From contig PUQB01000098.1 in assembly GCA_003024785.1 (NCBI GenBank), forward strand, positions 584,572-648,571: a stretch of DNA of 64,000 nt, given 5' to 3'. Of this stretch, positions 1 to 64,000 are shown in pieces; the stretch's first letter is position 1, and each line of letters opens with the position of its first letter. Both the position numbers and the translations under genes were made by a program. Below the pieces are notes generated by a model that saw only the letters and a list, made by a program, of their open reading frames with translations, did no database searches and was not told where the DNA came from. The stretch is from Selaginella tamariscina. Its lineage: Eukaryota > Streptophyta > Lycopodiopsida > Selaginellales > Selaginellaceae.

Positions 1-892
1 AATTGGGATGCCATTGCGGGAAAGTTCATGACGATGTCAAGGATCCCATGTTCACTCTTGAGGACCTAGATTCTTTAGACAAAGCTATTGTTCATACAGT
101 TCATTACGATAATCGACTTTTTAAGCTATGTCAAGAGAAACTTTTGACAAATATTTTATATTTCAACTCTAATAATGCAAAAGCCATCGGCCACTTTATC
201 TTCTGATGCTGAACTGATGCAAGTGAATGTTTTTCGACCCATGAATTAACAATTTCAATTTAGACCATGGTTTAAATCATCAAATAAACCATGGTGGTCT
301 AGATCAACAAACTTTAAATATTTATGTAATGATTTTTAAATTAAATCAAATATATAAATTTAATCTTATATTCTTTAATTTTATGAATACCTTTTCAATT
401 TATTCATTATATTAAATTATTAGTATATCTTATTGGTTCAACAAAATAAAATTTTGATCATACTTAAGGTTCACGAGGAATGGTAGTAACTAATAAATTA
501 TATTATTAAAAATTAAGGTTTATTATTCATGAATATTAAAAATCATGGTGTAAGCCAAAAAAGTTAATTCATGCTTCAATCACGAGTACAACTAACACAA
601 GTCAAGTGACAATGACGTTTTCAAGCAAACTTGTGTTTATATTGTGGTAAGGATTGCTAGGTGCCCAAATCGACAACAAAGTCAAGCTAAGGTGGTGGAT
701 GGTCCCTAAGGCAAGTCAGAAAACGAGGAGGTCCAATCCGAATAGGAACATTTCGATTGGACCACTGCAAGTCTGCTCCAGATATCTCTTCTCGACAACA
801 GTTCTACTTATGATCCCAACAATGAACACCAACAAGCCCTTTCTTCGTTCGATTACTATCTTGACATTTAATAGTATTCAAGTTAACGTAAA
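1..892 (+). mobile_element. Degenerate retrotransposon gag remnant (element D), block I copy
   Basis: This is the 3' part of a decayed Ty3/gypsy gag. The first 205 bases translate to a gag tail (HDDVKDPMFTLEDLDSLDK) that also occurs complete at 34499-35010 and 40763-41280. A degraded CCHC knuckle region lies near 625-680, where the copy lacks some bases present at 35418-35461. Bases 210-600 are AT-rich with no coding signal. The first 30 bases carry a deletion of about 17 bases relative to the two other copies. The window begins inside this remnant, so its 5' part is not visible. Confidence 0.6.
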
Positions 893-1055
893 TGTCATAG
901 TTCTAACCTGTTGGGTTGACTACTTGGGTAAAGATTGTGGGATATGTGGGCAAACGACCCAAATAGACCTGGGTCATCATGACCAGGGGCCCTCTCATAA
1001 ACACCAATTGGCCTTTTGCCTAGTTGGCTTAAGGAGAGAGAGAAAGGTTCTGACA
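893..1055 (+). repeat. 162-bp TGTCA...TGACA repeat, copy 1
   Basis: This is one of five near-identical copies of about 162 bp (others at 16215, 35691, 41957 and 50025). The ends form a 5-bp inverted repeat, TGTCA and TGACA. Here it sits between the D remnant and the LTR of element A. No target-site duplication is visible. It could be a small solo LTR, a TRIM/SMART-like element or a MITE; the class is not resolved. Confidence 0.6.
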
Positions 1056-1060
1056 TTTGG

Positions 1061-1466
1061 TGTCACGACCCGATACAGGATACAGAATATAGGATGTAGG
1101 ATATGGGATACAAGATATGCCTACAGGATATTCCTATAGGATATGCTTATAGGATATACCTACAGGATAAGGATCACCATTTTTAGCTCATGACTAGATT
1201 AGGCTCATGACCAGATTAGCTCTTGGAGTTGTGAGCATAAAAGCTCTAATCTAATTGTTGTACAATCAGTTACTATCAACACTAGTCATTCTATGATCAT
1301 TCTTGTTCCTTGTTCTTATCTTGCTCCTTACCTTTTGCTCTTGTCTTATTCCTAGTTCTTATCCTGCTCTTGTCTTGTTCCTAGCTCTTATCCTACTCTT
1401 GTCTTGTTCCTAGCTCTTGTCCTGCTCCTGAGTCAAGCTTCTTTATTCTTAGATCGTGGCTTGACA
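1061..1466 (+). repeat. 5' LTR of element A copy 1
   Basis: It starts TGTCACGACC and ends GGCTTGACA. U3 contains tandem 13-bp units built on GGATATGCCTACA (about 1075-1170). A TATA-like GCATAAAAG follows near 1236, and R/U5 contains repeated CTTGTCTTGTTCCTAG units. Matches lie at 15509, 42124 and 49337, with a truncated piece at 35858. Confidence 0.8.
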
Positions 1467-1565
1467 GTTTGATAATAACTCCTTTTATAGCTTCTCGATT
1501 TTTAGTTACTTTTTTTTCCTTAGCTTTTTTCCCTTGCTTTTCTTCTTCTTCTTTTTTCACGGATC

Positions 1566-2264
1566 ATGACAGATTTTGAGCAATTCCAATGCGAGCACCA
1601 AATGTTACTTCATGAGCTAGCCACTTTACGCCAAGTGGTCACAGATCTACAAGGTTCCACCAACATGGCGCATGCAACTGTTGATGCATCCTCCAAGGCT
1701 GCTGCACAGGCTCTCTCTTAAGCATCCGTGGTTTCCTCTCTATTAAACTTTTCTTCAAAACCAAAGATCAGCATGCCAGAGAAGTTTAGTGGCAATCGTG
1801 CCAATTTTCAAGGTTTCCTAAATTAGATCAAGTTTTTGATCTGCATGCAACCACGCCGCTACTCGACTAATGCACAAAAGGTTGGCCTTTTGGCATCCTT
1901 ACTAGTTGGATCTCCAGGAGCTTGGGTTCCTTTACTGGAGCGTGACGACCCATTGATGGAAGACTTTGAAGGATTCATGGCTGCCTTTGAAGCCTGCTTT
2001 GGAGATCCTGATAAGTACCATTCCGCATGCACGAAGTTACAAAAGCTCACACAAGGATCCCGACCAACTTCCGTTTATGCATCCGAATTTTAGCAACTTT
2101 GCACGAACATTCCATGTGACGAGACTGTATTGATCGAACACTTCCGTTATGAGTTGAGGGATGACATGAAGGACCTTCTCCTTACATTACCGGATGCCCA
2201 AACATTAACGGAGATCATGCAACAGATCGTTCGCTGCAACAACTGTTTGTTCGAGCGTCATTAG
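1566..2264 (+). pseudogene. Element A copy 1 gag (sushi/Tf1-like), broken
   Basis: This is a gag capsid fragment with in-frame stops. It begins with an ATG reading MTDFEQFQ, followed by a helical leader and the capsid core: the signature KFSGNRANFQGFL, then a leucine-rich block around VGLLASLLVGSPGAWV, then FEACFGDPDK and a repeat-region arginine finger (NNCLFERH). This pattern (KF.G....L..FL, A..W, F..F...F..PD) matches the gag of fungal and vertebrate sushi/Tf1-type chromoviruses more than the usual angiosperm chromovirus gag; that comparison is from family knowledge, not a search. Stops interrupt it near 1721, 1822 and 2091. The following CCHC knuckle near 2380 is out of frame by one base relative to copy 2. 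Confidence 0.7.
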
Positions 2265-2498
2265 AAAAAATTCAATCAGCAGTTTCTGCAAGCCAATCCT
2301 TTAGCAGTTCCTATGGAGGTTGAAAAATACAAGCATGGCCCACTTTTAGATGTTGAGAAGCAACGTCGTCGTGGTGAGAACTTATGTTGTATTGTGATGA
2401 AGCAGGACACAAGGAGCCAGGAAGTTTAAGACGCGTGAAGTTGAAGCTGAAGTTCAATCGGAAAACTTCAATGTCCACTTCGTCTAGAAGCCGCAAAG

Positions 2499-2939
2499 TT
2501 GGATGTAGATGCAGGCTCCATTGGTGCTGCTCACACCATTCCGTCGCTCAAGTTTCCTGTACACATTTGCCTCAATAATCGAGAGCTCAAAGAGTTTGCC
2601 ATGTTAGACACTGGTGCAAATGCATGCTTCATGAATGACACTTTTGCAACTCAGTATGGCATTCTAGTGGTGAAGTTGAAACGTACAGTTCCTGTAGAAG
2701 TTGCAAATGGTTGTCTGATTGCTTCTGGCACAATTACCCATGCTACCACACCTCTCTCTTGCACTCATGACACATTCAACTGTTTAGTTTCCTTCAACTT
2801 GATCAAGACTTGGACGACTCTTATCGTTTTGGGCATGCCATGGTTTGTGGTTGAAAATCCTCAGGTCGGCTGGAGGTCTAGGACGCTCACATTTTCCTCT
2901 CCAATAGCCAGGATTAATCTTGTACCTTCTAGTGTGTAG
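2499..2939 (+). pseudogene. Element A copy 1 aspartic protease
   Basis: This is a retropepsin domain of about 145 residues. The active-site motif is AMLDTGANACF near residues 34-44. The C-terminal hydrophobic signature is IVLGMPWF, equivalent to the ILGxDWL of Ty3/gypsy proteases. It lies between gag and RT as expected. The segment is open, but no intact upstream gag frame leads into it and a stop follows directly, so it is a remnant of a polyprotein. The equivalent in copy 2 is at 45341-45715. Confidence 0.75.
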
Positions 2940-3370
2940 GATATGACCCTAGTGTCTGAGGCAACACAAGCTACAGGATTGACTGTGCTTGTTCTTGTAT
3001 CAGTGTTGAAGATTCCTCCTTGACAGGATTCACCTCATGTTAGTTCTTCAACACATCCGCAGGCTCTCTCCACTCCTGTAAGTTCACGGATTCATATACA
3101 AGGTTCTTCCAATCATGTATCAGTGTCGAAGGTTCCTCCTCAATAAGATCCATCTCCTGTCAGTTCGTCAGCACATTCACAAGCTCTCCTCACTCCTGTG
3201 CATTCACAAACTTCTGTATAGGATTTTTCCAATTCTATACACTCATTAACATTTGCACAGTTTTTTCCAATCATACCTCTTTTCATTACTCTGCTTTTGT
3301 TTCACCCCCCAAGATCCTTCCTCTTTTTCAGTCATAGCTCCCTCCTCCTCTTCGAATTCTTACCACTACT

Positions 3371-4840
3371 ATGCATGAACTTGTCACTGATCCTGCTCCT
3401 TTTCATCTTTTTACTTTTCAAGTAACTCCTACGTCCTCTTTTACCTTTCTTGTATCTGACTCTTCTGTTTTTCAATTTCCTTTTCCTTTTCCTTCTCCTT
3501 CTCTTTCTCCTACTTCTTCCCTGCCATCCAAGTATCACTCATTTCAGGACGTTTTTTATAAGCACAAGGTTGCAGTTTTTCCTATTCACAGGTTCTACGA
3601 TTATCCTATCGATCTTGAGGAAGGGAAGACTTCACCGTTCGGACCGATTTATGCACTATCACCTACAAAATTGGAGGTTCTTCGTTAGTACATCGAGGAC
3701 AACTTGGCATCCAGCTTCATTCGTCACTCAAAGTCCCCTGCAGGAGCACCTATCTTCTTTATCAAAAAGAAAGATGAGAGTTTGCATTTGGTTGTAGACT
3801 ACAGGGGTTTGAATCAAGTCACCATCTGGAATCGTACCCATTAGTATTGATCCTGGAACTTCTCGATCGGTTGCGAGGAACAAAGGTGTTCATGAAGATC
3901 AACTTACGAGGGGCCTACAATCTTGTACGGATTTATCCAGGCGATGAGTGGAAGACTGCCTTTCGTATAAGTATGAACATTTCAAGTACACGGTGATGCC
4001 TTTCGGACTTACAAATGCCCCAGCTGTGTTCCAACACATGGTGAATGACATCTTTTATAACTTCCTGGACCAGTTTGTGGTGATCTACCTCGATGACATT
4101 TTGATTTTCTCCAAGGACCAGGTGGCACATAACAAACATGTACGGCTAGTTTTACAGAGCTTCGCGAGCATGGCCTATATGCGAAGTTAGAGAAGTGTTT
4201 TTTCAACAGGGATACTGTGGATTTCTTGGGCTAGGTGAAGACTATCGTGGAGTGGGAGAGGCCCAAGTCTGTATGAGACATACAATTTTCTGGGCTTTGC
4301 AAACTTCTATAGGCGGTTCATACAAGACTTCTCCAAGCGTGTACTTCAACTCACAGAACTCACCAAGTGCACGGGGGTTTAGGGTTTTGGTCCGACAAGG
4401 CAGACTCTTGGTCCGACAAGGCAGAACATGCATTCACAGCACTCAAGGATGCCTTCACGACAGCTCCAATTTTAATACATCTTGATTCTTCTCATCCTTT
4501 CTTCGTGAAAGTAGATACTTCGGATTTTGCAGTAGGTTCTATATTATCACAAGTTGGAGAAGACAAGTTACTCCATCCTGTAACCTTTCACTCTCGTAAG
4601 TTCCTTTCGGCGGAGATCAATTATGAAATTCATGACAAAGAACTCAAGGCCATTGTGGATTTGTTTGAGGAGTGGTGGCACTTCTTGGAAGGTGCTGTGC
4701 ATCATGTACAAGTTCTTATGGATCACAAGAATCTGAAGTTTTGTCAGATGGCTCGAGTTCTCAATTGGCGACATGTTAGGTGGGTGGAATTCCTATCACG
4801 TTTTGATTTTGTCACTGTCTACAGGCCTGGTTATTGAAAT
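3371..4840 (+). pseudogene. Element A copy 1 reverse transcriptase and RNase H, fragmented
   Basis: A Ser/Pro/Phe-rich linker (3371-3540) leads into the RT start (DLEEGKTSPFGPIYALSP). Next come a [11 protein letters not shown] block near 3791, [15 protein letters not shown] near 3987, and the catalytic YLDD at 4086-4097 within [14 protein letters not shown]. RNase H follows from about 4440: VDTSDFAVGSILSQ contains the first catalytic Asp, and NYEIHDKELKAIV contains the catalytic Glu. The connection ends near VTVYRPGY. At least five frame changes are needed to read through. Copy 2 (46217-47700) is colinear. Confidence 0.75.
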
Positions 4841-5005
4841 GGCAAAGCAGACGCATTGTCTAGGCGCTCTTACTTTGCACTGACCCTGGGTGATCCTGCA
4901 TATGACTGTCAAAAGCAAGTGTTGTTGGGTCCTAATCAATTTCGGCTTGCGGCACTATAGGTTCATCAGGCTCCAACAAATTTAACACTTCTATAGGACA
5001 TCCAT

Positions 5006-5207
5006 TTGCAGTTGGCTACAGATGACTTGGCAAAGAATGTGTTCTCACACATTAGTCCTGGCATCGCAAGCTCCTCTTCCTCCAATTTCCGTACAGACTA
5101 CAAGTTGTTTGCCATAAAGGACGGACTCATGTACCAGGAAGGTCTCCTGTACATTCCTGTTGGTGTTTGCAGGACTCGTGTGGTACAGGATTGTCATGAT
5201 ACCCTGG
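5006..5207 (+). pseudogene. Element A copy 1 integrase, N-terminal part before element B
   Basis: This segment is the linker between RNase H and integrase plus the start of the integrase zinc finger (VQDCHDT). It stops at 5207 exactly where element B begins. The coding sequence resumes at 14239 with YKTFWCAKTVELVTHNYWW. Comparison with uninterrupted copy 2 near 48065 shows that no bases other than element B and a 5-bp target duplication intervene. Confidence 0.75.
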
Positions 5208-5748
5208 TGTTAGAGGCCAAAAATATAGCATGTAGGAACTGCATACATAGGACTTTCCTACGGTGGAGGAATAACTTGTAGGAAAGTAGTAGTAGGAAAT
5301 ATCCTGTGTACAGGAAAAATCCTACACAGTAGGAAAAATCCTACAGGGTAGGAAGGATCCTACGGTTGCAGGAAGCAGACAGTTATGACGGTTGGAGGAG
5401 GACAGGATTCGGTTAGGGCAAGGAAGGGCAAGAAGGAGAGAGAGACTATGAAGGCTATGAAGGCTATGGAGAGCAATGCATGAGAGAGAGAGTATCTTTG
5501 GGAGAGAAGTAAGTCTCCACACTTGCTATCTCTTTGTATTCATATAGTAATGCAAGTGCATTTATGGTGTATTGTGAATGCTTATACATGGCAATGGCCA
5601 AAGCAAAATCCTATCCTTGACCTTAGAGACAAGATAAGTATATATATAGAGCTCTCTATTGGACGAAATCCCTACACTTTAACTTGCAAAGCTTTTCCTG
5701 CGCTGTGAACAGTGTTTTCTGCACACAGGAAAGTTTTGTATGTTAACA
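5208..5748 (+). repeat. 5' LTR of element B
   Basis: It starts TGTTAGAGGCC and ends TGTTAACA, and matches 13694-14233. I count two substitutions and six short indels between the two. U3 carries several copies of GGAAAAATCCTACA-like units (5310-5360). A TATA-like TATATATAGAG is at about 5640. Confidence 0.9.
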
Positions 5749-5750
5749 CA

Positions 5751-5766
5751 TGGCGACCACGGAGGG
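5751..5766 (+). promoter_or_regulatory. Primer-binding-site-like sequence of element B
   Basis: TGGCGACCACGGAGGG begins two bases after the 5' LTR, the place where a tRNA primes minus-strand synthesis. The TGG start fits a tRNA CCA end. I do not assign the tRNA. Confidence 0.5.
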
Positions 5767-5856
5767 ATTTCGCCATTGTTGTGGAGGAATTTGTTGAATT
5801 CCTAAGTGAGAAGTGACATAGCTCTGAGAGAAGTAGAGCTTAAGTGAAAAAGAAGT

Positions 5857-7508
5857 GTGTATATATATGATGATGGATGGCCTTGGAGGAATAACTCGTC
5901 TCTAGCAAGAGAGAGAGATAATAGGCAGGCCGAGAGAGAGGCTGCCCGAGCTGAGCAAATAGAGCTTGCTAATAGGCAAGAAGCTCTTATAAAACTCATT
6001 GATCAGATAGGAGAAAGTGCTGCTAAAGGTGTGGAGGATATACAATACGGTGACTATCAAACTGCAGGAGAAGAGGAGTTGGAAGGAACTCCTCGGAGAA
6101 CAGGATTTCCTATTAGACCAGGAGGAGTATCTCCTGGAAATTCCCCTCTTGGTGAGGAGGAAGGTGGTAGAGAAAACCCACCGAGTATGTCTAATATGAC
6201 ACTTTTCCCCGGAATGTTGGGAGGCACATTGATGTTCCCAATATTTTCCGCAGGAAAGAAGGAAAATCCTAAAAGACATTTATTGCAGTTTGAGGAAGTT
6301 GTAAAGTTGTATAAAGTAAGCAATGCAGATAAGTTGCTTATATTTCCTCACACATTAAAAGGAAATGCATCTGATTGGTATTATGAGTTGGAGAAGATGT
6401 GAGAGAAGATTATGAAAAGTTACAGAAGCTTTTAAAGAATACTTTAAAAAGGAAGAGTTGCCTGAAGAGCACTTAGAGAAGCTCAGAAATATCCTACAAG
6501 GAAAAACTGAAACTCTAGAGGAATATACACACCGTTTTAAAAAGCATGAAAAGAAATGCTCACTATATGTTAAGGAAGAAGCTTTGCTTCAATGGTATAA
6601 GCAAGGATTGCAGAAGCCATATAGGCATTATGCAATGACAATTGAGGAAGTAGACAGGAAAGATCTTGTAAAGCATCTTAAAGATTATGAGAAGAAGAGG
6701 AGACAAATAGAAAATATAGCAGAAGGAAAGATAAAATCCTCAAGGAGAAAGGAGGATAGTTCAGATGATGAGGATGAACCTATCAAAGTTCGGGATTATA
6801 AGGCTGATGAGAGAATGTTATTACAGCTAGTTAAGTCCTTGAAAGGTAATCCTGTGTATAAGGAATTAGATGCAAAGTATGGTGTGCCAAGTGTAAAAAT
6901 CCTGGACATACTAAGGATGAGTGTAGACTACAGTTGCCAAAATGTCAAATATGTGATAAAGAAGGACATTCGGCAAAAGACTGTAAGTATTTTATTAATC
7001 AAAATGTGGCACGTGTGGAAAAAGAAAGGAAAAGAAGGAAGAAAGGAAGGCTGGTATAACAGGCCGTTTCCTGTGAGACAACCACCTGTTACCACATTCC
7101 CATCTCGAATAGGAAGCTCTATTATGAGGAACAGCCTGGGAGTTGGGAAGAAGGAAGAAATAGGAATCCTTTTGATAACAGAAGGAATGTTCCTTATACA
7201 GGAGGAGATGATAGGCTGTATGAGGGAATCAAACTAGATATGCTCCACCATATAAGCCTAATATGGGAAGGAAGGAGACGTCCTATAGAGGACCAGAAAG
7301 ATATCCAAGAAAAGAAAGTTATGGAGATCAAAATAACTATAGACAAAGACAAGTACAAGGAAGGAATTCTATTAATCTTACTTGTTATACATGTGGAGAG
7401 AAAGGACATATTTCTCCAAATTGTCCTAAGAATCAGCCTTCCACCTCAAACAATGCTCCAAGAGAGAGCTTGGAGCTCGGTTCATTGATGTGGACGAGAA
7501 TGAGCTAG
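5857..7508 (+). pseudogene. Element B gag with three CCHC knuckles, frameshifted
   Basis: The N-terminal part (5857-6402) has a charged coiled-coil-like stretch rich in Arg, Glu and Ala, then a capsid-like segment (HLLQFEEVVKLYKV, GNASDWYYEL). The second part (6458-7237) continues the capsid, with EYTHRFKKHEKKC and a lysine-rich linker. Three CX2CX4HX4C zinc knuckles can be read: CAKCKNPGHTKDEC near 6883, CQICDKEGHSAKDC near 6942, and CYTCGEKGHISPNC near 7382. The first two lie in a different frame from the long open segment, so at least one frameshift occurs near 6870. A stop at 6400 and shifts near 6450 and 7240 also break it. No clear ATG start is visible: the open segment begins at a GTG and the true start may lie elsewhere. 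Confidence 0.75.
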
Positions 7509-8070
7509 AAAACCATCCTGCCGTGAGAGCAGTAATCTGTACAAAAAGAAATATATGTCAGAAACAGGAATACCTTCCAGCAGAAGAAGGAAATTCTGTA
7601 TCCATTGCGGGATAGTACGCAAACAATGGGAGAGATGAACACTCATCTCCAAGAACGAGATCTCCCTGAGTATATCTCGGATGATGATACACAACCGACG
7701 GATATACCTAAAGATCTAAAAATAACTGATTCTATTTTAGGGAAGAATATTCAAGAGAAAAAGAATATTCCTGTAAAAACAGAGTAACCCTAGAAAACAG
7801 AGCATTCCTGTGAAACGGATTCAGGATGACGTGGCAGAATCAATGGCTCAAAGTGCATTGAGCCAAGAAATTACAATCACGTTGGGACAATTAATACATA
7901 TTGCCCCATATATTAAAAATCAAATCTTGGAAATGTTGAACATTGTTCCAAAATCCTTACCTGCATATACAGGAAATGAAATTCACCGAGTAGAAAAACA
8001 TTATGAAAAAGAAGGTGATTATGATGGGTATGTGCCCAGCATTACTGTATATATTGGTAAAACAAGATAA

Positions 8071-8449
8071 AAGAAGTCCTTATAGATGGAGGCTCAGGAG
8101 TTAATTTTATTGAGGAACATGCTTGTAAGAAAATGGGTTTAGGACCCATTGAGCCTGCTCCTTTTAATTTAAAAATGGCAGACCAGAGAAGTGTCAAGCC
8201 TACAGGTATAGTGAGAGGAGTGACTATATCTATAAAGGGTCTTAAATATAAGTGTCCCTTATTGTCCTCCAAATGGAAGGAAAAGATACTGTATATACTA
8301 TGTTATTAGGTAGGCCTTGGCTGAAAACTGCTAAAGTTATACAGGATTGGGGAACAGGAAAGATGACGCTGGGAGAAGGAGAAGGAAAACCGGTGATATA
8401 CAATCATACAAAAAGGTATGTTAAAAAGGAAAACAGACCCTTATTTTAG
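8071..8449 (+). pseudogene. Element B protease
   Basis: This is a retropepsin-like segment. Its active-site block is VLIDGGSGVNFIEE near 8082, with DGG in place of the usual DTG/DSG, followed by a flap-like region and the C-terminal TMLLGRPWLKTA near 8297. A frameshift near 8265 separates the two halves. It lies between gag and RT. Upstream, 7605-8070 is acidic linker sequence with no recognisable domain. Confidence 0.65.
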
Positions 8450-8550
8450 AAGGATATGACTGGTTTAATGGCTTAGACGATCAGGAAGAAGTAGAAATCC
8501 TGAAAGCATATCCTGACTTAAAAGTCCTGACGGATATAGACTTAAACGTA

Positions 8551-9815
8551 GTGCTGAAAGGAAAGAAAACTGTTCAGCAGAAGGAAGAAGATAGGCCCGG
8601 ATTGCAGGAAAAGTTCTATAAGGCAATCCCATATGAGATTGATTTACAGGAACAGCCTGCGGAGTATACATATGTGTATACTACAGATCCTTTGCAGCAA
8701 GTGAATATAGGTACAGAAAATGAACCTAAAAACCTATTCATTGCTCAGGAATTAGATAAAGAATTCCAGGAAAAAGGATTGAATTTGCTTCAAAAATATC
8801 AGGATGTTTTTGCCTGGTCCTATAAAGATCTTAAAGGCATACCTCCTGAATTGTGTACACACACTATACAATTATTACCAGGAAGTGAGCCTGTGAAACA
8901 GAGAGCATATAGGATGAATCCTAATTATGCACAGCTTGTGAAGGAGGAGATAGATAAGCTGTTAAGTGTAGGTTTTATTTATCCTATACAGGGTGCACAA
9001 TGGTTATCACCACTTGTGATTGTTCCTAAAAAGAATGGAAAGTTGAGAGTATGTGTAAACTATAAGAAGTTAAATGATGCCACAAAGAAGGATGTTTTTC
9101 CTATCCCATTTACAGAAGAAATGTTGGATAGTGTGGCCGGACATGAGATGTATTCCTTTATGGATGGATTCTCAGGATATAATCAGATTCTAGTAGCTCC
9201 GGAGGACCAACATAAAACAGCTTTTATAAGTCCATGGGGTGCATATGCATATAAAGTTATGCCATTTGGCTTATGTAATGCACCTTTTACTTTCCAAAGG
9301 ATCATAACTGATACCTTTAGGGAATATTTATTGGATTTTATGAAAGTTTTTATGGATGATTTTAGTGTATATAGTGATAAAGAGAATCATCTTTATTGTT
9401 TAGAAAGGTGTTTTCAGAAATGTAAGCAAAATCAGTTGCTTTAAATCCTGAGAAATGTAATTTTTTTGTAAAATCAGGAGTTCTCTTAGGACATGTAGTG
9501 TGTAAGGAAGGAATCCTGGTGGATCAGGATAAGGTTAAAGTTATACTTACCTTACAATCACCGCAGGATCTAAAAGAATTAAGGCGGTTTTTAGGAAAGA
9601 TTGGCTATCATAGGAGGTTTATTAAGGATTATGCCCAAATAGCCAGACCTTTAACTGACCTTTTAAAGGCAGGAAAATCCTATGATTGGACTCCTGCGTG
9701 TCAGGAAGCTTTTGATACATTAAGGAAATCTTTAGTAACAGCACCTATATTAGTGAATCCTAAATGGGACAGGAGGGAATTTCATGTGCAGGTTGATGCT
9801 CAGACATTGCAATAG
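8551..9815 (+). pseudogene. Element B reverse transcriptase
   Basis: An open segment of 297 codons (8551-9444) holds the RT palm and fingers: WLSPLVIVPKKNGKLRVCVN, KLNDATKKDVFPIP, MPFGLCNAPFTFQR and the catalytic FMDDFSVY near 9350. A one-base shift near 9440 moves the thumb (QSPQDLKELRRFLGKIGYH) into a second frame (9498-9815). FMDDFSVY, in place of YLDDILI, is characteristic of the Athila/Tat branch. It would copy element RNA into DNA within the virus-like particle if intact. Confidence 0.85.
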
Positions 9816-10130
9816 GAGCTATCCTTACGCAGACGCAGGAAGATGGAAAGGATCGTCCTAGCAGAGGTAAACTATACTACCACAGAAAAAGAAGCTTTAG
9901 GAATGGTATATGCAATTCATAAATTAGACACTATTTATTAGCTAATAAAGTCAAAATCTTTGTAGATCATAAGGCTTTGTTACATCTTTTAAACAAGCCA
10001 GTCCTAACAGGACGTTTAGCTAGATGGTTTCTCCTGTTACAGGAGTATGATTTTCAAATCATACATAAACCTGGTAGACAGCATGAACAGGCTGACCATT
10101 TAAGCCGCATTAACAGGAGAAGTTCCAATC
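9770..10130 (+). pseudogene. Element B RNase H, degenerate
   Basis: The first catalytic block is visible as FHVQVDAQTLQ near 9780 before a frame change. Then come AEVNYTTTEKEALGMVYAIH near 9870, with the catalytic Glu, and VDHKALLHLLNK near 9963. The domain ends near a conserved HKPGRQHEQADHLSR segment around 10065-10110. A short internal deletion and shifts mean it is not translatable as it stands. Confidence 0.65.
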
Positions 10131-10327
10131 CAGTACATGGATGACTTTCCTGATGCACACTTGTTTCATGTGCATTCCTCCTACATGGATGGATGACATA
10201 AAAGTTTATTTGTCGACTGGACTAGTTCCACCATCCTATGAGACTAATGATCAGAAAAAGTTATTTGTCGTGAGGACACGACGTTATTCTTTGGTGGGAG
10301 GAAAGTTATATAAGAGGTCAGGATGGA

Positions 10328-11072
10328 GTGTTAAGACGTTGGGTGGAACCTTTTGAGGTTATGGATATCCTGAAAGAGGCCCATGCGGGTCTAGCAGGAG
10401 GGCATTTTGCAGAGGAAATAACTGCAAGGAAAATATTACAGGCTGGGTTATGGTGGCCTACATTATGGAAGGATGTAGGAGATTTCTGTAGGAAATGTGA
10501 TAAGTGCCAAAGAGCACATATACCACCTAAGAAACAGGTATATCCTTAAATCCTATCCTACCACTAGAACCTTTTCAAAGGTGGGGAATGGATTTTATAG
10601 GACCTATAAATCCTGTGAGTACAAAAAGGAATCAATATATTCTGGTACTTACGGATTATATGACTAAGTGGGTAGAAGCAGAACCTATGAGGAAAGCTGA
10701 TGCTTATAATACAGCGTGCTATATATAATATGTTATAGTGCTTATGGAATTCCTAAGGAAATCATAAGTGATAGAGGAAAACACTTTATTAATGAAACAA
10801 TTCAAACACTTATGGAAGAATTTGTTATAAAACATAAGAAATCTACACCTTATTATCCTCAAGGGAATGGTCAAGCTGAATCTACAAATAAAGTCCTTAA
10901 GAATGTTTTAAGGAAAGTGATTCAGGAAAATGGAAAAGACTGGGATGAAAGACTTCCTGAAGTCTTGTGGGCTTACAGGACAGCCTATAAGGTTGTAACA
11001 GGAATGACGCCTTTTAAGTTAGCATATGGACTTGAGGCAATAACTCCTGTTGAATATATTGTGCCATCTTAA
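10328..11072 (+). pseudogene. Element B integrase
   Basis: The zinc-binding domain reads HAGLAGGHFAEEITARK, then LWWPTLWKDVGDFCRKCDKC, giving the HHCC set. The catalytic core follows: the first Asp in WGMDFIGPI near 10588, the second in SDRGKHF near 10770, and the Glu in GNGQAESTNKVLKNV near 10866. A stop after KKQVYP (10549) and a shift near 10700 separate the two halves. The C-terminal part ends near 11072 (GLEAITPVEYIVPS). The order RT-RNase H-integrase identifies Ty3/gypsy. Confidence 0.8.
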
Positions 11073-11404
11073 GGATTGCTGTAAAGCATAATTTAGGTGA
11101 GCAAGAATCCTTACAACGTAGGCTACAGGAATTAGAAAAACTGGATGAGATAAGATTACATGCTTTATGGACTGTACAGGCAATTCAGAAAAGAAGGAGA
11201 GCCTGGTATAATAGGAAAAGAAAGAAGCATGATATAAGAGAAGGAGATTTGGTCTTGTGGTATAGAGGAAGTGTTGATAAACCACAGATAAATTAAAATG
11301 AAATGGTTAGGTCCATTCAAAGTCAAGGAGATAAGTGAGGAAGGTGTGGTAAATGTTGAAACCCTAACAGGAGACGGAATGCAGAAAGGGTAAACATAAA
11401 TAAA

Positions 11405-13663
11405 TTGAGAAGGTATGAAGTATCATTTATAGACGTTGAGATATATTCTATACGAATATTCCAATACACTTGGAAATCAGCGCCAAACCTAGATCTAGGG
11501 TTTGTAGCTTCTTTCTTCGCGGATATGGCAGGAGGAAAGAATACTCTTGTGGTGAAAAATTGCCGATCTCTGCATAAGGCGGCTGAGAATCTGGCATGTG
11601 GCCATTTTACAGTCATGTTGACGGGCTGGGAGATCAATCCAGAGCTGGAGAACGCTCTTCAGGGATTGGGTCTTGAGAAGTATGCTCACCTTCTAGCGCA
11701 GGTAAATCCTGATGCGCTACAGTGCTATCATTTCATGATGGCGGAAAAGATGGTTGGATAATTTGTTGCATATGCCGAAGGGAGAAGGATGTTGATTAAT
11801 GAGAAGGCAATCGCGGAGGTTTTCGGCTGCCATTAGGAGAAGGAGAGTTGGAGGTAGATAAGAAGAATTAGATATCTATCTGAAAAGGGGAGGCAATACA
11901 ATAGCAAGCTTGGCTTGCGTGTGGCGGATCTGGAGGAAGTAGAGCTTGTGGTTAATTTTCTGGTGAACTCTTTTGAGTTCAGACTTTCTTCCACTACAGC
12001 CTCAAAGACAGTTATGTCGCTGTATGACGCTTAAGACGGGGAAGTGTGCAGGAGTCGCACGTTATCTCCTCAGGAAACTGGGTGAGTATGTTTTTACTGC
12101 TCAGGAGAAGGAGATACAGCAGAAGGAGTCTCCGATGATTGCATTGGCGTGGATACAGTCACTTGTGAATCATGTGATGGAGTGTGGAGAGGAAGTCGAG
12201 GAGCAGGAGTATGCTAGTAAGTTGCAGAAGGTGCTCACACCTCAGAACAGGCTGTAGGAAAGAAGGTACAGGAAGTGCTAGTGGGAAGCGTCAGGAGAGT
12301 ACCAGTAAGGTGATGAAGACACCACCGGGGAAGAAGCAAAAGATATCACGGGTGATGCCGATGCGGAAGTCCGTGCGGAAGGGAAAGACGAAGCCCGCGG
12401 CGGAGAGCATCCATTTGGATGATGAGGATTCGACAGGAACAGGAGAAGAGGAGGAGGAAGAGCACTCGGAACAGGTTTTGAGGGTGAAGCCGCTGAAAAC
12501 CAGAGAGCCACAGAAGGTGGGACAGCATCCGGAGAAGAAGACGTTGGAGGAAGTGGTACAAATGGAGCTAGAGAAGCCACATGAACAAGTACCAACGACT
12601 CAGACGAAGGTAGCAGAGGATAAGCCGAAAGACAGTCGCAGGATAGGACGTCTGGAGAACACAATAAGGAAGAGAAGTCGCCTGAGTTGCGGGAGATGAC
12701 GAAGGAGGAGCTACCAACAATGGAGACAGGGAAATCGGTGGAGATCACCGGAGCAGTTAGGGAATAAGGGAAAGGAGATTCCCGGGATATTCCAGGAACA
12801 GTTGAGGAGGCAACTGCAGTTTTGTTGCAGTTACCAACAGGGCAAGCTCAATCACCAAGTGAAGGCATGGGACGTGTTCCAATGACACGGCAGCCATGGT
12901 TCAACCGTGGAGCGGCAGGGCATTCTCCAAGAGGAAGAGGTACGTTTGCACGAGGAGGGTATCCTATGCATCACGCAGGTGGGGGAATGACTCATTGCTA
13001 CGAAGCTGCGGCTGAAGAAATGGCAACGGAGTTTATGGAGCCAGGGACGTTCATGGATGGTGGTAAGCGTCGGAAATCCTTCAGACAGGAGGAAGTGCCT
13101 ATGGAGGTTGAGGTACAGCTGGCGCAGGTTTTGTCTCGTATGCAGCAGGAGATACTGGACAAATCGGCAAAGGTGAGTTCAGCATCGCAGGATGTACCAC
13201 ATTGGCTTCAGCATTGTACAACCAGTTTGTGAATATGGGTATACAGTGAAGGACAGAGCAGAGATTGGAGGTTGATTGCAGAAGCGGTGGAGGCAGTGAT
13301 AATGCCGAAGATCAACACCATGCAGGCTACAGTTAGCAGGATAGGAGCACGACCGGTGAAGGCAAGGACTCCTAGTCCTACAGTTCTTGAGAGCAAGCCT
13401 GTGAGTGTTTCAGAACCTATGCCGATGGCGCAGAAGATATCAAGACACAGGAAGAACTCCGACAGGGAGGAGCACTATTGACAGTGTTGGGAGAGGAACT
13501 TCAGCGACTGCAGGTGGAGAACCAGGGTCTCCGACTGCAGGTGGCATCCATGGCACAGGAAATGGAGAAGGTAAAGGCGGAGTTTGTGAGGTACAAGGAG
13601 GAATACGAGACAGAGTATCCTGAGGAGCCGCAGGAGAATGAGGGTGCAGGACAGGTGCAGTGA
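11405..13663 (+). pseudogene. Extra ORF region of element B, downstream of integrase
   Basis: About 2.3 kb between integrase and the 3' LTR has coding-like composition. It is more GC-rich than the rest of the element. Open segments are 11405-11761 (containing MAGGKNTLVVKNCRSL), 12184-12699 (Lys/Glu-rich, with acidic runs), 12822-13232 (Gly/Arg-rich, then acidic) and 13478-13663. The last has a coiled-coil heptad pattern (LGEELQRLQVENQGLRLQV). I recognise no domain. Athila-type elements often carry an additional or env-like ORF here, but I see no signal peptide or membrane segment. The frame is broken several times. Confidence 0.5.
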
Positions 13664-13679
13664 GGACACTGCAAGATTC

Positions 13680-13693
13680 AAGGTGGGGAATAG
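13680..13693 (+). promoter_or_regulatory. Polypurine tract of element B
   Basis: AAGGTGGGGAATAG lies immediately before the 3' LTR, where plus-strand synthesis is primed in LTR retrotransposons. Confidence 0.75.
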
Positions 13694-14233
13694 TGTTAGA
13701 GGCCAAAAATATAGCATGTAGGAACTGCATACATAGGACTTTCCTACGGTGGAGGAATAACTTGTAGGAAAGTAGTAGTAGGAAATATCCTGTGTACAGG
13801 AAAAATCCTACAGCAGTAGGAAAAATCCTACAGGGTAGGAAGGATCCTACGGTTGCAGGAAGCAGACAGTTATGATGGTTGGAGGAGGACAGATTCGGTT
13901 AGGGCAAGGAAGGGCAAGAAGGAGAGAAGACTATGAAGGCTATGAAGGCTATGGAGAGCAATGCATGAGAGAGGAGTATCTTTGGGAGAGAAGTAAGTCT
14001 CCACACTTGCTATCTCTTTGTATTCATATAGTAATGCAAGTGCATGTTTATGGTGTATTGTGAATGCTTATACATGGCAATGGCCAAAGCAAAATCCTAT
14101 CCTTGACCTTAGAGACGAGATAAGTATATATATAGAGCTCTCTATTGGACGAAATCCCTACACTTTAACTTGCAAAGCTTTTCCTGCGCTGTGAACAGTG
14201 TTTTCTGACACAGGAAAGTTTTGTATGTTAACA
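13694..14233 (+). repeat. 3' LTR of element B
   Basis: This is 540 bp, TGTTAGAGG to TGTTAACA, followed by the target duplication CCTGG at 14234-14238. It matches 5208-5748 closely. Confidence 0.9.
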
Positions 14234-14238
14234 CCTGG

Positions 14239-15480
14239 CTACAAGACATTTTGGTGTGCCAAGACAGTTGAGTTGGTGACTCATAACTATTGGTGGCCTA
14301 GGTTGCAAGGTTTTGTGGAAAAGTTTGTACGAAGCTGTGACACCTGCAACAGCTCGAAGATGCCTTGTCACACGTCCTCTGGTCTTCTTCGCTCTTTGGT
14401 CTTCTTCGTCCTCTTCATGTTCCCTCTACTCCTTGGATATCCATTTCTATGGATTTCTTCATAGATCTTCCTCCTTCTCGTAAATTTGATGCAGTTCTTG
14501 TGGTGGTTGACCATTTCACCAAACAGGCTCATTTCCTACCATGTAATAAGACGGTTACAGGCCAGACAACTGCTGAGTTGGTGATCCGTGAAGTGTTTCG
14601 ACATCATGGTCTTCTTAAGAACGATCGAGACCCACAATTCATGTCCAGATTTTGGCGAGAGCTTCTCCGGAGTTTACAAGTTAAAGTGGATCTTTCTTCA
14701 GGATATCATCCGCAAACTGATGGGCAGTCAGAACACACAATCAAACCCTAGAGTAGTATCTTCTTTGCTTCTTCATCAGTTTACCAATAGGACAATTAGT
14801 TGACCTTCTTCCTATGGCGGAGTTTGCTTACAATAATTCCGTTCACGCATCTACAGGCTAGACACCTTTCTTCGCCCTTACAAGCTACCATCCATGTTTT
14901 GACTTTGCTCCTTATGTTTCTTCTTCTTTCGCTCTTGCAATACAGGATCGTCTCCAACTTTCATCAGGTACAGGATGATCTCCGAATTCATTTCAACAGG
15001 CACAGGAACAGTACAAGCGTCATGCTGATGCTCATCGTTAACCAGCACTTACATACAAGATTGGTGATCTCGTGTGGCTTCTTCGTCGTATATTCGCACC
15101 AACAAGCCTTCTTCTAAGTTGGATTTTCAACGATTGGGTTCACGGCTGAGGTCAATCCTGTAACTTTCTGATTAGAGCTACCATCTACTGTGAAACTTCA
15201 TCCTGTGTTTCACACCTCTTTGTTGGAACTGTATCATCCTTCTTCTCTTGATCGTGATTCTTCTCCTCCCCTCCTGTGGTCATTGATGATGAACCTGAGT
15301 ATGAAGTTGCAGCCATCCTTGATTCTCGTCTTCATCACTGCCAACTTCAATACTTGGTGAATTGGAAATGTTATTTGCCTACCAATTGCACTTAAGAACC
15401 TGCATCCCATTTACTCCATGTTTCTTCCAAGGTTGCTACCTTCCATCGATGTTATCCTACTAAACCATGTCTTAAGACTC
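14239..15480 (+). pseudogene. Element A copy 1 integrase (3' part) and decayed chromodomain
   Basis: This resumes the integrase cut by element B. The zinc-finger cysteines are in FVRSCDTCNSSKMP near 14325, the first core Asp in ISMDFFIDLPP near 14448, and the Glu in DGQSEHTIKP near 14720. The second core Asp region is damaged (KNDRDPQF near 14617, where copy 2 reads SDQGP). The tail (15280-15460) still shows a chromodomain (DEPEYEVAAILDSRL, QLQYLVNWKCY), but its tryptophan-rich end contains a stop. Several frames are needed. Confidence 0.7.
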
Positions 15481-15508
15481 GTGGAACTCGTCCTTAAGGA
15501 GGAGGTGC

Positions 15509-15930
15509 TGTCACGACCCAATACAGGATACATGAGACATGATGCAGGAATGGGATACAGGATATGCCTACAGAATATACTTACAAGATATGTCTACAAG
15601 ATATTCCTACAAGATATGCTTACAGGATATGCCTACATGATATGCTTACAGGATATACCTACAGGATAAGGATCACCATTTTTAGCTCATGACTATTAGG
15701 CTCATGACAGATTAGCTCTTAGAGTTGTGAGCATAAAAGCTCTGACCTAATTATTGTACAATCAATTACTATCAACACCAATCATTCTACGATCATTCTT
15801 GTTCCTTATTCTTGTCTTGCTCTTTGCCTCCTGCTCTTATCTTGTTCTTAGTTTTGTCTTGCTCTGTTTTGTTCTTAGCTCTTGTCCTGCTCCTAAGTCA
15901 AACTTCTTTGTTCTTGGATTGTGGCTTGAA
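15509..15930 (+). repeat. LTR shared by elements A and E, block I
   Basis: It starts TGTCACGACC and ends at a GGCTTGA lacking the last two bases seen in other copies. It serves as 3' LTR of A and, because a primer-binding-site-like TTTGATAGCAGAGCGG and a gag start follow directly, as 5' LTR of E. The 13-bp U3 units are expanded here relative to the 5' LTR. Confidence 0.75.
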
Positions 15931-16214
15931 TTTGATAGCAGAGCGGTCCTGGGTTGATTCTCATCAAGGGATGAACTTTGAGTAAAGCTCACGCCACTAA
16001 GGTTGGTGCACTTGTCCTTGCTTAACTAAACCCCTCGATCACATATGTACAGCCAAGCGGCTTTGGGATCGCCTCTATCATTGATATATGATGCAAGTAC
16101 AGCCAAGCATAGCATAACTGGGACCGCCTCTAAGTTGCACCTTTTGAATGAAGGCATAGTAGTAACCCTTGAGCCCATGGATGAAGGCATCCACTTTCTC
16201 AAATGGGTGGAGAG
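15931..16214 (+). mobile_element. Element E start: primer-binding site and gag N-terminus, block I
   Basis: A tRNA-iMet-like primer-binding site is followed by leader sequence and a gag-like N-terminal segment (SKLHLLNEGIVVTLEPM, FLKWVES) that breaks off at the 162-bp repeat. The same arrangement is at 49751-50024. Confidence 0.55.
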
Positions 16215-16376
16215 TGTTATAGTTCTAACTTAGTGGGTTGACTATCTGGGTAAAGATTGTGGAATATGTGGGCAAACGACCCAAACAGACTTGGGTCATC
16301 ATGACCAAGGGCCCTTTCATAAACACCAATTGGCCCTTTGCCTAGTTGGCTTAAGGGGAGAGGGAAAGGTGTGACA
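16215..16376 (+). repeat. 162-bp TGTCA...TGACA repeat, copy 2
   Basis: Starts TGTTATAG (one substitution in the terminal TGTCA) and ends GTGACA. It lies between the gag fragment and the protease fragment of element E. Confidence 0.6.
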
Positions 16377-16640
16377 ATAGTAGCTCTACTTGATAGTGGT
16401 GCAATTGGCAACTTGATTGACCGCCTTTTCATGCAACAACATAATCTAAAGCTTCGTCTACGTTTTGATCTGATTGAGTTGACGGTTGCTAATGGAAGAC
16501 TAATGACATTGGGGATATTACTGAAGAAACAATGGCTCTCACAATATCTTGTGCTTGGTCTCCTTCAACGTCACTGACACTTATGTTATTCTTGATATTT
16601 CTTGGTTCAAGACCTTCAATCTGCAAATTAATTAGACAAC
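16377..16640 (+). pseudogene. Element E protease fragment, block I
   Basis: A retropepsin active-site block (VALLDSGAIGNLIDRLFM) and a downstream segment ending ISWFKTFN are visible. The middle is shortened compared with 50186-50467, where the domain reads DITKETMALTVTLGNILCL. No RT follows; the element is cut off. Confidence 0.6.
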
Positions 16641-16709
16641 TCGTACCTTGGTTGTTTTTGCTCTAACTTTTGTTCTGTCTCCGTCCTGGCCATATCTCGG
16701 CAACTCCGA

Positions 16710-16875
16710 CTCTTGGAAGTACCTCTACAACTTTGACTCCTAGATGTATCTTTGCAACTTTGACTCTTAGATGTATCTCAACAACTTTGACTCTTGGATG
16801 TATCTCAACAACTTTGACTCTTGGATGTATCTCAATAACTTTGACTCCTAACATACATCTACAACTTTGACTTAT
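16710..16875 (+). repeat. 27-bp minisatellite, about six units
   Basis: Units begin CAACTTTGACTCTTGG and recur every 27 bases, so every unit keeps the same frame (nine residues). The block II copy at 50533-50655 has about four units, so the array has changed length since duplication. Confidence 0.75.
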
Positions 16876-17714
16876 GGCCACATTTTGGCACCTCCGGTTC
16901 ATCGCAACACTTATGCATCTCCGTCTCTGGCTCCGACTTCAAGTAATCTACTTATTTAACATTATAAAAAGAAGAAAAAAAAAAAAGAATGACATAATAA
17001 ACATACGTGACGTTGTGTTAAACAAAAAATCCACTCTATACTCTTATATACTAACAAAAAAAAAAACTCTAAACCTAAACACTTATTTTTTGCTAAATCA
17101 GTAGTATTTGTAATATACATAATTAAATAATAATCATAACTCATATTAATTATTTACTTATTTAACTTAAGTATCGGATTGGGTTAAATTGTGTCGTTTA
17201 TTACTACAATATAAAATAGTATAACGTATAGTATATTGAAATATGTTATACGGATGCTCATACATCAAAGATGTTAATAAATTTCCTGGCACAATTAATT
17301 TACGTGTTAAACTAGAATTTAAATATAGTGAGAGTATAACATGTTGGAAAACATTAAATATATATTTTATTTTATTTTTAAATTCTTTTATATTATTTTG
17401 TGACTGTGAAAACAAAAGAAAATTATAATTTAAAATAGAATACACTAGTGGGACTCCCATTTTAATGATTAATAAAAAAAAGAAAAATTAATTATTTATA
17501 TTTACTTTTAATAAAATAATAAACATCGAAAATACGTTATGAAGAACATTTGCATGAATAATTATGTTTATAGTTATTAGCCCTAAATTCGTATTTAAAA
17601 CCATAAACCCTAAAACAGGGGAACAGTGATTAGGGCAAGGATCTGGATCAAGAGGGTTTTGTAGATCGATCTGATCTGCGCGGGCGAGCAATGCAGAGAT
17701 TCTGAGAGCTGGAT
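16876..17714 (+). promoter_or_regulatory. AT-rich upstream region of SEC8 copy 1 with a telo-box
   Basis: There is no gene-like ORF. The region holds poly-A/T runs, and an AAACCCTAAA telo-box lies at about 17605-17614, some 110 bases before the start codon. Telo-boxes are common near plant transcription starts. The same layout precedes SEC8 copy 2 (telo-box near 51397). Confidence 0.5.
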
Positions 17715-20695
17715 ATGGCGGCTCCGATCGTCGACTGGGAGGTGAGCTCGAATTTTATATATTTTTCAATGTAATATGCAAAAGTTAGCATTTTATATAT
17801 TAAATTTTGTTTTTTATTTTGATGTATATGTTTAAAATGTGTTTTTTTAGAATATTTTTCAGTGTAATATGCAAAAGTTAGCATTTTATATATTAATTTT
17901 GTTTTTTTTGCCCTTTATTTATATGTTTAAAAATGTGTTTATTTTCATATATTTTCCACGTAATCTGCAAAAACGCCATCTTTCATGTATAAGCTGCAAT
18001 CCTTTCATATATCTTTCCATTCTCGTCCCAAACAAGATTCTATAATGCAATAATACACAACTTCACTACATATTATATCTGTATCTTATATATATTCTTG
18101 AGTTTGTATATAGTAACATACCATATACATTGTACTTTTATTTATAGGTAATATAATCATAATAGTCAAATATATTCACAATTAACACGGTATAATTATC
18201 AAGTTATCCCATGTATATATACGTATATGCATGGGATGTGTGTGTATGGCCATGTGTTTAACTCGTGTTTTATGTACAGTCTGTAAAGGATGAGTTAGAC
18301 GCGATCGATGATTCATGGAAGCAGCCGAGGTTCGATTCGCTAGCTCATGTTGTGGAGGTTCTTACCTCACCCAATCCCGAAGATGCAACTGCTATTCTCA
18401 GGGATCAACGCGATGGCATTGAAGCGCTTGTAGATGATGTTGTTCGTGGTTATCACAAAGGTTTTAATAAGGCTATCCATAATTACTCCCAGGTTCGTAA
18501 TATGCACACATATTTAAGTATACATATGTACTTATATCTGTTTAGGATTTACTTAAACATTCTACATGTGTGTGTGATTTTTTATCTGCAGATACTGAAG
18601 CTATTCAGTGAGTCTGCCACCAGCCTGAGTGGCCTCAAAGTACAGCTTGCTTGCAAGCAGCTCCTAGGCGCCAGACATAAACAGCTCCAACAACAATGGT
18701 ACCGGTCCGTTGTGCTTCGTAATGCAATTTCACTACTTGACCAAATTGACAACGTTGCAAAGGTGTGTGTGTGTGTGTGCGCGCGTGAAAACACATATAG
18801 ACATATCCAGTTCGTGCATATGTAGCCTTGGTTTAAAAGGTTTTATATTTGTATATCATAGCCGATTGTTTGCAGGTTCCCGCAAAGATAGAACAATTGA
18901 TTGCTGAAAGAAATATTATGCTGCCGTTCAACTCCATATACAATCGATAAGTATGCTCGAGCGTGAAGGAATTCAGGGTGTAAGTCCTCGCTCTTAATGT
19001 ATGTTATGTGCTTTCTTAATATCCTTTTGCAGGTTGGTGCTTTGCAAGATGTGCGTGCGGATTTTTCAAGGCTACGAGGTGTTCTCTTCACTAAGATTGT
19101 CGAGGATTTGCATTCCCATCTTTATGGCAAAGGAGAATACAGGTAGCTGTGTACTTTGTGTATATGTGTGCGTGTGTTGTGCGTGAGTAAATATATATGT
19201 GTACTTCGTATATAATACTATATTATTAATAGAGAGCAAACGTTATATCTTACAGAACATTAAATAGAGATACATATATATTATCATATTGGGTGTTGTC
19301 TTGGTTTTGCAGTACTGTTAAAAGCAGAAATCAACATACAGAAGACGATTTATTAAACATAGAAAACATGCCGCTGCCTAGTTCACATCCCGTTTCACGA
19401 CGTACGCGGACATTCAAGAAGTCTGATAGCACAGTAATTTCCAACGGACATATTTCTGAAGATAATCGACGATCAAGTACTGCAAGTGATAAGAGGTATA
19501 TACACACAAAGGTCCCCGAGCTAAGCACTATCCATATTTATATATGTTTCTATTCTATACACAAGCTAGTTTATTGTAGACTTTTGTATTTATTTCTTAT
19601 TACTAAATAGTACTAAATATGCCTAACTACTACATGGGTGTATGTTGATATTTAGATAGTGAACTAATCATCATTGATAACATTTACAAAATGAACTAAA
19701 ATTTCAAAGCTACTACTAGTAAATTATTAGTTGCTATTGCATGTAATCAAGAAGATGAGGATTCTCAATTTTTGGAACTCATATTAATATGATGTATATT
19801 TGAATTTATTTTTCCAGCTCCGTCGATGGTAAGGACTACGAAACTGATACGTCCGATGGGATTTCTGAAAGCTTAAGAGCTCCTAGACGACCGACCCTAG
19901 CATGGTTACGAGATGCTACACCTAACGAGTTTGTGGTAGTTATATACATAGTTATCTTAGATACTTTAATAAATAGCATGTGCTACATATTATGCAGTTA
20001 CTATAATGATACATAATATGTTAACCAATTTATATTCAATATATGCGTATATTCAATACATAGTAAATTATACGGTATAATCAAGTAAAATATATATCTT
20101 ACTAATAGCGTATGACACGTTCATATACTATAAATTTAGTCATATACACTACAAATTTACAAGTATATATGCACACTGTTCATTGCTGGTTTTTTAATAT
20201 TTACAATGTTAATAGGAAGCTTTAACAAAGAGTGATGCGTCAGCCCATGTAAAGTACCTGCAAACAATGGTGGAATGCCTAAAGCTTCTCGGGAAAACTG
20301 CAGCTGGAGGTGCAATAATAAGGTAATTGGGTTCTATTAGTATAGTATGGTTATAATTAATATAAATTGCGTACGTTTAATCGAATTTACTTTAAGCAAT
20401 GTTATAACAATGTAACTGTTGTTATAAATAGTTTAGTCGTTTAAGGAGAATTAACTTGTTATCTCCGCATAGACTGATCTGACATCCATTTAATCAGTAT
20501 ATTTATGAACATTTAATGAAGCACTGATTAATTTATTAAATACTCCAGTTTATATCTGTATTTCTTTTGCTTAATATTTTCATAGCCAGCGATTAAGGCA
20601 AACGGTGCATGATTTAGTAACGGATGAGATCAAAGCACATGCTGCTGCACTCGAAGCTTCAAAGGTATATATATATGTGTGTGTTGTGTGTGTGT

Positions 20696-20807
<112 letters not shown>

Positions 20808-23261
20808 TTCATATATATATGCAACACACAGATATGTGTACGTGTGTGTGTCTGTATGTTAAACCTTATATGTTATAGGTGTCAAAAGTGGCATTCTCTC
20901 AAGGAATGGGACCATAAATCTGGGATTAAAAAGAGTTGAGGAAAACAAGCACAAGAAACAACAATCGGTTTCTTCTGACATCTCGAGTGTAATGGGGCCA
21001 TCTGGACCAAGCCAAGTTGCAGCAAAGAACCTCGTTGAGCCTGTACTTGCAGCTTTATCTCGTTATAGGTGATTATATACATGTACAAATCCTTATCCAC
21101 ACACACACACACACACACATTGCAGTTATATATACATATGGCATAGAGTCTGGTAGTTTTAAACAATTGTTAGGCCATGTATGTAATGGTTTAGCTAGCT
21201 CTGTATGTAAACTATATTGTATGCTTCTATATATCTATAATATATAACTAGATTATATTGTGGGTATAGAATGATAGTGGTTTAAAAATACATACATACA
21301 TACAGACACAGACACACGCACATTGTCTGTGTCACTATATATATATATATATATATATATAGTCATCTATAATCATTACATAAATTCTGTTACTGTGCGA
21401 TTACGCTTGTACATACGACTATGTGTACATGTAAGCTCTTGTCAAATCTGTACTGTGGATTGTGTATGCGTGAGTTTGTGTGTGTAGCGTATTAATCAAT
21501 CATTAGATACTATGTAACCGTGTATACAGGCATGTTAAGTTATTGCAGATTTTTAAATATAAAGCCATATAGCTGTGATGTAATGTAGTTTATACTCTAA
21601 TATACTAATGTGCAGAAAATCATGTGATTGTGGGCGAGGCTCTAGAAAGTATAATCGCTTCTCAAGGTGCAGAAGGGGATGCTCGTATGACGGGTGGATA
21701 CAACTTGGGCTCTGCTTTATCTGTGATTCAGGTTATACTTCTTTATATAACTCTTGTGTGTGTGTGTGTTGTATGCATGTATACAAATTATGTTGGTATA
21801 TATTATGATAGTTTTTATGCTGTAGAGTGAATGCCAGCAATTTATTTGCGATATTCTTCGAGCTAGTCCAGATGCTGCATCTGCAGATTCTGCTGCTCAA
21901 ACTGCGAGACAGACTAAAGCTACTACTGAAAAAGGCAAGATCTATATTATATATGTTGTACCATATTAATGTATAATTAATAACTTATGTCTCTAATATT
22001 TTATCACAACATGGTACTATATCATATATATTGTCACCATATATAGTTTAGTTGAAACTATTATTTATATATAATTTGTTTTCTAGTAACAGCACTGCTG
22101 CTCCTGGGGAAGGATTATCTTTTGCTTTTCGTTTGACGGATACAGCCATGAACTTACCCGGTGAGTACCATGAGTAAGCATAAATATATAGCTTATTTGT
22201 AATATAGATTAACAGATATATAGGAGCTACGGTTATTCCGATGTGCACACATATTATATAAAGGACAATTTATAACCATTCGATATACATAGATATATAT
22301 TATATATTCATCTATATATATATATATATGGATATCTTCAAACTGTATATCCATATATTTTGTTTTTCACAGGGCCAGCTGGTAATGGAGAGGTTCCACG
22401 TCCAGCCCGTAGACGGGGATCAGGAAATGCACAAGAAGGTTATGGGACTGGTTTGTTTTAATGAAGAGGGATGTATTTAATTTCGTCTCTATATCGGCCT
22501 GTTTTGGAGGTAGACATAATATTTTTAAATATAATCTACAATTATAAACTTCTATCTGTAAATGTCAAACTTTTTCATATAATCATCTGTGTTTATTAAC
22601 TTGTTTACCTACGTATGTTCCTAAATAGCTTAATTTTCAGACGTATGTTCCTAAATAGCTTAATTTTCAGCAAGGAAGGATTGCAAAACTTGATGGAAAC
22701 TTTCATAAAGGATCAGTTTTTACCAAGACTTTACGTGGACTATCGGAGCTGTGTTACAGATGCCTTAGCGAGTAAGTATATGTAGTGTCCATATATGTGT
22801 ATGTCTCAACTACGTGTACTTCACGCGCACACACACACACACACAGAATGTATGTTGATCATAATTTGCAGGCTCTGCGGCATTTCGTCCAAAATCACAT
22901 TCATCCATGACAAAGAAATCCATCTCTTTGCTTGGCCCCTTTGTGGCAGATCACCTAGCTTCGGAAGTAAGCAATGATCTATTTAATCTATATGACGCGT
23001 ATACGATGTGTGTATACACGTATGGGGACTTGCACACAATACGATCTTTTATCTTTTATCTTTTTTCTTTTGCAGGTTATTGCATGGGCACATGCAATGC
23101 CAAAATGCTGCCGAGTTTCTGGAGCTCGTACAAACTATCATGGAAAGAACCCTTGAAAGGTGTCGCGCTGCATACACCAATGTAAGAACATTATAAACAC
23201 ACACGCACACAAAGAGGACCATGGATGTGTATGATATATTACTATGTACAGATAAGATACA

Positions 23262-23276
23262 TATTCTCTCTCTCTC

Positions 23277-23351
<75 letters not shown>

Positions 23352-23352
23352 C
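23262..23352 (+). repeat. (CT)n(TA)n(GA)n palindromic microsatellite in SEC8 copy 1 intron 18
   Basis: CT repeats, a long TA run and GA repeats in order. The same structure is kept in copy 2 at about 57021-57098, with different run lengths. Confidence 0.8.
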
Positions 23353-25345
23353 AACGCTCATTTATATGGTGACATGCTAAATTATTAAATACAGGCTGTT
23401 TTGGGAACACTGAGTTCTAGTGTTATCGGTAGAACCGATGTTGAACAGCTTATGAAGCAGGAGCCTGCAAATGCACTACTTGAGTTTGAGAATGATGGTG
23501 TAGTGAATGGGGAAGACGTGGAACTAGAATTGGAGATGAACAATCTGCTTCTAAGCTTAAGTTAATGCATTTCATAAAACCTTTAAAGTTATTGTCCTTA
23601 CAGGATCAACTTATACATGGAGATCACAAATTCGTTCTTCTGGCAGCGCTTAGCGAGTCTCTAGACGCTCTTTCTGCCTCCATTCGTCAGTAAGTTTCAT
23701 CTGTGTCAATATGTGTAAAACGTATATATACGTTGTCTTTTTATATTGTAGGCTTGAATCACCTCAAAAGAAGAGGGAAAATGTAAGCAATGCACTTCCG
23801 GCTGGATTACACAATCTAATAGCCAAATACAATGATCTTTCTTTAGAGTGCCTTCGAACACTACGGATTGAAATGCAGCTGCAAGCAATGTACCACCTTC
23901 AGGTGCGTGCATGAGAGAGAGCACGCTAGTGTTTAATCTTGTTGGATCTTTATACAGACCATGACAGGGAGGGTTTACGTGAGTGATCAAGATGCTGAAG
24001 AACCTGAGGATTTCATTATCAGTTTTACTACACAGGTACACGCGCGCACACACATATATATTTGTTACCCACACACATACACGTGTGTGTGTCTCCTTAA
24101 TAAGTGGTCTATCCCTGTAGATTACTAGATGGGATGAGGAAATGACGCCTTATATATCCTCCGCTAAAAGAAAGTACGCTTTTGGTGGTATATGCGGTGT
24201 TGCTGCCACTGCTTTTATCAAGGTAATATCTCTCAATAATAATAGTAATACCACTCAAATATAGTCAAGTAATATCTACATATATGAACTATTAACGCAA
24301 AGATTTAGGATATTCATATTTTACATAGTATATGAACTATTAATATATTTAAATACTCATGCAGATATAATTACTGTAATCACATGAATTAAGCTATATA
24401 AACTACTGATACTCACAGTATTAATATGTATATAATGAGATATAACTTAATTGAGATTTAAATATGTAATACCCGTATATTTTATAAACAGGCTCTGAGT
24501 GCTATGAGTTTGGTGAACGTGTTCGGTGTTCGACAAATATGCAGAAATTGTATTGCCCTCCAACAGGTACTCTTGTTATGAATATGTATATAAACATGTT
24601 TATACGTTGTTATAAATAATAAACTAGTTTAAGTGAGTCTTCTACTGATAATATGTAATCAATACTTACATGTGAGTATCAGTAGTTTACCAAGTTTATA
24701 TAGCTTAATTCATGTGTACAGTAATAGTTTAAGCTAATTTACTATTTTCCATACTTAGGCCTTGGCAGCTCTTAGCTCGACTGACGCTGATATGGTTCAA
24801 CAACGCCTGGACCGTGTTCGGACGTATTATGAACTCTTAACGATGCCTTATGAGGTACTAAACTTTATATTATGTATGTCCAACGCCCTATAAGTCTAAA
24901 TGGATCTCTCTCTCGCTCTCTCTCCACACATGCGTATGTATATATTCACATGGCTTTCCTATCAGTATAATGGATTCTCTCTCTCTCTCACACACACACA
25001 CCCACACACACATACACACCCAGACACATGCGTATGTATATTTACACCTGGCTTGACTTGTCAACTTTGCGCAGGCACTTATTGCATTTGTGGCAGAACA
25101 CGAGTCGGAATTCTCCTACACAGAGTACGTCATATGATTTACAGAAGCATATATTTGTGTGTGTGTGTGTGTGTGTGTGTTGTGTGTTTGTGTTATATAT
25201 ACATGCTTAGTTAATAATTAATCTATTAATTAATTGTTTTTTTAACTTTCTTTTTCAGGTTTTCTAATTTGCTTAAGGTGAAGGTGCCGGGAAGAGAGAT
25301 ACCTGTTGATGGATTCCAGAGGATTGGACAGATTTTGGCTCCTTA

Positions 25346-25346
<1 letters not shown>

Positions 25347-25381
<35 letters not shown>

Positions 25382-26666
25382 AGAGACATTGTATATTAAC
25401 TTGTAATATTCTTAATAGCTGGAATACAACACATTTTTTGCTCTATTATGCGTGTGTATGTGTTAACTATAAAATAACGGTTAATAGTCTATTTAAACTA
25501 GTGTAAATATATAACAATTATTTATAATTTAAACTATTAATTTATTTAACTAATTTATGACACCGTTTATTTAACGACTATTTAATATTTTTTAATTTCA
25601 ACTATTTAATTTATGAAATAAATTTATAAATAGTTAAACTATTTAAAACAATTTATAAGTTTACATTTATACACAGAGTAGTTTAATAATAATAATCTAT
25701 TTAAACTGGTTTGAATAAATAATAATTTAAATTATTTAATAGTTTTTAAACTAGTTTATTTAAGATAATAGGTTAAACTATCGGTCCGTATCAGCAAATT
25801 TTGTTACATTAAATCAAATAATAAATTCTAATTTTAATATATAAACAATACTGCAATTTTCTTAAATTACTTATATTCAATGTGTAAAATAATTATATAT
25901 AATTATGTACTCAGTTAAAAATTTCTAAATTACTCTCCAGTGGTTCCCAATATATATCTAATTTATGAAATACACACGCATGTACACTCGTGTGTACACA
26001 AGGATACACGTATACACTTGTATGCGCACAAAGACCACGCACGTATGCGATAACATGCTTATAATATTATATAGCATTTAATGAAAATATTAGCATACTG
26101 TAACAAATAAAATAACATATTTTAGGCGCTTATTGCATTTGTGTAGGTCATATTAAAACACATTTACATAGGCATATATTTATGTGTGTGTGTGTGTGTG
26201 TGTGTGTGTGATGTGTATGTGCATTATATATACATGTGTGTATGTGTTAACTAGTTTAACTAACTAGTTTATACAATAATGTTAATAGTCTATTTAAACT
26301 AGTGTAAAACAATAGTTTATAATTTAAACTATTAGTTTATTTAAATTACTTTATAAAATAATAATTTAAACTGTTTAAACACCATTTATTGTATAACTAT
26401 TTAATATTTTTTATTTAAACAATTTATGAAGTTAAACTATTTAAGTTATGAAATAAATTTATTAGTTAATACACTGTTGTGAAATAGTTTAACCATTTTA
26501 GAAATAATAGCTAATACTTTATTTAAACTAATTTAAATAAATAATAATAGTTTATAGCTTCAATTATTTAATAGTTTTTTAAACTAGTTTATAAGATAAT
26601 AATTTAAACTATTTAAGATTCCTACAGTTATTTAGTAACAACGGTAACAATTTATTTTATGTTATT
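25347..26666. other. AT-rich intergenic region downstream of SEC8 copy 1
   Basis: There is no gene-like ORF. It consists of TTTAAACTAGT-rich AT sequence, a (GT)n run near 26183, and one diverged direct copy of an AT-rich module (about 25770-26010) that recurs near 26850 and 27850. It is homologous to 59207-60061, which lacks part of it and is cut off by element C. Confidence 0.6.
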
Positions 26667-28540
26667 GCTGTTCCATTGTTTCAAATCCTGTTGGATTGTT
26701 TCAAGTTTATACCCTATAGATAGATAGATACACACACATCAAAAAATATATATATGGATACTATATATGTCTCATGGTAAAACAAACTTACAATGGGCTT
26801 CTTTATTATTATATATGTTTAAATTAAATAGATTAAGTTTGTATTCTTTTATTGATGTTAGTCAAATGCATTTAAATCAAATAATAAATTTCACTTTTAA
26901 TATATCCATAGCGTCTACTGGAAATCTTTTAAATTACTTATAGTCAATGTGTAAAATAATATACATAATTATGTAATGAGTAAAATTTCTAAATTACCAT
27001 TACTCCCAATAAATATCTAATTTATGTAAATTAATTAATAACCATCCATAAATAATGTTTGAATTTAATGTCAAACTTTAAATCAATATCTTGTATACGT
27101 CGGGTAAAACAACTAACATGGTGTATATATTAAATACACACACACGTACTCATATGTACACCAAGATACACATATACACTTGTATTGTGCACAAGACGCC
27201 CACACACACATATCATAAAGATATTAAGGATAATAAGAACATAAGGATAAACTTGTTAATATGTTTTATGTTAAACTCATAATATTTAATAAATAATTAT
27301 GTATTTATCTATAGCTTTACATGTATAAATTATTAATGAAAAATTATCATTAAAATAACATATGTTTTAGACATATGCCATTCAAATTCTAAAAATTAAA
27401 TACACTCTTTTTATGGATATATAAACTTATTAAATACAAAGTATATACTAACAATGAAATAAAAAACAAATAGTATTTAAAACATTAATAAATAATATTA
27501 AGTATTTTAGGTTCACATCCAATTATAATCAATTGCATGCGGAATGAAGTAAACTTTTACCTAAAAATACATATTTCAACATTAATATGTCATTTATGTT
27601 AAATACATAATGTATTATTATATGTGTTTTATAGAATGTATAAATGTATATTATAAAATTATTGCACATGGAGTGAAGTGTATAATAGTTGGTATTAGAC
27701 CTTTACATCGAAAATAATACATATTTATATATTTATATTCTTGTTTTTGAGTTAAATATATAGGTGACATATGCATATGTGTTGAGTATGGTAGGATTGT
27801 GTATTCACTTAAAACTTACAAACTTAACAATGAGCATTATATATATGTTTTAATTAAACTTTTGTTGATGTTAATCAAATGAATTTTCTAGATAAGATAA
27901 AATAACATATCCTAATTTTAACATTATCAATAACGGTCTTTTTTTCCAACTTTTAAATCATTATGTAAAATAATTATACATAATTATGCAAGTAAAATTT
28001 AAAATGAGGTGTATATGTGTCACACACACACACACACATATAGAAGTACACCAAATATATTATTACATTTTCACACAAATACATATAAAGAAAATTAATC
28101 ATTTTATATTCTCCATTAGTATGTATACTAGAATATGTATTTATTTATCCGCTTTCACATTTAAGTATTTAAGTTCAAGAATGTTATATAAGTTATAAAT
28201 TTTTAATAAACACTTGAATTGATATGGACATTTAAATTATATAAAACTTAATTTTAATTAAGTTATTCATTTATATTATGTATTTATAATTATTTATAAG
28301 AAATAATTTAATGTAATATGTCAAACAAGATAAATACATCTTTAAACTATTTTACTTATGATATGTGGGGAATAGAATATATAACGCAACAATTAAATAA
28401 TATGTATAAAACTAAGTTGTAATGAAATTTATGAATGTAATATTTCAATTACTTAGATTTCATTTTGCTTCTCCACGTATGTTTGAAAGACCACGTGTGC
28501 GTGTGCGTGTGCGTGCATGTGTGTGTGAAGAGAGCATTTC
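26667..28540 (+). repeat. Left arm of an inverted repeat flanking the nuclease-kinase gene
   Basis: The outer part (26667-27340) and inner part (28180-28540) match, in reverse complement, 31380-32065 and 31070-31440. Clear anchors are AAGTTTATACCCTATAGATA at 26704 against its complement near 32012-32031, and CATTTTGCTTCTCCACGTAT at 28461 against its complement near 31115-31133. About 0.8 kb (27340-28180) in this arm has no partner and contains a further direct copy of the AT-rich module. Confidence 0.65.
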
Positions 28541-29134
28541 AAGCCACAATCAATTGGTTGATTATTATTGCCAACAATGCATTTTAATGACTCACTATGG
28601 CAGGAGTAGTTTATAAAATAACAGTTTATAGTCTATTTAAACTAGTGTAAATATATAACAATAGTTTATAATTTAAACTTTTTAATCTATAAAATAAATT
28701 TATAATTAGTTAAATTAATTAAAATAATTTATAATTTTACTTTTATACACATGGTTCATTTGTAAAATAATAATAGTGAGTTAAAATAAATAATAATAAT
28801 TTATAATTTAAACTGATTAATAATTTTTTAAATTAGTTTTAAGAGTCTTGCAGTTATTTAGTATGGACGGGATAAATTTAATTTGTTTTATTTAATAGTT
28901 TAAATGTTATCGACTTGTAATTACTAAAAATCAGTATTGCCAGTAGATAATAATCTTCTTAAGACAATTTTATTTTGAATTTTAAAATTTGAAAAAATAA
29001 AATTTAAAATAATATTCAAAAAGTTTGGTTTTTTTAAGCTTTAGTTTTGTTTTTTTTTATAAATTAAAATAATTAATGAGTAACAAAAGCTGTAGCAGGG
29101 TTTTAGAGGAGCTTAGGGTTTACAGTAGTCGCAT
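28541..29134. other. AT-rich region upstream of the nuclease-kinase gene
   Basis: Another diverged copy of the TTTAAACTAGT-rich module occupies about 28600-28870. A reverse-orientation telo-box (TTAGGGTTT) is at 29113-29121. Base composition changes sharply to GC-rich at about 29090, marking the 5' edge of the gene. Confidence 0.55.
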
Positions 29135-29314
29135 ATGGCTCGGGCTCAAGGGAGATCACATCTGATATCGATCCAGCCAACATTAAACATTCGCGCTTTC
29201 TCTTTCCTCCTATTCCAAAATTCCCCCGGTCTTCTTCTGGAGATCGTCGCGCTGCTGGCGATTTGCCGGCCGCAACCACCAGGGGAGGGGCGCATTGGCC
29301 GAGGGTGCCGATGA
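29135..29314 (+). CDS. Upstream ORF (59 codons) ending one base before the nuclease-kinase ATG
   Basis: An ATG at 29135 opens 59 codons, ending at a TGA at 29312-29314. The main ATG is at 29316, in another frame. The peptide is hydrophobic in its middle (RAFSFLLFQN, LLLEIVALLAIC) and Arg-rich at the end. It could be a translational control ORF with reinitiation, or the original N-terminus shifted out of frame. Without transcript data I cannot tell whether it lies in the mRNA. Confidence 0.35.
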   Translation: MARAQGRSHLISIQPTLNIRAFSFLLFQNSPGLLLEIVALLAICRPQPPGEGRIGRGCR

Positions 29315-29315
29315 C

Positions 29316-30737
29316 ATGACGGAGGAGGAGGTAGTGGAAATGTTGAGAAGATACACCAACCGTGGTGGATCTGTACAGATTTGCGCTGCAAAAGCCATAA
29401 AGACCAGCGACGCCAAGTTATCAGCAAGACGCGACCATCTTGGCCACGTGCCCTCAGATCTGACATTGTACGCGAATTGGAGCCTGCACCAGGTAGACAG
29501 CCCGGAATACCTATGTTACAGGCCGCCATGGGCTGTTCCGCCTGTGCCACTCACGATTCTATACGAGCCGTTCGCCAATTTCACTCGGAATTTGGAAGGC
29601 GTAATCAGCCAGAGAGATGTTGAGTTTGCTCAGACGTTCTGGGATGGTGTTCAGGATGCAGAGTATGTTACTGACCACAAGGCCAAGGTTTTTGATTTGA
29701 CCGATTTGCTGGGCGCCTACCTTGATCGGTACGTAACTGCCTATGCCAAGATCTTTGGAGCTGATAGAAAGGGTATTGTGGAAGCTGATGGGATTTTGGT
29801 AGGCCAGAAGCGCGTTCCGATCCTCCTTCTTGAATGGAAGGCTGAACCTGGGAAATCTGGGGACCCCTACTTCGAAGCCCTGGATTATGTGAAGAGGGCA
29901 GCTACACGAGGACCTCTGTATCAGACGTATGCACTGGTAATTTGCATTCAAGGGCCCTGGCTAAGTGTATCGGCTGCATCAGTTCAAGTTGTTGACAACA
30001 AAGCCAAAGTATGGGCGCAACCCTTGACAGAAACCCGATGCTTTGGGGACTGGAAAGCGCTGGAGAAGACGGCTAGGATCTGGAGAGCTGTTCTGTCTTT
30101 TGTAAACGATGTGGAGCGCCTGGGCCCATTGCCGAGATCACCACCACCAGCCATACCTTGGTTGCTTAAAAACTTCACTGAGGTGAAACGCCCCTCCGAC
30201 AAGCGGTTGTTTTTCACGTATATCAACGCTCAAGGGATGCAGGAAGCAGCCAAGTTCGTGTTAAGTTACGGTCAGGAAGCCCACCAAGCTTGGAGTGGGT
30301 TTGCACCCGAGCTCAAGAGTGTTCAAGCTGTTGGGACCGATTGGAAGCTGGTGACCATGGAGTATCTGGCTCCTGAGAATGGATGGATGTGTGCTGAGGA
30401 TGTGGTAAAATCTATCCTTGAGGATCAGGATCAGGCAAAGCTTAACAAGTTTCACGCTTGTGTTGCTGCTGCGGCAGAGGCAGGTCACAGCAAAGGGTAT
30501 GTGCATGGTGACTTCAGACTCTGCAACATTATGGCGAGGGTTGTGACGGAAGGTTACGAGGTTAAGGTAGTTGACTTCGACTGGTCCGGGAAGGAAGGGA
30601 CTGTGGTATATCCCACGATGGTCAGCCGGAAGGTGAAATGGCACGACGAAGTCTGCTTTGGTGTGCAAGTCCGGAAGGAGCACGATCTACACTTCATCGA
30701 TTCGAGTTCCAGACTGGTGGAGCAGTTGCAGACGTAA
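29316..30737 (+). CDS. Intronless PD-(D/E)xK nuclease-like plus protein-kinase-like protein (CRN-type architecture)
   Basis: The gene encodes 473 residues from the first ATG; the frame is open a few codons further upstream, but only from a TTG. Residues of about 90-240 look like a restriction-endonuclease fold: Asp158 in EADGILV, then Glu173 and Lys175 in LLLEWKAE, the D-(x14)-ExK pattern. Residues of about 320-470 look like a protein kinase: HGDFRLCN (catalytic Asp399, Asn404) and DFDWSG (metal-binding Asp420, with DFD in place of DFG). This pairing is known from Crinkler/CR-type effector proteins of fungi, oomycetes and other eukaryotes; the assignment is from motif order, not a search. I see no LFLAK-type leader. 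It has no introns, unlike SEC8, and is GC-rich in AT-rich surroundings, which suggests transfer or transposon carriage. The host role is unknown. Confidence 0.75.
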   Translation: MTEEEVVEMLRRYTNRGGSVQICAAKAIKTSDAKLSARRDHLGHVPSDLTLYANWSLHQVDSPEYLCYRPPWAVPPVPLTILYEPFANFTRNLEGVISQRDVEFAQTFWDGVQDAEYVTDHKAKVFDLTDLLGAYLDRYVTAYAKIFGADRKGIVEADGILVGQKRVPILLLEWKAEPGKSGDPYFEALDYVKRAATRGPLYQTYALVICIQGPWLSVSAASVQVVDNKAKVWAQPLTETRCFGDWKALEKTARIWRAVLSFVNDVERLGPLPRSPPPAIPWLLKNFTEVKRPSDKRLFFTYINAQGMQEAAKFVLSYGQEAHQAWSGFAPELKSVQAVGTDWKLVTMEYLAPENGWMCAEDVVKSILEDQDQAKLNKFHACVAAAAEAGHSKGYVHGDFRLCNIMARVVTEGYEVKVVDFDWSGKEGTVVYPTMVSRKVKWHDEVCFGVQVRKEHDLHFIDSSSRLVEQLQT

Positions 30738-31069
30738 ATCAGTTTAGTTTCTTCTTATTTTCTTCATGTTATATTATATATCTTTTGATACCATTAATAT
30801 TTGAGCCAGGCACTTAATGAAATGAGATTTGAGTGTTCTTATTGGAGAAGTTTTCAGTTTGGTGTCCAGATGAATGATGTCACATTCATGTGTGTTCTTG
30901 CAGGCTTGCAGTCACTCGGAAGAGGAAGAGATTATTGGGCTGTGTTTGATGCACTGCTATCAATGTAAGTTATCGCCAAGTAACCCTAGAGAAAACCAGA
31001 ATATTTATATTCTGGGAGTATGAAGCGGAAAACTCTTTTGTTTTGTCTGGAGAATATTCGGAAGGCGCG
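30738..31069 (+). other. 3' flank of the nuclease-kinase gene
   Basis: Probable 3' UTR and flank. No ORF of note. An intron-like AG (CTTGCAG at 30898-30904) with a following short open stretch is seen, but no matching donor is convincing. It is repeated at 37013-37345. Confidence 0.4.
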
Positions 31070-32065
31070 TATGAAATCACCCACACACAGGCACACGTGG
31101 TCTCTTTCAAACACACGTGGAGAAGCAAAATGAAATGTAAGTCATTAAAATATTATATTCATTATGGCTTAGTTTTATATGTAAGTCATTGAAATATTAT
31201 ATTCAGAAGTTTTATTATGACTTAGTTTATATGTACTATTCAATTGTTGTGTTATATACCCTAAGTAAATTGTGTATTTATTTTGTTGGACATATTACGT
31301 TAAATTATTTCTTGTAAATAATTATAAATATATAACATGAATGGATAAACACTGTCCTCCACTGTTTATTATAATGAAAATTAAGGTTTTATATAATTTA
31401 AATATCGATATATATATCGATTCAAGCGTTTATTCAAAATTTATAACATCTTACGCATGTAAAGCTATAGATAAATATATGCATACACGTCACCATGTAT
31501 TAAATATTATGAGTTTAACATAAACATATTAACGAGTTTATCCCTTATGTTCTTATTATTATAACACACACACACTCACTAGTACATGCGTGTGTGTATT
31601 TCATAATATATACACCACCTTTCCATGTTAGTTATTCTTCACGACATATACAAATGTTGGTTAGAGTTTGACATTAGATTCAAATATTATTTATGGAGTG
31701 ATTATTAATTAATTTACATAAATTAGATATTTTAGAATTTAGAATTTTTACTCATTACATAATTATATAATTATTTTGACTATAAGTAATTGAAAAGATT
31801 CTGGGAGGACTTGTATATATAATTTATTATTTGATTTAATGTAACAAGTGCATTTGACTAACGTCGATAAAGGAATTGCGATTTAGTTTAAAACACATAT
31901 AATGACAAAGAAGCTCATTGTTAAGTTTGTTTTACCACGAGACATATGTACTATCCATATATATGTTTTTTTATGTGTGTGGTGTGTGTCTATCTATTTA
32001 TCTATCTATAAGGTATAAACTTGGGAACAAGAATTTAAACAATCGAACAAGGCCATTGGATTCAA
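31070..32065 (-). repeat. Right arm of the inverted repeat flanking the nuclease-kinase gene
   Basis: In reverse complement it aligns with 26667-27340 and 28180-28540. It carries a TCTATCTATC microsatellite near its outer end (about 31989-32010), matched by GATAGATAGATA in the left arm. It was copied with the 6.27-kb unit to about 37346-38330. Confidence 0.65.
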
Positions 32066-33187
32066 AATATTTGAACACACTTGCAGATGAGGGCCTTTGC
32101 GTGTCAAAAATAAATAAAAATAAAATTCACACACATGCATGCGTACTCAGAGTTTTTTTTACTTATTAATTATTTTAATTTATAAATGTTTTGCTTATAA
32201 AATTAAACTTTTCGAATATAATAAAATTATAAAGTTCAAGATAAAAGAAGATACAATATTCAAAGTGACATTATTATCTTCCTCCTTTTTAACTATTTAG
32301 CTATATTATTCATAACTAATTTTTAAGTTGATAACATTTTTAAATTATTAAATAAAACAAAGTTGTATAGTGAATGTTTACAACCCTTAGATCCTAAACC
32401 CTAAACCCAAAACTCAAAATTGTATCTCACACCTAGACCTTAAATATGAAGAACATCAATTTTGAGTTACATGCTCACTTCTTTTCATATATGAATATGA
32501 TTTGTATGCATTCATTCTCTTTAGACTCTTTCATAATTAAGATACATTACACCAGTTTCTATATATAAACTTCACACACTTTAAAATCTTTTTATAAACA
32601 AGACATGGAAAGAAAGAATTGGTATGTAATGATGCATAAACACAACTCGAGCATTTATAACACATGGATGAAGGTAAGAGCTGAGGTCTGCTTTTGTATA
32701 TTCCATACAAAGTGAACTTAATTATGTTCTTTTGTATGCAAGTGGATAGATTCAAAAGGTTTGAATATAAAAGATTTGTTACTATGCAGGAGTACCTGAT
32801 TCTTCACTCCTAAATGATTTAGAATCTACAATTCATGAAGATAAAGCAATTGACACAAACAATGTATGTGGAAGCCATGTATATACTCATGGTGCCTAGC
32901 ATTATGTAAAAAATAATGTAATTAATGTCTTAACATTTAATCAATAATCGAAATCTAGTTCAATAAGTAGAAAAAGAACATGACCACTATGATAAAAACA
33001 TTGCACTTGTCGTGGCAGAGACTTTAAAGTCTATTAATAATGCAAACATCATTTTCATTAAACTTCCTTTAATGCAGCTTGTTCTTCCTTAGTTTGAAGA
33101 ACTTGATTTATGTTTACTTTGTAACACATCTGGAGTTTTGCTTTATGGAGCTAGATTATTAATTCATGGGCCTTCATTGGCTTATAA
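32066..33187. other. AT-rich intergenic sequence, unit 1
   Basis: No convincing gene. A short telomere-like CCTAAACCCTAAACCC lies at about 32392. One 72-codon open frame on the minus strand (32537-32755) has no recognisable domain and is repeated only because the region is duplicated. Confidence 0.5.
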
Positions 33188-33803
33188 CCTCACTTCCTAA
33201 GGCTTTGTGGGCAATACCCTCAATTCATGAGTCACAAGTCTCACTTTGTGGGCATTGAGTCTTTCTTCATGGTCTGAAAGGCTCACTTCGTGGGTGTGGA
33301 AGCTTACTTTGTGTGCATAGGGGATCACTTTATGTCCAAGGGGACTCATTTTGTGGGTTTGAAGGCTCACTTCATATGCATGGTGAATCATTTCATGTGG
33401 GGTCTCACTTCGTGAGCAACGAGTTTAACTTTGTAGTTTAGGAGGCTCACTTCGTGTGCTTGGGGTCTCACTTTGTGGGCATGGAGGCTCACTTCATGGC
33501 GTGGAGGATCACTTTATGTGCACGAGAGATCACTTCGTGTACATGGGGTCTCATTTCTTAAGCTTGGAGGTTCACTTAGTGTGCTTGGGGTCTCACTCCG
33601 TGGGGCATGACCATCAATTTATTTGACATGAACCTCACTGTGTGGGCATGGAATCTCACATCATGGGCTTTTGGTTCACTCCATGGGGCATGAATTTCAC
33701 TTTGTGGGCTCGTTACCTCACTTCATAAGAAAAGAGTCTCACTTTGTAAGGCTTGTTCCTTGACCCTTACTTCGTGGGGCATGGGTCTCGCTTTGTGAAA
33801 CTA
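33188..33803 (+). repeat. 21-bp minisatellite, unit 1 (about 30 degenerate units)
   Basis: Units resemble ACTTCGTGTGCTTGGGGTCTC and recur every 21 bases. The minus strand reads as a seven-residue repeat around HKVS/HEVS over 33197-33391. It is repeated at 39453-40065. A GGATAA-rich stretch (33828-33930) follows. Confidence 0.75.
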
Positions 33804-34154
33804 TGATGTTTTAACTATGCCACACGGATACAAATAAGGATATACATATACGGATAAAGATATGGATAATGATACAGATAAGGATAAGAATATGAATAAG
33901 AATATGGATAAGGATAAGGATAAGGGTAATTAAATTTAGCTAAGACCAAATTGGGCTTCCCTTATACAATAAAACATATATAAATTAAACATTTTGGGAA
34001 TGGGGACAATGTTTAATTTAGAGAGGGTTTTGAATAAGGGAGGGCAGAACACAATAGCATACAGTAATAATATATACAATCGGGATCATGATTTTTATTT
34101 AATTTAGAGAGGGTTTTAATTCACATAGGTTTAATTTAGACAAGTTCTACTGTA

Positions 34155-35690
34155 GTATATAAGGGTAGACATAATTAGGGTAAGCATTCTAGTTTAGGAG
34201 CTAAGCTTCTTGTCTTGTTCTAATCTTTATAATCTAGCTTGTTCTCTATCTTCACGACTTGGTTTTTAATAGTTTTAACGGAATACTTCTTTGTTCCTTG
34301 GTTTCAAGCTTTCAAGTTCTTTAACATGTCTTTTATTAATGCAGAATCATGCAACAGTTTTAGCAGCTATAACTTGAGAATCAACAATTGTGACATGATC
34401 TACATTGACAGTCATCCTCATCACGGGTTTCAAAACCAAAAGTCAACCTACTAGTCAAGTTTGATAACTCAAAGTCACATTTTTAATAACCAAAAGTCAT
34501 GAATCAAGTTCAGCTGGTCTTTTGCTTACACCCACACTGGTACCCTACGGCTACAACACAAGTGGGTCTTCTAGGTACATTCCTCATCGGTGCAGCTTTG
34601 AAGTGGTTTGCACCTTTACTTGAGAAGGACTCACCACTCTTGAAATGGATATATTTTTCCAAGCCTTTAAAGTTACCTTCGGTGATCTTGATCATGAATG
34701 CACGATGGTAACCAAGCTTTGATGACTACGGCAAGGTTCCCGCACAACATCCGAATATACTTCTGATTTCCAATTACTTTCATGCAGCATTAATTGGGAT
34801 GCCATTGCCCTCCGTGATCATTTTAGGGAAAGTCTTCATGACGATGTCAAGGATCCCATGTTCACTCTTGAGGACCCAGATTCTCTAGATAAAGCTATTG
34901 TTCATGCAGTTCGTTACGATACGACTTTTTAAGCGATGTTAAGAGAAACATTCTTGACAAGTATTTTATATTTCAACTCTAATAATGCAAGAGCCATTGG
35001 CCACTTTATCTTCTGATGTTGAACCGATGCAAGTGGATGTTTTCGACCCATAAATTAACAATTTTAATTTAAACCATGGTTTAAATCACCAAATAAACCA
35101 TGGTGGTTTAGATCAACAAACTTTAAATAATTTATGTAATGATTTTAAATTAAATCAAATATATAAATTTAATCTTATATTCTTTAATTTTATAAATACC
35201 TTTTTAATTTATTCATTATATAAATTATTAGTATATCTTATTGGTTCAACAAATAAACTTTTGATCATACTTAAGGTTCACGAGGAATGGTAGTTATATA
35301 TTAGTTTATTATTCATGAATAGTAAAAACCATGGTGTAAGCCAAAAAAGTTAATTCATGCTTCAACCACGAGTACAACTAACACAAGTCAAGTGACAACG
35401 ACGTTTTCAAGCAAACTTGTGTTTATATTGTGGTATGGATGGATACCGAATTGCTAGGTGCCCAAATCGACAACAAAGTCAAGCTAAGGTGGTGGATGGT
35501 CCCTCAGGCAAGTCAGAAAACGAGGAGGTCCAATCCGAATAAGAACATTTCGATTGGACCACTACAAGTCTGCTCCAAATATCTCTTCCTCGACAACAGT
35601 TCTACTTATGATCCCAACAATGAACACCAACAAGCCCTTTCTTCGTTCGATTACTATCTTGACATTTAATAGTATTCAAGTTAACGTAAC
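34155..35690 (+). mobile_element. Degenerate retrotransposon gag remnant (element D), unit 1
   Basis: A TATA-like GTATATAAGGG (34155-34163) precedes a leader and a decayed gag. The capsid segment at 34499-34711 (TTQVGLLGTFLIGAALKWF) shows the same sushi-type core as element A. The gag tail (DDVKDPMFTLEDPDSLDKA) is near 34835. A knuckle at 35418-35461 reads CLYCGMDGYRIARC, with Tyr in place of the zinc-binding His. Frameshifts occur near 34690 and 34930. Confidence 0.6.
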
Positions 35691-35852
35691 TGTCATAGTT
35701 CTAACCTGGTGGGTTGACTACTTGGGTAAAGATTGTGGGATATGTGGGCAAACGACCCAAGCGGACATGGGTCATCATGACCATGGGCCTTCTCATAAAC
35801 ACCAATTGGCCTTTTGCCTAGTTGGCTTAAGGGAGAGGAAAAGGTTCTGACA
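35691..35852 (+). repeat. 162-bp TGTCA...TGACA repeat, copy 3
   Basis: Complete copy with intact TGTCA and TGACA ends, between D and the truncated LTR of element A. Confidence 0.6.
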
Positions 35853-35857
35853 TTTAG

Positions 35858-36042
35858 TGTCACAACCTGATACAGGATACAGAATATAGGATGCAGGATA
35901 CGGGATACAAGATATGCCTACAGGATATGCCTACATGATATTCTTATAAGATATGCCTACAAGATATGCTTACAGGATATACTTACAAGATAAGGATCAC
36001 CATTTTTAGCTCATGACTAGATTAGGTTCATAACCAGATTAG
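35858..36042 (+). repeat. Truncated LTR of element A at the tandem-duplication junction
   Basis: The first 185 bases of the LTR (U3 with the 13-bp units) end at CCAGATTAG, just before the TATA-like region found in complete copies. The next base belongs to the nuclease-kinase gene. The three bases TAG are shared by both sides. Confidence 0.85.
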
Positions 36043-37012
36043 AAAGGGTATTGTGGAAGCTGATGGGATTTTGGTAGGCCAGAAGCGCGTTCCGATCCTC
36101 CTTCTTGAATGGAAGGCTGAACCTGGGAAATCTGGGGACCCCTACTTCGAAGCCCTGGATTATGTGAAGAGGGCAGCTACACGAGGACCTCTGTATCAGA
36201 CGTATGCACTGGTAATTTGCATTCAAGGGCCCTGGCTAAGTGTATCGGCTGCATCAGTTCAAGTTGTTGACAACAAAGCCAAAGTATGGGCGCAACCCTT
36301 GACAGAAACCCGATGCTTTGGGGACTGGAAAGCGCTGGAGAAGACGGCTAGGATCTGGAGAGCTGTTCTGTCTTTTGTAAACGATGTGGAGCGCCTGGGC
36401 CCATTGCCGAGATCACCACCACCAGCCATACCTTGGTTGCTTAAAAACTTCACTGAGGTGAAACGCCCCTCCGACAAGCGGTTGTTTTTCACGTATATCA
36501 ACGCTCAAGGGATGCAGGAAGCAGCCAAGTTCGTGTTAAGTTACGGTCAGGAAGCCCACCAAGCTTGGAGTGGGTTTGCACCCGAGCTCAAGAGTGTTCA
36601 AGCTGTTGGGACCGATTGGAAGCTGGTGACCATGGAGTATCTGGCTCCTGAGAATGGATGGATGTGTGCTGAGGATGTGGTAAAATCTATCCTTGAGGAT
36701 CAGGATCAGGCAAAGCTTAACAAGTTTCACGCTTGTGTTGCTGCTGCGGCAGAGGCAGGTCACAGCAAAGGGTATGTGCATGGTGACTTCAGACTCTGCA
36801 ACATTATGGCGAGGGTTGTGACGGAAGGTTACGAGGTTAAGGTAGTTGACTTCGACTGGTCCGGGAAGGAAGGGACTGTGGTATATCCCACGATGGTCAG
36901 CCGGAAGGTGAAATGGCACGACGAAGTCTGCTTTGGTGTGCAAGTCCGGAAGGAGCACGATCTACACTTCATCGATTCGAGTTCCAGACTGGTGGAGCAG
37001 TTGCAGACGTAA
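36043..37012 (+). pseudogene. 5'-truncated nuclease-kinase copy fused to an LTR fragment
   Basis: This copy lacks the promoter, upstream ORF and first ~150 residues, but keeps the nuclease-like Asp, Glu and Lys and the whole kinase-like part (HGDFRLCN, DFDWSG). It is identical in length and translation to 29778-30737. The frame is open from the junction, but the first in-frame ATG is far downstream (in the AQGMQEA segment), so translation of the nuclease part would need an upstream ATG or a non-AUG start. U3 of the element A LTR lies directly upstream without its TATA region. Confidence 0.8.
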
Positions 37013-39452
37013 ATCAGTTTAGTTTCTTCTTATTTTTTCATGTTATATTATATACTTTTGATACCATTAATATTTGAGCCAGGCACTTAATGAAATGAGA
37101 TTTGAGTGTTCTTATTGGAGAAGTTTTCAGTTTGGTGTCCAGATGAATGATGTCACATTCATGTGTGTTCTTGCAGGCTTGCAGTCACTCGGAAGAGGAA
37201 GAGATTATTGGGCTGTGTTTGATGCACTGCTATCAATGTAAGTTATCGCCAAGTAACCCTAGAGAAAACCAGAATATTTATATTCTGGGAGTATGAAGCG
37301 GAAAACTCTTTTGTTTTGTCTGGAGAATATTCGGAAGGCGCGTATGAAATCACCCACACACAGGCACACGTGGTCTCTTTCAAACACACGTGGAGAAGCA
37401 AAATGAAATGTAAGTCATTAAAATATTATATTCATTATGGCTTAGTTTTATATGTAAGTCATTGAAATATTATATTCAGAAGTTTTATTATGACTTAGTT
37501 TTATATGTACTATTCAATTGTTGTGTTATATACCCTAAGTAAATTGTGTATTTATTTTGTTGGACATATTACGTTAAATTATTTCTTGTAAATAATTATA
37601 AATATATAACATGAATGGATAAACACTGTCCTCCTGTTTATTATAATGAAAATTAAGGTTTTATATAATTTAAATATCGATATATATCGATTCAAGCGTT
37701 TATTCAAAATTTATAACATCTTACGCATGTAAAGCTATAGATAAATATATGCATGCACACGTCACCATGTATTAAATATTATGAGTTTAACATAAAACAT
37801 ATTAACGAGTTTATCCCTTATGTTCTTATTATTATAACACACACACACTCACTAGTACATGCGTGTGTGTATTTCATAATATATACACCACCTTTCCATG
37901 TTAGTTATTCTTCACGACATATACAAATGTTGGTTAGAGTTTGACATTAGATTCAAATATTATTTATGGAGTGATTATTAATTAATTTACATAAATTAGA
38001 TATTTTTAGAATTTAGAATTTTTACTCATTACATAATTATATAATTATTTTGACTATAAGTAATTGAAAAGATTCTGGGAGGACTTGTATATATAATTTA
38101 TTATTTGATTTAATGTAACAAGTACATTTGACTAACGTCGATAAAGGAATTGCGATTTAGTTTAAAACACATATAATGACAAAGAAGCCCATTGTTAAGT
38201 TTGTTTTACCACGAGACATATGTACTATCCATATATATGTTTTTTTATGTGTGTGTGTGTGTCTATCTATTTATCTATCTATAAGGTATAAACTTGGGAA
38301 CAAGAATTTAAACAATCGAACAAGGCCATTGGATTCAAAATATTTGAACACACTTGTAGATGAGGGCCTTTGCGTGTCAAAAATAAATAAAAATAAAATT
38401 CACACACATGCATGCGTACTCAGAGTTTTTTTTTACTTATTAATTATTTTAATTTATAAATGTTTTGCTTATAAAATTAAACTTTTCGAATATAATAAAA
38501 TTATAAAGTTCAAGATAAAAGAAGATACAATATTCGAAGTGACATTATTATCTTCCTCCTTTTTAACTATTTAGCTATACTATTCATAACTAATTTTTAA
38601 GTTGATAACATTTTTAAATTATTAAATAAAACAAGTTGTATAGTGAATGTTTACGGTGCTAAACCCTAAACCCAAAACTCAAAATTGTATCTCACACCTA
38701 GACCTTAAATATGAAGAACATTAATTTTGAGTTACATGCTCACTTCTTTTCATATATGAATATGATTTGTATGCATTCATTCTCTTTAGACTCTTTCATA
38801 ATTAAGATACATTACACCAGTTTCTATATATAAACTTCACACACTTTAAAATCTTTTTATAAACAAGACATGGAAAGAAAGAATTGGTATGTAATGATGC
38901 ATAAACACAACTCGAGCATTTATAACACATGGATGAAGGTAAGAGCTGAGGTCTGCTTTTGTATATTCCATACAAAGTGAACTTAATTATGTTCTTTTGT
39001 ATGCAAGTGGATAGATTCAAAAGGTTTGAATATAAAAGATTTGTTACTATGCAGGAGTACCTGATTCTTCACTCCTAAATGATTTAGAATCTACAATTCA
39101 TGAAGATAAAGCAATTGACACAAACAATGTATGTGGAAGCCATGTATATACTCATGGTGCCTAGCATTATGTAAAAAATAATGTAATTAATGTCTTAACA
39201 TTTAATCAATAATCGAAATCTAGTTCAATAAGTAGAAAAAGAACATGACCACTATGATAAAAACATTGCACTTGTCGTGGCAGAGACTTTAAAGTCTATT
39301 AATAATGCAAACATCATTTTCATTAAACTTCCTTTAATGCAGCTTGTTCTTTCTTAGTTTGAAGAACTTGATTTATGTTTACTTTGTAACACATCTGGAG
39401 TTTTGCTTTATGGAGCTAGATTATTAATTCATGGGCCTTCATTGGCTTATAA
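37013..39452. other. Unit 2 copy of the 3' flank, right inverted arm and AT-rich spacer
   Basis: Copy of 30738-33187, including the inverted-repeat right arm at about 37346-38330. No independent gene. Differences from unit 1 are short indels and a small replacement near 38653. Confidence 0.75.
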
Positions 39453-40065
39453 CCTCACTTCCTAAGGCTTTGTGGGCAATACCCTCAATTCATGAGTCAC
39501 AAGTCTCACTTTGTGGGCATTGAGTCTTTCTTCATGGTCTGAAAGGCTCACTTCGTGGGTGTGGAAGCTTACTTTGTGTGCATAGGGGATCACTTTATGT
39601 CCAAGGGGACTCATTTTGTGGGTTTGAAGGCTCACTTCATATGCATGGTGAATCATTTCATGTGGGGTCTCACTTCGTGAGCAACGAGTTTAACTTTGTA
39701 GTCTAGGAGGCTCACTTCGTGTGCTTAGGGTCTCACTTTGTGGGCATGGAGGCTCACTTCATGGCGTGGAGGATCACTTTATGTGCACGAGAGATCACTT
39801 CGTGTACATGGGGTCTCATTTCTTAAGCTTGGAGGTTCACTTAGTGTGCTTGGGGTCTCACTCCGTGGGGCATGACCATCAATTTATTTGACATGAACCT
39901 CACTGTGTGGGCATGGAATCTCACATCATGGGCTTTTGGTTCACTCCATGGGGCATGACTTTCACTTTGTGGGCTTGTTACCTCACTTCATAAGAAAAGA
40001 GTCTCACTTTGTAAGGCTTGTTCCTTGACCCTTACTTCGTGGGGCATGGGTCTCGCTTTGTGAAA
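39453..40065 (+). repeat. 21-bp minisatellite, unit 2
   Basis: Copy of 33188-33803 with very few differences and the same number of units. Confidence 0.75.
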
Positions 40066-40417
40066 CTATGATGTTTTAACTATGCCACACGGATACAAAT
40101 AAGGATATACATATACGGATAAAGATATGGATAATGATACAGATAAGGATAAGAATATGAATAAGAATATGGATAAGGATAAGGATAAGGGTAATTAAAT
40201 TTAGCTAAGACCAAATTGAGCTTCCCTTATACAATAAACATATATAAATTAAACATTTTGGGAATGGGGACAATGTTTAATTTAGAGAGGGTTTTGAATA
40301 AGGGAGGGCAGAACACAATAGCATACAGTAATAATATATACAATCGGGATCATGATTTTTATTTAATTTAGAGAGGGTTTTAATTCACATAGGTTTAATT
40401 TAGACAAGTTCTACTGT

Positions 40418-41956
40418 AGTATATAAGGGTAGACATAATTAGGGTAAGCATTCTAGTTTAGGAGCTAAGCTTCTTGTCTTATTCTAATCTTTATAATCTA
40501 GCTTGTTCTCTATCTTCACGACTTGGTTTTTAATAGTTTTAACGGAATACTTCTTTGTTCCTTGGTTTCAAACTTTCAAGTTCTTTAACATGTCTTTTAT
40601 TAATGCAGAATCATGCAACAGTTTTAGCAGCTATAACTTGAGAATCAACAATTGTGACATGATCTACATTGACAGTCATCCTCATCACGGGTTTCAAAAC
40701 CAAAAGTCAACCTACTAGTCAAGTTTGATAACTCAAAGTCACATTTTTAATAACCAAAAGTCATGAATCAAGTTCAGCTGGTCTTTTGCTTACACCCACA
40801 CTGGTACCCTACGGCTACAACACAAGTGGGTCTTCTAGGTACATTCCTCATCGGTGCAGCTTTGAAGTGGTTTGCACCTTTACTTGAGAAGGACTCACCA
40901 CTCTTGAAATGGATATATTTTTCCAAGCCTTTAAAGTTACCTTCGGTGATCTTGACCATGAATGCACGATGGTAACCAAGCTTTGATGACTACGGCAAGG
41001 TTCCCGCACAACATCCGAATATACTTCTGATTTCCAATTACTTTCATGCAGCATTAATTGGGATGCCATTGCCCTCCGTGATCATTTTAGGGAAAGTCTT
41101 CATGACGATGTCAAGGATCCCATGTTCACTCTTGAGGACCCAGATTCTCTAGATAAAGCTATTGTTCATGCAGTTCGTTACGATACGACTTTTTAAGCGA
41201 TGTTAAGAGAAACATTCTTGACAAGTATTTTATATTTCAACTCTAATAATGCAAGAGCCATTGGCCACTTTATCTTCTGATGTTGAACCGATGCAAGTGG
41301 ATGTTTTTCGACCCATAAATTAACAATTTTAATTTAAACCATGGTTTAAATCACCAAATAAACCATGGTGGTTTAGATCAACAAACTTTAAATAATTTAT
41401 GTAATGATTTTAAATTAAATCAAATATATAAATTTAATCTTATATTCTTTAATTTTATAAATACCTTTTTAATTTATTCATTATATAAATTATTAGTATA
41501 TCTTATTGGTTCAACAAAATAAACTTTTGATCATACTTAAGGTTCACGAGGAATGATAGTTATATATTAATTTATTATTCATGAATAGTAAAAACCATGG
41601 TGTAAGCCAAAAAAGTTAATTCATGCTTCAACCACGAGTACAACTAACACAAGTCAAGTGACAACGACGTTTTCAAGCAAACTTGTGTTTATATTGTGGT
41701 ATGGATGGATACCGAATTGCTAGGTGCCCAAATCGACAACAAAGTCAAGCTAAGGTGATGGATGGTCCCTCAGGCAAGTCAGAAAACGAGGAGGTCCAAT
41801 CCGAATAAGAACATTTCGATTGGACCACTGCAAGTCTGCTCCAAATATCTCTTCCTCGACAACAGTTCTACTTATGATCCCAACAATGAACACCAACAAG
41901 CCCTTTCTTCGTTCGATTACTATCTTGACATTTAATAGTATTCAAGTTAACGTAAC
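40418..41956 (+). mobile_element. Degenerate retrotransposon gag remnant (element D), unit 2
   Basis: Copy of 34155-35690: TATA-like box near 40420, capsid segment 40763-40975, gag tail near 41100, Tyr-substituted knuckle near 41683. Bases from 41055 onward correspond to the start of the window (position 1), which marks the block I/block II relation. Confidence 0.6.
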
Positions 41957-42118
41957 TGTCATAGTTCTAACCTGGTGGGTTGACTACTTGGGTAAAGATT
42001 GTGGGATATGTGGGCAAACGACCCAAGCGGACATGGGTCATCATGACCATGGGCCTTCTCATAAACACCAATTGGCCTTTTGCCTAGTTGGCTTAAGGGA
42101 GAGGAAAAGGTTCTGACA
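41957..42118 (+). repeat. 162-bp TGTCA...TGACA repeat, copy 4
   Basis: Complete copy next to the 5' LTR of element A copy 2. Confidence 0.6.
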
Positions 42119-42123
42119 TTTAG

Positions 42124-42566
42124 TGTCACAACCTGATACAGGATACAGAATATAGGATGCAGGATACGGGATACAAGATATGCCTACAGGATATGCCTAC
42201 AGGATATTCTTATAAGATATGCCTACAAGATATGCTTACAGGATATACTTACAAGATAAGGATCACCATTTTTAGCTCATGACTAGATTAGGTTCATAAC
42301 CAGATTAGCTCTTAGAGTTGTATAATCAGTTACTATCAACACCAGTCATTCTACGATCATTCTTGTTCCTTATTCTTGTCTTGTTCTTATCTTGCTTTTT
42401 GCCTCCTGCTCTTGTCTTGTTCCTAGTTCTTGTCCTGCTCTTGTCTTGTTCCTAGTTCTTATCCTGCTCTTGTCTTGTTCCTACTTCTTGTCCTGCTCTT
42501 GTCTTGTTCCTACTTCTTATCATGCTTCTAAGTTAAGCTTCTTTATTCTTGAATCGTGGCTTGACA
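42124..42566 (+). repeat. 5' LTR of element A copy 2
   Basis: TGTCACAACC to GGCTTGACA, 443 bp. The R/U5 CTTGTCTTGTTCCTA units number more than in copy 1, which accounts for the greater length. Confidence 0.8.
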
Positions 42567-42681
42567 GTTTGATAATAACTCCTTTCATAGCTTCTCGATT
42601 TCTAGTTATTTTTTTTTCCTTAGCTTTTTTTCCCTAGCTTTTTTTCCCTTGCTTTTCTTCTTCTTCTTTCTTTCATGAATC

Positions 42682-43383
42682 ATGGTAGATTTTGAGCAAT
42701 TCCAACGCGAGCACCAAATGTTACTTCATGAGCTGGCCACTTTGAGCCAAGTGGTCACAGATTTACAAGGTTCCACCAACGCGACGCATGCAGCTGTTGA
42801 TGCATCCTCCAAGGCTGCTGCACAGGCTCTCTCTTAAGCATCCGTGATTTCCTCTCCATTGAACTCTTCTTCAAAACCAAAAATTAGCATGCCAGAAAAG
42901 TTCAGTGGCAATCGCGCCAATTTTTAAGGTTTCCTGAATCAGATCAGGCTTTTGATCCGCATGCAACCATGCCGCTACTCGACTAATGCACAAAAGGTTG
43001 GCCTTTTGACATCCTTACTAGTTGGATCTCCACGGGCTTGGGTTGCCCCTTTGCTGGAGTATGACAACCCATTGATGGAAGACTTTGAAGGATTCGTGGC
43101 TGCCTTTGAAGCTTGCTTTGGAGATCTCGATAAATACTGTTCCACATGCACGAAGTTATGGAAGCTCACACAAGGATCCTGACCAGCTTCCGCTTATGCA
43201 TCCGAATTTCAGCAACTTTGCACGAACATTCCATGGGACGAGACTGTACTGATCAAACACTTTCATTTTGGGTTGAGGGATGACGTGAAGGATCTTCTCC
43301 TTACATTACCGGATGCCCAAACATCAGCGAAGATTATGCAACAGGCCGTTCACTGCGACAACTGTTTGTTCGAGCGTCGTTAG
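42682..43383 (+). pseudogene. Element A copy 2 gag, broken
   Basis: Starts MVDFEQFQREHQML and follows copy 1 closely, with the capsid core KFSGNRANF, VGLLTSLLVGS and FVAAFEACFGD. In-frame stops occur near 42836, 42927 and 43180. The matching CCHC knuckle is separated from it by the 43401-45063 insertion. Confidence 0.7.
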
Positions 43384-43400
43384 AAAAAATCCTGTCAGCA

Positions 43401-45063
43401 TGTCATAGTTTTTACTATGACTTGACCCTTTACTTTGGACGTTGACTATTGTTACTTACTGTACTATGTTGGTGGACCCTAGATGTAATGAGAAACAGCC
43501 CCGCTTAATGCACTTAGGTGTTTAAGGGTAGTCCGGCCGGCTATCTTTAGATGTCGCGAGAAACTCTAAGCGAAGTAGCATTTACCTTTAGAAAACCCAC
43601 CCCCAATTTTGACGTCCTAGTTAATATGAGTTTGGCATGTTAAATAGGGTTAGGAACACCCCTAGGGTTGACCTAACCCTAGGGTTGCCCTAACCCACGC
43701 CCTAAAACCCCACCCCCCTTGGGTAGGGTTTAGGGGTAGGGGTTAGTGTGCAAACTCATCTCATTAACTAAGGGGTTGGCATTCTGTGCCACACATACAG
43801 GAAGAGGGGGGGGGCTCCGTCACATAAATAAGGTAGAGTATACGTAGGAGAGCTCCTGGGTTCATGACTGAGTTCGTTGCTCTTCTGCCGGTGCAAGCTT
43901 TAGCTTGTATCATTAAGGTACAACCCTCTGTTTGCCGCCCTAACTTCCAGATGATAGGGGTACGTCCCACCTTCGGGGTAGCTTACCCTTAACGTTGGCG
44001 AATCCATGCCTGGGAGGTCTTGTCGGGATGCACGTTCCAAGAGTAGAAGGTTGTGGCTTGTCTCCAGCCTCCTCCTCCACGTCAAGCTAGGTGTAGCACT
44101 CATGGCCAAGCAAGGCACATCCGTGTCCTTGACCGGCTATGGGTGTGGGATCTTGTTTGATAGGTTCACATTACCAGTTCCTGAGGGTTCACTAAGGGGT
44201 TCTAGAGTTGGCATTTAGGGGCCACGTTTGTGGCACTTGGTGCAACTCTCGAATCTAAAGGGCTATGGCATGATAGCCTACATCGTGGAAGGCAGTGTCA
44301 CATGGAGATGTGACACTGGGCTAGACGTCACACGATACAACGCCGAGGCATGCCCTTTGGGGTTGTATTATGGGTTTGTCGCCAAGGGGTTGGATACTCT
44401 AGTAAACATACATGCTTGTGTTTGCACTAGGGTGCTAAACCTTGAGCATTTGCTCAAGGGAGGTAGGTCTCGTAACTAGGTGTGCTTTGGCACACCTGGC
44501 TAGGGGGTGTTCTCCTTAGGATCTAAGGGTTGAACAACCTAAGCTCATTAGCAAAAGCCTTATCATGAGACACTCGCAAGGTCATGTACTTAAGGTTATC
44601 CAAACCTAGCTTTAGGGAGTTTGCTTGCAGAACAGTCGTGTCCACCTACGGCGCACACTCGTGTCCTCACTAAGTACTAGCCCTAGGTCTAGGGTATGAC
44701 TTGGCCACTCAAACCACAACAATTCCACCTTTTGAAGGACGTATGGTCCGGACTCCAACAAAAATATCTAAGGAACAAGAGAAGAATTAGTCGTGGTTCA
44801 GGGTACCCCTTGTCACGGGTTAAGGCATGAGCTTGTCTAGGTCTACTGGGACAGGATCCTAAAGTTTACTCGGGTTATCCTCTAGGGTTTAGGGGATGGT
44901 CATTCTAGGGGACTTAGGGTAGGACTCTAAGTCTTTTGCCTAATTAGGCCCATGAGTCAGACTCTTAGGGTTATCTTGGAAGATTTAGCGTTGCTCACAC
45001 AGGGTGATGATGCTGAATGGCCATGGCAGCCACGTGTTGGCCCTTTGGGCTAAAACTCTAACA
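43401..45063 (+). mobile_element. 1.66-kb insertion in element A copy 2, probable solo LTR
   Basis: It begins TGTCATAGTTTTT and ends ACTCTAACA, the TG...CA form of an LTR. It is flanked by CAGCA (43396-43400) and CAACA (45064-45068), a five-base duplication with one mismatch. Copy 1 lacks it (near 2275). No domain can be read; several telomere-like CCCTAA stretches lie at 43640-43760. The internal part of the parent element is not in this window. Confidence 0.6.
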
Positions 45064-45205
45064 CAACAGTTCCTGCAAGCCAATCCTGTAGCTGTAGCAC
45101 ATGTTCCTACGACACCTTCTGGAGTAGTTCCTATGTAAGTTGAGAAAAAACAAGCATGGCTCACTTTCAGATGCTAAGAAGCAACATCGTCGCGGTGAGA
45201 ACTTA

Positions 45206-45250
45206 TGTTTGTATTGTGATGAAGTAGGACACAAGGTGGCAGAATGTTCT
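45206..45250 (+). pseudogene. Element A copy 2 gag zinc knuckle
   Basis: CLYCDEVGHKVAEC is a complete CX2CX4HX4C nucleic-acid-binding knuckle. Copy 1 has a one-base deletion here. Confidence 0.75.
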
Positions 45251-45340
45251 ATTAAAGCCTAGGAAGTTCAAGACGCGTGAAGTTGAAGCTGAAGTTTAGT
45301 TGGAAAACTTTAATGTCCACTTCGTCTTGGAGCCGCAAAG

Positions 45341-45715
45341 TTGGACATAGGTGCAGGCTCCATTGGTACTGCTCACACCATTCCGTCGCTCAAGTTTCCT
45401 ATACACATTCGCCTCAATAATCAAGAGCTCAAGGAGTTTGCCATGTTAGACACTGGTGCAAATGCATGCTTCATGAATGACACTTTTGCAACTCAACATG
45501 GCATTCCGGTGGTGAAGTTGAAGCGTGTAGTTTCTGTAAAAGTTGCATATGGTCGTCTAATTGTTTCTGGCGCAGTTACCCCTGCTACCACACCTCTCTC
45601 TTGCACTCATGGCACATTCAACTATTTGATTTCCTTCAACTTGATCAAGACTCAGACGACTTCCATCGTTTTGGGCATGCCATGGTTTATGGTTGCAAAT
45701 CCTCAGGTTGACTGA
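45341..45715 (+). pseudogene. Element A copy 2 aspartic protease
   Basis: The domain is open from about 45341 to 45715. The active site is AMLDTGANACFMND and the C-terminal signature is IVLGMPWFM. The segment after it (45785-46100) is Ser/Pro-rich linker with stops. Confidence 0.75.
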
Positions 45716-46216
45716 AGGTCTAGGACGTTCACATTTTCCTTTCCAATAGCCAGGATTAATCCTGTACCTTCTAGTGTGTAGAATATGACCCTAGTGTCTG
45801 AGGCAGCACAAGCTACAGGATTGACCGTGCCTGTTCTTGTATCAGTGTTGAAGATTCATCCTCGACAGAATTCACCTCATGTTAGTTCTTCAACACATAT
45901 GCAGACTCTCTCCACTCCTGTAAGTTCACGGATTCCTGTACAAGGTTCTTCCAATCCTATATCAGTGTCGAAGGTTCCTCCTCAATAAGATCCACCTCCT
46001 ATCAGTTCATCAGCACATTCACAAGCTCTCCTCACTCCTGTGCATTCACAAACTTCTGTATAGGATTTTTCCAATCCTGTACATTCATCAACATATGCAC
46101 AGGTTTTCCCCAATCCTGCCTCTTTTCATTACTCTACTTCTGTTCCAACCCCCAAGATCATTCTTCTTTTTCATTTACAGCTCCCTTATTCTCCTTTCCG
46201 AATTCTTACCACTACT

Positions 46217-47700
46217 ATGCATGAACTTGCCACTGATCTTGCTCATTTTCATCTTTTTACTTTTCAAGTAATTCCTACGTCTTCTTTTACCTTTCTTATA
46301 TCTGACTCTTCTGTTTTTCAATTTCTTTCTTCTCCTTCTCCTTCTCCTTCTCCTTCTCCTACTTCTTCCCTGCCATCCAAGTATCACTCCTTTCATGATG
46401 TTTTTGATAAGCACAAGGCTGCAGTTTTTTCTATTCATAAGTCCTACAACTATCCTATCGATCTTGAGAAAGGGAAGACTCCATCGTTCGGACCGATTTA
46501 TGCACTGCCACCTACATAATTGGAGGTTCTTCGCTAGTACATCGAGGACAACTTGACATTCGGTTACATTTATCACTCAAAGTCCCCTGCAGGAGCACCT
46601 ATCTTCTTTGTCAAGAAGAAAGATGGGAATTTGTGTTTGGTTGTAGACTATAGGGGTTTGAATCAAGTCACCATCCGGAACCGATACCCATTACTATTGA
46701 TCCCAAAACTTCTCAATTGGTTGTGAGGAACAAAGGTGTTCACGAAAATTGACTTACGAGGGGCCTACAATCTTGTACGGATTCATCCAGGCGATGAGTG
46801 GAAGAAGTCGCCTTTCGTATAAGGTATGGACATTTCGAGTACACAGTGATGCCTTTCGGACTTACAAATGCAGCCATGTTCCAACACATGGTGAATGATA
46901 TCTTTTACGACTTCCTGGACCAGTTTGTGGTGATCTACCTCGATGACATTTTAATTTTCTCCAAGGACCAAGCGGCACATGACAAACATGTACAACTAGT
47001 TCTACATAAGCTTCGCGAGCATGGCCTATATGCGAAGTTGGAGAAGTGTTTTTTCGACAAGGATACTGTGAAGTTCTTGGGCTACATCGTCTCTCTTACT
47101 GGCATTTCCATGAACATGCACAAGGTGAAGACTATCATGAAGTGGGAGAGGCCCAAGTCTGTACGAGACATACAATGTTTCCTACGCTTTGCAAACTTCT
47201 ACAAGCAGTTTATACAAGACTTCTCCAAGCGTGTACTTCCACTCACGAAACTCACCAAGCGCACAGGGTTTTCTCTTGGTCTAACAAGGTGGAACATGCA
47301 TTCATAGCACTCAAGGACGCCTTTACGACAGCTCCGATTTTAGCACATCATGATCCTTCTCGTCCTTTCTTCGTGGAAGCAGATACTTCGGATTTTGCAG
47401 TAGGTTCTATCTTATCATAAGTTGGAAAAGACAAGTTACTCCCTTGTAACCTTTCACTCTCGTAAGTTCCTTTCGGCAGAGATCAATTACGAGATTCATG
47501 ACAAGGAACTCAAGGCCATTATGGATTCGTTCAAGGAGTGGTCATTTCCTAAAAGGTGTTACGCATCCTGTACAAGTTCTTACGGATCACAAGAACCTGG
47601 AGTTTTTTTAAATGGCTCGAGTTCTCAGTCGGCGACAGGCTAGGTGGGTGGAATTCCTATCATGTTTTGATTTTGTCATCATCTACAGGCCTGGTTTTCG
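46217..47700 (+). pseudogene. Element A copy 2 reverse transcriptase and RNase H
   Basis: A Ser/Pro-rich linker with CTTCTC repeats is followed by the RT start (DLEKGKTPSFGPIYALPP), [19 protein letters not shown] near 46617, [14 protein letters not shown] near 46849, and YLDD at 46936-46947. The thumb (LGYIVSLTGISM) is near 47078. RNase H shows EADTSDFAVGSILS near 47377 and NYEIHDKELKAI near 47486, then the connection [18 protein letters not shown]. Shifts occur near 46520, 46800, 47300 and 47540. Confidence 0.8.
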
Positions 47701-47868
47701 AAATAACAAAGCAGACACATTGTCTAGCGCTCTTTACCTTGCACCGACCCTGGGTGATCATGCATATGACTATCAAAAGCAAGTGTTGTTGGGTCCTGAT
47801 CGATTCAGCTTGCCGCACTACATGTTCATCAGGCTCCAACAAATTTAACACTTTTACAAGACATCCGT

Positions 47869-48550
47869 TTGCAGTTGGCTACAGACGACTTGGTAAAGAA
47901 TGTGTTCTCACACATTAGTCCTGACATCGCAAGCTCCTCTTCCTCCAGTTTCCGTGCAAACTACAAATTATTCGCCATAAAGGACGAACTCCTGTACTGG
48001 GAAGGTCTCCTGTACATTCCTGTTAGTGTTTGCAGGACTCATGTGATACAGGATTGTCATGATACCCCGGCTACAAGACATTTTGGTGTGGCCAAGACAA
48101 TTGAGTTGGTGACTCGCAACTATTGGTGGCATGGGTTGCAAGGTTTTGTGGAAAAGTTTGTACGAAGCTGTGACACCTGCAACAGGTCAAAGATGCCTCG
48201 TCATGTGCCCTTTGGTCTTCTTCGTCCTCTTCACGTTCCCTCTACTCCTTGGAGATACATTTCTATGGATTTCTTCACAGATCTTCCTCCTCGTGGATTT
48301 GATGCAGTTCTTGTGGTGGTTGACCATTTCACCAAACATGCTCATTTCCTACTATGTAACAAGATGGCTATGAGCCAGACAATTGTTGAGTTGGTGATCC
48401 GCGAAGTGTTCCAACATCATGGTCTTCTTAAGAACATTATTTCTGATCAAGGCCCATAATTCATGTCCAGATTTTGGCGAGAGCTTCTCCGGAGTCTACA
48501 AGTTAAAACGGATCTTTTTTTAGGATATCATCTGCAAACTAATGGGTAGT
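47869..48550 (+). pseudogene. Element A copy 2 integrase
   Basis: An open segment of 196 codons (47869-48459) carries the zinc-binding domain (ATRHFGVAKTIEL, SCDTCNRSKMP) and the first two core aspartates (ISMDFFTDLPP; IISDQGP). A stop follows at SDQGP, and the downstream Glu region is altered near 48545. This copy shows the uninterrupted target site of element B (near 48065). Confidence 0.8.
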
Positions 48551-49013
48551 CAGAACGCATGATTCAAACTCTGGAGCAATATCTTCGCTTCTTCATCAGT
48601 TACCAATAGGACAACTAGTTGCACCTTCTTCCTATGGCAGAGTTTGCTTACAACAACTCCGTTCACGCATATACAGGCCAGACACCTTTCTTCGCTCTTA
48701 TAGGCTACCATCCACGTTTTGACTTTGCTCCTCATGTTTCTCCTTCTTCCGCTCCTGCAATATAGGATCGTCTCTAGCATATTCGTCAGGTACATAATGA
48801 TCTCCGAATTCATCTTCAACAGGCACATGAACAATACAAGCGTCATGCTGATACTCATCGTCAGCCGGCACCTGCATACAAGATTGGTGATCTCGTGTGG
48901 CTTCTTCATCAGCATATTTGCACCAACAGGCCTTTTTCTAAGTTGGATTTTCAACAATTGGGTCCACGGTTGAGGTCAATCCTGTAGCTTTCTGACTAGA
49001 GCTACCATCTACT

Positions 49014-49277
49014 GTGAAACTTCATCATGTATTTTACACCTCTTTGTTGGAACAGTATCATCCTTCTTCTCTTCCTGGTCGTGCTTCTTCTCCTCCCCCT
49101 CATGTGATCATTGATGATGAACCTGAGTACAAAGTTGCAGCCATCCTTGATTCTCGTCTTCATCGCTACCAACTTCAATACTTGGTGGATTGGAAAGGTT
49201 ATTTGTTTATCGATCGCACTTGGGAACCTGCATCCAATTTACTCCATGCTTCTTCCAAGGTTGCTGCCTTCCATTGA
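49014..49277 (+). pseudogene. Element A copy 2 chromodomain
   Basis: The polyprotein tail reads FYTSLLEQYHPSSLPGR, then a chromodomain: EYKVAAILDSRL, YQLQYLVDWKGY, DRTWEPASNLL. The Tyr and Trp residues and the final W-E pair match chromodomain family spacing. Chromodomains of this kind direct integration to histone-marked chromatin in chromoviruses. The open stretch is 87 codons and ends just before the polypurine tract and 3' LTR. Confidence 0.8.
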
Positions 49278-49336
49278 CGTTATCCTACTAAACCAGGTCT
49301 TAAGACTCATGAAACTCGTCCTTAGGGAGGAAGTGC

Positions 49337-49750
49337 TGTCACGACCCGATACAAGATACATGATATAAGATGCAGGATACGGGATACAAGATATGCTTAT
49401 AGGATATACCTACAGGATATTCTTATAAGATATGCCTACAGGATATGCTTACAAGATATACCTACAAGATAAGGATCATCATTTTTAGCTCATGACTAGA
49501 TTAGGCTCATGACCAAATTAGCTCTTGGAGTTGTGAGCATAAAAGCTCTGACCTAATTGTTATACAATTAATTACTATTAACACCAGTCATTTTATGATC
49601 ATTCTTGTTCTTTGTTCTTGTCTTGTTCTTGTCTTGTTTCTTACCTTCTACTCTTGTCTTGTTCCTAGTTCTTGTCCTGTTCTTGTCTTGTTCTTAGCTC
49701 TTGTCCTGCTCCAGAGTCAAGCTTCTTTGTTCTTGGATCATGGCTTGACA
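49337..49750 (+). repeat. LTR shared by elements A and E, block II
   Basis: TGTCACGACC to GGCTTGACA, followed at once by TTTGGTATCAGAGTGG, a good initiator-Met tRNA primer-binding site. It is therefore both 3' LTR of A and 5' LTR of E. Confidence 0.85.
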
Positions 49751-50024
49751 TTTGGTATCAGAGTGGTCCCGGGTTTGATTCTCATTAAGGGATGAACTTT
49801 GAGTAAAGCTCACGCCACTAAGGTTGGTGCACTTGTCCTTGCTTAACTAAACCCCTCGATCACATGTGTACAGCCAAGCGGCTTTGGGATCGCCTCTATG
49901 ATGCGAGTACATCCAAGCATAGTGTAACTGGGACTGCCTCTGAGCTGCACCTTTTGGAAGAAGGCATAGTAGCAACCCTTGAGTCTATAGATGAGGGCAT
50001 CCACTTTCTCAAATGGGTGGAGAG
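49751..50024 (+). mobile_element. Element E start: primer-binding site and gag N-terminus, block II
   Basis: TTTGGTATCAGAGTGGTCCC lies at 49751, then leader, then a gag N-terminal fragment (CTAKRLWDRLYDAS) cut at the 162-bp repeat. Better preserved than the block I copy. Confidence 0.6.
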
Positions 50025-50185
50025 TGTCATAGTTCTAACCTAGTGGGTTGACTACCTGGGAAAGATTGTGGGATATGTGGGCAAACGACCCAAGCGGACC
50101 TGGGTCATCATGACCAGGGCCCTCTCATAAACACCAATTGGCCCTTTGCCTAGTTGGCTTAAGGGGAGAGGGAAAGGTTGTGACA
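50025..50185 (+). repeat. 162-bp TGTCA...TGACA repeat, copy 5
   Basis: Intact ends. It sits between the gag and protease fragments of element E, as in block I. Confidence 0.6.
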
Positions 50186-50467
50186 ATAGCAGCTCTACTT
50201 GATAGTGGTGCAATGGGCAACTTGATTGACCGCCTTTTCATGCAACAACATAATCTAAAGCTTCATCTACGTTCTGATCTGATTGAGTTGATGGTTTCTA
50301 ATGGAAGACTAATGACATTCGGGGATATTACTAAAGAAACAATGGCTCTCACGGTCACCCTTGGTAATATCTTGTGCTTGGTCTCCTTCAACGTCACTTT
50401 AATTCCTAACACTTATGTTATTCTTAATATTTCTTGGTTCAAGACCTTTAATCCACAAATTAATTAA
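50186..50467 (+). pseudogene. Element E protease fragment, block II
   Basis: The retropepsin active site is ALLDSGAMGNLIDRLFM, the flap region is around GDITKETMALTVTLGN, and the C-terminal segment is VILNISWFKTFNPQ. It is open for about 95 codons and then stops. No RT follows; AT-rich SEC8 upstream sequence begins at about 50720. Confidence 0.65.
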
Positions 50468-50532
50468 ACAACTCGTACCTTGGTTGTTTTTGCTCTAACT
50501 TTTGTTCTGTCTCTGACCTGGCCGTATCTCGA

Positions 50533-50655
50533 CAACTCCGACTCTTGGAAGTACCTCTACAACTCTGACTCCTAGTTGTATCTTTGCAACTTTGACTCCT
50601 GGATGTATCTCAGCAACTTCGACTCCTAGCAGTACATCTGCAACTTTGACTTATG
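50533..50655 (+). repeat. 27-bp minisatellite, about four units
   Basis: Same units as 16710-16875 (CAACTTTGACTCC...) but about two fewer. Confidence 0.7.
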
Positions 50656-50719
50656 GCCGCATTTTGGCACCTCCGATTCATGGCAACACTTCTACATCTC
50701 AGTCTCTGGCTCCAACTTC

Positions 50720-51507
50720 AAGTAATCGACTTATTTAACATAACCAACATATAAAAAGAAAAAGAAAAAAAAAAAAGAAAGAATGACATAATAAACATAC
50801 CTGACGTTGTGTTAAAAAAACCCACTTTATACTCTTATATACTAAAAAAAAAAACCTCTAAACCCTAAACACTTATATTTTTGCTAAATCAGTAGTATTT
50901 GTAATATACATAATTAAATAATAATCATAATTGATATTAATTATTTACTTATTTAACTTAAGTATCGGATCGGGTTAAATTGTGTCGTTTATTACTATAA
51001 TATAAAATAGTATAACGTATAGTATATTGAAATATGTTATACGGATGCTCATATACATCAAAGATGTTAATAAATTTCCTGGCACAATTAATTTACGTGT
51101 TAAACTAGAATTTAAATATAGTGAGAGTATAACATGTTGGAAAACATTAAATATATATTTTATTTTATTTTTAAATTCTTTTATATTATTTGGTGACTGT
51201 GAAAACAAAAGAAAATTATAATTTAAAATAGAATACACTAGTGGGACTCCCATTTTAATGATTAATAAAAAAAAAGAAAAATTAATTTTATATTTACATT
51301 TAATAAAATAATAAACATCAAAATACGTTATGAAGAACATTTGCATGAATTATTATGTTTATAGTTATTAGCCCTAAAATTCGTATTTAAAACCATAAAC
51401 CCTAAAACAGGGAAACAGTGATTAGGGCAAGGATCTGGATCAAGAGGGTTTTGTAGATCGATCTGATCTGCGCGGGACGAGCAATGCAGAGATTCTGAGA
51501 GCTGGAT
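50720..51507 (+). promoter_or_regulatory. AT-rich upstream region of SEC8 copy 2 with a telo-box
   Basis: Homologous to 16920-17714. The telo-box AAACCCTAAA lies near 51397, about 110 bases before the start codon. No other gene is visible. Confidence 0.5.
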
Positions 51508-54452
51508 ATGGCGGCTCGAGGTGAGCTCGAATTTTATATATTTTTCAATGTAATATGCAAAAGTTAGCATTTTATATATTAATTTTGTTTTTTATTTTGA
51601 TGTATATGTTTAAAAATGTGTTTTTTTAGAATATTTTTCAGTGTAATATGCAAAAGTTAGCATTTTATATATTAATTTTGTTTTTTTGCCCTTTATTTTG
51701 ATGTATATGTGTTTTTTTCATATATTTTCCACGTAATCTGCAAAAACGCCATCTTTCATGTATAAGCTGCAATCCTTTCATATATCTTTCCATACAAGAT
51801 TCTATAATGCAATAATACACAACTTCACTACATATTATATCTGTATCTTATATATATTCTTGAGTTTGTATATAGTAACATACCATATACATTGTACTTT
51901 TATTTTATAGGTAATATAATAGAGTATCTCATAATAGTCAAATATATTCACAATTAACACGGTATAATTATCAAGTTATCCCATGTATATATACGTATGT
52001 ACACGGGATGTGTGTGTATGGCCATGTGTTTAACTCGTGTTTTATGTACAGTCTGTAAAGGATGAGTTAGACGCGATCGATGATTCATGGAAGCAGCCGA
52101 GGTTCGATTCGCTAGCTCATGTTGTGGAGGTTCTTACCTCACCCAATCCCGAAGATGCAACTGCTATTCTCAGGGATCAACGCAATGGCATTGAAGCGCT
52201 TGTAGATGATGTTGTTCGTGGTTATCACAAAGGTTTTAATAAGGCTATCCATAATTACTCCCAGGTTCGTAATATGCGCACATATTTAAGTATACATATG
52301 TACTTATATCTGTTTAGGATTTACTTAAACATTCTACATGTGTGTGTGGTTTTTTATCTGCAGATACTGAAGCTATTCAGTGAGTCTGCCACCAGCCTGA
52401 GTGGCCTCAAAGTACAGCTTGCCGATTGCAAGCAGCTCCTAGGCGCCAGACATAAACAGCTCCAACAACAATGGTACCGGTCCGTTGTGCTTCGTAATGC
52501 AATTTCACTACTTGACCAAATTGACAACGTTGCAAAGGTGTGTGTGTGTGTGTGTGCGCGCGTGAAAACACATATAGACATATCCAGTTCGTGCATATGT
52601 AGCCTTGGTTTAAAAGGTTTTATATTTGTATATCATAGCCGATTGTTTGCAGGTTCCCGCAAAGATAGAACAATTGATTGCTGAAAAGAAATATTATGCT
52701 GCCGTTCAACTCCATATACAATCGATAAGTATGCTCGAGCGTGAAGGAATTCAGGGTGTAAGTCCTCGCTCTTAATGTATGTTATGTGCTTTCTTAATAT
52801 TCTTTTGCAGGTTGGTGCTTTGCAAGATGTGCGTGCGGATTTTTCAAGGCTACGAGGTGTTCTCTTCACTAAGATTGTCGAGGATTTGCATTCCCATCTT
52901 TATGGCAAAGGAGAATACAGGTGAGCTGTGTACTTTGTGTATATGTGTGCGTGTGTTGTGCGTGAGTAAATATATATGTGTACTTCGTATATAATACTAT
53001 ATTATTAATAGAGAGCAAACGTTATATCTTACAGAACATTAAATAGAGATACATATATATTATCATATTGGGTGTTGTCTTGGTTTTGCAGTACTGTTAA
53101 AAGCAGAAATCAACATACAGAAGACGATTTATTAAACATAGAAAACATGCCGCTGCTTAGTTCACATCCCGTTTCACGACGTACGCGGACATTCAAGAAG
53201 TCTGATAGCACAGTAATTTCCAACGGACATATTTCTGAAGATAATCGACGATCAAGTACTGCAAGTGATAAGAGGTATATACACACAAAGGTCCCCGAGC
53301 TAAGCACTATCCATATTTATATATGTTTCTATTCTATACACAAGCTAGTTTATTGTAGACTTTTGTATTTATTTCTTATTACTAAATAGTACTAAATATG
53401 CCTAACTACTACATGGGTGTATGTTGATATTTAGATAGTGAACTAATCATCATTGATAACATTTACAAAATGAACTAAAATTTCAAAGCTACTACTAGTA
53501 AATTATTAGTTGCTATTGCATGTAATCAAAAAGATGAGGATTCTCAATTTTTGGAACTTATATTAATATGATGTATATTTGAATTTATTTTTCCAGCTCC
53601 GTCGATGGTAAGGACTACGAAACTGATACGTCCGATGGGATTTCTGAAAGCTTAAGAGCTCCTAGACGACCGACCCTAGCATGGTTACGAGATGCTACAC
53701 CTAACGAGTTTGTGGTAATTATATACATAGTTATCTTAGATACTTTAATAAATAGCATGTGCTACATATTGTGCAGTTACTATAATGATACATAATATGT
53801 TAACCAATTTATATTCAATATATGCGTATATTCAATACATAGTAAATTATACGGTATAATCAAGTAATTACTAATAGCGTATGACACGTTCATATACTAT
53901 AAATTTAGTCATATACACTACAAATTTACAAGTATATATGCACACTGTTCATTGCTGGTTTTTAATATTTACAATGTTAATAGGAAGCTTTAACAAAGAG
54001 TGATGCGTCAGCCCATGTAAAGTACCTGCAAACAATGGTGGAATGCCTAAAGCTTCTCGGGAAAACTGCAGCTGGAGGTGCAATAATAAGGTAATTGGGT
54101 TCTATTAGTATAGTATGGTTATAATTATATAAATTGCGTACGTTTAATCGAATTTACTTTAAGTAATGTTATAACTGTTGTTATAAATAGTTTATGCGTT
54201 TAAGGAGAATTAACTTGTTATCTCCGCATAGACTGATCTGACATCCATTTAATGAGTATATTTACAAACATTTAATGAAGCACTGATTAATTTATTAAAT
54301 AGTCCAGTTTAAATCTGTAATTTCTTTTGCTTAATATTTTCATAGCCGGCCATTAAGGCAAACGGTGCATGATTTAGTAACGGATGAGATCAAAGCACAT
54401 GCTGCTGCACTCGAAGCTTCAAAGGTATATGTGTGTGTGTGTGTGTGTGTCT

Positions 54453-54524
<72 letters not shown>

Positions 54525-57029
54525 ATATTTCATATATATATGCAACTCACAGATACGTGTACGTGTGTGTGTCTGTATGTTAAACCTTATATGTTATAGG
54601 TGTCAAAAGTGGCATTCTCTCATGGAAATGGGACCATAAATCTGGGATTAAAAAGAGTTGAGGAAAACAAGCACAAGAAACAACAATCGGTTTCTTCTGA
54701 CATCTCGAGTGTAATGGGGCCATCTGGACCAAGCCAAGTTACAGCAAAGAACCTCGTTGAGCCTGTACTTGCAGCTTTATCTCATGTTATAGGTGATTAT
54801 ATACATGTACAAATCCTTATCCACACACACACACGCACATTGCAGCTTATATCCATTTAGCATAGAGTCTGGTAGTTTTAAACAATTGTTAGGCCATGTA
54901 TGTAATGGTTTAGCTAGCTCTGTATGTAAACTATATTGTATGCTTCTATATATCTATATTTTATAACTAGATTATATTGTAGGTATAGAATGATAGTGGC
55001 TATAAAACAATACATACATACATACAGACACACACACACATTGTCTGTGTCACTATATATATATATATATAGTCATCTATAATCATTACATAAATTCTGT
55101 TACTGTGCGATTACGCTTGTACATACGACTATGTGTACATGTAAGCTCTTGTCAAATCTGTACTGTGGATTGTGTATGCGTGAGTTTGTGTGTGTAGCGT
55201 ATTAATTAATCATTAGATACTATGTAACCGTGTATACAGGCATGTTAAGTTATTACAGATTTTTAAATATAAAGCCATATAGCTGTGATGTAATGTAGTT
55301 TATACTCCAATTTACTAATGTGCAGAAAATCATGTGATTGTGGGCGAGGCTCTAGAAAGTATAATCGCTTCTCAAGGTGCAGAAGGGGATGCTCGTATGA
55401 CGGGTGGATACAACTTGGGCTCTGCTTTATCTGTGATTCAGGTTATACTTCTTTATATAGCTCTTTTGTGTGTGTGTGTTGTATGCATGTATACAAATTA
55501 TGTTGGTATATATAGTGAATGCCAGCAATTTATTTGCGATATTCTTCGAGCTAGTCCAGATGCTGCATCTGCAGATTCTGCTGCTCAAACTGCGAGACAG
55601 ACTAAAGCTACTACTGATAAAAGGCAAGATCTATATTATATAGTTGTACCATATTATGTATAATTAATAACTTATGTCTCTAATATTTTATCACAACATG
55701 GTACTATATCATATATATTGTCACCATATATAGTTTAGTTGAAACTATTATTTATATAATTTGTTTTCTAGTAACAGCACTGCTGCTCCTGGGGAAGGAT
55801 TATCTTTTGCTTTTCGTTTGACGGATACAGCCATGAACTTACCCGGTGAGTACCATGAGTAAGCATAAATATATAGCTTATTTGTAATATAGATTAAAAG
55901 ATATATAGGAGCTACGGTTATTCCGATGTGCACACATATTATATAAAGGACAATTTATAACCATTCGATATACATAGATATATATATATTCATCTCTCTC
56001 TCTATATATATATGGACCATATATTTTGTTTCACAGGGCCAGCTGGTAGTGGAGAGGTTCCACGTCCAGCCCGTAGACGAGGATCAGGAAATGCACAAGA
56101 AGGTTATGGGACTGGTTCTGTTCTTAATGAAAGAGGGATGTATTTAATTTCGTCTCTATATCGGCCTGTTTTGGAGGTAGACATAATATTTTTAAATATA
56201 ATCTACAATTATAAACTTCTATCTGTCAATGTCAATCTTATTCATATAATCATCTATGTTTATTAACTTGTTTACCTACAGTTTACTGACAGATACTCTT
56301 CCTTACTTCCAAAAAGATATGCCCAACTCGGGTACGTGCATAACTGAAATATGTAATTATTTGTAATGTGTATATATAATCCTTGTAATTCAGACGTATG
56401 TTCCTAAATATCTTAATTTTCAGCAAGGAAGGATTGCAAAGCTTTATGGAAACTTTCATAAAGGATCAGTTTTTACCAAGACTTTACGTGGACTATCGGA
56501 GCTGTGTTACAGATGCCTTAGCGAGTAAGTATATGTAGTGTCCGTATATGTGTATGTCTCAACTACGTGTACTTTCACGCAAGCACACACACACACACAG
56601 AGAATGTATGTTGATCATTATTTGCAGGCTCTGCGGCATTTCGTCCAAAATCACATTCATCCATGACAAAGAAATCCATCTCTTTGCTTGGCCCCTTTGT
56701 GGCAGATCACCTAGCTTCGGAAGTAAGTAATGATCTATTATTTAATCTATATGACGCGTATACTATGTGTGTATACACGTATGGGGACTTGCACACAATA
56801 CGATCTTTTCTCTTTTTTCTTTTGCAGGTTATTGCATGGGCACATGCAATGCCAAAATATGCTGCCGAGTTTCTGGAACTCGTACAAACTATCATGGAAA
56901 GAACCCTTGAAAGGTGTCGCGCTGCATACACCGACGTAAGAACATTATAAACACACACACACACACAAAGAGGACCATGGAGCTGTATGATATGTTACTA
57001 TGTACAGATAAGATACTTATTCTCTCTCT

Positions 57030-57100
<71 letters not shown>

Positions 57101-59206
57101 ACGCTCATTTATATGGTGACATGCTAAATTATTAAATACAGGCTGTTTTGGGAACACTGAGTTCTAGTGTTATCGGTAGAACCGATGTTGAACAGCTTAT
57201 GAAGCAGGAGCCTGCAAATGCACTACTTGAGTTTGAGAATGATGGTGTAGTGAATGGGGAAGACGTGGAACTAGAATTGGAGATGAACAATCTGCTTCTA
57301 AGCTTAAGGCCCATAATTATATATATATATATATATTATCTTAGATGAAAAGATGTTCATAATATACTTCTAAAGTTGTATCATGATACGCATATGAAAT
57401 ATATTTGTAATTACTTGTTAATACTTTTGTAATACACCCCCCTCTCTCTCACACACACACAACCGTTAATGCATTTCATAAAACCTTTAAAGTTATTGTC
57501 CTTACAGGATCAACTTATACATGGAGATCACAAATTCGTTCTTCTGGCAGCGCTTAGCGAGTCTCTAGACGCTCTTTCTGCCTCCATTCGTCAGTAAGTT
57601 TCATCTGTGTCAATATGTGTAAAACGTATATATACGTTGTTTTTATATTGTAGGCTTGAATCACCTCAAAAGAAGAGGGAAAATGTAAGCAATGCACTTC
57701 CGGCTGGATTACACAATCTAATAGCCAAATACAATGATCTTTCTTTAGAGTGCCTTCGAACACTACGGATTGAAATGCAGCTGCAAGCAATGTACCACCT
57801 TCAGGTGCGTGCATGAGAGAGAGCACGCTAGTGTTTAATCTTGTTGGATCTTTATACAGACCATGACAGGGAGGGTTTACGTGAGTGATCAAGATGCTGA
57901 AGAACCTGAGGATTTCATTATCAGTTTTACTACACAGGTACACGCGCGCACACACATATATTTGTTTACCCACACACATACACGTGTGTGTGTCTCCTTA
58001 ATAAGTGGTCTATCCCTGTAGATTACTAGATGGGATGAGGAAATGACGCCTTATATATCCTCCGCTAAAAGAAAGTACGCTTTTGGTGGTATATCGGTGT
58101 TGCTGCCACTGCTTTATCAAGGTAATATCTCTCAATAATAATAGTAATACCACTCAAATATAGTCAAGTAATATCTAATCATATATGAACTATTAACGCA
58201 GAGGTTTGGATATTCTATTTTACATAGTATATGAACTATTAGTATATTTAAATACTCATGCAGATATAATTACTGTAATCACATGAATTAAGCTATATAA
58301 ACTACTGATACTCACAGTATTAATATGTATATAATGAGATATAACTTAATTGAGATTTAAATATGTAATACCCGTATATTTTATAAACAGGCTCTGAGTG
58401 CTATGAGTTTGGTGAACGTGTTCGGTGTTCGACAAATATGTAGAAATTGTATTGCCCTCACGTACTTTTTATGAATATGTATATAAACATGTTTGTACGA
58501 TGTTATAATAATAACTAGTTTAAGTGAGTCTTCTACTGATAATATGTAATCAATACTTACATGTGTGTATCAGTAGTTTACCAAGTTTATATAGCTTAAT
58601 TCATGTGTACAGTAATAGTTTAAGCTAATTTACTATTTTCCATACTTGGCCTTGGCAGCTCTTAACTCGACTGACGCTGATATGCCGCCTGGACCGTGTT
58701 CGGACGTATTATGAACTCTTAACGATGCCTTATGAGGTACTAAACTTTATATTATGTATGTCCAACACCCTATAAGTCTAAATGGATCTCTCTCTCGCTC
58801 TCTCTCCACACCATGCGTATGTATATATTCACATGGCTTTCCTATCAGTATAATGGATCTCTCTCTCTCTCACACACACCCACACACACATACACACCCA
58901 TACACATGCGTATGTATATTTACACTGGCTTGACTTGTCAACTTTGCGCAGGCGGCTTATTGCATTTGTGGCAGAACACGAGTCGGAATTCTCCTACGCA
59001 GAGTACGTCATATGATTTACAGAAGCATATATCTGTGGTGTGTGTTGTTGTGTTTTTGTTTATATATACATGCTTAGTTAATAATTAATCTATTAATTAA
59101 TTACTTTCTTTTTCAGGTTTTCTAATTTGCTTAAGGTGAAGGTGCCGGGAAGAGAGATACCTGTTGATGGATTCAAGAGGATTGGACAGAATTTTTGGCT
59201 CCTTAA
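51508..59206 (+). CDS. SEC8: Exocyst complex subunit SEC8, copy 2 (27 exons, damaged at both ends)
   Basis: Exons: 51508-51520, 52052-52264, 52364-52537, 52653-52757, 52811-52920, 53092-53274, 53597-53714, 53984-54090, 54346-54424, 54600-54792, 55326-55441, 55514-55623, 55772-55845, 56037-56176, 56282-56331, 56424-56524, 56628-56722, 56828-56935, 57142-57310, 57508-57593, 57654-57804, 57860-57937, 58022-58121, 58391-58460, 58649-58735, 58952-59002, 59117-59206. It keeps the 50-nt exon 15 (YSSLLPKRYAQL) lost from copy 1, and exons 2-11 and 13-18 are in frame. Exon 12 is followed by a GC donor (AG|GCAAGA). Lesions: 14 bp lost from exon 1, the acceptor of exon 12 deleted, two single-base losses in exon 23, the donor of exon 24 and acceptor of exon 25 lost, 8 bp lost in exon 25, one-base insertions in exons 26 and 27. 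An intronic ATG at 52037 opens in frame with exon 2 and could replace the broken start. No donor is evident after exon 19. Confidence 0.85.
57061..57098 (+). repeat. GA microsatellite in SEC8 copy 2 intron 18
   Basis: Part of a CT-TA-GA palindromic series (57021-57098), homologous to 23262-23352 with different run lengths. Confidence 0.75.
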
Positions 59207-60061
59207 TATATATATTATATATATATATTATATAGTTAAGAGACATTGTATATTAACTTGTAATATTCTTAATAGCTGGAATACAACACATTTTTTGCTC
59301 TATTATGCGTGTGTATGTGTTAACTACTATTTAAATTAGTGTAAATATATAATAATTGTTTATAATTTAAACTATTAATTTATTTAACTAATTTATGACA
59401 CCGTTTATTTAACGACTATTTAATATTTTTTAATTTCAACTATTTAATTTATGAAATAAATTTATAAATAGTTAAACTATTTAAAACAATTTATAAGTTT
59501 ACATTTAGTTTAATAATAATAATCTATTTAAACTGGTTTGAATAAATAATAATTTAAATTATTTAATAGTTTTTAAACTAGTTTATTTAAGATAATAGGT
59601 TAAACTACCGGTTCGTATCAACAAATTTTGTTACATTAAATCAAATAATAAATTCTAATTTTAATATATAAACAATACTGCAATTTTCTTAAATTACTTA
59701 TATTCAATGTGTAAAATAATTATATATAATTATGTACTCAGTTAAAAATTTCTAAATTACTCTCCAGTGGTTCCCAATATATATCTAATTTATGAAATAC
59801 ACACACATGTACACTCGTGTGTACACAAGGATACACGTATACACTTGTATCCGCACAAAGACCACGCACGTCTTATTGCATTTGTGTACGTCATATTAAA
59901 ACACATTTACAAAGGCATATATTTATGTGTGTGTGTGTGTAATGTGTATGTGCATTATATATACATGTGTGTATGTGTTAACTAGTTTAACTAACTAGTT
60001 TATACAATAATTGTTAATAGTCTATTTAAACTAGTGTAAAACAATAGTTTATAATTTAAAT
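59207..60061. other. AT-rich 3' flank of SEC8 copy 2, cut by element C
   Basis: Homologous to 25347-26340, with a deletion of about 90 bases near 59870 relative to copy 1. Homology ends exactly at the LTR of element C. No gene. Confidence 0.65.
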
Positions 60062-60220
60062 TGTAAGATCCACGTGTACGGCTGCATGTGCACATATTAT
60101 TATTAGCGTAGTGGATTTTGATAGCCGTCGGATTGGATTCAATCTGGACCACTCGCTCTTGTATATAAGTTAGGGTTTCTGAACTAATGGATACACATTT
60201 CTATATTCCGAGCTCTCACA
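60062..60220 (+). repeat. 5' LTR of element C (159 bp)
   Basis: Starts TGTAAGATCC and ends AGCTCTCACA. It contains a TATA-like TGTATATAAG near 60160. It is followed by TTGGTGGAGGTGAGGGG, a possible primer-binding site. The 3' LTR cannot be seen, so the end is inferred from the TG...CA form and the following TGG. Confidence 0.65.
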
Positions 60221-60358
60221 TTGGTGGAGGTGAGGGGCACCTCTAATTGTCCCTACGGAGTGCTCGGATTTGTGTCTTTTTTTCTCTGTCTTCTTAGGTC
60301 TAGCTTTTCCATTGTCTAGATCTATTCCTTTCTTGTGGATTTTGTCTCTTCTTCATCC

Positions 60359-61291
60359 ATGAATCCACAACAGACAAATCCCTTGTCTGTGGAGCAGTTA
60401 CTCATGCAGTTGTTGGATGCCATGCGTGTGCAATTGAACAATCATTCTCAGTTGATGGCAGCATTCACAGCCAGGGTACTCCTCCTACGCATGTTGCAAA
60501 CCCCCGTGTCCGACCGGATTTCTTTCGCAAATCCTGGAGATGATGTGTACCATTGGTTTGACCACTTCACTGTGGTTGCCACATATCATTCGTGGGACGG
60601 TGCTCAGTGTTTGCGCGAGTTTCCTACTTGTCTTCAAGGGACGGCGTTGCAGTGGTACAATGGTCTGGACGTTGCAACTCGTGGCGATTGGAATATTCTT
60701 CCAGAGATCTTCAAACGTGCATTTGGGCATGCGGACGACTGTGATGATGCTTTTCAGCAGTTGCATCGTATTCGTCAGGAGCCGTCTGAGTCGGTGATGC
60801 AGTTTGGTGTTCGCTTTCGAAGCCTTTTGCTGCGTGCAGAACCTAACATGTCGGAACGCATCAAGTTAGGTATGTTGTGGCCAGCACTTCGTCAAGACCT
60901 TGTGGGGCTTGTGCATGCACTAGCTCCAGTGACTCTTGACGATGCTTTGAGGCTGGCACAACGATATGAGTCGTCACCTCTCCCACTTGTGCCTTCACGT
61001 GCTCTTGTTCCACTCCATGTTGGGGATGGACCTGCTCCGATGGAGGTTGAGGCTGTTGCCGCTCGTGTACCAGCACAAGGTGGGGCCCGTGGACGAGGAC
61101 GTGGACGTGCAGTTCGTTGTTGGGCATGTGATGAGGTTGGACACACGTATCGGCGCTGTCAACGGTTTCCCGATTGGCGTCCCCCATTTCCAGGATGGAG
61201 GCCATGGCGGCAACAACGTCCGGTTGGTGCTGCTGCAGTGGAAGGTTGTGATGCGGTGGATCTTCCGGGAAACGACGAATCGCACGAGTAG
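60359..61291 (+). CDS. Element C Gag
   Basis: An intact frame of 310 residues begins at an ATG at 60359; the frame is also open 24 bases upstream, but only from a GTG. The capsid core includes GDDVYHWFDHF, LPTCLQGTALQWY-like sequence (read as FPTCLQGTALQWYNGL) and QFGVRFRSLLLRAEPN. A basic Gly/Arg stretch (GARGRGRGRA) leads into a CX2CX4HX4C zinc knuckle (CWACDEVGHTYRRC). It ends at a TAG at 61289-61291. Gag forms the particle that packages element RNA. This is the only complete open retrotransposon gene in the window. Confidence 0.8.
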   Translation: MNPQQTNPLSVEQLLMQLLDAMRVQLNNHSQLMAAFTARVLLLRMLQTPVSDRISFANPGDDVYHWFDHFTVVATYHSWDGAQCLREFPTCLQGTALQWYNGLDVATRGDWNILPEIFKRAFGHADDCDDAFQQLHRIRQEPSESVMQFGVRFRSLLLRAEPNMSERIKLGMLWPALRQDLVGLVHALAPVTLDDALRLAQRYESSPLPLVPSRALVPLHVGDGPAPMEVEAVAARVPAQGGARGRGRGRAVRCWACDEVGHTYRRCQRFPDWRPPFPGWRPWRQQRPVGAAAVEGCDAVDLPGNDESHE

Positions 61292-61317
61292 AGGAGGGTC
61301 CTCGTGCGAATAAATTA

Positions 61318-61720
61318 GTGACCCCTCCATCTTTCTTTCGGGAGTATCATCAAGGGGTTCACTCGGCACCAAATCATCCGGTTTTCACTTTTCAAGCTCG
61401 TTTCAATCGCACACCTCATCCTGTTTTCCTTTCAGTGTTGGTGGATACAGGTTCAAGTTTGTCCTCTGTTTCTCAATCTGTTGCTACACGTTGCAGCCTT
61501 CATTTGCGTCGTGCGGTAGAACCAGTCTTCATTCTGTACGGCAACGGACATACTCATGCTTGTTCGCGGATGAAGTGGACATTGTTGTTCGTGTGGATGA
61601 TTGTGAGCTCGAGCTTCAATCTTTGCGGGTGGTGCCGAGTCAAGCTTTTCACCTTATTCTTGGTATGGATTGGTTAACTCGCAATCATGCCAAGTGTGAC
61701 TTTGAAAAGTCTCCCCCTTG
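61318..61720 (+). pseudogene. Element C protease, frameshifted
   Basis: The active-site block VLVDTGSSLSSVSQ near 61436 and the C-terminal signature HLILGMDWLTRNHAKCDF near 61650 identify a retropepsin. The two blocks lie in different frames, so one shift occurs near 61550. Confidence 0.75.
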
Positions 61721-62760
61721 TTTGACTCTCCCTCGTCTTTCTTCCATTCCTCTTACTTCTATTCCACTTCGTCCATCTGCTTCCACCTCTGCTTCCATCA
61801 CTTTTGTCTCACCCTATTTCCAACCATTTTCCCTTCATGCTCTTCCTTTTCTTCTTTGGATCCATCAGATGATCGTCGTGCTGTAGTTGTTGATCAACTC
61901 AAGAAGGAGTATGCTGATCTTTTCAACTTCGACTTGTCATCTGGGGCCAAGATTGCGACACGCCACCCTATTCCAACTGGAGAAGCTAGGCCAATCAAGG
62001 TACCTGTTCGGCGTCGATCACCAAAGGAGCTCAAGATCTTACGAGCGAATGTCAAAGAGATGTTGGAGAAGGGTGTTATCCGGAAGTCTCGAAGTCCTTG
62101 GGCGTGCGAACCTCACCTTGTGACGAAGCCTGATGGGAGCGTTCGATTCTGCATTGATTATCGCCCGTTAAATGAGGTAACCGTCTCAGATGTGTACCCA
62201 CTTCCTCATACTGCAGACCTTTTGGATCGACTGGGGCGGAGCCGTTGGTTCACCAAGTTAGATCTCGCATCTGGATATTGGCAAGTTCCGATGGACATTC
62301 CCAAGACTGCTTTTCGAACACCATTTGGCCTGTACGAGTTCCTGGTGATGCCTTTCGGTTTGAGCAATGCTCCAGCAACTTTCCAGCGTATGATGGATGA
62401 GGTTCTTTTGCCGTGCTGATTTCATCGATGATGTTTTGATCCATTCAGATGGAACGTGGGAGGAGCATGTCGGTGATGTACGTAAGGTTTTGGATCGACT
62501 GCGGGAAGTTGGTTTGAAGTTGAAGCCATCTAAGTGTGTTTGGATCAAAGGACACCACTTATCTGGGTTATCGCATTTCACGTGAAGGTTTGCAAGTCGA
62601 TCCTGACAAACTAGTTGCAGTTTTGAAGTTCCCTACGCCGAAGTGTGTGAATGATGTGCAACGCTTTCTTGGCAAGGTACAATATCTGGGTCGTTTTCTG
62701 GATCATCTTTCAGATCGTACTGCACCGTTGCGCGCGTTGTTGAAATCGTCAATGACTTCT
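61718..62760 (+). pseudogene. Element C reverse transcriptase, frameshifted
   Basis: An open segment (61718-62419) holds the fingers and palm: [51 protein letters not shown] and [16 protein letters not shown] one-base shift near 62412 moves the catalytic motif [16 protein letters not shown] into a second frame (62397-62585), and another near 62565 leads to the thumb ([17 protein letters not shown]). With the shifts restored in principle, all RT motifs are present, including the D-D pair of FIDD. Two indels separate it from a readable polyprotein. Confidence 0.85.
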
Positions 62761-63360
62761 TTTGTTTGGTCTAAGGATTGCAAGCAGGCATTTGCAGATC
62801 TCAAAGAGTTGTTGACGACTCCTCCAGTTTTGGCGTACCCGGATTACACTCGTCCTTTCATCTTGCGTGTAGATGCTTCTGACATCGGCCTCGGGGGTGT
62901 ATTGATGCAGGAGAGTACAAGTGTTCCTGGCCAACGACATCCCATTGCATACATCAGCCGTACATTGCAGCCAGCAGAGGTGAATTACTCCACAACTGAA
63001 AAGGAGTGTCTAGCAGCAGTTTGGGGTTTTGAGAAGCTCCATGCCTACTTGCATGGTTCGCGGACGTTGTTGGAAGGTGATCATGCAGCAGTCACTTCGT
63101 TGTTGAAGCGAAAGAATTTGATTGGGCGTACTGCTCGGTGGGCCTTGAAACTTCAAATTTACGACTTTGAAGTTGTTCATCGTCCAGGAGTTCCATGGCT
63201 GATGCTGATGCTCTTTCTCGGGCTCCTCTTCCACCTTCTCTCTCTTCTGTTGCCCCAGAGGAACCAGTTGTTCCAGCTTCAGTGGACTTTTTGGATGAAG
63301 ATTCCGTACCATCAGCAGTTGCTGTGCTTGACGTTCAGTGTCCGCAGAATGCAGAGTTAG
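62760..63360 (+). pseudogene. Element C RNase H
   Basis: RVDASDIGLGGVLMQ near 62868 contains the first catalytic Asp, NYSTTEKECLAAVWGFEK near 62983 contains the Glu, and EGDHAAVTSLLKRKN near 63075 the next Asp. It ends at FEVVHRPGVPW near 63170. The connection to integrase (63200-63560) changes frame. Confidence 0.8.
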
Positions 63361-63559
63361 ATTTGCCGTCTTTGGATGAGGTTCGGGAAGCTCAAAAGGT
63401 TGAGCCGTGGATTCGAAGGCTTCGTGATGGGTTTGAGAATCCTGCATCACTTGCTGATGACTTGCCTTTCAGGCATTTACATTCACAGTATCGCCTTCAG
63501 GATGACCTTCTTTATTTTGTGGGGACTGATCCAGATGATCCTTTGCGGTTGGTGGTGCC

Positions 63560-64000
63560 TTCAATCTTCATTCCACGCTTCCTCCATGCTTACCATGACT
63601 CTCCTATTCTTGGCGGGCACATGGGACATCGTCGGGTGATGGAGAAGCTGCGCAGATCTTTCTATTGGCCGGAGTTGCGAGGAGATGTGATTCGGTATGT
63701 GCGTAGTTGTGTGTGGTGCCAAGCTCGCAATACTCCCCCATGTGCTTCGGAAGGACGGTTGGAGTCAATTGCAGTTTCTCGTCCGTTTGAATTGGTGGCA
63801 TTTGATTTGATGGGACCTTTTCCGCGGTCAACTGCTGGTAACGAGTACGTTATTATTGCTTCTGATTACCTAACTCGTTGGGTAGAAGTTGGTGCTCTTG
63901 CTAGTGCGACTGCTTCTGCTGTTGGTCAGTTTCTCCTGAATCGGGTCGTGTTTCAGCATTCTTGTCCGGAGCGAATTCTCTCGGATAATGGTCCCGCATT
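63560..64000 (+). CDS. Element C integrase, N-terminal part (runs off the window)
   Basis: The zinc-binding domain is readable as LHAYHDSPILGGHMGHRRV and then VRSCVWCQARNTPP, giving His-His-Cys-Cys. The core begins with AFDLMGPFPRSTAGNEYVI (first Asp), continues through SDYLTRWVEVGAL, and reaches LSDNGPA (second Asp) at the window end. The Glu lies beyond 64000. The GPFPRST-GNEY-VI-SDYLTRWVE pattern is reminiscent of metazoan- or oomycete-type Ty3/gypsy integrases; this is an impression, not a search result. Confidence 0.75.

Follow-up and report, generated by a model that had tools for sequence, protein, structure and literature searches.

Crinkler-RHS (CR) proteins have been reported in land plants and free-living eukaryotes (PMC5289972, reporting Zhang et al. 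2016). As that account describes them, REase-kinase forms make up about one sixth of CR C-termini, and in these proteins the kinase is proposed to regulate the REase activity. The headers of CR proteins can be ubiquitin-like, and those of eudicot CR proteins are Myb-like HTH domains, with the proteins suggested to act on invading DNA inside the cell (PMC5289972). A related example is the Phytophthora infestans effector CRN8, a D2 kinase effector described with a signal peptide, LFLAK and DWL regions, an RD-type kinase and a set of paralogues that includes many pseudogenes (PMC3426532); the region to which its kinase is attached was afterwards annotated as REase (PMC5289972).

In the window, by which we mean the whole 64,000-nucleotide stretch of Selaginella tamariscina DNA analyzed here, a single-exon open reading frame encodes a protein with both elements of this arrangement. 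The absence of an intron and the presence of a D-(x14)-ExK pattern together with a kinase pattern had been pointed out in a sequence-only reading, and both observations were confirmed. The codons of D158, E173 and K175 lie at 29787, 29832 and 29838, HGDFRLCN occupies residues 397-404 and DFDWSG residues 420-425, and these motifs are conserved beyond chance in 11 family rows. A 516-codon stop-to-stop frame (29187-30734) encloses the gene. On balance, the gene is probably a headerless member of a plant-resident CR-type family in which a PD-(D/E)xK-like nuclease domain precedes an APH-type kinase. The coordinates of all features are collected in Table 1.

Table 1. Features of the window around the nuclease-kinase gene. 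Positions are those of the window.
Feature	Position	Strand	Remarks
Nuclease-kinase ORF	29316..30737	+	473 aa, single exon, stop included
Nuclease-like segment	29613..30116	+	residues 100-267; D158, E173, K175, then G-D-x3-E/Q-x3-Y; putative, based on conservation
Kinase domain	30204..30695	+	about residues 297-460, bounds approximate; K313, HGD 397-399, N404, DFDW 420-423
5' stretch	29160..29315	+	another frame resembles the N-terminal frame of C638 copy L003 (three-frame translation, by eye)
Left AT-rich repeat unit	26669..29090	+	blocks A, B, C and D as cut by the analyst
Right inverted, shortened repeat copy	31082..32049	-	C 31082-31447, part of B 31448-31589, A 31590-32049
First 6.3-kb duplicated unit	29765..36042	+	99.25% identical to 36040-42308
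Second gene copy	36040..37012	+	without the first 149 codons; compared with the first copy, two in-frame stops and a 5-nt deletion
SEC8 N-terminal-domain ORF, copy 1	18265..18825	+	Sec8_N 7.6e-18
SEC8 N-terminal-domain ORF, copy 2	52037..52684	+	Sec8_N 8.4e-20

Set alongside the published description of CR REase-kinase proteins (PMC5289972), the window gene shares the placing of a nuclease-like motif ahead of a kinase within a single chain, with the kinase C-terminal as in the CR order, and it likewise belongs to a multigene family. It differs in having no header, whereas its sister subfamily has a header-like exon. The sequence-only reading had called the combination Crinkler-type and unusual beside an intron-rich plant gene; the first part stands, since the nuclease-like motif and the kinase are joined in the CR arrangement, but in a plant the combination is not unusual, given the reports of CR proteins in land plants (PMC5289972). 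Compared by description, CRN8 (PMC3426532) has in common with the window gene the joining of a kinase to a REase-type region, but the window gene has HGD, is headerless and resides in a plant, and the LFLAK string is absent from its frame (by reading). Eudicot CR proteins resemble it in being encoded by the plant (PMC5289972), but no HTH or Myb match was found in Pfam for the window gene, and the header of the sister subfamily is different. Among the titles and abstract openings listed from an open-access library, none concerned CR proteins of lycophytes or mosses.

The gene is one of many in its genome. Two protein queries each returned at least 99 matching pieces, which when clustered within 1.5 kb gave at least 59 and at least 64 places, and the union is at least 85 related places on 53 contigs, fragments and duplicates included. 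Scoring covered the best 90 of 131 candidates for the first query and the best 93 of 147 for the second, and more places may exist; weak places match part of the protein only, and some represent one locus on two contigs. The latter was seen for C620/C1004 and C691/C971, the C691 copy being cut by the contig end and the C971 copy by an N gap. Twelve rows are free of stops with more than 80% query coverage, corresponding to about 10 distinct loci. The nearest copies off C1370, the contig of the window, are on C638 with 87-88% DNA identity and match from 29214 to 30729 or 30753 only. Elsewhere on C1370 and C638, the ORFs matched retroelement domains or nothing. On a further contig, C487, five family places were observed, four of them within 17 kb (16-33 kb, plus one at 403 kb), with stops in the majority of rows; this may be a second array. 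Protein searches outside the genome identified six proteins in all, one of them, P0004, being an ordinary kinase match (7.9e-4); the outside relatives are one sponge protein and others whose organism is not stated. Scans of viral contigs and of genome contigs for distant homologues found no relative.

Conservation was counted over 11 family rows, which are the 13 rows of alignment A1 minus the near-duplicates L014 and P0003. K313, H397, D399, N404 and D420 are identical in all 11 rows and D422 in 10 of them, so DFD is the family form of the kinase metal motif. The DFD and EWK variants that had been singled out earlier are therefore no oddities inside the family, where the x of ExK varies among W, V, H, D, C and R. 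Taken alone, the window protein matched the Pfam families APH (0.0029), Pkinase (0.0071) and Kdo (0.0085), all below the curated cut-offs, and had no match in PDB. A profile of 12 family rows gave 1478 distinct matches to solved sequences at E<=1, the best being ULK2 (2.5e-7), and the best 60 of these 1478 are all kinases. Pfam APH was matched by all 12 rows at E<=1, with a best value of 1.8e-6. On these profile matches, the C-terminal half of the window protein is assigned as a kinase. Its best Pfam matches, the HGD-x4-N loop and the DFD-type metal motif are likenesses to the APH/Kdo/RIO-type small kinases, in which DFD is usual; its fusion behind a nuclease-like segment and the sub-threshold scores of the window protein set it apart from them.

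Profile searching thus upheld the kinase half of the earlier proposal but not the nuclease half, for which neither Pfam nor PDB gave a profile match. As two AF2 models were also unusable (pLDDT 35.4 and 36.9), the assignment of the N-terminal half as a probable DNA-cutting domain rests on its motifs. D158 is an aspartate in all nine rows with a residue at that position (L009 and L023 are gapped there), E173 is conserved in 8 of 10 rows and K175 in 9 of 10. These three residues are among the best conserved positions of the segment, with Y135, P236 and T238 equally well conserved, and a G-[DE]-x3-[EQ]-x3-Y pattern follows the ExK in the family. The placement of P0002 and P0003 in this segment differs between alignments. 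The same motif order occurs in the protein P0005 of the sponge Oscarella lobularis, with DG, ECK and GDPRLQGVAYVK, then HGDFRSPN and DFDWSG. The putative site is altered in some open paralogues: L009 has no D and has D in place of E, L017 has V for E, and L015 has T for K. Among the close copies, 13 pieces cover E173, and 4 of these have K there.

Such altered paralogues, seen beside the invariant kinase residues, would fit a family that is mainly one of kinases, with the nuclease segment a relic and the working part an APH-type kinase in plant signalling. We consider this rather unlikely, as D158 never varies where a residue is present and E173 and K175 are nearly as constant. Moreover, in the open pair L013-L014, where dN/dS is 0.41 overall, the nuclease half, at 0.25, is under stronger constraint than the kinase half, at 0.57, which argues against a relic insofar as one pair can. 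A second open pair, L015-L017, has a dN/dS of 0.15 with dS saturated at 2.1.

A pseudogene status, complete or incipient, of the window copy and its array is likewise doubtful, though the state of the close copies offers some ground for it. In the assembly, each of the 14 pieces of the other C1370 and C638 copies contains one or more frameshifting indels or stops. Against these 14 pieces the window gene shows dN/dS values of just 0.41-0.73 in 13, and against its near-identical second copy the value is 1.54 (3 synonymous and 18 nonsynonymous changes). The window protein may itself be shortened at the N-terminus, because the L003-like N-terminal frame of the 5' stretch (Table 1) is not the frame of the ORF. 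However, the 14 pieces together show only 8 in-frame stops for about 1272 substitutions, against the 4.3% expected of random change, a statistic that is indicative only, since the copies are related and half of the substitutions may have occurred on the branch of the window gene; two of the eight stops are in the second copy, which has 21 substitutions. In addition, one-base deletions greatly outnumber one-base insertions (68 vs 5 in 12 copies), and in two near-identical contig pairs indels exceed substitutions (17 to 12 and 27 to 16). On the strength of this deletion excess and these indel-rich pairs, part of the frame breaks are likely consensus errors of the assembly, and we do not call the array dead. 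In other pairs indels are fewer than substitutions (15 to 22 for the window units, 8 to 49 and 3 to 104). The deletion excess and the indel-rich pairs, noted among the C1370 and C638 copies, L018/L019 and L043/L044, suggest residual consensus errors in this assembly.

The family falls into two subfamilies. In a tree of 16 kinase segments, the window gene groups with L009, L010 and L011 (94/94), and seven others form a second subfamily (100/99). The outside rows, the sponge protein among them, belong to neither group, at weak support (60/40), and long branches lead to L011 and P0001. Further places were assigned to subfamily 2 when L018 matched them better than the window protein did. Members of subfamily 2 have an exon of 62-68 residues upstream in another frame, with a GT after it. 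A model of this header exon built on six sequences matched 16 of the 17 subfamily-2 places examined, 10 of which had not been used in building it; L028 is the one place without a match. Among the matches, L018/L019 and L043/L044 are near-identical pairs, and those in L012, L016, L043, L046 and L047 are partial or in two pieces. The exon lies 1257-1344 nt before the kinase loop, save for one small piece of L047 at 1455. Where the match extends to the end of the model, as it does in 15 places, the GT falls inside the last codon of the exon. In 11 loci, use of the first AG 37-77 nt further on would give introns of 43-60 nt. From this pattern we infer that the header exon is spliced to the main frame across an intron of about 50 nt.

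The header model has no match in the six frames of the window (pieces of at least 35 aa, E<=0.05) or in the non-subfamily-2 sequence examined, and the subfamily that contains the window gene is without a header exon. Some members of that subfamily have basic N-terminal stretches, seen by eye as KRFRSSFPPKRSRSSSS in L003 and KKRRSSS in L009. The header exon has no Pfam or PDB match; by eye it appears to resemble the ubiquitin-like header of CR proteins. Between L013 and L014 (L013:110-313, L014:2960-3160) its dN/dS is 1.26 on 67 codons with about 30 changes. In this pair, protein-level change is thus faster in the header exon than elsewhere in the gene.

The position of the gene between SEC8 duplicates, also claimed in the sequence-only reading, was borne out: ORFs matching Sec8_N are present on both sides, within duplicated regions (14234-26044 and 48066-59871) of 92-95% identity. 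At three places of the contig (576-579 kb, 610-613 kb and 644-652 kb) the repeat and the gene come after a SEC8 tail, with retroelement DNA between the tail and the gene at the 644-652 kb place. The gene therefore sits between SEC8 copies through duplication of one SEC8-plus-gene block, and the array arose by local segmental duplication. Pieces of Ty3-type retroelements with gag, reverse transcriptase, RNase H and integrase were observed at 6458-9441, 47869-48459 and 60335-63360. A short ORF at 30801-30968 resembles a fragment of a plant PPR protein by eye, without a match in Pfam.

The window gene has a GC content of 0.51 between 600-nt flanks of 0.30 and 0.32. The composition step near 29090 on which the earlier reading had built is real, and it is the edge of the local AT-rich repeat (29090/29091). 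Recent uptake of the gene from a fungus or oomycete, or its arrival inside a transposon, would account for an intronless frame beside this step, for the inverted repeats that flank it and for block C on both sides of the gene in 7 of the 11 C1370 copies by the analyst's count. Both possibilities had been raised in the sequence-only reading, and we regard them as very unlikely. The many related places in the same genome speak against recent acquisition, and the GC of 0.51 and GC3 of 0.55 fit within the range of three native frames (GC 0.43-0.57, GC3 0.43-0.66). Composition as a sign of horizontal transfer was rejected on this small sample of native frames, with the SEC8 exons at GC 0.42-0.43. 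As for a transposon, the C+D part of the repeat, to which the genome-wide search was confined, occurs at length only on C1370 among the best 40 of 86 candidates scored with very common words skipped; other contigs gave short sub-blocks of it in the same set. None of the 22 other family loci examined has such flanks beyond one 35-base match, and the recurrence of the repeat and gene behind SEC8 DNA at three places indicates that they were duplicated as a block. A transposon with long inverted ends was accordingly dropped as a candidate. An ancient transfer before expansion of the family may have taken place, the outside branches of the tree being weak.

The assembly contains 26 chlorophyll a/b-binding matches and at least 150 DYW deaminase matches (150 of 282 candidates scored), the latter including matches on the family contigs C638, C504, C505, C530, C587, C671, C1, C971, C915, C441 and C455. 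That the family contigs are microbial contamination of the plant assembly is scarcely credible: the relatives found outside this genome are limited to one sponge protein and others whose organism is not stated, and C1370 is absent from the chlorophyll-binding matches and from the DYW matches listed (150 of 282 candidates), but many family contigs have DYW genes, including C638 with the closest copies off C1370, and C505 also carries a chlorophyll a/b-binding gene.

By analogy with the described proteins, the window gene most likely works like a CR nuclease-kinase. The protein would stay in the plant cell and probably act in the nucleus, nuclear signals having been judged by eye, and the predicted D158-E173-K175 site would cut nucleic acid. 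The kinase may switch or restrain this activity, as proposed for REase-kinase CR proteins (PMC5289972). The most likely use would be in conflict, either by cutting invading or mobile DNA or through a suicide response in which the nuclear DNA of the host is cut. Paralogues whose nuclease site is altered would probably be regulators, decoys or decaying copies.

This locus also illustrates how a local AT-rich repeat can make a GC step and an intronless frame mimic horizontal transfer. A bolder and quite improbable extension of the CR-type reading is that a land plant maintains a large internal arsenal of nuclease-kinases under active reshaping. In it, target or location would be set by the fast-changing header exon, and the active members would be held in check by nuclease-dead paralogues; if this were true, the plant would possess a system built like a toxin with its immunity partners. 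Crinkler-type proteins are most familiar as weapons of pathogens. The present plant genome, with its at least 85 related places, two architectures and signs of constraint, would let one ask what such proteins do in their own cell, a role that bears on where the pathogen versions of Crinklers came from.
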